64,000 nucleotides of DNA from Phylloscopus collybita (Eukaryota > Chordata > Aves > Passeriformes > Phylloscopidae): positions 1,890,501 through 1,954,500 of the forward strand of contig JAJNNQ010000023.1 of the NCBI GenBank assembly GCA_027886175.1, in the 5' to 3' direction. Position 1 is the first letter of the stretch; the number at the start of each line of letters is the position of its first letter. The position numbers and the translations under genes are program-made. This document shows, one piece after another, positions 1 to 64,000 of the stretch. The notes under the pieces are model-generated. The model searched no databases and was not told where the DNA came from. It saw nothing but the letters and a program-made list of their open reading frames with translations.

Positions 1-1076
1 AGATTCTCGTAGGCAGACAAGAGAAATGGTGGCCTAAATAAAGCCTAATGTGCAAAAAACTAGGTAGGAAAAACCCACTGCTTACAAAAACTGAACTGCA
101 GAAAGGAGCTGTGGAATGAGATCCCAACGGGTTTGTCCTAAGTCCGGGGGGTTTTAAAATGTTTTTGTAATGAACAGCCTGTGATAGAAGAAATGATGGA
201 TTTACTGTAATCAGAGATGTGACAGAGCTAGGAGGGTTGGTATGTGTAATTTGAGGAAAAGGTTGCAATTCAGAATTCTGCTGTTAAAATGGAGAAATCA
301 ACTGAAAAAAAAATTAAGATGCATTTTAATGAGGACAAAGCAGCGGGTTTTATACTTTCACAGGATGTGAAAGATACAGTTACATAACAGTTTGTGGGAG
401 AAGGAGCTGGCTGTAGTGAATCACAAGCTTATTCATCAACAACTTCATGCTGTTGTCTAAAAAGGCAATCATCTTGAAATATGTAGAAGAAAGAGTGTCT
501 GATTCAAAATAATCTGTTACCAGTTTAGCCACTGGAGTTGTGCTGTACTGGGGACAGAGTAGTTTTGGTTTTGATGCTTTAACAGGAACCTAGGCTGTTG
601 TAGATGGTCTGGAGGAGTGTGCCTGAGCAGGCAAGCTGTCTCAGAAATTATCTGAAAGAAAAAGACAATGCAGAAATTTTCAAGTGCTGAAAAGCTTCTC
701 CAAGACTTTTCACCTCAAGTGAAAGTCTGTTCCCTGAAGCAGGGTGTAAAGTAGAAGAGGGCAGTGGAAGAACTGCATTGGTGGAAACTTTGTTGTGGTG
801 AGGATAAGATACTGAAGGATCTTGCTTGTGGAGACTCTGGGGTCTCTGTAAGTGCAGATTGTCATCATATGTGTTTTCAAAGATCTGCTGCAAACAAACA
901 ATGCCAACACAATTTTGCCTTGGTCACAAAGGCTGGTTGTTTCCTCAGATTTCTGTTACCCTTTTCCATGGTTTTGCTGATCAGGATATGGTACAAAGTG
1001 TTGTGGCAGATTTGTCTGACAGATCCCACGAGGAAGGGTGGGGAAGAGACTGATCATTGTCCCTCTCCTCCTTCAG
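1..1076 (+). other. GAS7 intron, left edge of window
   Basis: This is AT-rich unique sequence before the first visible GAS7 exon. It ends in a good polypyrimidine tract and CAG acceptor at 1066-1076. No other exon or repeat was recognised; the open frames here are short and not conserved-looking. Confidence 0.7.
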
Positions 1077-4000
1077 CACACTGGGAGAAGCTTGGGCTCA
1101 GCTCAAGAAGAGTTTAGCTGATGAAGCAGAGGTTCATCTCAAATTCTCTTCGAAGGTAAATGGTTCTTTCTTGTCAAAAGATTTTTGCCCTGAATTGGTG
1201 GGCCTCTCCCTTCAGTGTGTGTTAGTGGGGGCAATAAACGTGCATGTAGTACAAATTCAGAAGAATTAATAAGTTGGTGAAAAAACTTACTGAAACTCTG
1301 TCCAATCTTCCTCCCAAAATCAGTTTATTTAGTCTATCTGATGAGTAAATTAAAACACATCTAGCCTTAATTTTTCATGAAAAAGAAGTAAAACTGATTC
1401 TAGGTGTTGTTCACCTGAGCTCTGTGTTCCAGCCAGTGAATTTAATTAGTGCTTGTACACTTTACTTCTGCAAAGGAAGAAATGAAACAAGAATCTACTC
1501 CCCCTGTCTGGAAGGAAGAGAACCAGAACTCTGGCTTTTTTTGTATCATCAGCCTTTCTCAAAAGTGTGCTGGCAATGTTATTTTTGGGTTTTATCTCAA
1601 GTGATGCCCAAGGAGATTTCTTTTACAAATGATGGTATTTATCTGGGTTTTTTCCACCACATGTGACATGCTGCTGAATCCTGTTACATTCTGTTAACCT
1701 CTGTGGGTGTTCAAGTTCAATACAGTGGCAGGTATCTCAGCACAACAGCCATGTTCTGGAGGAAAATTACAGCTCTGCGCCATTTGTAAGCAATTCAGCA
1801 GAGGTTACTCAGGCAACCAGCTGCTGCCTTGGTAACTCACTGCTCTGCCTTAAACTTCGACACCAGGGCTGTAATTAGTGAAATACTTTTTGCTCCCCAT
1901 TGTCCTCCTGTATTGTTTTCCAAAAGGAAAAAAAAAAAAATATGCGCCCTGGAGCGATGTGTGGGTGTGGGCAGGCCAGGTAAAGAAGAGGGGCTTTTCC
2001 ATTCTATTACCTCTCCTTAAACTCTGCACAGAAACTCCTGTAGCATCCTCTAAATCCTTCCCACTGTTTGTGTGCAGAGAACACGTGGATGTGGCACTTC
2101 AGGGGCAGGGTTTAGTGGTGGACCTGGCAGTCCTGGGATAACGATGGGACTGGATGACCTTGGAGGATTATTTTTCTTTTCCCAGCGATTCTGTGGTTCT
2201 GTGAAGAGCCAGGAAATTCCTGGCCTGGCTCCTCATTACTGCCATTTCTTCCTTTGCTTTCTTTAAAGCTTCAGAGCGAGGTGGAGAAGCCCCTGCTCAA
2301 CTTCAGAGAGAACTTCAAGAAAGACATGAAGAAGTGTGACCACCACATCGCGGACCTACGGAAGCACCTGGCCAGCCGCTACACAGCTGTGGAAAAGGTG
2401 GGAGCAGGGAACAGCCTGGAGGCTTCCTGAGACACACTGCTGCTCTGAGCAGAAGAGCAGCTGCCCTGTGAAGAGTTCCTCTTCTGTTACAACAGACCAC
2501 AGCTGTTCCTGCTGAGGGTTTTCACTGTTAGCTGTGCTTTGCCCGGCCCCAGGCGTAGTTGGGTGTTTACTGGTGAAGTGGCTTTTTGGTTCATCCTGCC
2601 CTTCCCAGCTTGGGGCAATCAATTTCTAATACATTTTGATGCGAATACTTCTTCTCTGTGTGCATCTGTTGTCCTCAAAATTTAGAACACCTTGCCTCAG
2701 AATGGCAGCAGGGTCAGATCAAAGGCTCAGTGGCCAAAAGCAGATGGCCCAGGAAAGCAGCTGGACCTTGGTCTGGCAAATCACAAACCCTTCACTAGAA
2801 ACGTCCTCACCATAAAAATCCAAACAGCAGCAGCACCCAGCAATGGGCTGATGGAACAGGAACCAGGAGGTAGCTGAGGTTGTGGTGCAGGGAGTTAGAC
2901 CCCAAAAAAATATCATCTCCCAGCAGCAGCTGGCAGAAATGGGGATGCTGGTGCCTCAGCTGCCAAATTGTATCCTCATGAGGTTTGCTTCTGGGTGTAA
3001 ATTGGAAAGGAAAACACCATTCCCAGTCATCCCTGAAGCTGTTTGTGTTCATTAAAGCTCAGCAGGAGTTCCCTGAGGGGCAGAGCTGTTGCAGGATACA
3101 CATGGTCCTTAGGCTGAGCAATGTTTGTTTCTGCGAAACACGGAGTTCTTCACACTCCTATCCACAAAGCAACTCAGTAGCAATGTTGGGAAGGGTGAAT
3201 TAGGAATAACTTTGGGAAGAAGGACTGAGAGCAGGGAAGAGCTGTGACTGCAGTGCCCGTGGAGCCCTTGGCCCCTCAGGGATTGCTCTCCTGCAGCTCC
3301 CTCTGGAGATCTGCAGGACCCTCAACTGCACATGGAAAAAGATCCAGGAATGCTTCAGCAGTGCTGGTGTGACTGCAGAAAACTGCAAGGTGCTAAGAAA
3401 ATACAGTCATGCCAATTTAATTTGAAACACTACCACAGCATAAAGAAGAAATGTGACATGCTTTATAACAAATCCATGCAAAACAAGTGATTTTTATGTA
3501 TTTATCAGCCTGCATGTGACAATGTTTATTTGCTAAGGTACTTTACTAATTTACCTGTATAATATATATTTGCACTGATAAGTCAGGTTTTAACAGCTTG
3601 AAGAATTTCTGAGTAGTTCAAGTCATCAGTTGCAGCCAGACCTCAGGTTCTTAATTTCTGCTGTTGGCATGAACCTGAGTAAGTTTTTCTGAATTAAGTT
3701 CCTGTTGTTCGTTTCTGATAGGTATATGTTGAGTCCAGAATGTACTTAAAGACAAATTTTGTGAAATATTTGAAATTACTTCAACAATCCAGATCCTAAG
3801 AAAAGTGAATGGAGGAGGTATCTTGGTAATGAAGCTGTTTAAGACATTTTGAAAGAGGCTCCAGCTCTCTTTCCTTCCAGAAATAATGGGAAAGCTGTTA
3901 AGAAACAGGAGAGCCTGATGATGCCATCAACCCTCTGCCTTTCTAAGAATCTGTGAGGGGTTCAGATGCATTTGTGGTTTGCTGGTGGTGACTCCTCTGT

Positions 4001-7000
4001 GGTCGTAGGACACTTTTGTGAACTCCACATGGTGTTGTGAGAACCTGAATCCCTGTTAGGACCCAGGTTCATGCAAAGTTGCTGACCTCTTGCTGAGAAA
4101 CACTTGTGTGAAGGAGCCCCAGATGGCTGAAAGCAGCTGCCAGTTCTTTTTCTCTGTAATTACTGACTCCCCTTTAATTACCCCAAGGCCCGGAAAGCCT
4201 TGACAGAGAGGCAGAAGGATCTGGAAATGAAAACACAGCAGCTAGAGGTGAAACTCAGCAACAAGACAGAAGAGGAGATCAAGAAGGCCAGAAGGAAGTC
4301 TACCCAGGCAGGTGAGTGCCCATCAGCACACGGTGAGAGCAGGGTGGAAGGCACCCCCCCATCCATCCACGTGGCTCCTGGTTTTTAATATTGTATTTTA
4401 ATATTGTAGCCACAAAGTCAAAGTGAGCCACGCTACAAATCTGTGGGATGTTAATTCCACAGAAGAAACAAGTTTTCCAGCTCAGGTGTCACAAATTATT
4501 GATAACTGAGGTGAGAAACAACAAAAGTAGGGTGAATCATCTTGCTGTTTCATCAAAGTGTCCTTAGATTACTGAATGTTTGTGGAACTTCCAGAGTCAG
4601 ATTCAGAGAAGCTTAGCTGAGGGTGTTTCTTCCATAAATCATAGTTCCTTCCTTGGTTCTTTCCTAAATCACACTCACCCACAACTTTGTGGGTGCCTAT
4701 TACACTTACTATTACTGTCTTTTTCCTTGAAAGTGATTTTTTTTTTCTTTCCATTTTTCCACTGTTACTCAGTGACTAAAATGATTTCTCTTCTAGGAAT
4801 ACTGAGGATATAGTAGTGTGTGCTGTACTGTACTGAGGATACAGCCACTTGCTGTGACCTGTGTAGAGGTCAGAGGCTTTTTTTTTTATTATTATTTTAC
4901 AGAGGCTCAAGGCACATCTGCAGGATCCACCAGGAACTTTCTGGAGATCTACAAAGCTGATACATGCAGCTCAGTTAGTACCTTTGCTGAAAATGAGTTT
5001 CAGCTAGGGCTTCCATGTTTCATCCCTTCAACAAGGGTTGTTCCTTGGCAGAATAGTCCTTCAGAGGCTTTTAGAACTTCAGGATAGGTGTCTGGGTTTT
5101 AAGGAGACTGGGAAGAGCCACCACTGGCACTGTGACCATGTGTACAGGCAATCATTTGAGGAGGAAGAAAAGTTGTAATTTAACAACAGAGGTGTTCTTT
5201 ATTCACTTGAAAATTCACAGTCTCTCTTTGTTCCTTGGGCCCTTAGAAGTTGTTTGTAATCGACTTTTATTGAACAAGCAAGGAAGAGCTGAAGATCAGA
5301 GAGAGAAAGAGAAATTGAGCCTCATTTAAAGAACAAAGAGAATTTCTTAGCTGGAAAGCAGCAATTTCTGAGAATTGTTTTCCAAATTTGCCACTTGCCT
5401 TTCCCCCTCCATCAGTGCAGAGTCGTCTGCAAGGAAGGAAAAAATGGAAAGAGCTGCAGGTTCTTGTGTTACTGCCCTGATCACAGAAGGAGCTGGAGCT
5501 CAGCTGGAATTGGGCCTCTCCAGAGGCTGGAGAATGGATGAGGCTGCAGATCAGCATCCCTCCATCCAGCAGCTGGGTCCTGATGCATTGTTCCCCTTTC
5601 AGAGACCTCTTAGATTGCAGTCTCACCTACAGAGTGCTGCCCTGCAGTTCCAGAACTCACCGCTGTTGATTCCCCATTTTAATTGCTTCATTTTTCAAAC
5701 ATAACCTTCCATCTATGGCTTTTTTTTTTTTTTTTTTAAACTGAAGTAACTTGCCTTTTTATATTTCTGGCCATTTTGTAAAATACTGCTCTTAATTTTT
5801 ATATTTTTCTTTCAAAATCTTGTCTTTGCCCCCTATTCATTCTCACCCAAATCACCTGCTTTTTTTTGCCATGCATCAAGTGCATGCACTTAGTTGAAAT
5901 GCTGGTGTCCAAGTAACAAATACCACGTAGCAGAAGTCCTCTGAGCTCTACCAGGGTTCATCTTCAAACCCCTTGGGGTCTACAAAACCTGACCTGCACT
6001 GTCCTTCTCAGCTCTGGCTGGAAAAGACTGATGTGTTGCTCTCTTGACTCTTCCAGGGGATGACCTGATGCGCTGTGTGGATCTTTACAACCAAGCCCAG
6101 TCCAAGTGGTTTGAGGAGATGGTGACCACCACTCTGGTATGGAACATCCAAAGCTACCCTTGCAAAGCTGTGATAGCCTAAAGTGTTCAGCATTCACAGC
6201 TAGTTCAGTGGGGAAAATTGGGTGATAAATGTCACATTGTGTTTCCCATTCTCAGTCATAAGAAAAGCTTGTCTAGGGGAAAGAAGAAGTAATTGTTTCT
6301 TTGCAGAAGGTGTTAAACCAGTTCAGGGCTGCTTAGAGGCCAGAACACTCGAATTGTCCTTAGGAAGGATGAAGTAATGCACAAGAAAAACACAGAAAAA
6401 CACACAATAAATCACCAAATCCGTTTATACATTAATGACTTTTTCTATTCCACGATTTCACAATTTTGTTTGAAGTCTCCCCAGAGCTATCTCTTCTGCA
6501 GACTCAACAGCCCCAGTTGTCTCAGCCTGGCTTGCTAGAAGCTGCCTTGGAGCATCTCCATGGCCTCCTCTGGACTTAATCCAGAAGCTGCACATCCTTT
6601 TTGTGCTGCCAGCCCCAGAGCTGGCTGCAGAGCTCCAGGTGGGATCTCATCAGAGCCTCTCCTAAGGTTTCCCCTCCACACTCTTTAGTATCTTTGTGGC
6701 CCTGCTTTGGACACTTAACATTTGGACTAAATGCAAATTTTGGGGTATCCAGAAGAAGAGGGAGGCATAAAATATCAGGAGGAAAGGCAGAAATCACCTG
6801 CCTTTCCAACTAAAGTGTGGCTGGGTTCTGCTTGCTGCCAGCTGAGCGAGGTGGAAGCTTGTCCTAGCTCATGTGGAGAGCTGTGCTCTGCCAGGTATCT
6901 GGTTGGTGTGTGGGGTGGTCTGAGCCATCCAGCCCAATGTGCTTTCTGCTGCCCCAGGGAAGCTCTGTCATTTCTGTAGCTAGCAATAAAGCACACTATA

Positions 7001-8296
7001 TTAAAAAGTATAAATATATAAATATATATATAAGTATACCATAAATAAAGCACTCACAGCTTCTTGCAGGAAACAGATTCCCTCTTGCTTGCAGCATCTC
7101 TGAAGGCAGTGGCTCCACTCTCTCTGCCTTGGTTGTCTAAGTTTTGGAACCTTTTGGAAAGGTTTGACCCCCTTTCCTGTTGCTGGGCTCAGGCTGAGGT
7201 GACTGCTGTTGCTTGCTGTTTCCTGTTCTTTGCAGAGCAGAGGAATGTGCAACCACAGAGTCCAAAGCATGACCCTGGGGCAGTGCCACACCTACTGGCA
7301 GCCTTTTGTGTATCACCCTTTCTCTGGGCCTCCAAGCTCAGGTTCCAGTAAAAAATATGGACTTGTTTTTCTTCATGTCCAGGAGCTTGAGAGACTAGAA
7401 GTTGAAAGGGTGGAGATGATTCGGCAGCATCTGTGCCAGTACACACAGCTGAGGCACGAGACAGACATGTTCAACCAAAGTGTAAGTGTGCTTTTCCTTT
7501 GCTCCACGTGGTCCTCACTGCCCTCCAGCTGAGCACAGTGCTCCCTCCTGAGCTGGTCTGACTGGCTTGGGTCTTAAGAGGATGTGGGAGAAGTGTCTGC
7601 AGGCAGCTTGTTAGTCTGCAGCAGGGCTGTGGTGCCTCCCTGCAGTGCTGCTCCTCCAGGAATCCCCGATGACATTTCACACAGCTCTGACCTAGGGGAG
7701 ACTGAAGTACATTTGGCCAGCATGAGCCATTATTAGCTCTCCCAGCATGATGCACTGCTCCTTGAGGTCTTCTGTTTGTGCAAGGAAGATGCTGAATTGT
7801 TTCACTGTTGGAAAAGGGAGTATATATATTTTTTCCTTATTAAAAACCTGCCATTTATCAAATATTAAAATGCAGGGGGATGCATGCTGACATGCTGAGT
7901 ACAGCTGTGTTTGGTGGAAGGTGCAGATTGCAGGACAGGAGTCAGAGGCTGCCTGGCTGCTGCCTGGCACAGAGAACCTGTCATGTGAATCCTCCCTCTT
8001 CCCTGCTCACCACAGGGCTGCAGGTTCAGACCTGCCCTGTCCACCCAGCTTCACGTACATGCATCTCTCACTTGTCTGCAGATGCAGTGCAGGCATGCCC
8101 ACAGCTGCCCTGCATGTCAGAGCAATGACTCTCTGCTTCAAGTGTGCCCTTGACATTTGGATTCTTGTTTTCTTCCTTTCAGACAGTAGAACTTGTGGAT
8201 CAGTTGCTTCGGAAAGTGGATCCTGCCAAAGACAGGGAACTGTGGGTAAAAGAACACAAAACTGGAGATATCCGACCCGTGGACATGGAAATATAG
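1077..8296 (+). CDS. GAS7: GAS7, growth-arrest-specific 7, 3' half (F-BAR C-terminal part), partial
   Basis: Six coding exons are joined in frame by GT-AG introns: 1077-1155, 2269-2397, 4188-4311, 6057-6136, 7383-7481 and 8183-8296 (stop TAG 8294-8296). They give about 207 residues starting TLGEAWAQLKKSLADEAE and ending RPVDMEI. The heptad-rich, Lys/Glu-rich sequence (NFRENFKKDMKKCDHH, ARKALTERQKDLEMK, ELERLEVERVEMIRQHL) is the coiled-coil F-BAR module and C-terminal tail of GAS7, a membrane- and actin-linked adaptor of neurons and muscle. The upstream exons (SH3/WW and F-BAR start) lie outside the window, so the gene is cut by the left edge. The family is recognised from memory and appears highly conserved. 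No frameshift or missing splice site is seen. It converges with GLP2R. Confidence 0.95.
2080..2205 (+). repeat. CR1 LINE 3'-end fragment (degenerate)
   Basis: The sequence carries the typical sense-strand tail of avian CR1: GTGGCACTTCAGGGGCAG, then TTTAGTGGTGGACCTGGCAG, GGACTGGATGACCTT and a degenerate CTGTGGTTCTGTGA end. It lies in a GAS7 intron just upstream of the exon at 2269. It is diverged, and the left limit is approximate. Confidence 0.7.
6478..6700 (-). repeat. CR1 LINE fragment, antisense
   Basis: Antisense CR1 phrases are readable in order: CAACAGCCCCAGTTGTCTCA, GCCTCCTCTGGACTTAATCC, CCCCAGAGCTGGCTGCAGAG and CCAGGTGGGATCTCATCAGA. The fragment lies in the GAS7 intron between exons 6057-6136 and 7383-7481. 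Limits are approximate. Confidence 0.75.
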
Positions 8297-10691
8297 ACTG
8301 ACCTCTAGTTGGATGTGATGAGTCCACTGAATTTAAGCAGGCTGACGTTTGTTTTTAAGGGTCAAAAGAGCATAGGGAGAAGGTTGTTTCACTACCAGAC
8401 AGACACCTTGTAATTTAGGCCTGTATGGGCTATCTCTGTTCCATTTAGTCATTACAATGGTCCTCGTTGTGCTAAGCCTTAAGCACCAGACATTCCAGGG
8501 TGAAAAAAAAAAACAAACCAGATGTGTGCTTCCCACCAGAGGTTCCCAATTGCACGCAGCTTCCAGGAGAAATCTGCTTCCTGGCACAGAAAGTGCTCTG
8601 TTCTTCAGTGACTTTGTGCTCCACCCCTTGCATGACTTTCTCTATACAGTATGCTAGAACAACCACAGAGAGCCTCTGGCCAGCAAGGAGATAACTGAAT
8701 ATGATGCAGGAGGCAAGGAAGTCCTGATCATGAACCCCAGGTCTATCACTGACTGCTCTCATGGCCATAGGCAAGTCAATTAATGTCCCTGGCTCCCCCC
8801 ATTTATGAAATCTGTGGATCTTGCAGCAGTGTTGTGTGAATACATGGCTTTCATATAACACTGTCTTCTCACCACAGCAGTGAAGTGATGGCCCTTCTCC
8901 CAAAACCTGTGGAGGAGATTCCTGTTCTTCCTGTTTTATACTCCCTCTCAGGGATACATAAACCCATCTCCATGATCTCTGTTGTCGGCCAGTCGATAAG
9001 TTTTGAAAGTGTTAACCATCACAATTTTTTTTTTTTTTTTAATCAGGAAAGACTTGGTTGTACTATACCTACCTCATTAGCTGTCAGAGTGCCCTCGATG
9101 ACAGAAGGAGGTCATATTCCAAGGAATAAATGAGATGTTTAAAACCTTTTCCCGCTCATGCAAGGTGTTTTCTCCACAGAATCTCCTGAAAGACAGTCCT
9201 CTAATAGTTTACTTGGGATTCAGGTTTAAATTTCCTTTGTTGGTTTCTTCAGGTGAATATCACAGACTTTAGGTATTTTTCATTACAGCTCAATTTTGGC
9301 TTTTATCTTTTTGGAGCCTGATTTTCAAAGGTGCCATGAATATGTGATGCTAGATTGCATTCAGTGTAGATGTAGGTGCCCAGCACTTCTGTACCATCAG
9401 AGTCTCAGCCTGAGATTTTTTTCTATGTTACCCTTACTGCAAACCACCAAAAATCCAACACTGCTCTCAGTAAATAGTCTTAATGTAGTTTGAAGACTTG
9501 TTTGGAAAAAGTATTTATTTCCTTCTGCTGTTTATTTCTGATTGAATATTCAGTCTTGTGTTAATATATTTTTTTCAGCATTTCACACAATGCAAAGATT
9601 CTTCAGATTCTTGCTTTAGATCCAGGAGAAATCTTGATTCTCACCACTGTGGCCTTTACTCAGTGTTTACTGTGGTCTTAGCTACAATATCCCAAACCAT
9701 ACTATTCCATTTGATCCACAGCTTTGCTTCTTTTTATCTCCCTGTCACTGTGCTTTTCTCCCCAGCCCCAGAACTGCATCCTTCTTTTGTCCTGCTGCTA
9801 TTCCAGGTGTTTGTTCAGCATCCTCCAAATGCTGTGATTAGGTCATTGGGAGCCAATATTCCCCTTTACAAATACAAACTGAGACACAGAGAAGTCTTAC
9901 CTGAAGCACATTTATAACATTGCTGCAGTGGTTATTTCTCTGGTTTATTATTTCAAACCAAATTCTCTTGCATTTTTTTCTATTGCTCCCTGTTTTTTCC
10001 AACCATCTCTTTCCTAGTACAGCTTCATTCCTGTCTGCAGATGCCTTCACAACCCACTCCTCTGCTGCTTCATTAACCTTTATAAACCTTTAGCATCTTC
10101 TGCATGTTGGCAGTTGTGGTGTCATGACTGTAGCTGCAGGCTCAGGATCACTCCTGGTGGGACACTTCCTGTGCTGCACTTCCCCTGCCTACCTGGGAAT
10201 TTGGATCCCAGCTTTATTCTTGGTGTTGGAAGGCTCACTGGGATGTGAGCCTCACCTAAGTTCCTGCACACTGCAGCACCAGTTACAGTCTTTGGTTTGC
10301 CTGAGTGTCCTTGAGCTCAGTGAGAGCCTCCCTGGAATTCTCTTCTCCTTCCCTTCTTCCCTCAAGCAGGGCAGTTGATGATCTCTCCTTTTCAGTCTTT
10401 CCACTGATTCACTCTCTGTCTTATCAGTGTACACTTCTCCTAACTCTTACCTTGCACTTCAGAGGACAGGCAATTTCTTATTTTTTTTTAAGCCACAAGT
10501 GCAGGTTGAGCTTTCCAAACTTCAGTGGCCAAAAATAATGTGAGTACATGAAAGCTGCACTTCAGACTGCCCCCTGTCCTAGGCTGCATTGTGAATTGAA
10601 ATGAGCAATCTTGACAATGCCTCAGCACATTCTTGTTTTGATTGCAAAACAAAGCTGGTTGTGCACTTTATACAGTATTCTTCTTAATAAA
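8297..10691 (+). other. GAS7: Probable GAS7 3' untranslated region with candidate polyadenylation signal
   Basis: The sequence after the GAS7 stop is unique, AT-rich and repeat-poor, as expected for a long 3' UTR; mammalian GAS7 has a UTR of several kb. AATAAA hexamers occur near 9125 and at 10686-10691. The true end cannot be fixed from sequence and may lie further right, since another AATAAA cluster occurs near 14654. Poly-A (8504-8513) and poly-T (9026-9040) runs are the only simple repeats. Confidence 0.4.
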
Positions 10692-13600
10692 TACCTGAAA
10701 TACTCTGTTAGCAATTACACTTTATTTTTCCTCTTTCTTTAAAGAAGTTTGTTACTTTATCTATTTTGGACTGGAAATACTGTCCATTAGCACAGGGTTC
10801 TCTGGGGACTGTAATGTGTTTTGGTTCCACTGCTAAGGTGTATTTATGCTGCTCTAAATGCTTAGTTAGGGTTTTTTTGTTGTTATTTGGGGTGTTTGTT
10901 TGAGGGTTGTTTTTTTTTTTGTAGTTGTTTTGTTTTTTTAAAAAAAAAATTTGGTTTTATTTCCAGAGTTTTCCTGCTTCTAGTTCTTGGTCCATTTGAA
11001 TTGTTTCAGGGATGTGAGCTGCCCAGAAGAGTAATTCTCTCAGTGGAGTCTGTGTCTCTTTTTCACTTCAATAACCAGAGGAGAGCACAGGTACTTGGCT
11101 GTTGATCTTTCCCAGCCCCAGGAGACTCTGGCTTCTGCTCCACCAAAGGTGAGATGTTTCATCCACAGCACTTCCATCTCTATCCAGTGCAAGTTTTGCT
11201 GTTGCTTGTGAACAGTTTTCAGCTCATTTCTTCCAAAAGATGATATTCCCTCTTGGCATGACACTGCAGAGCAGGGTTAGCTGCCTGATTCCCTTCTCTG
11301 ATGGGTTTTGGGTAGTGTGATGCCTCACAGGTCAGGCCAGGCTGGAGTTCCCTTATTTCTAACAGGCAGCACCTTCAAAGGGGGCAGTGGCACATTTGAA
11401 GGAGAGCATGGGTTCCTGCTCTCACAGGTAACTTTGGGAGTTTCAGCATTGCTGTTTGTCTTCCACTGAGCTCCAAAAAAGCTGTGGAACCCAGTCTGTC
11501 TTCATGCTCATCCTAAACAGCTGCTTCTCCAGAGCAAGATCCAGCCTGGTGCTCTGTTCAAACACCAGCATGTGTGGGTGCTGCATGATGCTTCTGCAGT
11601 GTAACTCACCAGTGGAGCACCAAAGTCTCTTACCTCCAGTACTGAGCTTAGGCATCATCTCCTTTCATCTGGCAGCTCACACACCTGCTGTGAGTTTTTG
11701 CTGTGGAGATCACAGTGGGGCAGGGTTATCTCCCATCTCTGGATGCTCTGAGCTCACAGAGCAGGTCAGTTCTCAGTTAACACTTTGCTTTCACTGGCAG
11801 AGGTGGAACAAGGGGGAATTTTCCTCTGGCCCTTAGCAGGGAGCTCTGCTTGCCCAGATCTGTTGAGCCACCCATGTTTGGGGAGTGCTGCCACACCTGT
11901 GGGCTCCCTCTTGGTCTGGGCAATGCTGTCACACACTTGTCCTGGGCTGCAGGGCTCTCTGGCAATCTCCATTTCAGCCAGAACCTTTTCCCTTAGCAAA
12001 AGGGCTTCCTGAATTCCATGGCTTCAGATCTGCTGGGTGTCCTGACACCCAACAGTGCCAGAGCTGCTGAGGTGCTTACCCCACAGGATGAGAACTTCTT
12101 ATTCATCATCCAGACCTTCCTGCCTGTGTCTTCAAAGCACAGTTGAAAATCTTACTCTCTAAGGTATTCTTTCAGCTTATTACCTGCCAGGACTCATTCT
12201 GGATCCAGTGCTGTTGGCTGATTCCTGTTGGAGTTCAGGAGCTGAAAGCAGTGAGTTCTTTACCACATGGGCCAAATGCACTCTTCTCCCATTAGCAGCA
12301 AAGATTCCAGTTTCTTTCTTGGAGCAATATCCCAAAAATGCCTAATTCTCAGTTGGGCAACCTGCTCCAGATTCAGCCATCTCTAGAACTCCCACTTGTT
12401 CATCACTTCTGTGGGTTGGACATCTTTTGAAAGACTTTGGTTGGTCCCTTACAGGGACATTAGTTCATTATTGGACACTGGAATTGTAGAAGATAGCTTT
12501 AATTTTATTATTTTTTTTATTATTATTTTAAAATACTGTAACAGCAGTGAAAATCATACAGAAATCCCTGTTAGGTTTCTAGACTCCCTTTCCTCCTGTG
12601 CAGCCCCTTCTGAGCTGCTGGGGGCAGCTGTGCTCCCCCTTATTGCACAGGTAGACACTGAAACCACACTTCCTTCAGTGCCTGACAGGCAAGCATGCAA
12701 AGTTCTTTTTACCTTTATGCAGCATTTTTTTTTCTTTGCTTGAGTTATTTTTTGGTTTTTGGTTTTTTTTTCCCTAACAGGAATTTTCTGTGAAGAATTC
12801 ACAGGAAACTTCTGTGTGCTGGTAGCAGTCATAGCTTCTCAGGCTTTGTTAGAGCTTTCTAGAATTGTCCCTGTTTTTAATGTCATTATTTAAATATTGG
12901 CTGCAAGTTAGGCATGTTATACAGAAGTGGGAATTCTTCACCTGTTCTTTGGAAGTGCTCAGCACTCAAGAGATATCTTAGGATGCAACAGGGAGCTAAG
13001 ACTCTTTGAAAATCAGGCTAACAAACAGAAATGCACAAGCCTCTTTTCTCCTTCCTTGTATTCAAGTGCATAAATAAAGCAAATATTAAGAAATGAGAAA
13101 TAATTAACGTGTAGCTGCTCTCCGTGCAGCTCCCAGCAGCTCCAGAAGTGTTCTGGTGTCAGGCTGCAGTCAGAACACACCCCTGGAACATGGAGCCACA
13201 GGTCACCTGCTGGTGCAGCTGTAAAAACCCCATCATTCAGTGACAAAGTGGCTCTGCCCATCCATTTCTTCAGTCACACACAGGGGGAGAAAGGGCACTG
13301 CTTGCCCAGGTGGGTCCTTCACTACCAAGCACCTTAAGAAATCCAGACAAGCACTTTGAAGGTCCCCCTGGAATGAGTAGATGTGACTTTTTGGTGTGGA
13401 TATTTGGTGTTTCCCTCTGAGCTGAAAGCAGATTGACTGTCCCACGGGCTCTCCTGTGCTCTTGCCCACTGGTGCAGCCTGCTGTGTGTCTGTCCCCAGA
13501 GATGGCAGCAGGCTCTGTGTCTCAGTGTCCCTGAGGGCAGTCCTGGTCACCCTGACCTTCCTCTCATGTCTTCAAAAGACAGTGTCAGAAAGGCACTTTG

Positions 13601-15411
13601 CAAAACAATGAGCTTTTCAGTTCACAGGCCTCTCTGGAAAGCCTGCAGGCTTTTTTTTTTTTTTGCTCCCCAGTGTGTTGTTGAAATAGGAGAGTGGCAG
13701 AGGTTGCTGAAGCATTGCTGCTGTGTGGACGTTCCTCCCATCCTCTCCCAGGGATGGGGAACAGCCCACAGGCATCCTGTGTGCACCAGAGGAGCCTGCT
13801 GGCCACATTTATCTTAACCAGGTCCCAGATAAATTCAGATTAGAGCAGACACATAGGGCAGGAGGATCGTTACCTCAGTGGCACCTCTCACACCCTGGTG
13901 GGTACTGAGTAATGATGAGTTAGGGGCCCATCACTCTCCCAGTCCTGCTCAGCACCTGAAAATCAGTGCTGAGAGGTGTCTGATTGACACAGAGCTCACA
14001 CCTGGTTGCACCCATGGAAGGCCAGTAGGTGCCAGTGCTGCCCTGGGGACTGGAGAGCAGGCTCTGTACCCCAGCTCAGGTGTGCTGAGCCTGCTGTGCT
14101 TCAGCAGCCTGGAGCACACACAGCCCTGCACAGTGGGCATGAAATCTTTCCTGGCAGCAAATCCTGGTCTTTTCCTGAGAAGCATTGTTGTCAGGATAAC
14201 ACCCATTGCTTTGTCTGACAGTCGATTTTATTCCTATGAGTGGTGCATCTTTTTTATTTTTCCCCTCTCTGTTGTAACTGTTGCAGCCCTTCATCGGTGA
14301 AACACACCACTTTTCAGGACCTTTAAATTTGAAATTTCATACAACATACCTGTTATTTCAATGTGCTGACCAAACTTCATGCTTTTGGGTGTTTTCTGAG
14401 AGTTTAAAGAACTTTTTTGGAAAGGTTATTTTGGGTTTTATTTTGGATTTTTTTTTTAATCAGCCACCAGGTTTGGAAGTGTAATAACTGCTTTTTGTGC
14501 TAGCCACAGTTTCCTTTTTCCTTCCTGGATGTTTTTTTTTCTGAAGGGACCAACACATAGCACAATTCAATTTAAATTTCTATTCCCATGCATTCCTCAA
14601 GGCAGAAACCTTTTGTGCCTAACGATGCATCTGAGTCTAAGAACTGTACGTTAAAATCTTTCATAGACCAATAAAAATATAATAAAAAAATTAGATTAAC
14701 CACATAATAATCACAGAATAAAAAAAAAAAGTTATAGATTTGAGACATTCAGATTTAATTCCCTCAACTTACATTAAGTTGAACGGTTTCAGGTGTGTCG
14801 TAAGAGAAACTCAGTGGATATTCAGAACAAAAGCTTTTTCCAGCTGCTCTATCCAGGTCCAGTGAGTGGACAGGATGATGATTTTGAATATATCAGGACT
14901 ATAATTTCGAATATATGCAGTCTTGTAGGGCTACTGATTTAACAAGTAACTGAGTAATGGCTTGTATCACAACCCTATTAAAACCCTGCTAAGTAGTTCC
15001 CCTCGAAGTGCCTCTTTCAATAGTGTCTGCTACAAGCATGTTAAAAACACACAGATTTCACCCTGCAAATTGCCAAATCTCAGGAGCAGCCACTGTGCAC
15101 AGATCTGTGCAGGATTCTCAGCCCCTTTCCTTGCTCTGAGCTGTGCCACCCTTTTAGGACACCCCCATCTCCAGGAGACCTGCCTTTGCCTCTGCTGATT
15201 TTGCTGTCCAGCTCAGGCATCCAAAGTTCTCACAGTGCTGAAAATGGAATAGGAAAAAAAAATTAAAAACAACCCATCCTTGGTCTCAGTAGAATGAGCA
15301 GGGAATTCTGCATAAAAGTAGTATGCAGTGATAATTTTGCATAAATGAGTTGTTACACTTTATTGTGCAAAAATAATAATGATAATAATAATAATAATCA
15401 TAAAAGCCCAC

Positions 15412-15451
<40 letters not shown>

Positions 15452-16662
15452 GCAGTTGTGGAGAAGAAATGTTCTGGTCCTGGAACTCAAAACCTGGTTG
15501 TGATTTCAGGGATCTCACACCTGCTAACATAATAATAATCAAAGTCATGTTAATCCCAGAATTTGGGAATGGTTGACCTGAATTCCTTGTTCCTTTGGAG
15601 TTTTTTGGGGGTTTTTATGAAATAGCTGAGATTATCAGAATAGCCTAAAGGAATTTGGATGTCCATTCTCTTTTAGGTCAAAAATACTCTTTAGGGCCAG
15701 CAGGCTCTATCCATTATGGAAACAGCAGGTACCAGTGTTGGACAAAAATATTTTCTTCTCCCTAGATGATTTCCTTGTTTTCTGCAACACAAGACAGTGT
15801 GAGAATGCCACTGGGCAGTTCTGCAGACACTGCAGCAGCAGGGATTCACAGGCAGGCCAGATCACCAGGCATACACTAAACCAGAGTTTTCTACCAAAAG
15901 AAAGTTGCTTATTTGGTCCTTTTTGTGTAAGTTTTCCTAAATACTTCTAAATTTCTAGGAAAGTTGTCTTTTGCCAGTACTAATGACTTGTTTTTAAAGA
16001 TGCTTAACCAAAATTTTATAACTTCCCATAAATTTTGGCTGACTAGACCCCTTAAATAGTTTATTGATCATGCAGCCTCTGTCTGGGTTACTAGTAAATC
16101 TTGGATCATTGTTGGAAATTATAGGATGGCTTTTGTTCCCTAAGGATAGATGAAGGAATCACTTACTGAACTGAAGTTGAATGAAGAAAAGATGTAAGGG
16201 GGCAGATCTTCAGCTTGGGTAAACTGGCAGGGTTCAGTGGAAGCTACTTGATGTCAGCTGTGGATCTTGTCCTTCAGTGTTGAAGGCATTTCCTATATGT
16301 AATTTTTCTGTCTTACTGTAAAACAATTTCATATGGTTAAACTGTATTTTCCTATATTGTTCTGCAAGTTTATATATACACACCATAGTGCTCATCTCAT
16401 CTCCTGTAAAATAAACTGTACAGAGACACACTGAGCATGGAATTGTCTTTACCCAGTTGCTTTTTCTTCACCCACAGCCCCACACCTTGCAAGGTGCAGT
16501 TTGTGATCCGAGACCTCCTCTGGGGTGCCACGTGCACGTGGACTTTGTTGATGTTAGCTTAATGCAGCTTGAATTTGCAGCCACAACACTGGGGTGCAGT
16601 CTTGTGCTTGGCCTTTTCAGATCTTCACGTGATATTCAGACACATATGGTTCCTACAGTTTT
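10692..16662. other. Intergenic DNA between GAS7 and GLP2R, no gene seen
   Basis: No exon with splice signals and recognisable protein was found on either strand. There are scattered T-rich runs, one (ATA)n plus poly-T patch, and possible late GAS7 UTR. Mammals carry the single-large-exon-1 gene RCVRN in this interval; no EF-hand coding sequence is present here. Confidence 0.5.
15371..15446. repeat. (ATA)n microsatellite followed by poly-T tract
   Basis: A short run of AATAATAATG/ATA units at about 15371-15401 is followed by about 30 consecutive T at 15416-15446. This is simple sequence with no coding content. Confidence 0.9.
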
Positions 16663-17365
16663 CCTTTTCTTTTCTCTTCTCTTCTCTTCTCTTCTCTTCT
16701 CTTCTCTTCTCTTCTCTTCTCTTCTCTTCTCTTCTCTTCTCTTCTCTTCTCTTCTCTTTTTTTTCTTTTCTTTTCTCTTCTTTCTCTTCTCTTCTCTTCT
16801 CTTCTCTTCTCTTCTCTTCTCTTCTCTTCTCTTTTTTTTCTTTTCTTTTCTCTTCTTTCTTTTCTTTTCTTTTCTCTTTTCTTCTCTTTTTTTTTCTTTT
16901 CTTTTCTCTTATTTCTTTTCTTTTCTTTTCTCTTCTCTTTTTTTTTCTTTTCTTTTCTCTTATTTCTTTTCTTTTCTTTTCTCTTCTCTTTTTTTTTCTT
17001 TTCTTTTCTCTTCTCTTTTTTTTTCTTTTCTTTTCTCTTCTTTTCTTTTCTTTTCTTTTCTCTCTCTTCTCTTCTCTTCTCTTCTCTTCTCTTCTCTTCT
17101 CTTCTCTTCTCTTCTCTTCTCTTCTCTTCTCTTTTTTCTTTTCTTTTCTTTTTTCTTTTCTTTCCCCCTTTCCTTTCCTTTCCTTTCCTTTCCTTTCCTT
17201 TCCTTTCCTTTCCTTTCCTTTCCTTTCCTTTCCTTTCCTTTCCTTTCCTTTCCTTTCCTTTCCTTTCCTTTCCTTTCCTTTCCTTTCCTTCCCTTCCCTT
17301 CCCTTCCCTTCCCTTCCCTTCCCTTCCCTTCCCTTCCCTTCCCTTCCCTTCCCTTCCCTTTTTTC
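16663..17365. repeat. About 700-bp polypyrimidine satellite made of successive pentamers
   Basis: The + strand is almost pure T/C. Blocks follow in order: (TTCTC)n, mixed (TTTTC)n, (TTCTC)n, (TTTTC)n, (TTCTC)n again at about 17061-17130, (TTTCC)n at about 17166-17290, then (TTCCC)n at about 17290-17360. Long open frames in it are artefacts of the repeat. It lies intergenically downstream of GAS7. Confidence 0.97.
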
Positions 17366-17700
17366 CTGGAAATCAGTTCAAGAAACATGTGGTTAAGTGG
17401 TTCTTGAGCAAGCAAGCTGACCAGGAGCAGCCTGAGAGCAGCTGCCATGGAATGGGTGTGTTGTCATGTTTTTTAAGTGATCTGGAGCTCTTCCCCACCC
17501 AGCCTGTCCTTTACTTTCAAGCTTCACTGTAAAGCTCAGCTGGAAGCACTGCTATAAAAGCTTGTTAATGAATTTTCTCCTTTGGAGGTTTGAGTTAACC
17601 TCATGCATGCCAACAGGTTTTCTGACAAAGTCAAAATCAGGCCTGCCAAAGATCTTGCCTGAGCCAACACCTGCCTGGGGAAGGGGACTCAGAGCACCTG

Positions 17701-17800
17701 TGATGCCTTGGGAAGGCTGAGCTGGAACAGAGAGTGGACAGAGCTAAGAGAATAAAGTAGATATTTATTGAAAGGCCTTTAGGGTGCACACCTTGGGTAG
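17701..17800 (-). repeat. LTR fragment of the TGATGCC family, antisense
   Basis: The block begins TGATGCCTTGGG and carries the reverse complement of the LTR 3' region, including AATAAA and the motif that reads AGCTCTGTCCA in the sense orientation. The same 3' end is seen at 22880-22947, 39010-39091 and 61470-61539. The far end is not found, so it is truncated. Confidence 0.7.
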
Positions 17801-19409
17801 GTTTAACTGGGTTCTCGTGATCTTTCCTGGTTTGCTGCACTACCACCATTTGTGTCAGGTGGTTTCAGTGAACACAGTGGCAGTTTCTGAACTGATGGGC
17901 AGATAGCCCAGGGAATTCTGTTTGCACAGCTTACTTTGAACTAACCTCACACTCAAGGGAAGCTCCAGCAGTCATCATCCTCTAGCTCGACTGGAACCAC
18001 AGAAATACTCATGTCCTGTTTCTTCCTTGGGGAAGTTACTGTCTCAGTCCTTATACAAATGAAAACAAATTACAAACAGGCACTGGTGAAGTATTTATTG
18101 TAGGGACAAACAATCCAGCCTCAGTGGTCCATGCTGCAGGCTGTTTGCACTACTGTTTTCACAAGTCCCTGAAAGCAGAGGATGAAAACCTTCAGCTCAG
18201 ATTTGATTCTGACTTCCTGTTTTATCAAGTGGAAAACCAAACACTCGAGTCTCCCAGAGCTACAGAAGTCACAGTCATTTTATTTACTGAGCTGTGAATT
18301 TTTTATTTTTCTTGGTTTTCTTTTTTAGACTTAGCAAATGTTTTAAGACTGTTTCATTTATCTCTGGTTCTTTGCTCAAAGAGACTTGGACTGGTTGTTT
18401 TTTTTTTTTGCCTCCCTACAGACAGATGGACAATTTAGTCAGTGATTGATAATTCATCTTCTGTGACACCTTTCTCAAATAAAGTCCAATGAATCCACCC
18501 CCTTCCTTCCCTGAAAGGCAAAGGAGAAAGGAAAAAGCTGAAGAATTCTTCCTAATGCCTTTTTGTTGGTTTTGTTCCTTTCCTTAGCTCTTCTAGGTGG
18601 TGTTTTGCATCCTCTTTGCTCACCCAATGTGATGAACGTGATGCCCAAGGAAAGAGCCTTTGAGGGCTGGGTATGTGGCAGCTGAACTTTAATTTCCTGG
18701 AGCTAATTGCAGTGATGAAGCTCACAAGCAGCTGCTTCTCACTGTAGCTGTGTGTGGCTCCAGGAATGACTGCAGAGATATCTAAACACGAGATGACATT
18801 TAGCACAGCAGAGAGTTTGGGAGATTTGAAATGGCAGGTGGAAAAAAAAAAAAAAAAAACCACCACAGTTAAAAATCCACAAGGGTGGTTGCTATGGAAG
18901 TTGGGAAAGATGATGTCAGCAAAATAACATCATGAGGAATTTCACAGATCACAGGATTTTCCTTTAATGGGAGCTCAGACTGATGGGAAAAGGGAAGAAA
19001 ATGCCAGAATCAAATGAAAAGAAGTGAAAGGAAGGCCCAATATTATCAATTCCGAGGCATAACTGGCAGAGCTTTCCAGAATGGAATGTTTGTGCTTTAC
19101 TCCTTGAGCCTTTGAGGCACAGACCCTGGCATGTAGGAGCAATATATTTAACAAAGAATGTAAGTACACATGAATAATTAGCATACAGTTGTCATCTTGG
19201 GCTGTAGGAGGAGCCACTGTGTCTGGAAGGTTGTGCTCTAGGTGTAGTAAAATAGAAAAGATTAACAGCCTGTCTCACAACAGATTACTGAGAGGGAATA
19301 AACCTTAAATAAACCTTATTTGTGCACATCAGATCAGTTATCACACCACATCTCATGGCAAAGCTCTTCTGAACCCCGGGGGCTATTCTGGGCTTGGAAT
19401 GTAAATTTA
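17801..19409. other. Intergenic DNA, no gene seen
   Basis: Unique sequence with short poly-T (18399) and poly-A (18841) runs. No exon, RNA gene or complete repeat was recognised. Confidence 0.5.
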
Positions 19410-19731
19410 ATTTTTTTGGTGGGTTTTTGGGGGTTTTTTGTTTTGGTTTGGTTTTGTGGGTTTTTTTTGTTTGTTTGTTTGTTTTGTTTGTTTTGGGTTT
19501 TGTTTTTTTTGTTGTTTTTGTTTTTTTTTGTTGTTGTTTTTTGTTTTTTGTTTTTTTTTTGTCGTTGTTGTTGTTTTGGTTTGGTTTTTTGGGGGGATTT
19601 TTTGGGGTTTGGGGTTTTTTTTGTGGGGGGGGTTTGGTTTTGTTTGTTCGTTTGTTTTTGGGTTTTTGTTTCTTTGTTTGGGTTTTTTGTTTTTTTTTTT
19701 TGTTTTTGTTTTTTTTTTTTTCTTATGCAAG
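19410..19731. repeat. G/T-rich low-complexity tract
   Basis: About 320 bp contain almost only G and T on the + strand, as irregular GTTT, GGGTTTTTT and TTTTTGTTTG units with many G runs of 3-8. The large frames on both strands are compositional artefacts. Confidence 0.95.
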
Positions 19732-21641
19732 TTTGGACAGAAAGCAAAATCCTTGGCAAAGACAACTCCCAAGCTGTGGCAGTCAGGTTTGGGAGTGGGT
19801 TGTCCTGAGGGATAAAAGACCACCTTGTCTGACTGAATGGACTGACTCAGCAGGGTCCAGGCTCCCAGGACTGTGGGAAGCCTTTACCTCCCACCAGGCT
19901 TTCTCATAAGGCAGTGAAAATCAGGGCAGTAAAGGTGAGAAACCAACTGACAAAGAGAAAAACACCTTTACCAGCTCTGCACAGGCACAAACCCCTGGGG
20001 TAACGTCAAACTTTAGTGTTAAACAACTAATGTTGCCTGATAATTAATGTGCAAACTAGATACATGATTGACATAAAACACCACTTGCAAATAAAACACC
20101 AGGTTAGGTCAGGCTGTCCCCTCCACTCTTGTTTTGTCAGAACAGATCCAGTTTCTCATCCTTCCCACTGTTTCTGTGTGCCCAGTCCGTGCACTTGCAG
20201 CATCCCTGGCTGCTGCAGGTGCTTTTATCAGCTCACCAGGCTCCAGAGAGAGTGGAAAGAAATCCCAGGAGGATTCCTGATCTCCAAGCTCCCAGGAGGA
20301 GAATCCCCTATTCCTGACTCGGACTGACCAAGGTGAATTGTGAAGTTTCGCTGCTGTCTTCTAGAAATATTCAGAATTTAGGAGCTTGTAATGATGCTGT
20401 AAAAGAAATAATGTTGTATTCTTGCTGTTATCTGCTTAGAAAGGCGCTTTCTGAAGGGATCCATGTGATGGTTGTTTTTGTCTGGAGCAGACCTGAGGCC
20501 AACAGGGCCTGCTTATATAACAAGAGTTGATTTTTGTAAACTGAAAGAGGCAAGAAGCCCAGACACAGAGAGGAGGAAATGCAGCTAGGGAGACTGCTGT
20601 TCAAAACACAGAAAACTGGTTTCTTGGCCATATGAAAGTCTTTAAAATGCAATTAAAAAGTAAACTATTTCACTGAGATGCCATAGAATCTTGCAATTTC
20701 TATGTTTTTAAACACCTAAGAAAAGCACATTCTAAATCACTTCAATCTCTTTAAGGTCCTAAACAATGGCTCTAGAAGAAATCAGTGTCTTTTAAATTGA
20801 GGAAAACACAATGTGTGCATGTGTGGTGTCTGGTGTTTGCAGTGGCTGCTGAAGAAATCCATTGCAGTGAAATTCTATATAAGCAGAATTCACATTCTAG
20901 TTAAAAAAAAAAAAAAAAAAACCTTTAAAAAACTGCAGCTGTATTATTTTAAAATGGATCAAACATTTACAGTTTATTAATATATTACTGAAATATACAA
21001 CTTTGTGTTGATTAAATAGGTTAACACAGATAGAGAACTGTAAAAGAAATACTTTTTTAAAGTGCCAGAAATACGTTCTTGAACTAGTTCTAGTCAATGA
21101 ATTGACCTGTTCTTTGCAATAAAAGAGCATAAATGCCACAGGTTGCATGGCTAAACCTTTGTAGCCTGATAAATAATCATAAAAAGCATTGGTCAGTTAT
21201 AAAAGCTGGTTCATAGAATATTGACAAACTTGAATGCACTTCATAGGTCTCTGGATTAGTTTGGGTGTGAGAAATTAAACTTTACCATGGTTCTTGTTAA
21301 ATGGAGGAAGAAGGATTTCACAATGCTCTTCTGGTGCTGTCACAGTCCCAGGTCTTTATCCATTTTGGGTCCCCTGGGAGGAAGGTGGAGGCAGCACTTC
21401 CCACTGAGCTGTTTTGTCACTAAGGACACATGCAGGGCAAACCTGAAGTCACAGTGGCTTATATCAAATTTTTAAAAAAATAATAATAATAATGATAATA
21501 AAAAAGGTAACAAAAATCGTATCAGAACATTTCATTTGGGCACATTCCATGGAAGTATTTTGGGTTTTCGTCTCATAATGACATTCCCAGATGCTCAAAA
21601 ATGCCAGCAAAAGCTTGGTTCTTCCCAAGTTTGTTTTTTGG

Positions 21642-21689
<48 letters not shown>

Positions 21690-22148
21690 GTTTGTTCTAA
21701 AATTGGGGTGTTTTCCTTGACATGGAGTATGATTTCAGTCCATGAAGGAAGGAGTCTTCCACACACATCTCTCTCTTTATGAACCACTCCTATGAAAAAG
21801 AAAAACTAAGAGCTTCTCATGACATGACTCAAAGCCAGTCACATGTGGATGATGCTGACAAAAATGTGTCTCCAGAGCCTACTCACTTCCAGAGTTCATC
21901 CTGCTTCCTTGTGAACCTCACAAAAGGAAAAAAATGCCAGCTGAAGGCAAAAATGCTCCGTCCAGAAGACATCTCCCACCCGGGTCAGCAACCTCCAGAT
22001 AGCTCAGTAAGGTTTTTCGGCCAAGAGAACTGGAACACCTGGGCCATCCAGCTGCACATCCCCGAGCTCTGAGCAGCCTGGAGGAGGATGAGAGATCTCA
22101 GTCCCAAAAAGTGGCTGCTGCCAGGTGCTGCCCCATGGGGACAGCTCC
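19732..22148. other. Downstream region and likely 3' UTR of GLP2R
   Basis: Mostly unique AT-rich sequence below the GLP2R stop codon on the minus strand. A minus-strand AATAAA occurs at about 20972-20977 and is one possible GLP2R polyadenylation signal. A (TA)n repeat lies at 21646-21687. Nothing else was recognised. Confidence 0.4.
21646..21687. repeat. (TA)n microsatellite
   Basis: About 20 uninterrupted TA units, located some 460 bp past the GLP2R stop on the minus strand. Confidence 0.97.
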
Positions 22149-25100
22149 CTAAATTTCACTTTCCTCAAAGACCTCCTCGGTGGTCTCCCCGGTGGTGGTG
22201 ACCTCTCCCTCGCTGCTGTCGGACATGCTCATCTGTGGGGGGCCTGCCTTGGCCTCTGTCCTCTGCCTGGCCAGCACCTGCTGCAGCTGCACCTCCCAGG
22301 GCTTGCTCACCTCCAGGCACAGGCGGTGCTTGCTGCTGAGCTGCTGCTTCTTCCTTTTCTGCGAGCATTTCCTCAGGTATTTGATGTTCTCCCCGAGAAA
22401 GCAGAGCTTGCAGCCAAAGGGATCCGCCAGCAGGAAACGGGACCACTGCTTCTGCAGCTCTGCTTTCACCTGAGGGGAGGAGAAAAGAGTCACTGGTATT
22501 GATGCCTGAAGTTTTATCTTTGATGTTTTTCAGGTTCTGTGCTGCCCAGGGGTGCAGCTCTCAGCCTCACATTCAGGGTCACTCGGCTCTGCACAGAGCA
22601 GGGACACAAAACAAATCCTGTTCCTGCTGCACCCCAAGCACAGCTGGGACAAGTGTTCAGCCCCAAAGCACAAACAAGGGTGGCTGGAGGGAGGAACAAG
22701 AAGGATGGGACTGCAGAACCTGCAGCTGGGATTGGACAATTCAACCCCAATGTGCAAATGGACCCAAAGTGATCCAAGTGTCAGACCTGGTGACCCTTTG
22801 TCCATTTTGGGACCATTTTGGGTCCCCCTTGGGTGCAGCCCTGGCCAGGCTCTTGTCCTGCCCAAGGTGAATCCTTAAAGGCCTTTCAATAAATATCTGC
22901 TTTATTCTCTGAGCTCTGTCCAGTCTCTGCTCCAGCTCAAGGCACCAGTAATGGCAGGTGCCCACCCTGTAGTTCACTGACACAAATACAAAATGAGAGG
23001 AACTGCCAAGTGCCCGAGCTTCCTGCCCCTTTGGGGTTCACCTTGCACCTGCTGCTTGCAGGACAGCAACAGATTTGTTTCCTAAATCAATCTGGAGAGT
23101 CCAACCTCTTCACCCTGACTCAGGAAAGTTTTTCCTCTGCAAATGTCAGGGGTGTGAGAGCTCAAGTGACTCCCCTGCTGCAGGGAGGAGGAGGAAAGCC
23201 CAGGGGCTGTGGAAATGAGGACCACGCAGCTTTACCCAGGTGTTGTGCTGGTGTAGCTGGTTTGTTTTGTTAAAACATTTATCTGGCAGCTTGATGGCAG
23301 ATAATCCCCAGCTCTGAAGAGACCCCAGGAGCCAGCAGTGCAGAGCAGAGCAGAGCAGGCTGCAGCCCCGTGTGGAGGAGCTGGGGCTTCCCCTGCCTCT
23401 AAGAGCAGCACTTTGGCCTGAGAGTTCAGCTGGACCAGGTGGAAGAAAGCCAAAACAGCCACTCCCAACAGCTGGTGAGAGCTGCTGGCAATTCTGTGCC
23501 CTTTGCCAGTGTCACACAAGCTCTTCTCTAGTGCAGCCAAGTGCCAGCTCTCCTGATGCCTTTGGATTTGAGTTTTTGTATTTTTCATGTATTTGTAACG
23601 CTGCAATTCTTTAATGCATAACTCCAAACTGCAGTGCTAGCTACTGCCTTCACATTTTGGTCAAACAAAACAATTCCTCTCTAGGCCTGAAACTCAAGGA
23701 CTGTCTCAGGCCCTGAGGGATGTGGATTAACTGAGAACTTCTCACTGTGCCTTACCTCTCCATTAGCAAAGCAATAGAGAACTGCCACCAGAAAACCCTG
23801 TAAGAGCAAGGGAGTGAGAGGAAAAAGTCAGTGTGCTGGAAATACCTGAAGCTGTCATTCAAAGGTGACATTCTAGCCATAAATATAAACAATGCTCCTT
23901 AATGTTCAAAGAGGAAACTAGTTGCCTGCATTTATTTATTAATGAAGTACCCAGTCACTTTTTTTTTTTTTTTTTGGTGCCGTTCCTTGACAAGTGCAGG
24001 GCACATTTTGTGCACATGCTGAAGAACAGATTAGAAAACCCAGTTCTATCTTCATTTTGCTACCACATCATGGGTTTTTTTTCCAAACTATTGCTGTTCC
24101 AATGTGATAAATTGCTCATCAAATAACTGAGTTCTCTTTCCCAGTGTTTTTTTCCTGAGGGTAACGATTTCCATGCACAATTTCCATGCCAAGATGTTTA
24201 GATTGCTCCATTTCCTAAAGCAAAGCAGCCTCATACCTACAGCAGAACTCCTATTTAGAATTTAATTTCGTGCTCCTTGAGAATGTTTGAGTTAAACCTT
24301 CAGCTGAGATCCCAGGGATAATTGTTTTTCTTTAACAAAACAGTTTAACTGCCTTTTAAAACTACTGAGAAGATTTACAGACTAAACAAATGTAATTGTG
24401 TACAGTTTATGTGCTTTTTGGCTAATCCCTTCATAAATAATGCTGCAGCTAAAAAAGAGAATCTGCAATAAACATTGGCTAAGATCTCTGGGTATTTTTT
24501 TTTTAATGGAGCTTTGCTTCTAAAGCATGACATGCTGCCAAAGCACATGCATGTTTCTCTAAAAGGAATGAAGTTTGTGTTCTTTAGCAAAGATGAGTAA
24601 GCTGGTTTATATATCAGATTTCTTTCTCCAAGCCAGTAAATAAAATCTTCACTTAAAATGATTCTGCACTTTTAAAATAACATCTAGGCACTGCAGCCTC
24701 TCCAAGTAAGGATATGTCCAAGCAAGGAACTTATATTCCAACATTAGGGTCCCTTCCAACCCAAATAATTCTGTGATTTTGTGAACACCATGTCAGCAGG
24801 CTCCTTGGGCTTGTGGCTCTCCAGGAATTCTCTGCTGTCACTCAGGGAATTGTAATGCTGCAATTCTTTGGTGTATAACCCTTCACTGCAGTGCTAGCTA
24901 CTGCCTTCACATTTTGGTCAAACAAATCAATTCCTCTCTAGGCCTGAAACTCAAGGACTGTCTCAGGCCCTGAGAGATGTGGATTAACTGAGAACTTCTC
25001 TCCCAGCACTGTGCCTTACCTCTCCATTAGCAAAGCAATAGAGAACTGCCACCAGAAAACCCTGTAAGAGCAAGGGAGTGAGAGGAAAGAGAGATTTTCC

Positions 25101-28100
25101 CCTGCCAGCTGTGGTGGAAATTTCAAAAGTGCAGCCTCAACATCAGTGCCAAAGCACTGGTGCACACATACACCAGAGCACAGGTGCATTTGTGCAAAGG
25201 TTAAAACCCAGGGTCATCAAAAACTGTGGGCAAAGTGCAGCACTGCTCAGATCCCCTCAGGCTGCAGGGGAGGGCAGCAGTGGCAGAGCAGTGAGTTACT
25301 GAGGAGCAGCCACTTGGAGCCAGAGAGATTACCCTAAAAAACAACAACAAAAAAATGTTTTTGCTGCAAATAAAGATGTGGAAATTGCTGTCCTGGTGCC
25401 CCAGGGAAGATCAAGGCAGGAAGATGTGGGTAAAGGATAGCTTTGCTGAGCAGCTTCATTAGTACAGCCTCAAAACTCCATCACTTAGCAGGGCTGCAGA
25501 ACTCAGAGCAATGCTTTGTGCCACTGTGCTCTCCTCTGGCTTGGCAAGGAGGAGAGCAGATACAGGGAGGCACAGCCTGTGCTGTGGCCATCTGAGAATC
25601 ACCACTGAGCTCCAGGAACAACCCTGGAATCTGCACTGCTGAGGACTGGGATCTGCACTGCTGAGGACTGGCTGTTTTCTGGGGGGGTGGCTCCTTTACT
25701 GAGGGCAGAGCTGCCACACTCACACCCCCTCACCTCAGGTTTTTGCCTGCTCACACCAGCCTGAGGCAGGGGGACTGAAGAGGAGCCTGAAGTGCCACAA
25801 GATCTGTAAAACCCTCCTGACTCTGTGGGTGAGAAACTTCTTTTCCACCTGCAGGTGCTGGTTCATTTTTCTGTTCCATCCACGTGAGGGCTCTGACAAA
25901 TTTCCTACTAAAACTAACTAAAACTTGGTGCCCTTTTGTGAGAGTACACCTGGGGGTCCACAGCATCACTCTGCAGATGAGGTGGACAAAACATCCTTCA
26001 GGAAAACGGAGCCCAAACCTTGGAAGAGGCAGCCATCCTCATGGTTATGATTTTGGCTGGGAATGTTTTCAATGAACCATTTTAATCCCATTTTCAGAGC
26101 TCTGTGATGAACTGCTGCCCATTACCAGAGTCACCTTTTTTTTTTTTTTTTTTTTTCTTCTGAAAATGTCAGACTCATTTGTTTGGTGTTTGGGACGTAT
26201 TTGAGCATGCAGTTTGTGTTTTGTCTTGTTACTGCCACAGCATATTTAGAGACATTGTAGGTTGGGCTATAACATTAAAACAGAATTTACTCTAACTGTG
26301 CTGAGCAGCAAATGGATCTACAAACCCTAAAAAACAATACTTGCAAAACAGCACTTACATGAAATGAGCTCATTGTCAGCTGAATGAAAAGTCTTATATG
26401 TCTTGAAAGTCCTTCCACCTGTTCATCAGTGATGAAGGTAAATACAAATTCATGGATCCCCAGCAATGGAATCAGCACAAGGGTGGATCTTGCCAATCTT
26501 AAAAAAAGAAAAAATGTTTGATTGTTGTATTTTCTGAACGTCCTTGGTGCCAAAAATCAAAAACTCAGAGACAAAGAAATAATTCCAAAAATGTGCCCTC
26601 AGTATTCTATGGGATGGTAGTAGCAGATTTGTGATTTTCAGAATAATGTGTGCAGAAATCTGTGGGAAGTCTTGTTAAAAGGCATCTGTAAATGAAATGT
26701 TTTCCATGGCACATCCTGACCAGAATAAAGTAATGCCTGGTTCTCTATCAGGCTACACAAGTAGTGCTAGAGGGTTTTTCTTCTTTTTCTTCCCAAATTT
26801 CAATGACAAAGGGAAAAAAAAAAAGTGTCACAGCAGCAGAGGCCACAGGTGTGAGAGGAGATACCTGAGAGCAGAGCTCTCACTGCACTGAAAAGCCTTT
26901 TGTGAAAATGCCCCCAAAACTCAGGAAACAGAAGCTGACCTTCCTTTGCCTCTCAGGTAGGGAAATGTCTGTGGAGCCTGTTTTCCTATTCTGAATATCT
27001 GCTCAGAATATTCTGAGTGTCTGTTCAGAATATAACTATTCCCTATATTCTGATTATCTGTTACACCTGGTGGTGGGAGGTACATCTGACAAGTTTTGAA
27101 TGTGACAAATTTTTTTTAAAAAGGGGACTTCTGTGTCATTTGTCACATACCTGTATTTGTAGTCATGGAAGGTCATTTGCTGAGCTTTTAGCTTGGAAAT
27201 CAGCATTCTGAGAATTTTTAAGAAGATGCCAAAGTTAACCTCGAAGGAAAACACACGTGGTTTATTTACAGCAAATGTTGTGGCACTGAGCTGTTAACAA
27301 CTAAATAAATGCATAATTGACATGAAACACTTGCAAAACCTGCCACCAAATAACTGGAAAGCAGCTGGAATACAGGCAGGTTGTTGTCACATACTAATCA
27401 TGCAAAGTTGAGTGACTTAGCTTTGCCTTAATCAGCCTGACAGATCATTTGATACATGATCTTCCAGTACAAAATTCCATTTCAATTTTTTAATACAGAA
27501 CCCTGCTTCCTCGTTGTTTTTTTTTTAACAAAACTTTATCCCTTCTCTCACTTTATGTCTCCCTTGATATTTCTGTGGCAGGAAACTGTATCTTATTTGT
27601 TCCAAAATTTTGAAGTACAAAAAATGGCACTAATGACAAAGTCCAAGGAGGGAAAAAAAATAAAAAATAAAAAATAAATCCAGGTTATATAATTCTTACT
27701 GCAATGGAAAACAACATTGGTCCTCGGATGATCCACCAGATCCCCATGTGTTCATTTGTTCCCCAGCACCTGGAGAATAATTTAAAGTGCAATTATTTTC
27801 ATAGGAAAAAAAAAAAAAAGAATGCTCACATAACTTACATATATATTTCAAAAGGAACTTGATGAAGTTCAGGTTTTTCAGGTGGCCCCCAAAAGGAGAT
27901 GGAATAAAACTAGGAAGAGTTTCACCAACAGCTCTGAAGACCTTTCCACGTGAAAGTTGATGCAGGTTTCCCTAGACCATAAACTTCAGAACTAAAAAGC
28001 AAACTCAGTCTTTGAATCCACAAAACACCAAACCCTCATTGTGGAGTTAATCCTACTTAAATTATCTCTCTGAAACTGGAGACTGGAAATGAGTAAACTG

Positions 28101-31100
28101 GGAATTGTGACCACGCTTCTTGATCTGCTAAAAAAGATGCATACCCTTTCCTTGAAGCTGTCTCTTTTTCTTCTGCTTTAACCTTCTGATTTGTCCTATT
28201 TCTTTTTTTTTGCTAATTAGCCTGAGGTTCTCTAGGATCCTGGCTTGTCATTTACAATTTATAAGACATCTGACTCTGTAAGTCTGCAATTATGGTTTGG
28301 ACATTGCTCCAAATGTAAATAAAATTCTCTAGAAACCACAAAAAACAAGGAGGGAACAAAAGATTCCATACATAAACCACAAAATTTATGTGATGCCACC
28401 ACTGAAGACCAGAAACTGGTGTTTGCTAGTGCCTGTTACTGTCACTGATGCCCTCACCCTCTCAGTGACTAGCAGGTTTTGTCATGAATCTCCATTACAA
28501 TTCACTTTTTTTTTTTTTTTTTTTTTTTTTTTCCTTAAAAAGTGGCAGTGAATACAAATTAAAATGTCTCCAAGGAAAGCTCTGGTCTCCTCTTCTTACT
28601 GACAGGATGCTCTCTGTGAAGATGTTGGTGCACACAGTTTGCTTCATGTGAAGGGATCAACTCCTTGCTAAGGAGTAGAATGAATAAATGCATAAGTAAA
28701 TCCTAAAAAATAAAAATTCCTAGAAGTTTATTTAATGTAAAAGTACTAAAGGGAGCCTTGAAAATGTAACAATTATCAGTAGGTGCTGTGTCATCTGATA
28801 ATTTGCTGGTCTGTTCTTGTGTCCAGTACTGCCAAGGGCTTTCAGCCAAGCAAAGAGAAAATCAGGATTCCAAGGAACATTTTATTCAATAACCTACCCA
28901 GTGTTCTCCAGTTTGGATCTGCTTATTCCCCAGGGGCCCACAAACAGGATTGGAACAACTGAAAAGGAAAGAAGAGTTTATTCCAGCCAAGCTTGTAGAA
29001 GTGTGTGGTGCAAAGGTTTGTGCTCTCCAGCTTTCTGTTTGGAACAGGACAAAAATCATCTCCATCCTGGCTTTCCCCATTTGGGGTTCAAATGCAAAAT
29101 GACTTCTCGTGGTGTAGCTGAACCTTGCATTTTCAGACTGATGGATGCATTCACACATAAACACACTGCTGATCTGCTGAAATCGAAATTCCTGACCCTG
29201 AGAATTCAAATTGGCACAGGAGGCCTCACAAACTCCCTTAGGCACAGCTGTTGAACTTTAAAGGAGTTTTCAGTGGAGGTGTGGGATGCTGCCTGGTTAA
29301 TTAAAACAGATGACAAAGGATTGTTGTCCTGAACCCCTTCAAGAGAATCCCAACCCCCTTATTGTTGCCCCCAACCCTCCATGGAGAACATGGACTGAAA
29401 AAAAAAAAAAAAAACAACCCTAAAGTGAAGGATTTCTGCTCTATTCCAATGGACTGCAAGTGTGAAAGCACCAGTCTCAAACCATGAGCTATGACAGGCA
29501 GTGCTCCACTGAATTCTCAGCCCAATAACACACAGGGGATTTTCTGGTGGATGTGGCAGAAATTAAAGGAGGTTTGGGTCCCTGGGACCACAACAGGGAC
29601 TGTACAGGATTTTTGGAACACTAAGGTCATGGAGAAAGCTGGAGTGTGGCAACACAGAGAAAGCTCCAGAGACAAAATACTCTCCAAGAGAACAGATTTC
29701 TGAGTAGGTGAAAGGGGGAAAGAGATAAAAGGGGTCTCATTTTTTTTTTTTTTTTCCTTTTTTGCAAAATATCCTCCACTGACTCAGCAAAGCACCAGAT
29801 AATCAGAAACAGTTCTGGACTTACCCCATCCTATCACAATGTATGTCTGGAGCAGTCTTCTTTCAGAGAGCACCACAGTTATCAATAATGTGTGCAGATA
29901 AATTCCTTCCACTAATAGCCAGAAGTAATTTGCCCCAACAAAATAATGCATGAAAAACTGGGCAGTCCTGCAAATGATTACAATCTGTAGGGATGAGAGA
30001 CCAGGAGTCATTGTGAATATAAATGTCATGATCTGCATTGTAAGAGTTGTTACTGGTGAGCTGTTAAAATAATAATAATCATCATTAACACTTTGCAGAT
30101 AATTTTCCTTGTTGACATGGGCAAGATCCATTCCTACAACACACAAAAATAATTTATTCACAGTGGTCACAAATGAGATGATGTAAGCAAGTGCCAAATA
30201 AACATGGGGATTTCTTTCTAAAAGCTACAAGGTGTGAGTTGCTTTGCTTAAGTGGCTGTTTCTAAAATCAGTTTGTAACAATCAATTAATATGTTCTTCC
30301 TAGTCATTTAAAATAAACCACTTGCAGTCAGGATTTCATCTTGAAATCCCAGCATCACAATCAATTAATATGTTCTTTCTAGTCATTTAAAATAAATCAC
30401 TTGCAGTCAGGATTTCATCTTGAAATCCCAACATCTCAACCAATTCATATGTTCTTTCTAGTCATTTAAAATAAACCACTTGCAGTCAGGATTTCATCTT
30501 GATTACCTCAACTTTTCTCACCAAAACTTCAGCATCCAAAGCTCAGCTTACAAACAGCTCAACACTTGATGCTGCAGGGCAAACTTCCAAAACTCTACCT
30601 GCCATGACCACTAGAAGCACCCATTTCCTATTATCCCTGAGCTAACACATTACCTCTGGGCTGAGGTACAGTATCCAGCCACTTTCATCATTTGGCCTTT
30701 TTGAGTAAATGTTGTAGTAGACAGAGTCTTTGATAAGAACTGCTGCGGCACGCAGGATGAAGGATGCAAATAAATTCATGTGGATGTAGTTTCTTGTGCA
30801 GTGAAGTTTTCTGTGGGAGAAAGAAAAAAAAAATCATGTTTGAAATCCTCTGGAATATGTCTAATCCGCAGAAATAAAATTTTTAAAACCCAACATAGAC
30901 CCAGCAAAACAGATTCAGGTTGTTGCCAGCAATGGATTCTGCTTAGAAATCGCATTTGTGTTGCTCCTCAGAAAAAAATGCAAGTTATTTACATGAAATC
31001 TACACAATGGGTTGGGTTGGAAAGGATTTTAAGGCCCATCTCATTCTATCCCCCCTGCCATGGGCAAGGACACCTTCCACTGGATCAGGTTGCTCCAAGG

Positions 31101-34100
31101 CCCATCCAACCTGTCCTTAAAATCTCCCAGGAATGGGACAGTTTCTCTGCATGACCTGTGCCAGGGCCCCAGAGTAAAGAATTTCTGCCTAATATCTGAT
31201 CTTTATCTACCATCTTCAGCTTGAAGCCATTCCCCCTTGTCCTAGCACTCCATGCCCTTGTACAAAGCTCATCCCCAGCTTTTTTTTTGCAGCCCCTTCA
31301 GGAACTGGAAGGCTGGAAGGTACTGGAACACTGGAAACTAAAGAATAACTTCAAATTCATTTAAAAGAAAAGAATGAGTGCGGGGCTCTGTACGTTTAAA
31401 ATGTGTGTAAATTTACTAACCTGAGTAAAGAAAGTATCAGCAGAGCTAATACCAGCGAGATGAGAGAAAAGTAATATCCTATAGTGTACAACAGCTGTAA
31501 CGTGGTGAGTAGTTTATGCTCTTCTTCCTGGGAACAAAGAAGAAAAATGTGTTACGTGGGAAGAGCAGAAACACAGCCCAGAAAACTTTGGGGATCGCCT
31601 CCTTTTGAATTTCCAGGAGCCAGGGCAGGATTCTGATCCCTGCACTGCCTTGTATGACAAAGACACTTGCACCCAGAGCTTCTTTTTTAACACAGAGGTA
31701 CCCCCAGACCATTCACAGCCCAAAGCACAGCTGAGCCTTGCCCCAAGGGGCTCCTGGTGGGTGAGCAGCTGCAGAGAGGACTGACTGAACCTGCACCCAG
31801 CAGTGTGTGTGTGTGGCCTGCAGGCACTCACTGACCAGCTGTGCCTGCACAGCCTGCAGAGCCAGCCCTGTCCAGAGCTATTGGAACAGACTGACTTCTG
31901 TTTGGAGCTCAAAGGAAAAAAAAATAATTGAATTAGAGCTGTCTTGAATGTCTTTGTAGGACAAATAAGACCTCAGAGGTGGAAGGGAAGTACTCACACT
32001 TTCATAGATTATCACAGAACATCCTGAGTTGAAAGGGACCCACCAAGGATTGTTCGAGTCCAGTTGTTGAGATCCATTCCTGGCCCTGCACAAATTTCCT
32101 TTCAATCTGCCTAATTTAAAACATTTCTTTTTCCTAAGTTTTTTTTTTTCCTATTTTACCTGCTTAAAAAGAGTCTACCTCTCAACTACTCAACCTCCCA
32201 GCCCAAGGAAAGCATCTCTGAAGAGGGAATGAGATCCAGGCTATGTGGCTTTCATAACCCATATTTGGCCTACAGAGCTTTTCTTGGAACCTGTGTCCTT
32301 TCCTCAGTGAGTTTGCTGTTTTTCTGCTTCTGCTACTCAACACCAGGGACTTCAGCACTGTCTTCCTGCCAGCAGTTTTCTCTAATAATTCCCTGCCAGT
32401 GAGCCACAAAGGGGGAGAAAGTGCCCAGGAAAAGCAGTGTGGGTGCAGGAGATTCCCAGCTGTTAGTCACTCTGCTCCATGGAAACATTCCAGCAGGTAA
32501 AAACCTGGTAAAAAAACCCCCCAAATTGTCATCTTGGCTTTTTCTATTTGCAGCACCACAGCACATGAAAAAGCCAAACTGATTCCTCTGATGTTATTTC
32601 TGGCTCTGGGGTTATTTGCAGCATCTGGGGGGATTTCAATGAAAGGAAATAAGCAGGTACGAGCCCATGTTGAGTGTTGGTAGGAAAGCTGCTCAAAGCT
32701 TTCAAAGAAATTCTCTGCTGTCACACAAGATGAAGTAACATGCCTTGCAGAAACAAATATTGTATTCAGAATGGTCAACAAACCTTGGAAAACACTCAGA
32801 ACTTATGAATATTTACTACATTTTCATAAATAAACTGAAAGAATGGAAATTCTTTTACTTGCTATGTAAAGAGCTTAGTAAAACCGTAGTAATACACAGA
32901 GATCCTAGACTACAAATGTTCCATAACTAATTAGTAAAGTGGTGTTACTTGAATTATACAAAAATATTAGGAATATTTTCTTAAAAAAGGATTTGTCTCC
33001 TGATAATTTTTTTCTTTATGAAAAGGTTAGAAACACTTTTTTTTTTCTTGATAAAAATGCTAGAACAACATGGTCAGAATTAAAAAGTAAAAAAAAAACA
33101 GTGGCAACAGTGCTCACCTAAGAGACCTAATCCTGACATCTGCTAAGCTGAACTCCATGGCAAAAGAAGTTTGGCTGCCAAACTGGCCTGATGTAAAATG
33201 AGAAATACAGGAAGGATGGCATTAGGTCAGGGTGACTCCTCCAGCCTCTGAGCAGCTCAGTTTGAAATAACCAACTAACAGCTCGTTCAGTGCTGAAGGG
33301 CTCAGGAGGGAAGTTGTCTAACTTTGACAGACTGATGTGATTTGGGGAGCTGCTGGCATGCTTACTTGCTTGACAAGCTGCAGTGTTTTTCTATTTTATT
33401 AGGAGAAAATCAACCCACGTGAACACTGGGCTCTGAACAGAAAATAACTTGTGGCACCTAAAGCAGGAATCCCCCTCCTTTAATATTTTCTCCTCTGCTT
33501 CTTAGAAATAAAATAACAGCTTTCCATCTGGTAGTTGAAATGAAATCTGAAGATCCTTTGCAAGTATTAAGTGGAAATGTTTTGTCAGTTACTCAAGGAA
33601 GGATTAGGAAGATTAAAGTTTTCAACCGTAATATAAAACACACTTACATTTTTTTGGAAATGATTTTTCTCAGAACATTCTGAACTATCTCGCCAAATGT
33701 CTGTGGAATTTTCCTTTGTTTGCCAAATCCCTTCATCCAAGCAGACTCTGTATACATGTCCTACACTTCCTGAAAGTAAACAGAGTTTTGGTTTGAAAGG
33801 TCAAAATAGAGGTTTCATTTTTCATACATTTTGAAAGATTTCTGCCTTACACCTCCACAATAGGCTCTACACCACCCATATACTCAAAAAAAAAAAAAAA
33901 TAGAACCCACTTTTCTTTTGTCTTTGTCAATATATTTTTTTTTTATATTTACACAGGACAAAGTAGGAATGTGATCCAGCAGAAACAAATTGCCAGAGTG
34001 TACCTGGTTTTTACAAGAAAACCCACACAGTACATCCAAAAAGAGAAGCCTGCATCTCACTTCATTAATTTTTCCTCATTAAGCTGGAGAATGGGTAATT

Positions 34101-37100
34101 AATTGGCCAGGTTGTGCAGTCAAAACTGCACAAGGATTTGATTAGGGAAGGATCTTTCTCTGTAACTCCTGATGTTGCAGGCTGATGTTTCATTTCTGTG
34201 CTCTGGGGTCCCTTCAGCAGGTGGGGTGAACTGATGAAGTTCTCTTGGTTTTCACTGCATTGTCCCAATTTATACTAATTAGGAATTTTTCCACAGCATC
34301 AGAGGAATGGTGTGGGGACCCTGGCTGATGTTTGTTTGATGTTGTCCTTAACAGCTGCCACCCATTTCTTTCTAATCAGACCTGAGCTTTGTCAATCATT
34401 TTTGAGTGTTTAAGGGTCCTAGCAACAACCAGAATATCTTGTTTTGCTCAGCTCAGAGCTGAGAGAATTGCTTTGGGAGCAGAGTTTGTTGTGATGGAGC
34501 AGGAGCTCTGTATGAATACTAGACACTGGAAAAAAAAAAACTTAAACCATCCATGAAATGTGATCAGAAATCCTGCTTTTGTAGAAATTCAGACAGGAAA
34601 AAAAAAAGTCTCCATTGCATGGAGGTAAAATGCTTTTGTTTATTGTGAAGAGCTGGGCTTGTTCTCCATGGCTGGCAGAAGCAGTTTGGGAGATTAGATA
34701 GAAATTTGGTCTCTATTTCTTATTAGCATAAAAAAGGATAAATTATATTAAAGAGCAAACCATGTGTGGTTTTTGGGATGGAGAAAGCTGAGATAAGCAG
34801 CTGGGAGCAGTCTCCCATAAATTAAAGGGTTTGGGCAGAACTGGTCCCTCCAAGTGGAATTAGAAGAGCAGCTCAGAAAGAATCCTGTTTAGCAGGACTC
34901 AGGAATGCTGCTCTGTGCTGACAGCAGTGTCTTTCCATTCCTCTATGGGAATCTTGTTTGGTCTTTGACACTTTGGCTCCTGAAGGTGTTTTTTCCCCCC
35001 TTGCTGAGAGAGCTGCATTTCCTGCAGGAGAAAGCTGCTTGGTTCCCCACAGCACTGGCTGGCTGTGCCCCACTGGAGGGCTGGCTGCTGGGAATGCCCC
35101 TGAGCTTGGCTCTTCCAGTTTTTTTGGAATTGTCTCTGGGATCAGTGGGGACCCCAGAAGTTGAAGCTCAGGAGCTGAACCCTGAATCTCTTAGTACAAG
35201 CAAAGCCCCGGCAGTGTGGTCACAGGACCTTGCAAATGTTGCCTTGCAGCAGACAGCACCGAGCTGTGGCAAGCACAGATGGAGAAAAACAGAGATTAAA
35301 CCTTGACAATGATCCTGTGCCTCAGTTCAGGAGTGCTAGAAAGGAGTGAGAGCCTTCATCTACTTCAGAGGACACTGGGGCAAGACAGACAAGCTCCCCC
35401 TGTCCTTCAGCTGAATTCCTGGCACAAACTCCAAGTTCCCACTTTCACCTTACCATTTTCCAGCCATGGCAAGTATGAAGGACAAGGAACAGAGACATTT
35501 CCTGGGCGTGAGTAAGGCCAGCAAACAAACTGATCAAATGTCCCATTGCAATGTACTCCTGAGGAGAGAAGCAAATAAAAGATTCACAAAAAGTTATCCA
35601 GACAACAGACAGTCATGGAAACCATTTTCTACTGTTCCAGGTAACCTGCAAGCTACTCCAGAGCAACAAGATATTGCAGATAAATGAAGTTGTATCTCTG
35701 GTAATCTCTCAGAGTAACTCAGTTTTAATCTTCACAGTTACCACATCACTCACAGGACTGAAGGTTAAGATAAAACATTTGATAATGCAGAGTTGAAATG
35801 GTGCAGGCAGGTGACAGCAACATAAAATGCATGAGTGGCTGCCCTAGTGTCTTGGTGAGTTTCTGTCTTTCTTTTAGGATAACACCAAAGTTCTTCTCTC
35901 CTAACTTCAATGCTTTTGCTCGTCCTAAACCAGAAGAACACTTTATCTCAAGGTTTGCACACAGAGGCACAAGACTGTGTGAGCCTTCTGTCAGGCTCTG
36001 AGAACCCTCTACAAACCCATTTCCCATTCACTTTTCATCTTTCCTGGGTGAACAGCAGCCACCTCTCTCCTAGCCACTCCTTGGACTCCTCCAAGTACTC
36101 AAACCAAAAACCCTGCCATCCTTTCCAGGAGACAGACACCAAGCTGAGCAGAGTTCATACGTTTGGGAGTGAAATAATGAGGGATTATGAAGTCCCCTTT
36201 CTGCAAAGAGCAGAAAACTTTGAGCACCCAGTCAAAGGAGGGAGGCATGAATTCAGGAGGAGACACTGTAGGTGTGCTGCTCTTCACCTGAGCATCCAAA
36301 AGCCACAGAGAGAGGAGAATAAACAAGGGACTTCGGGCTAATATTTGTGGCAGGTGAATTGTTCTACATTTAGTACTTAGGAACAGACACAAACCTCTGC
36401 AAAGCAAGCAAGACAATATTTGCATATTGCTGTCCCTCAATACATTTCTTTGTTCCTTAGTTCCTTACCACTGCCTACAGGTGATTCCTGCAGCATTTTC
36501 AAGCATTCCTGTTTATATTTGTTCCATCCAGTAGTGGTTTTTTCCAGCAGAGAACCTTTGGCCTGGGAGTGAAAATACTGTACAGGAGAAAAATCAGTTA
36601 GAACCTTTTTGTCCTCAAAGACAAATTTCTTTCCATTGTAAGAAATTCTAGCCTGAGCATGGAAATGAGGAGAGGAAAATGGAGGAATGGTAAAAAGTAG
36701 TAAAAAAAAAAAAAGGTCTAAAGGGCGTTTTGGTTTTAGAATATTTTTAAAGACAATTAAGCACACCTGGCTGAGTAATACAGCAAAAAAAAAGGAAATA
36801 TTGAATAAAACAGTAATGCAATAAGTATTAATAAGCAATGCTATTTAGCTACTAACAGCTTTCCTCTGGTGCATTCTGGACTCCTGCCCAGCATTTCCCA
36901 AACCACTTATTTTACCAGCAGCTCCAACTGTGCCACAGATCTCTTTCTATTCCCCTTTTTCATTTTCTTTTTTTTTTTTTTTTTAAGCAACACCTTTGTA
37001 AATTTTAGTTTTACTTGCCCATTTGCACCTGTTTGCCCTTTTTTTTTTGCCTCAATAGGGCACTGTTTTGCTTTCTTCTTGTGTCCATAGGTGAGAAGAG

Positions 37101-40100
37101 TCTTTGTCCTCTGGATTTCCCACATAATAAAAAGACAGACTCATCCTTATCATACAACACTCTGACTGCAGAGGTCTTTAAGCTGATAATTGCTGTTTAG
37201 GGAAAAAAAAAATAGCTGAAACCAGAAGAACTGAATGCAAAAACGCTTGGAGATCTGGGTGAAGAAATGCTTTATGAGGAGCAAAGCAGTTCAGAAAGGA
37301 CGGTGGGAGATGCTGCTCAGAGCTCAGTGTTAGCATGATGACTTGGTCATTATTTATCCATAGGAAAGAACACCATCCTAGGCACTGCCTGTGCAATAAA
37401 GCCCCTGGTCTCCTGAAACCTGGGCTTTGAGAGGCCAGAGCAGCCCAAGATTACTGCTACTAGAAGTCAACAAAAATGAAAAATTCATGACTGGTTGAAA
37501 ACATTGCCCATTCTAATGAGAAAACTTTGGACAGCAAACAAAATACAAGTTTTCTAAGCAATCTTTTTACTAAAAGATGCCTTTCAGTTCTCCAGGAAAA
37601 GTCAGTTTTTGTCTGGACCACAAAACTGCCTCCAACACGTTTGGTTGTCCTGATTTTGTCTGAACATGGTGATGTGCCAAGGGCTGAGATACATAACCAG
37701 AACAAGGTATGGCTGTGAACTTCACCTTTGCTCCGTTCAACCTATGGTTTGCTTTTATTTTAATGAAGAAAATCACATTTATTTACCTTCAAAACAGGAA
37801 CAGCATTCTGGTGAGCTAGCTCCTATGCAGGCTCACTGTTTCATGCATATTTTTACTGTGTAAAACGTTGCCTGCTCAATACTCTGCTTTTAGCCTCCCA
37901 GCTAAATTCCAGACACCCCACTTTAATCTTGAGGTCTAGAAATCTTATGGTCTAATCTTATGGTCTAGAAAGACCATAATCATTCTCCCGTGGATGGGTT
38001 TGCAAGATAAGGGGAGAATATTTACAGCAGCCATGAGAAAGGAATGCGTGTTTCCAAAATAAATTAAAAAAAAAAAAAAAAAAAGGCATCTTGACATTTC
38101 CCTCATGCAGGCCTCAAATCTCTGGGAGCCAGGGGAGATTCTTCAGGCACTCGGGGGGTCAGTGAACCTCACTTGAAGAGGCAGAGACGTGGAGATGACG
38201 CACTTGCAGACAGGACTGCTCGGTGGAAGGAAGAACACTCCAGTTTCTGATAAACAAATGAGTTTTAAACGGCTCAGGAAACAGCAAAGAAACCTCCTCA
38301 GCAGTGGCTACCTGGGCAGCTCCTTTGGGGTCCCGCTCCTGGGTTTGAGGTTGCTGCACAGCCACGGAGAAGTTCACCTGGAACTTCACCCAGAGGTTCA
38401 CCTAGGCCTGAGGATCAGGCCAGGCCTAAAGGCCAGCTCCACATCGCTTCCTGAGGGAATTGTCCATCTCCTCAGATCTGCAGGCACGGTCACTGTTGGG
38501 AAAACCCAGCTCTACAGAGAGGGGGCAGCTGAGGGGCGTTTTTAAAGATTTTATTCCATTATCGATCTCTGAGAAGGGTGAGACACAGGAGATGTAAAAC
38601 TCAACGCCATTCGATCAGAAGCCAAACTATTTCTTTGTTACAATATCTTATAAATGCTCTTCAGCCCATCAGCTTTTGCCACACAACGCTGCTGATACTT
38701 CTAACACCAATCACTGATTATTTTACCCCACGTGGTCTCGCTACAATGCATCTTTCACAGTTCTCATTCTCCAAAATATCTGCTCTGTTTGCCAGGCCAT
38801 GGTTTGAAACTTGTTTCCAGCTTAATTTCTCTCTCAACAGTGTCTTCTCTATTCCATGGCCTTCTTCAGCCAGCACAGCTCACCTCAGGAGTTTGCACAC
38901 AGATGCACAGATGCAGGAGACCTCATGGCCATTTGTCCATTTTGTGTCCATTTTGGGCCCACCTTGGGTGCAGCCCTGGCCAGGCTCTTGTCCTCCCCAA
39001 GGTGAATCCTCAAAGGCTTTTTAATAAATATCTACTTTATTCTTTGAGCTCTGTCCAGTCTCTGTTCCAGCCCAGCCTTCCCAAGGCGTCACCTGGGCAG
39101 ATCTCAAACATCCTCTGGGTGAAAATCCTTTTCCTGTTATCCAACCTAAACCTCCCCTGACCCAGGCTCAGGCCATTCCCTTGGGACCTGGGCCACAAGA
39201 ATGATGATTTTTCATGACACCCCTGAACTTCCACTAGAAGGCAAACCAAGTAGGCTGGGAATAAGGCACCAGCCTTTAGAGGGAGGGGGAAATGAAGGGA
39301 GTGGGACACCTTGATGTTCTGTGTCTGTTTGAGTGAAAAGGGGTCAACAAAAAGTCAGAGGCAGGCTTGTCCCTGTGTCCTGACACCAGTGTCCCCATGG
39401 TTCTTCAGAGAGGGGCCCAGGGTCTCTCAGGAAGAGGGTGGTCTCCAGTCTGGGTCAGCATGAGGAGCACAGAAATCACTGCTGCAGCTGTGGAGGCCTT
39501 TTCTGGTTTTGTCGTGTCGGAGGAGGCCAAGCCACAGAACAACAGAATTACACAATGGTTTGGGTTTTTTGGAAGGGACCTTAAAGACAAGAAAGATCTG
39601 GTTCCAAGCCCCTGCCATGGGCAAGGAGACCTTCCACTCTCCCAGGATGCTCAAGGCCCTGTCCAGCCTGGCCTGGGACACTGCCAGGGATGGGGCGTGG
39701 GCCCTGTGGAGAAGACCCAACAAATACCCCTCTGCAGCTGGCACAGGGTGTGATTACAAATCCCAGGGAAGTTCTGTAATTATCTAAGCTTTAGGGTTAG
39801 ACACAGTGCAAGTTCTGTGGCAGAAATACAAACTTTCAGGGAAATTTCCCACGATCTCAGCCAGTGGAAACACTTCTTGATCTGTTCTGCAGCTTTTGAT
39901 CTGTTGTGCATTTCAGTTGCCATTTGGCCACTGCTTTTAAACAGGACTTCTGACTCGGGGAAATTAAACTCCGGGGTCCAAGAGAGAAGACCAGAAAGTC
40001 CATGATCTTTTGCCCAACACTGGACATAATTTCAGGTCGTCTGAAGCTTTTTTTTGGTGACAAAAGGAGCTGCCTCAGCCCGCCAGCCTGGCCCCTGCTT

Positions 40101-41968
40101 GCACTGAAGTTCACCCATGAGGAAATTCAATCAGAATTCCCCTGGAAGTGTCTGGCCAATTATTTGGGTTGCACCAAGAAGGCACCTTAGAAATTTGTTG
40201 GATGTGGGAGAAAATGTCGCCTGAAGCTTTCATTTAAGAAATGGATTATGTTTAGTTGCAGATTGGTTTAAAAAGTTTTTTGTAACTCACCACAGCACTG
40301 TCAGAATTTCACCCTTTTAATTTTTTATACTAAGCTAGCAGTGCAATGAAATGTTGCTGTTTATTCAGACTATGCTCTTATGGACAGAAAAAAAAAAAAA
40401 AAAGCCCCTTCAATTTAGGCATAAACTAAAAATAAAAGCTGAAAAATATTTATTCATTCTTTCAGCCGTGATCCAGGTTTAGTCTGGCGGATATTTTTCC
40501 TATCTATCGAGGTTTTTGCTAGAAAATACAGATACAGTGATTTATGGCTGTTATTCCTTTGAGTGTTTTTTTTTTTTTTCTTATGAAATAAAATATAAAG
40601 AAATACAGCACATATTTCTTTGAACAAGTTGCAAGAGCCACTATGACAAATTAATTCACTGCAATTAGTTGAGCAAAGTTTTGATCTCACAGAAGTATTT
40701 GGGGGATTTTCTGTTAGCACTGATGGAACTGATGCTTTGGCCGAGGTGTCTCACAAATCTGAGAGTTGTTTCAGTTCTATAAACAGAAGCTCTGAGCAGA
40801 GAAGCTCTAGATTTGAATGATACAAAAATATTAGGAATATTTTCTTTAAAAAGGATTTGTCTTCTGGTAATTTTTTTCTTTATAAAAATGTGAGAAACAC
40901 TTTTTTTTTTTCTTCATAAAAATGCTAGATATCAGCTCTACAGCACATACAAACCCAATTTTTTAGAAACTCAAGAAAATGGAGATGAAGTGGATAGAAA
41001 TACATTTTTACTTGCAGTTTATTGTCCTGACACCCATATGCTTCACAGAAATGTACCCTAAATATATCTGTGAATTTTATTCACTTAAATGGAAATGTAC
41101 CAAGTATCAGTAATTGTTTTAAAAATTTGTTCAGATCAAGATTGATACTAATCAATAAATCAGAATTACTAAAAACCTATATGAACATTTCCTTGAAGGG
41201 AATTATCTTGAGATATTTTTTCATTAAATACCGAAAACCCTTCCAAATTACAAGGTAAGAAAGAAGTAAGTAAGAAGTTTGGAATTTTGTAAATATTTAG
41301 GTTAAAAAAAATATATATAAATAAAATGGTTTAGTGGATCTTTCCAAGATACAGATGTAGAAATCTCATACAGATTTATTTGCTTTCTGTATGAATGTGA
41401 GGTGCAGAATGAAACCAGCCAGATTTCACAAATTGGAGATTCAATGCTCACAAGTCAGAGGCTAAAAAGCAGTGCCAGGAACAAATCAAAGCTGGGTTTA
41501 GAACAGCAAAAAAAAAAAAAAAAAAAAAAGTAGAAAATAAATGTGATTCATAATAGTATTTTTATCTGGTAGGAAAACAGAAAAACAAATGTAATTCAAT
41601 GCTGATCAATACTGGTACGAAAAGTGATTATGTAAATTGTTTTAAGCATAATTTACTCACTGTATGAATGGGGATTAACAGAATAAAACTGTAATAAATG
41701 ACCTCGTCAGAGAGAGTTCTAATATAAAACTCTACATCTTTGCAGCCATTACTAATTAGTAATAAAATTAAATTGTTCTGTTGGTAGGATTTTTGGTACA
41801 AACGTGCTGTTGAATGTTAAAATTAAAATTAAAATTAACATGCTAGGTGCTATGAATTCACTTTTATACTGTCCATTACTAATGGTTGAATTGGCTTACC
41901 TGTTTCACAAGAAACAATATCATGATAGAGCTGGCAGATGTTGGAGGTATCCTGGACCAGAGTCCCAT
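22149..41968 (-). CDS. GLP2R: GLP2R, glucagon-like peptide 2 receptor (class B GPCR)
   Basis: Thirteen coding exons on the minus strand keep frame throughout: 41900-41968, 36469-36562, 35454-35558, 33648-33769, 31421-31527, 30654-30810, 29825-29984, 28898-28958, 27700-27769, 27151-27239, 26359-26497, 42-nt exon 23756-23797 (identical alternative copy 25020-25061), and 22149-22469 with TAG at 22149-22151. This gives 511 codons. Residues 1-31 form a short signal region (MGLWSR...ILFLVKQ). The hormone-binding ectodomain has [24 protein letters not shown] and [14 protein letters not shown]1 is near 138-165; the TM2 region starts [22 protein letters not shown]3 has [23 protein letters not shown]5-6 has [16 protein letters not shown] and [15 protein letters not shown]7 has [14 protein letters not shown]. 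The tail ends EESEI, as in the human protein. The receptor couples GLP-2 to Gs in gut. The start is the first ATG after an in-frame TGA. It diverges from GSG1L2 and converges with GAS7. Confidence 0.95.
22500..22947 (+). repeat. Solo LTR of the TGATGCC family, inside the last GLP2R intron
   Basis: It starts TGATGCCTGAAG and ends CTCAAGGCACCA, an imperfect inverted terminal pair (TGATGCCTT/AAGGCATCA in the copy at 61103). AATAAA at 22888-22893 is followed by CTTTATTCTCTGAGCTCTGT. Internal parts align by eye with the 61103 copy. It lies 30 bp upstream of the GLP2R terminal exon, in the opposite direction. Confidence 0.8.
23594..23826. repeat. Direct duplication, copy A (contains GLP2R 42-nt exon)
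   Basis: This segment matches 24851-25089 in direct orientation, with a few substitutions and a 6-bp TCCCAG insertion in the other copy. It covers an LTR-derived part, the 42-nt exon 23756-23797, its acceptor and donor, and about 30 bp beyond the acceptor side. Confidence 0.9.
23756..23797 (-). other. GLP2R: GLP2R TM7 exon, downstream copy
   Basis: Forty-two nucleotides encode [14 protein letters not shown] (14 codons, phase 0 at both ends), flanked by TTACAG acceptor and GTAAGG donor. It is identical base for base to 25020-25061. It sits closer to the terminal exon. Confidence 0.9.
24748..24790 (+). repeat. CR1 LINE 3' terminus, short
   Basis: The sense CR1 end is readable as GGTCCCTTCCAACCCAAATA followed by ATTCTGTGATTTTGTG. 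It lies between the two copies of the duplicated GLP2R exon, about 60 bp before copy B. Confidence 0.75.
24851..25089. repeat. Direct duplication, copy B (contains GLP2R 42-nt exon)
   Basis: Partner of 23594-23826. Exon and splice sites are identical; the flank on the donor side differs by a handful of bases plus TCCCAG. The similarity starts abruptly at TGTAATGCTGCAATTC and stops in GAGGAAAGAG. Confidence 0.9.
25020..25061 (-). other. GLP2R: GLP2R TM7 exon, upstream copy
   Basis: An intact 42-nt exon copy with the same acceptor (TTACAG), donor (GTAAGG) and phase as 23756-23797. It lies nearer the preceding exon 26359-26497. Either copy alone restores a normal receptor; both together would add 14 residues within TM7. 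Confidence 0.85.
30279..30502. repeat. Three tandem copies of a 79-bp unit
   Basis: Units start at 30279, 30358 and 30437 and contain TATGTTCTTYCTAGTCATTT, AAAATAAACCACTTGCAGTC and AGGATTTCATCTTGA. Divergence between copies is low. It lies in the GLP2R intron between exons 30654-30810 and 29825-29984. Confidence 0.95.
31006..31330 (-). repeat. CR1 LINE 3' region, antisense
   Basis: It contains GGGTTGGGTTGGAAAGGATT, CCCCCTGCCATGGGCAAGGA, AAAGAATTTCTGCCTAATAT, GCCATTCCCCCTTGTCCTAG and CCCCTTCAGGAACTGGAAGG, the ordered antisense hallmarks of avian CR1. It lies in a GLP2R intron. Confidence 0.9.
32008..32100 (-). repeat. CR1 LINE 3' end fragment, antisense
   Basis: Reads ATCACAGAACATCCTGAGTT, GAAAGGGACCCACCAAGGAT and CGAGTCCAGTTG, a diverged CR1 terminus in a GLP2R intron. 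Confidence 0.7.
32946..33064. repeat. AT-rich dispersed repeat, copy 1
   Basis: About 118 bp closely match 40811-40930 in the same orientation: ATACAAAAATATTAGGAATA, AAAGGATTTGTC, TAATTTTTTTCTTTAT, GAAACACTTTTTTTT and AAAAATGCTAGA. Both copies lie in GLP2R introns. I do not recognise the family. Confidence 0.85.
37958..37979. repeat. Short perfect inverted repeat
   Basis: Nine-base arms TTATGGTCT / AGACCATAA are separated by AGAA, inside a small cluster of TCTTATGGTCTA repeats (37933-37980). No function is implied. It lies in GLP2R intron 1. Confidence 0.8.
38918..39091 (+). repeat. TGATGCC-family LTR, 3' part
   Basis: It shares CCTTGGGTGCAGCCCTGGCC, AGGCTCTTGTCCT, AATAAATATCTACTTTATTC and TGAGCTCTGTCCAGTCTCTG with 22740-22947, and ends AAGGCGTCA. 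The 5' half was not identified; 38540-38917 may be another LTR. Confidence 0.7.
39095..39200 (-). repeat. CR1 LINE fragment, antisense
   Basis: GAAAATCCTTTTCCTGTTAT, CCAACCTAAACCTCCCCTGA and GGCCATTCCCTTGGGACCTG correspond to the mid-3' antisense CR1 region. It abuts the LTR end at 39091. Confidence 0.65.
39537..39722 (-). repeat. CR1 LINE 3' end, antisense
   Basis: Contains ACACAATGGTTTGGGTTTTT, GGAAGGGACCTTAAAGA, CCCCTGCCATGGGCAAGGAG and CTGCCAGGGATGGGG. It lies in GLP2R intron 1. Confidence 0.85.
40811..40930. repeat. AT-rich dispersed repeat, copy 2
   Basis: Direct-orientation partner of 32946-33064, about 7.9 kb away, with roughly 10 substitutions or small indels judged by eye. Confidence 0.85.
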
Positions 41969-42019
41969 GCTGGAATACAGAGCAAAAGGTGTCACCAATG
42001 CCCACTCAGATAAATTTGT

Positions 42020-42075
42020 CCCCAGTATGCTGCTATTTCACTCTGTGGATTGATTTTATATATATATATATTTTA
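42020..42075 (-). promoter_or_regulatory. GLP2R: Candidate GLP2R core promoter (TATA-like)
   Basis: On the minus strand a (TA)n run at 42055-42072 ends in TATAAAA (42060-42054), about 90 bp before the GLP2R ATG at 41968. A start site near 42025-42030 would give a short leader of about 60 nt. A CCAAT box in + orientation (42277-42281) lies further upstream. This is inference from spacing only; the TA run could be plain microsatellite. Confidence 0.35.
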
Positions 42076-42621
42076 AAAAAAAAGAACAGAAGTAAAAATG
42101 TCTTCTTTTATGAATGCCACTGTTCCATGAATCCTCTTTCCAAGTGAGTGAGGGAGTCTCCTGAAGTGCTCAGCTTTGCTGGACTCCAACTCCGCTTTGA
42201 TTTTTTTCTGATTAAAGGCAGAGAGAGCTTGGTCTAAACTTCACAGCAACTCTGCTTACTGCAGCTTGTCCACTAGCCAATAAGAAACCAGAAAACTTTT
42301 AAAACACTAAAGGGCTGATGCTGTTCCTTGAAGCTGCACAGGAATTTTGCCAGTGATTTTTTTTTTTTTTTCCAGAATGCAATCCAGCTCCACGAAAACA
42401 CGTAAATGTGTATTTTATACACACCTCATGGAACCAATAAACAACACCTTAGAAGGCAGGAAAGCTTCGTGGAGGAAGCTTGATGACACTGGTTGTCTGT
42501 CAGAAAGCAGCTCAGGAAAAGTTTGTGCATTTTGATTTTTGGTTTTTATGCTTTTTTTGGTCGTATTTTGTCAGATGTGCACAGCCAGTCAGTGCAGGAT
42601 CAGGGAGAATCTAAATGTGAA

Positions 42622-42675
42622 ATAATACTAATACTAATACTAATACTAATACTAATAATAATAATAATAATAATA

Positions 42676-42731
<56 letters not shown>
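42622..42731. repeat. Palindromic (AATACT)n-(AAT)n-(ATT)n microsatellite
   Basis: Five AATACT hexamers run into AATAAT repeats, then switch through ATATGTT into about 25 ATT triplets. The AAT arm and the ATT arm are complementary, so a single strand can fold on itself. Confidence 0.95.
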
Positions 42732-42732
<1 letters not shown>

Positions 42733-43774
42733 AACAACCCAGAGCAGGCATTTATCCTCTTGTCCTTGAGTTTCGTGCTGGGACTCACCTGCTTCTCCAG
42801 CTCTGGCATCTGTGGGTAGAGAGTTGTCTTGAAAATCCAAATTATTTTCATTAGAAGATACATATGTGACTTTCAGTGTGTCCTGTGGAATTATTCTCCC
42901 CCAGGGCACATGTTGTTTTGACTTTACTGTTGTAAAATGAAGCAGTGAATTACCAACAGCCCAGCTCCTTTTGGTTCTTTGCATGACTTCCTTGCATCAC
43001 CAAACAGGCAGAAAAAAAAAATAAATATATATATATATATAACATGTCAAGGTGAGAGAGGTTTCCTAGATGAAGGAAAAAGAAATGCTATTTCACAGAG
43101 TGAGAAGATGCACGCATAAAACAAGGATAATTCAGCTTTTTCTCTGATGTTTCACCTCATTTGGGCAAAGCTTGTGTTGTGTGCTCACGGAGGCAGACTG
43201 GGCAGTGCCCAGGAAACCATCAGGAGCAAAGTCAGGTAAATTTAAGACTTTTATTTGTCACTGGTGGAACTCTGAACACAGGAAGTTGCATTTCTAGTGC
43301 TGCATGCTGTGAAATGCTGTAGCTCACCAACCAGTTTTAGCTCCTTAAAAGTTTGTTTTTTTAATGGTAAGAGTCACAACTGTATTCAATTTAAACAGTG
43401 CTCAGTGTTGCAGGAGCACTTGGAGCTGTGAGATTTTGTTTATTCCTAAGAAACTGGGAGATTCCATCAGCCTGCCTCCACCTGTGATCCAGGTAAAATA
43501 GGAAATCTTTTGTTTGTATGAATAAAACTTCAGTGCTTGCACACTGGGGCACTCCCAATGCTTTCTGTGTCCCGTGTGTGATTCCTGGGGCAGATTATCA
43601 TTTATTGCCACACCTCCTCACGTTTCTTTCACAACACATCGCTGCCAAGCAACACTGTCCTTTATTCTTAATCTCCCCCTGCCACATGATTTTCTGGTCA
43701 TGCCCAGATCTCCTCTCTCTGCCTTAAAACTCCTAAGCCAGCACAATTTCCTGAGAGGGATGAAGGATTGGGAT

Positions 43775-44519
43775 GGTGAGAGCAGGCAGGTGTTCCACTG
43801 GGCAGGCAAAGAAGCCTGAATTTGCAAAAAAAGGGAGTTTCTAGGATAATTTATTCCTAGAATTATTTTTTTAGGATCATTTTTTAGGTGAGAGCAGGCA
43901 GGTGTTCCACGAGGCAGACAAGAAGCGTGAACTTGCAAAAAAAGGGAGTTTCTAGGATAACTATCCCTAGAATTATTTTTTAGGATCATTTTTTTAGGAT
44001 CATTTTTTAGGTGAGAGTAGGCAGCTGTTCCACCAGGCAGACAAGAAGCGTGAACTTGCAGAAAAAGGGAGTTTCTAGGATAATTTATTCCTAGAATTAT
44101 TTTTTAGGATCATTTTTTTAGGATCATTTTAGGATCATTTTTTAGGTGAGAGCAGGCAGGTGTTCCACCAGGCAGACCAGAAGCATGAACTTGCAAAAAA
44201 AAAGGAGTTTCTAGGATAATTTATTCCTAGAATTATTTTATAGGATCATTTTTTAGGTGAGAGCAGGCAGGTGCTCCACCAGGCAGACAAGAAGCCTGAA
44301 TTTGCAAAAAAAAGGGAGTTTCTAGGATAATTTATTCCTAGAATTATTTTTTAGGATCGTTTTTTAGGATCATTTTAGGATCATTTTTTAGGTGAGAGCA
44401 GGCAGGTGTTCCACCAGGCAGACCAGAAGCGTGAACTTGCAAAAAAAGGGAGTTTCTAGGATAATTTATTCCTAGAATTATTTTTTAGGATCGATTTTTT
44501 AGGATCATTTTTAGGATCA
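43775..44519. repeat. Minisatellite, six copies of a 111-135 bp unit, next to the GSG1L2 start
   Basis: Units begin GGTGAGAGCAGGCAG at 43775, 43887, 44010, 44145, 44256 and 44391. Each has TGTTCCACCAGGCAGACAAG, GAACTTGCAAAAAAAGGGAG, TTTCTAGGATAATTTATTCC and TAGAATTATTTTTTAGGATC. Length differences come from extra TTTTTTAGGATCA sub-units. The last AGGATCATT is followed by TGACGGCGCCGCCCTT and the GSG1L2 ATG at 44542. Confidence 0.97.
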
Positions 44520-44523
44520 TTGA

Positions 44524-52677
<8,154 letters not shown>

Positions 52678-52738
52678 GGCTGCACCAGAGCTCACAGCAC
52701 GCTGGAAATCACACTGCTGGATCCAGACAGTGCTCAGC

Positions 52739-52744
52739 AATAAA
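52739..52744 (+). promoter_or_regulatory. GSG1L2: GSG1L2 polyadenylation signal AATAAA
   Basis: The hexamer lies 62 nt after the stop codon, giving a very short 3' UTR. Cleavage would be expected about 10-30 nt further on, at or just inside the solo LTR that begins at 52763. Confidence 0.55.
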
Positions 52745-52762
52745 ACACTATCAATGGCTAGC

Positions 52763-53546
52763 TGTCTTGGGTTATGGAACCAAAAATGTGTTCTGTTTTC
52801 AGCTGTTAAAAGCAGTTGAGGAGATGGTTTTTCTTTATCTCTTGTAACTCAAGGTGGGAGAGGTCAGACGCCTTCTGATAATGGGCCATTAACACCTTCT
52901 GATAATGGGCCATTAACACCTCTGATAATGGGCCATTAACACCTTCTGATAATGGGCCATTAACACATCCTCAGGCCATTCCCCGGCATTTCCATCATCC
53001 TATTGTGAGATGCATCACATCCCTCCTGGCAGTGTGGGGGCAGGCAGTTTTCTGTCTGGATAAAACTGAGACACAGGGACAGGAAAGCTGCTGGCTTCAC
53101 CTGATTTCCTGGGAGGAAGACTGGACCCCTTCTCACCCACTGGACCCTTCCCACCACCACTGGATCCCTTTTACCATCACTGGACCCGTTTTCTACAGGA
53201 TCATCTCTGCTCCACCAGAACCACCTCTGCCAGTCCAGGAGGACTCACTTTGGGACTGCTCCCAACCCCCTGACCAACAGGGTGTCAGGTTGTAGCTCTG
53301 ACTCTGTCAGGGTTCTCCAAAATTGCTGTTTGTTTGTTTGCTGGTTTGGTTGGGTGGTTTTGTTTTCTACTCCATTTGTATTGTTAATATTCCTAGTAAA
53401 GAACTGTTATTCCTATTCCCAAACTCTTTGCCTGAAAGCCCTTGATTGCAAATTTATAATTTGGCAGGGAGTGAGGGGTTTACATTCTCCGTTCTAAGAG
53501 AAACCCCAGTTTCCCTGGCAGAGACCTGTCTTTCCAAACCAAGACA
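52763..53546 (+). repeat. Solo LTR of the TGTCTTGG family, directly after GSG1L2
   Basis: It starts TGTCTTGGGTTATGG and ends TTTCCAAACCAAGACA, giving the inverted pair TGTCTTGG/CCAAGACA over 784 bp. The flanks CTAGC (52758-52762) and GTAGC (53547-53551) could be a 5-bp target duplication with one mismatch. The inverted 3' part recurs at 46256-46725. No retroviral coding sequence was found. Confidence 0.8.
52872..52966. repeat. Four tandem copies of a 24-bp unit inside the LTR
   Basis: The unit CTTCTGATAATGGGCCATTA plus ACAC repeats at 52872, 52896, 52920 and 52943 (the third lacks one T). It lies about 110 bp into the LTR, where a U3 enhancer would be. Confidence 0.95.
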
Positions 53547-55144
53547 GTAGCATTATCTATTTTTTTCTTAATAAAGAAGTTACATTTCCATGGATGCTTC
53601 CAGGAAGTCATGGTGCTGGAAAAGGGGATTCAGGTGTGTCAGTTCAGATAACAGTGACACAGGTTCCCCACAGCTCTAGACACAACTTCTAGTTTTCAAG
53701 CAGTGTCTAACAGTAATAGTGAGTTTGTTAGAATTTTGGAACATCACTGCACCCTGATTCTTTATTAAATAAAAAAAAAAATAAAATCCCACCCTGAAAC
53801 CAAACCCCCATGAAAAGCAGGGCAGCAAATAAGGTATGTGGTGCGTGGCTTGAATAATTTTTTTTGTTGTGAAAGGTACAGTCTGTCCAAGAAAATCTGT
53901 GGACCTCAGCTTACGGTTCAGGGGTTTCACCATGCACGTGGTGGATTTGCTGTGAAAGGAAGGCTGACAGGGGGAACAGGTTTTCAGTGTAAATACTTAC
54001 TTAAAATGAGAAAACAAAATGAAGATACATGTGTTCTGCTGGATATCTGGTAAACAAATTAACCTGATGAAATTCAAGATTTCTTATCCCTGTTAGTAAT
54101 CCATTCTTTCATATTCTGGCCCTTATTTTAACTTTTGACACCCAGTAAGTCCTGACACCACATTATCTGGAAGCAGAGGAAAAACACCAGCAGCATTTTT
54201 TTATTCTGATCCATTAGATCCAATCAATTTTGTTGAGTATGGCATCTCAGTAAATTTCAGACATCTGTGGCACAAGTACACAGACCTAAAGCAGTCCTGG
54301 TTACCACTGGAAGTTAATGAGAGAAATAGGCACCTCTGGGATGCAATCCCTGCTATCCTGAGCTCATCTTAATATTTCTTTTTCTTATCATAATATTGAT
54401 TGGTGCAGCATAGATCCACAGGTGAGACAGCGAAGCAGAGATCAACAAATGAAACAGAAAACTTCAGATTAAATAATAGATTTCCCCAGAGGGAAAAAAA
54501 AATACATTGTGTCTGACATAGCAGTGGAGAAACCTCATCTTCAAGATGAGGAAAAGCCACTGAATTAGAGAAAAGTGTGACCCATTTAAAAGGTCATCTA
54601 ATCCTTCTTTTATTCTAGGCAGGATAAACCAAAGCTACATTGCTTTTTTACAGATGTTTCATTAATCTCTTCTCTAAAGCTTCCCAAGACAGGCATTTGA
54701 AAATTTCTGTGGCAATTTATCCTTTGTGCTTAACTATTCTTAGCAGGAAGTGCTGTCCCTGTAAATCTCCTTGGCAGTAATTTTAGCACATTGTCCTGCT
54801 CCAGCAGAAATGGGGAACGGTTCAGTCCTACCCTCTCTGCAGTACATTTTAGGAATTTGAAAATCATTAAGATACAACTTTCCTCTACTTTCTAGATAAA
54901 AATTTTTATTTCTAGATAAAAACACATCTGTTTTTTAAAACCCTCTTGCTTGGACACAGGTGTTCTTTTACCTCTTTCCCTCTCACTGCCTTCTGCTGTG
55001 GCTCCTTGAGCTGCTCACTGTTTCGAGGTGAAATTGTGTGAAGAATTTCTGCTGATCTCTGGAACGTGCTAAATGGAGCAGAAGGATTATTCAGCTTATT
55101 TTAACGTGCAGTCCACTCCTTTTTACGACAAAGAAGGACAATGA
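53547..55144. other. Intergenic DNA between GSG1L2 and DHRS7C, no gene seen
   Basis: Unique AT-rich sequence. A minus-strand AATAAA near 53761-53766 could serve DHRS7C if its UTR is long. Nothing else was recognised. Confidence 0.45.
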
Positions 55145-55345
55145 CAGAAATCAGAGAAATCAGAGAAATCAGAGAAATCAGAGAAATCAGAGAAATCACA
55201 GAATGGTTTGGGTTGGAAGGCACCTTAAAGAGCATCTCTGTCATTCCAACCCCCTGCCATGGGCAGGGACACATTTCACTGTCCCAGGCTACTCCAAGCC
55301 CTGTCCATCCTGACCTTGGACACTTCCAGGGATGCAGGGACAGCC
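55145..55345 (-). repeat. CR1 LINE 3' end, antisense, with a 9-bp terminal array
   Basis: ATCACAGAATGGTTTGGGTT, GGAAGGCACCTTAAAGAGCA, CCCCCTGCCATGGGCAGGGA and CACTTCCAGGGATGCAGGGA identify CR1. Its 3' terminus carries about five copies of the 9-mer AGAGAAATC (55150-55196). Confidence 0.9.
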
Positions 55346-56011
55346 ACAACAACGTTGATTCATGTTTAGCTGGGATGTCCTGTGGTGCCTGATCCTTTTC
55401 TGATGAAATTGTGCTTATTCTGCATCCTGCTCTTAGGGAAATGTGGAGGGCTCGGCTGCTGCTGAGGTACAGAAACAGATAAAACTGAGATCACAGTGAA
55501 TGCCCAGTGGTTTGAAGGAGCAGAGCTCTGCTGAGGAACGAGAACATTTTGATCAAATGATGGCTTGACTTCCTGGTTAAGGCATAGTCACTCACACTAC
55601 AACAAAACCCCAGTGCCACAACAGAAAACTGATGGAATTCCAGCAGGTGCTGCAGGAGCTGACCCCTCCACCCCAGTGCTGAACACCTCCCTGAAGTTTT
55701 CTTGAAGCCAGAGCAATTCAGTGAGAGGTGCAGTGAGAGGTGCAGCAAGAGCTTTGTGTCCCTGCAGGATGACACACATTCCTTTGCCCTAAGAATTCCT
55801 TCCATGCTTGGTGATTCTGCTGATGAATGAGGTGCAAAAGTGAGCTGGAATTTAAATGAGCCATGGGACTTGTTTGGTTCCAATGGCACATTGTCATAAT
55901 CCCTAAAGCCAGAAGAGCAGGAGCTTTCCAGATGAATGTGTGTGTCAATGACAGTGGCATCATTCTCCCCACAGCAAGCAGCACAAGTCACTGACATTCA
56001 AAACAGAAACC
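55346..56011. other. Downstream flank of DHRS7C, no gene seen
   Basis: Unique sequence with small local duplications (GTGAGAGGTGCA at 55720-55742). It may contain DHRS7C 3' UTR on the minus strand, but no confident polyadenylation signal was seen. Confidence 0.4.
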
Positions 56012-56235
56012 TTTTTTTTTTTTTTTTGGTTTTTTTTTTTGGTTTTGTGTGTTTGTTTTTTTGTTTTTTGGTTTTTTTTTTGTTTGTTTGTGGTTTTTTT
56101 GTGGTTTTTTTTTTGGTTTTTTGTTTTTGTTTTTTTTTTTGTTTTGTTTTTGTTTTTGTTTTTTGTGGGTTTTTTTGGGTTTTTTTTTGGGTTTTTTTTT
56201 GGGTTTTTTTTTGGGTTTTTTTTTGGGTTTTTTTT
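56012..56235. repeat. G/T-rich tract with a 12-bp GGGTTTTTTTTT array
   Basis: The first part is irregular GTTT sequence. From 56167 GGG triplets occur at 56167, 56177, 56189, 56201, 56213 and 56225, i.e. a 10-12 bp period with T spacers. It lies 48 bp past the DHRS7C stop on the minus strand, where it reads CCC(A)n. Confidence 0.95.
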
Positions 56236-56283
56236 CCCCAGGTCAAAAGCAAGGGAAATAATTGAACCAAAAAAAAAAAAAAA

Positions 56284-57144
56284 TCAACTTTCCTCTTCTG
56301 TCTTCAGCTTTTCCCTAATCCCCGAGGCAACAATGGCAAAAAACAGCTCGGGGAAGAATGTTCTGATGTACACTGCTGCCCTGGGGATGGGATTGGCCAT
56401 AAGCACCTCCTGCTTCTTCCTGCTGACCGTGGCAAGGACTTCCTCTGCCACCTCCACGGGGTGCACACCGTAGGACACCTTCCTGAAAAAGACTGAATCA
56501 GAGAGGAGTGAGAGCTACAGACAGACAGGCAGACAGATACTCTGAGGGAATGGTGTTGAGAAGATGCACAACCAGTGAATCAGCCCAATCAGTTTAATTC
56601 CTGTGCACTTTCAATCCCTTCTCCACCCCGTTCTCCTCGTCAGTATGTGGCCAAGATCTTTTTATACCTGAGGTAAAACCTTTACAGTCCCTGAGAGAAG
56701 GGGCAACCTGAGTGCAGAGAAATTATCCCTTTGCACCTTCTGTGCTCTCCTCCCCCTCCACTCCTGATGCCCTGATACATTTATTTTCTCACATAACATG
56801 GCCTCATTCCACCTTCCTTCTCTTTTCACCAGGCCAATATTACCTCTCCGACACCTCTCTCCTTTTGCTCCTCGTGCCTGTTCATCCTTTCTGTCACTTC
56901 CATTATTTTTCCTTTCTTATTTTTTCCACCCTGGAAAAGCCTTCCTCCTGCTTTTTTTTTGCCTCATCTTCATCCACCCAAACTTACATTTCCAGATGGA
57001 TGCCTCCCAGTTGCCTGGTGCTGGCTGGCGGTGGTAGGAGCAGATGAAGGTTGGACTCACAGTGCTGACAGAAATATCAAATTCTTCCATTTCAGCCCTG
57101 AGACAATCAAAAAAGCCCACAGCAGCATGCTTGGAAGCAGCATC

Positions 57145-57175
<31 letters not shown>

Positions 57176-60100
57176 GCACACATCTGAATGTTTAGATGCA
57201 TGATTGCATGGATGCAGGTGTAAAATAAAGCACCAGTGTTTGGGAAAATGGAATGATGAACCGAAATGCAAAAGGATTATTTCACCCACTGAAATTATCA
57301 TGTGGCATATTCAAAACAAGCAAAAAGAAATTATCCATACAAGGACAATTGTGCATGCAGTCTCTTGGGCACATCAAACAGCACATGGCTGCATTTCCCA
57401 TGGATGCAAATTAGCAATTTTAATAACTTATGATGAGTGAAATGGACTCCCCACAACTCATGCATCAGAATCTATGGTTTTGCAGTGGATAACTTACAAG
57501 CTGCACGAAATGGAATTCCTATTTTCCCTTGGATGCTGTTAATTAGAACAATTTGGCCAGTTCTTCTTGAGATCATGTTAGGAAGAATGGCTGGGAAAAA
57601 GAGAAATGCAAGAAGGAGCCACGTAAGTAAAAGAGCTGAGTGCATTCAGTGAAAAAGGAGAGAGAGCTGAAGTGTAAATAGCACAAATTCAAAGAAGGTT
57701 GTCTCAATACTGCAAGCAAAAGTATCACAGAGTCCAACAGCTGGAAGTTGTCTTCTAGACTTCACCTGAATTCTACATGCAGAGTTGCTTGCAGTGTTAA
57801 CCCATTTAATTGCCAATGTGCTTTAAGTGGTAACAGCAAAAGAAGCAAAAATAAAGTAAAATAAAATGAAATAAAATGAAATGAAATGAAATTAAATGAA
57901 ATAAAATAAAATAAAATAAAATAAAATAAAATAAAATGAAATAAAATAAAATGAAATGAAATTAAATTAAATTAAATTAAATGAAAAAAATAAAAATAAA
58001 ATAAAAATTACAATACCTTTGGTTAATGTTATAGGCCCAAAATAGTTGGCATCCATTATCTTCTTATCAAGCTCCAGTGAAATGCTCTGCACTGCTCCTT
58101 TCACCTTCATGCTGGCATTGTTGATCAGGATGTCCACACAGCCATAGCAGTTCAGGATTTCCTTTGCCACGTCTCGAATGCAGCTGATGTCTGTGATGTC
58201 CAGAAGTATCAGCTTTGGGGCATAGGTCTGATGAACAAGAGACTCATTTCGATGGCACTTGTTATTAAAAAACCATATTTATCGTTCTAGTTCTAGTTCT
58301 AGTTTCTGGTTCTAGACTGTTCTAGTTCTGGTTCTAATTCTAGATCATTCTACAGAACATTCCCTTACTGATCATTCCCTTACTTAGAGAACATAATGCA
58401 GAACCCTCAGTCATACTTAATATTTTTTTCCTAGCTGAATCTGTGCAGGCTAACATGAACATACTATTTTTGTGGTTATTTATGCAGATGAATGAAGCCC
58501 ATTGGAAAAAAAAACCAAAACCAAAACCAAAACAAAACAAAAACAACCCTGCAAATATTCATAGGTCTGATGAGCAATGGCTGCAGAAATTTATGTGATG
58601 CTTTCAGGAACACCTGTGCCCTGGAATGTTGGTCACAGAAGGGAATCTTTGCCATGAGCCTCCAAGAAACACCTCCCAAAGAGCAGGAGCAGGGCCAGTC
58701 CTGCATCTCCACTGCCAATGTTCTGTTTTTAATCCAAATCCCTTTTACCTGGGACTTTTTTCCCCCCCCAAATAGTGGAGAAGCTCAAAATGAATTTGAT
58801 CTTTTGACCTATCTCCCACTCCTTGAGCACAGGAATCACATGAGAAACTGCTGGCATTTCCTGTTGTTAAGGGATCCCTCTCATCCAAATCATCAGGCAA
58901 ATTCCTCTGCTGAGGGTTTCTAGCTGGGTGGCTTGTTCAGAGCACAGGAGCAGCTCCAGAGAGGAAGATTTTGGCTCCAAAGACCTTCAGAGATGTTTCT
59001 TTCTCCGTCTCTCTGTGTCTGCTGTTATTACCTGGGTGATCAAAGCTACCTTGGGTTTTGTGTCAATGTAAAAAAAGTGTGAGAATCATTGGTGTTGTAA
59101 AGCTGCTGGCACAAGTGTGGTGTGCATCTTGTTATGATTTAGAATCCCAAAAAAATGTACAAAGCCACTGAATTTTTAGTTGCAGTGGGTCATGAAGTAG
59201 CAAACAGCCCCTTGCTTTCCTGCTCTTAGGGAGGAATGTAGAAGAGAATTTTTGTGAGAATCAAAAGAGATTCAAATTTGCAGAGTTGAATGCAAACAAA
59301 ATAATTTGGTGCCTTATATTTGGTTGATTCCAGAACAAATTTGGGAAAAAAAAAAAAAAAAAAAAAAAAAAGGCAATGCTACTTGAACTTTAAACTAGGC
59401 TTTAGGGCTTCTCTAACTAAACTTGCATTTCTACCCCGTGTCTGGGTGGATTCATGCATTTTCGTTTTTCTGGTGGTTCAAATTCAATGCTCAGGTTCCT
59501 GAGCACTCCTGGGCCTGTGTGGATTTGGCCCAGGGGAATTCACACTCCAGCACCTGAGCAAGGTTGAGCCCAGGCTGTGATCACCTACCGTGCTGGGGTC
59601 TGTCACGCTAATTAAGGCATCATACAAAGCTTCCAACTTTTCCCACGTCCTGCCACACAACACAAGCCTTGCTCCTCCTGCATGAAACACACGAGAACAT
59701 TCTAGGAGAGAAATACATAATAAAAAAAAAAAAAAAATTAATAATTACACTAGTGGCAAATTGATTTTGTTTATTTTGCTGGAAACGGGACGCTGGCTTT
59801 GCAAAAGACGTTTGAATCCATGCTTTAAAGTTCATTAATTTTGAAATAATGTGAGTGAAAAATAAAAAAGAAAGCCTTGGAGCTCTGCTGTTTGGTCCCT
59901 AATCAAATCTCTGGGAGAGCCACAGGCATGATTAGCATGGCAAGAAAAGGAACATGGTCTTACAATGCCTTGCCAGCCTGTTTGGTTTGTCTTGGCTCCT
60001 GTGAACTTTGTTGAATGGGCAACAGAAAAACCCCGAGGTGATGGCTTGCTGTCCTCCAAGAAACATTCCCTTCACATTTCAATGCCCACAGGAAACCCAG

Positions 60101-62239
60101 TTAGAAATCCCATTTCAGATTTCTTAATGATCATGTTAGACTCTTAATATCTGTATGCAAGTATTTGTGGATCCACCCTTGTAGTTTTGCAAACCTGTGC
60201 AGCTGGAAGCTTTTATTTAAGCAATCTTCTCCATTATTTACAACAGTAATTTTAGAATGCCTTCTATTTTCTTTTTCTTTTTTTTTTCTAGTGTAGAAGT
60301 ATTTTTAATTTAATGCCCCCAAAGAGTGTTTGCCAGAACAATTATAGCAGTATTTTTCCTATAAACAACAGAAAAAAAAAAAAAGAGTAAAAGACTTCTA
60401 TGTGAACAGCAATAAAGGTGAAAAAGGGAAACCAATGATGTTCTCCTCTAGAACTTCCCTGCACTTTTCTGAGTTACAGCACTCAGAAGAAACAGGAACC
60501 AGGTTTCAATAACAACCACAAGCCACTGAAAACATCTTCAATCATCATAGATTTGTTTCTCTTTTCGAACTTTGATGAATGTCGCCTTTAGTCTGGAAAT
60601 TCTGGCATGGAGGGAAAGAATTTGGCTGCTTCCTTAGAGCCCACATCCACAGCAGCTGGTCACACAGCTGGTATTTTAAAGCCTTGAATGAATGGCCACC
60701 ACACATGCCTGAGTGGAAAGTTAATTTTGCATCATTTGGAACCATTCAAGCCTGCAAATCACATCTTGGGATATACTGCTCATAGGTATATTTAGGGTAA
60801 TAAAATAAAAGTGCTTTGAGTTACCTCGTTTTTCATCTACATGAAAAGGAGTGTGGGGGCACCACACCAGGGTCCTGTCCAGAGTTCCTTTTTGACTCTT
60901 TTGGAGCCCTTTAAGGCACTGGAAGTGGTTCTGAGATCCTGCCAGAGCCCTCCCTTCTCTGGGGTGAACAACCCCACTCTGCCAGCCTGTCTCCATGGTA
61001 GAGCCCTCTGCTCACCTCTGTGACCTCCTCTGGACTAGAGATGCTAAGTGGCTGGCCACCCAGGCCATCAGCTGTTCAAACAGATAAATTATTGCACGCC
61101 CTTGATGCCTTAAGATTTTAGCTTTTATATTTTTCAGACCCTGGACTGCATTAGGGCATAACTCTGAACTCCATATAGAGTGTTAGCTACCGTCTTCACA
61201 TTTTGGTCAGACAAAAACAATCCTTCCAGGCCTGAGAACCAATCACACCCTCTGCCTCAGGCCCCCAAAAAGTATCAACAAAAGTGAATTGTGGGGAGCA
61301 AACTGGGGATAAACGACTTCATCACCTGAAGCTGTCATTGGAGAATTAACCCCTGATATGCAAATAGACCAAACCTATTTCTGTCTGAAAAAAACTCCTG
61401 GCCATCACCCACACGGGGTGTAGCCTCTGGGAGGCTTTTGACTGCCCAAGGTGCATCTGTTGAAGGCTTTTAAAAAATACCTGCTTTATTCTCTTAACTC
61501 TGTCCAGCCTCTGTTCTGGGTAGGCACTCCAAGGCATCACCTTTCCTTGTCCTGGCATTGCAGAGAGCTGGGCAGCCCAGCTGGAAATGCTGGAGGATGC
61601 CCAAGGAAGAGGAATAATTAGGGGTGACAGAGAGGGAAGAGATGCAAACAGGGACAGAGGGGTGAGCCTTGCTGTTCACAAGAAGCAGGAACTGTTTGGA
61701 GCCTCTAAGGGCTGAAAAGGAACATGTGAAGAGTGAGGTGACACCTGTTAGTGCAGACAGCCTGCAGTGACGGGCTGGGTAATGAGAGCTTACAGTAGCA
61801 ACACGCTAAAAATAGCACTCAGTGCTCTTGTAAAAACCTCCCCTTCTATTGAATTAAATAAATACAGAGCCCTGCAGCTCCTGCTGGCTTTACCAAGGGT
61901 TCCCACGGCTAAAAAATATGCACTTAAAAATCATAGGATTTGTTTATATAAATACATTTATTAACTCCTGCTCCAGCCAGCCAGCTCTGAATACATCCAT
62001 GGCAGTGTTTGTCACCCAGAGGGTCACTCTCTGGCTGCCCCTGCTCTCTGACAAAAGCAATGAGAAGAAATGAGACAAAACTCACCCTTGCCCAGTCCTG
62101 AGATGGCATCTGTGATCACCACCACCTTGTTCTGCACCGCTGACTTGGACAGCAGCCACCTGACTGACTGGTAAATATAAATAATCCCACTGATCCCCAA
62201 GAGAAGCAGTGGTAGAGCAAGTACAGAAAAGAGACCCAT
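56284..62239 (-). CDS. DHRS7C: DHRS7C, dehydrogenase/reductase SDR family member 7C
   Basis: Six coding exons on the minus strand keep frame with GT-AG sites: 62086-62239, 59589-59701, 58017-58227, 57498-57590, 56988-57143 and 56284-56492 (TGA at 56284-56286). This gives 311 codons. Residues 5-25 are a hydrophobic membrane anchor ([20 protein letters not shown]). SDR fold motifs follow: cofactor loop TDAISGLG at 43-50 (a variant of TGxxxGxG), NNAS at 125-128, Ser178 in INSIQGK, and catalytic YAASK at 191-195, split by an intron inside the Tyr codon. The tail has [11 protein letters not shown] and [15 protein letters not shown]7C is an SR-membrane NAD(P)-linked reductase of heart and skeletal muscle linked to Ca2+ handling. 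The start follows an apparent acceptor CACAG at 62241-62246, so an upstream noncoding exon is likely. It converges with GSG1L2. Confidence 0.95.
57152..57175. repeat. 24-nt mononucleotide tract at a DHRS7C splice acceptor
   Basis: Twenty-four A on the + strand read as T24 on the gene strand. It is followed by ACTTTTAG and the exon 56988-57143. It forms the polypyrimidine tract. Confidence 0.95.
57847..58010. repeat. AAATA/AAATG/AAATT pentamer array in a DHRS7C intron
   Basis: About 160 bp of AAATA, AAATG and AAATT units end a few bases from the donor of exon 58017-58227. On the transcript they form a U-rich stretch beginning about 10-15 nt after the 5' splice site. Confidence 0.95.
58285..58342. 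repeat. TTCTAG hexamer repeat
   Basis: TTCTAG/TTCTGG units occur about nine times in the DHRS7C intron between exons 59589-59701 and 58017-58227. Confidence 0.85.
58343..59588 (-). other. DHRS7C intron 2, remainder
   Basis: Unique sequence with a poly-A run at 59346-59370. No exon or mobile element was recognised. Confidence 0.5.
60880..61040 (-). repeat. CR1 LINE fragment, antisense
   Basis: AACAACCCCACTCTGCCAGC, CTGTCTCCATGGTAGAGCCC and GTGACCTCCTCTGGACTAG match the antisense central CR1 tail. It lies in DHRS7C intron 1. Confidence 0.75.
61103..61539 (+). repeat. Solo LTR of the TGATGCC family (best preserved copy)
   Basis: The 437-bp block starts TGATGCCTTAAGATTTTAGC and ends CTCCAAGGCATCA, with the 9-bp inverted pair TGATGCCTT/AAGGCATCA. 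A polyadenylation region (AAAAATACCTGCTTTATTCT) precedes TCTGTCCAGCCTCTGTTCTG. No clear target duplication. It lies in DHRS7C intron 1, antisense to the gene. Confidence 0.85.
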
Positions 62240-62586
62240 GGCTGTGGGGAACAAAAGACCCAGATGAGGGTACAGCAGTCACAATGCACATTCATGATTT
62301 TTTTTTTTTTTAATTATCCCTACAGCAATCACAACACACATTCATTATCTTTCAGTTATTCCTATCTAGAACCCAATCTTTTCTTACATAGAAAATCCAG
62401 TGGTCAGCATGCCAAAACAGCAGCTTGAAGTAATAGGAAGGTTATTTTCCAATCAATGGTGTGATATTGATTTTTAATGAACAGGATAATATTGTTTCTT
62501 TGTTTGTTTTCCCTCATTTTGGTATGGTCTGGGCAAAAATTGATTCCTTTTATGCAAAATTACAATATGTTGGCTAGACCATAATA

Positions 62587-62630
62587 ATATATATATATAT
62601 GTGTGTGTGTGTGTGTATGTATGTATAAGT
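62587..62630. repeat. (TA)n(TG)n(TATG)n microsatellite
   Basis: TA units pass into GT units and then TATG units. It lies between the first coding exon and the candidate upstream exon of DHRS7C. Confidence 0.95.
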
Positions 62631-62804
62631 GTATGTGTATTCTATTATGCCTTGAAGCAAAACATAAACTAAACACTGAAGTTTTAATAATTGCTATTAT
62701 TCGAAAACAGAAGGAAAAAAAAAGCTTTTAACCCAAATTTCAGACAAAACCCACAACACAAGTATTTTCTGTTCCAAAAGACAGAGGAAAATACAATCAC
62801 TTAC

Positions 62805-62950
62805 CATGGCTACGAAGACTCCAGGTGCAGACAGAGCATTCTCTTGTGTTTTTTGTAAACCTGAAGGGTTTAATGAAGATCCTTTAGCACTTCCCCAGAG
62901 CGTTTGTTGAGGCTGCCTGCCCTGAATGAGAGTGGCTATGTATGGCCTGG
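62805..62950 (-). other. DHRS7C: Candidate noncoding first exon of DHRS7C
   Basis: A consensus donor CCATG|GTAAGTG ends at 62805, and the coding exon begins after CCCCACAG at 62241. A TATA-like TATATTTA lies at 62979-62972, about 30 bp before the proposed start of this exon. Spacing supports a leader exon of about 140 nt, but there is no transcript evidence. Confidence 0.4.
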
Positions 62951-62969
62951 GTGACAGAGGCACTGCCAG

Positions 62970-62982
62970 GGTAAATATAGCC
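62970..62982 (-). promoter_or_regulatory. DHRS7C: TATA-like / near-MEF2 site upstream of DHRS7C
   Basis: On the minus strand GGCTATATTTACCC contains TATATTTA and differs by one base from the MEF2 consensus YTAWWWWTAR. That would suit a gene expressed in striated muscle. Inference only. Confidence 0.35.
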
Positions 62983-63181
62983 TGCCCAGTGTCATCTGCA
63001 TGCCTGACCTATCTACCCCAGCAGCCTTGGGCAACCACAGAAAAAAGCTCTCAGCACAATATCAATTCACCTGATGTTGGAGAGGATGAAGTAGCTAGGC
63101 TCTGCAGAGATGATTTATTAGTAAAAGATTCTAAGAGTATGAAACCTACGAGAGGAATAGAATTAAAAGCAAAATTTGATC

Positions 63182-63649
63182 TGTAAGGCTGGACAGGAAG
63201 AAGGTGATTAGGTTAGCTGAAAAGACTTGGCTGGGTGAGTCAGTGACACCCCTGCCAGGACAAAAGGATGAATAAAGGGTTGGACCTTCTCAGGTATCAG
63301 GGATAAGGTGGTTTTTCAGGATTTTGGTCTGTAGAGTAGTATTGTAATGTTGTAGTTCCCATAGGCTGTATGTAGATTCTGTAGGTTTTGTATCTTGAGG
63401 AGATTGGTCAATGCCCATTAGAATATTCACGATAGAAAGAGTTAAAATAGAATGTAACATGTGACTCGGTCCTTCTCTTGCCCTCTCTTGCCCTCTTGGA
63501 CTCTTTGCACTCCTGCTTGCTTGCTTGCTCCTGGATCCCTGGACTCTTCCCCAGTTGGGCTGCCTCCCCACGACCAATAAACCACGACCAATAAACCACG
63601 TGTCCCAAAGAGTATCCTGGTCTGCAGATCATCTCTCTCATAAGACACA
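63182..63649 (+). repeat. Probable LTR at right edge of window
   Basis: The 3' part has CCACGACCAATAAA twice in tandem (AATAAA at 63576-63581 and 63590-63595). A U5-like end follows (AGATCATCTCTCTCATAAGACACA). The start is uncertain, with TGTAAGGCTGG at 63182 as one option. No coding remnant seen. Confidence 0.5.
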
Positions 63650-64000
63650 ACCAGCCTGCTTTCTAATAACCTGAGGTGCAAAGAACCACCTCTCCTTCTG
63701 CCTTGTGCTCTCTTGCAGTTGTTTTTGCCCAGAGCAGAGGGATTCCAGCCCTCAGAACATCCCAGGTGAGGTGAGATGGATGTATGTGCCCCCACATTCA
63801 TGAGTTTCTACATTATTCATTCTTTTTTGGATGTTACAGGAACTCTTTTTATTTGGTTTTAACCCCTGACTTGCCTGCATGGCATCCTGTGGATTAGGTC
63901 AATATATTCTCTTTCTTCCTGTGGTTTCATCCTGTTGTTTCACACTCCCTGGTAACAAGGAGTCAATAAATTCTTCTCTAATTTTTTTTTTTTTTATCTT
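63650..64000. other. Right edge, nothing recognised
   Basis: Unique sequence ending in a poly-T run. It lies upstream of DHRS7C. No exon or mobile element could be supported. Confidence 0.5.

What the first reader, a model, noticed from the sequence alone, without database searches (positions are those of the whole stretch)
23594..25089. Perfect tandem duplication of the 42-nt TM7 exon of GLP2R
The sequence shows two identical copies of the exon that encodes [14 protein letters not shown], each with intact acceptor and donor, about 1.26 kb apart in direct orientation and embedded in a duplicated block of about 230 bp. Both are phase 0, so splicing can choose either copy without changing the protein, or include both and insert 14 residues into TM7/helix 8. 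The identity suggests a recent event or gene conversion. In class B GPCRs, variants at this exon position change trafficking and signalling, so mutually exclusive or double inclusion could matter.
Basis: partly seen in the sequence, partly recalled or inferred. Interest (0 to 1): 0.75.

Follow-up and report, generated by a model that had tools for sequence, protein, structure and literature searches.

The report
Duplicated TM7 exon in songbird GLP2R
A gut-hormone receptor gene in a songbird-like bird carries two identical copies of one tiny exon, most likely an old copy kept identical by gene conversion whose newer copy lacks a good branch site, so it probably matters little to the protein unless RNA data show both copies being used.

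Summary
The 42-nt exon encoding [14 protein letters not shown] occurs twice without mismatch on the minus strand (25020-25061, 23756-23797) inside an otherwise intact GLP2R gene. Both copies are phase 0 with the same acceptor and donor. Only the exon and its nearest flanks are identical: the whole block (243-250 nt) has 14 substitutions and one 7-nt indel, crowded at one end.

New here: the block includes a fragment of a dispersed LTR-like repeat. Copy A (downstream) keeps the repeat's outer end and has a strong branch-site match (CACTGAC, -31). Copy B (upstream) has a truncated repeat, and its homology stops 1 nt 3' of that branch adenosine. So A looks parental and B the daughter. Private and shared changes fit an old duplication later homogenised by gene conversion.

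Three standard mutual-exclusion mechanisms do not fit: the intron between the copies is 1222 nt, both copies are GT-AG, and 42 is divisible by 3. No protein with both copies was found. Expected mRNA is mainly single-exon; double inclusion and skipping are untested. No RNA or other bird's genomic DNA could be examined.

The parts
23756..23797 (-). TM7 exon, copy A (downstream; inferred parental)
25020..25061 (-). TM7 exon, copy B (upstream; inferred daughter)
23585..23827 (-). duplicated block, copy A (homology reliable from about 23593)
   Evidence: alignment
24842..25091 (-). duplicated block, copy B (matches the repeat family only from 24850)
23827..23833 (-). putative branch site CACTGAC of copy A (branch A at 23828, -31); homology with B stops at 23827
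23554..23723 (+). fragment of a dispersed LTR-like repeat keeping its outer TGATGCC end
24850..24980 (+). the same repeat fragment in copy B, truncated inside the element
23628..23824 (-). inferred conversion tract in copy A (2 substitutions and one 7-nt indel in 197 sites); equivalent in B about 24885-25088
   Evidence: limits set after seeing the data
23828..24841 (-). spacer between the blocks, with a CR1-like 3' tail at about 24740-24787 (name recalled)
26359..26497 (-). GLP2R TM6 exon, ends phase 0 (SSFH)
22149..22469 (-). GLP2R last coding exon (VKAEL...EESEI, stop)
22149..36562 (-). GLP2R coding exons from the second to the last, 13 counting both TM7 copies; 13 AG acceptors and 12 GT donors
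41900..42001 (-). GLP2R first coding exon (signal region)

Best explanation
This is an old intragenic exon duplication. A segment of about 240 nt, holding the 42-nt TM7 exon, 30 nt of the intron before it and about 170 nt of the intron after it (including an LTR-like fragment), was copied about 1.26 kb upstream within the same intron. Copy A is the original and copy B the daughter. The copied segment began just 3' of the branch adenosine, so B got the acceptor, pyrimidine tract, exon and donor but not the strong branch site. Later gene conversion re-homogenised about 200 nt around the exon, which is why the exons are identical while the block edge is not. In the cell, A is expected to supply the TM7 exon by default; B is a weaker exon, mostly skipped and sometimes included with A (+14 residues at TM7/helix 8) or instead of A (same protein). 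Shown by sequence: the duplication, the truncation of B, the branch-site asymmetry, the uneven divergence. Inferred: direction of copying, gene conversion, splicing outcome.
For: Exact exon pair and shared splice sites. Repeat fragment: A matches the family from 23554 including the outer TGATGCC end, B only from 24850. A and B share a 7-nt deletion absent from all 7 dispersed copies aligned and a 6-nt deletion that two of the 7 have only in part, so they derive from one insertion. Branch site: CACTGAC scores 6.5 of 7 on my simple score, the best of the 13 acceptors of the gene, reached by 1.3% of 20,000 random intron windows; B's best between -15 and -50 is 4.5, reached by 58%. Conversion: 8 of 35 sites differ at 23593-23627 against 2 of 116 at 23628-23743 (Fisher 1.3e-4; 8 of 10 within 29 nt in 86 of 100,000 permutations); private:shared changes against the repeat family 8:1 at the edge and 2:6 in the core (Fisher 0.015). 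Precedent: U2AF1 exon Ab, a duplicated exon repressed with the help of weak branch points (PMC5224494, abstract and passages). No double-inclusion protein: 76 listed, 312 candidates; 0 of 190 retrieved.
Against: No RNA evidence. B keeps a possible CTCTCAC branch site at -18 (also in A), so it may splice well. The edge/core boundary was chosen after seeing the data, so the p-values are optimistic, and counts are small; a longest-identical-run test on the intron part alone was not significant (11,717 of 100,000). The core functional stretch (79 sites, 0 substitutions) would also fit selection on both copies (P = 0.034 if only one copy were free to change). The branch-site score is home-made. No outgroup bird DNA shows which copy is ancestral.
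Confidence: 0.6

Rival explanations
1. Both copies are ordinarily included, so the receptor of this bird carries the TM7 exon peptide twice (28 residues), giving a longer TM7/helix 8 and altered or lost signalling.
For: Both copies have the same acceptor and donor, the intron between them is 1222 nt, and 42 nt keeps the frame, so nothing seen in the sequence forbids it.
Against: None of the 76 proteins listed (312 candidates) covers more than 68% of the 41-residue double-copy query, and 0 of 190 retrieved proteins has the motif twice (166 once, 24 not by that pattern). Six passerine models carry it once. B lacks the strong branch site. The database shows cluster representatives only, so an isoform could be hidden.
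Confidence: 0.15
2. The copies are regulated mutually exclusive exons kept by selection.
For: Tandem exon duplications often end up spliced this way (PMC6071210, PMC9013439; passages); 0 of 79 core sites differ.
Against: Identical peptides make the choice silent; no short intron, both GT-AG, no frame shift (criteria in PMC5740500, passages, which also says many similar neighbouring exons are not mutually exclusive); no significant competing pairing (6 tests of copy A segments, best 1 of 40 shuffles).
Confidence: 0.07
3. Copy B is a neutral, unused duplicate and its identity reflects recency and chance alone.
For: Core divergence is only 2 of 116 intron sites. If only one copy were free to change, 0 differences in the 79-site core has probability 0.034: low but not excluded.
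Against: The block edge differs at 8 of 35 sites, with four changes on each copy, which a simple recent event does not give.
Confidence: 0.13
4. Assembly artefact (false duplication).
For: Reads could not be seen.
Against: Flanks differ at 14 of 164 sites with an indel, and a spacer without homology to the outer introns separates the copies.
Confidence: 0.03

Closest known systems
TM7-exon (42-nt) skipping in class B receptors: PTH receptor exon 14 (PMC3179322, start of abstract and passages); calcitonin receptor and CRH-R1d as mentioned there
   Same: Same exon position and length, in frame; six of 190 retrieved GLP2R-related models skip it exactly: ostrich isoform X7 (P0026) and P0179-P0183 (aye-aye, two camels, two Mustela)
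   Different: There one exon is lost; here the exon is present twice. Double inclusion would add 14 residues rather than remove them
Tandem duplicated exons in vertebrates (PMC9741552, PMC9013439; passages)
   Same: Homologous in-frame exons next to each other in one gene
   Different: The events described there give homologous but different peptides; here the peptides are identical and use is unknown
U2AF1 exons 3/Ab (PMC5224494; abstract and passages)
   Same: Duplicated exon whose inclusion is limited by weak branch points
   Different: The two U2AF1 exons encode different isoforms, and transcripts with both are lowered by NMD; neither applies here

Membership tests
GLP2R orthologue | class B receptor with hormone-binding and 7TM domains, nearest to GLP2R | tested here: met
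   PF00002 and PF02793; best PDB match 7d68 GLP2R; 94% identity to zebra finch GLP2R
Tandem exon duplication | two homologous exons, same length and phase, splice sites intact, same gene | tested here: met
Mutually exclusive exons | one and only one copy in each mRNA | not testable with these tools
   no RNA data
Mutually exclusive exons | a built-in barrier (short intron, U2/U12 mismatch, frame shift) | tested here: not met
   1222-nt intron, identical GTAAGG donors and AG acceptors, 42 nt; U12 patterns were not scored separately; criteria from PMC5740500
Mutually exclusive exons | competing intronic pairing | tested here: inconclusive
   6 tests, shuffles at least as strong: 1, 34, 6, 3, 21 and 6 of 40; only copy A segments tested
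Gene conversion between repeats | tract of low divergence beside diverged sequence of the same age | tested here: met
   one edge only, limits post hoc; intron-only longest-run test not significant
Exon skipping of the class B TM7 exon | mRNA without the exon in this bird | not testable with these tools
   seen only as annotated models in other species

The most novel reading that the evidence does not exclude
The duplicated TM7 exon is shared by many passerines and kept identical by recurrent gene conversion, and regulated double inclusion or skipping tunes GLP2R trafficking and signalling in the gut through a 14-residue change at TM7/helix 8.
Probability: 0.07. Interest if true: 0.75.

Novelty: new member of a known kind. 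Interest (0 to 1): 0.38.

Why it matters
It is a natural test of what happens when a constitutive, in-frame exon is copied without its branch site: whether a weak branch site alone is enough to keep a duplicate silent, and whether gene conversion can hold an exon pair identical. If both copies are used, a receptor with a doubled TM7/helix 8 segment would be an unusual class B receptor isoform. The listings (one search shows 15 of 6,232) showed no paper on this duplication; subscription journals are mostly not in the library.

Tried and rejected
Simple tandem duplication of a 1.26-kb unit: no homology between the spacer and either outer intron beyond the block, apart from short low-complexity matches. 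Competing RNA structure as a basis for mutual exclusion: not significant. Known RNA families or tRNAs in the window: none at the thresholds used. A first dating from the mean of the block (14-24 My with recalled rates) was dropped, because divergence is not uniform. A naive local alignment (first part) returned self-overlap and was redone. In one search the clustering test (11 of 13 within 40 nt, 13 of 100,000) included three outermost sites (23588-23592) that are probably not homologous; these were dropped and the test redone. Also: longest run over the whole block 106 (397 of 100,000; includes the exon), over the intron alone 47 (11,717 of 100,000, not significant). A looser motif pattern flagged P0052 as having the motif twice; the second match is in another part of the protein and is chance.

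Full report
What is there. The 42-nt sequence occurs exactly twice on the minus strand, at 25020-25061 (copy B, upstream in the gene) and 23756-23797 (copy A, downstream); no other match with up to 3 mismatches exists in the window, and none of 100 shuffles gives two. The gene is GLP2R: the predicted 488-residue protein (first exon left out) has the secretin-family 7TM and hormone-receptor domains, its best solved relative is GLP2R (7d68, with a shorter query), and it is 94% identical to zebra finch GLP2R. The 13 exons listed have AG acceptors, and the 12 with a donor have GT. The neighbouring GSG1-like and short-chain-dehydrogenase exons fit the order around GLP2R as I recall it. The first coding exon is at 41900-42001.

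The block. Copies align over 23585-23827 and 24842-25091: 1 of 30 upstream sites, 0 of 42 exon sites and 13 of 171 downstream sites differ, with one 7-nt indel. The blocks are 1014 nt apart. The spacer has no homology to the outer introns beyond the block except short low-complexity matches. In the own-genome search its only matches elsewhere, among 40 scored of 62 candidates, are to a short tail at about 24740-24787, which I recognise from memory as CR1-like. So this is an interspersed, not a head-to-tail, duplication.

Parent and daughter. Searching the bird's own genome showed that part of the block (window 23594-23723 and 24850-24980) belongs to a dispersed repeat; of 489 candidates 40 were scored, and among those 40 only the window's own locus covers the exon. 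Seven of the dispersed copies were fetched and compared. Copy A matches the family from 23554, at the element's outer TGATGCC end; copy B matches only from 24850, inside the element. Six of the seven share about 320-470 nt with each other; the seventh, L004, is split. The name LTR-like rests on the TG end, length and dispersal and is inference. Both exon copies share a 7-nt deletion absent from all seven, and a 6-nt deletion that two of the seven have in part, so a single insertion was duplicated. This makes A the parent on that side.

Branch site. Upstream of A stands CACTGAC with its adenosine at -31. With a simple score against TACTAAC it gets 6.5 of 7, the highest of the 13 acceptors in the gene (next is 6, at the second exon); 1.3% of 20,000 random 60-nt intron windows reach it. 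Homology between A and B ends at position -30, one nucleotide 3' of that adenosine. B has nothing above 4.5 between -15 and -50 (58% of random windows reach that), and that motif, CTCTCAC at -18, is also in A; its next better match is at -82, beyond upstream AGs at -41, -48 and -75. The daughter exon therefore has good splice sites but a background-level branch site. Several other exons of this gene also score low (3.5-4.5), so a low score does not prove that B is unused. U2AF1 exon Ab is a studied case where weak branch points help repress a duplicated exon (PMC5224494, abstract and passages).

Why the exons are identical. Divergence is uneven: 8 of 35 sites at 23593-23627, 2 of 116 at 23628-23743. 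At the edge, four changes are private to A and four to B relative to the dispersed copies, and one is shared; in the core 2 are private and 6 shared (Fisher 0.015; five core columns unclear and left out). This is the pattern of gene conversion over about 200 nt around the exon. With the avian neutral rates quoted in PMC2946954 (2-3.9e-9 per site per year; passages), my arithmetic from the distances puts the edge at roughly 35-68 My and the core at 2-4 My; with 8 and 2 substitutions these are only orders of magnitude. Limits: the cut was chosen after seeing the data, only one edge is available, and the longest-run test on the intron alone was not significant (11,717 of 100,000). Selection on both copies could add to the identity: 0 of 79 core sites differ, P = 0.001 if both copies evolved as the rest and 0.034 if only one were free.

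Consequences for splicing. A duplicate of 42 nt causes no frame shift; the 1222-nt intron is far above the about 50-nt steric limit; both copies are GT-AG. The three mechanisms considered in PMC5740500 (passages) are thus absent, and a search for competing pairing gave nothing significant (6 tests). Choosing A or B gives the same protein, so mutual exclusion would have no product to act on. What could matter is double inclusion (+14 residues) or skipping (-14). Skipping of this exon is described in the PTH receptor, where it gives a poorly functional dominant-negative form (PMC3179322, abstract and passages), and is annotated in six of 190 retrieved models (P0026, P0179-P0183). Double inclusion was not found: 76 proteins listed of 312 candidates, none covering more than 68% of the double-copy query; of 190 retrieved proteins 166 have the motif once, 24 not by that pattern, none twice. 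These are cluster representatives at 90% identity, so a hidden isoform is possible.

Other birds. The motif occurs once in Taeniopygia, Motacilla, Emberiza, Chloropsis, Pitangus and Melospiza models. The Catharus and Junco models (P0002, P0005) lack the exon and have 6 or 9 other residues there; P0025 ends before it and P0023 departs into other sequence after SSFH. Whether those genomes hold one or two copies cannot be read from proteins, and no bird DNA outside this genome was available.

Verdict. A real exon duplication, better explained as an old intragenic copy homogenised by gene conversion and handicapped by the loss of its branch site than as a free or mutually exclusive splicing switch. 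Interesting as a natural splicing experiment; ordinary in kind unless RNA shows double inclusion.

Noticed in passing
41900-42001 (minus): First GLP2R coding exon: where zebra finch has MGMVTLFALHSS the window reads ALVTPFALYSS, so the initiator methionine is not at the same place; an in-frame ATG follows at SSMG. Seen.
   Followed up: partly
26341-26358 (minus): The Catharus GLP2R model (P0002) reads 6 codons past the TM6 donor (VSTVLQ) into the last exon; the window has the same 6-codon extension (VSAVLQ) followed by another GT, a possible alternative donor.
   Followed up: no
43775-44500: Array of direct repeats with a unit of about 111-135 nt just before the GSG1-like exon.
   Followed up: partly
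16625-17407: Long pyrimidine-rich simple repeat (TTTTC type) giving spurious ORFs in several frames.
   Followed up: no
22783-22939, 38918-39074, 61416-61516: Three copies of one repeat inside the window, 79-90% identical over 104-157 nt; the first lies in the GLP2R intron after copy A.
   Followed up: partly
25000-25007: Copy B has a 7-nt insertion relative to A shortly after its donor, adding a short G run on the gene strand, which might influence donor use.
   Followed up: no
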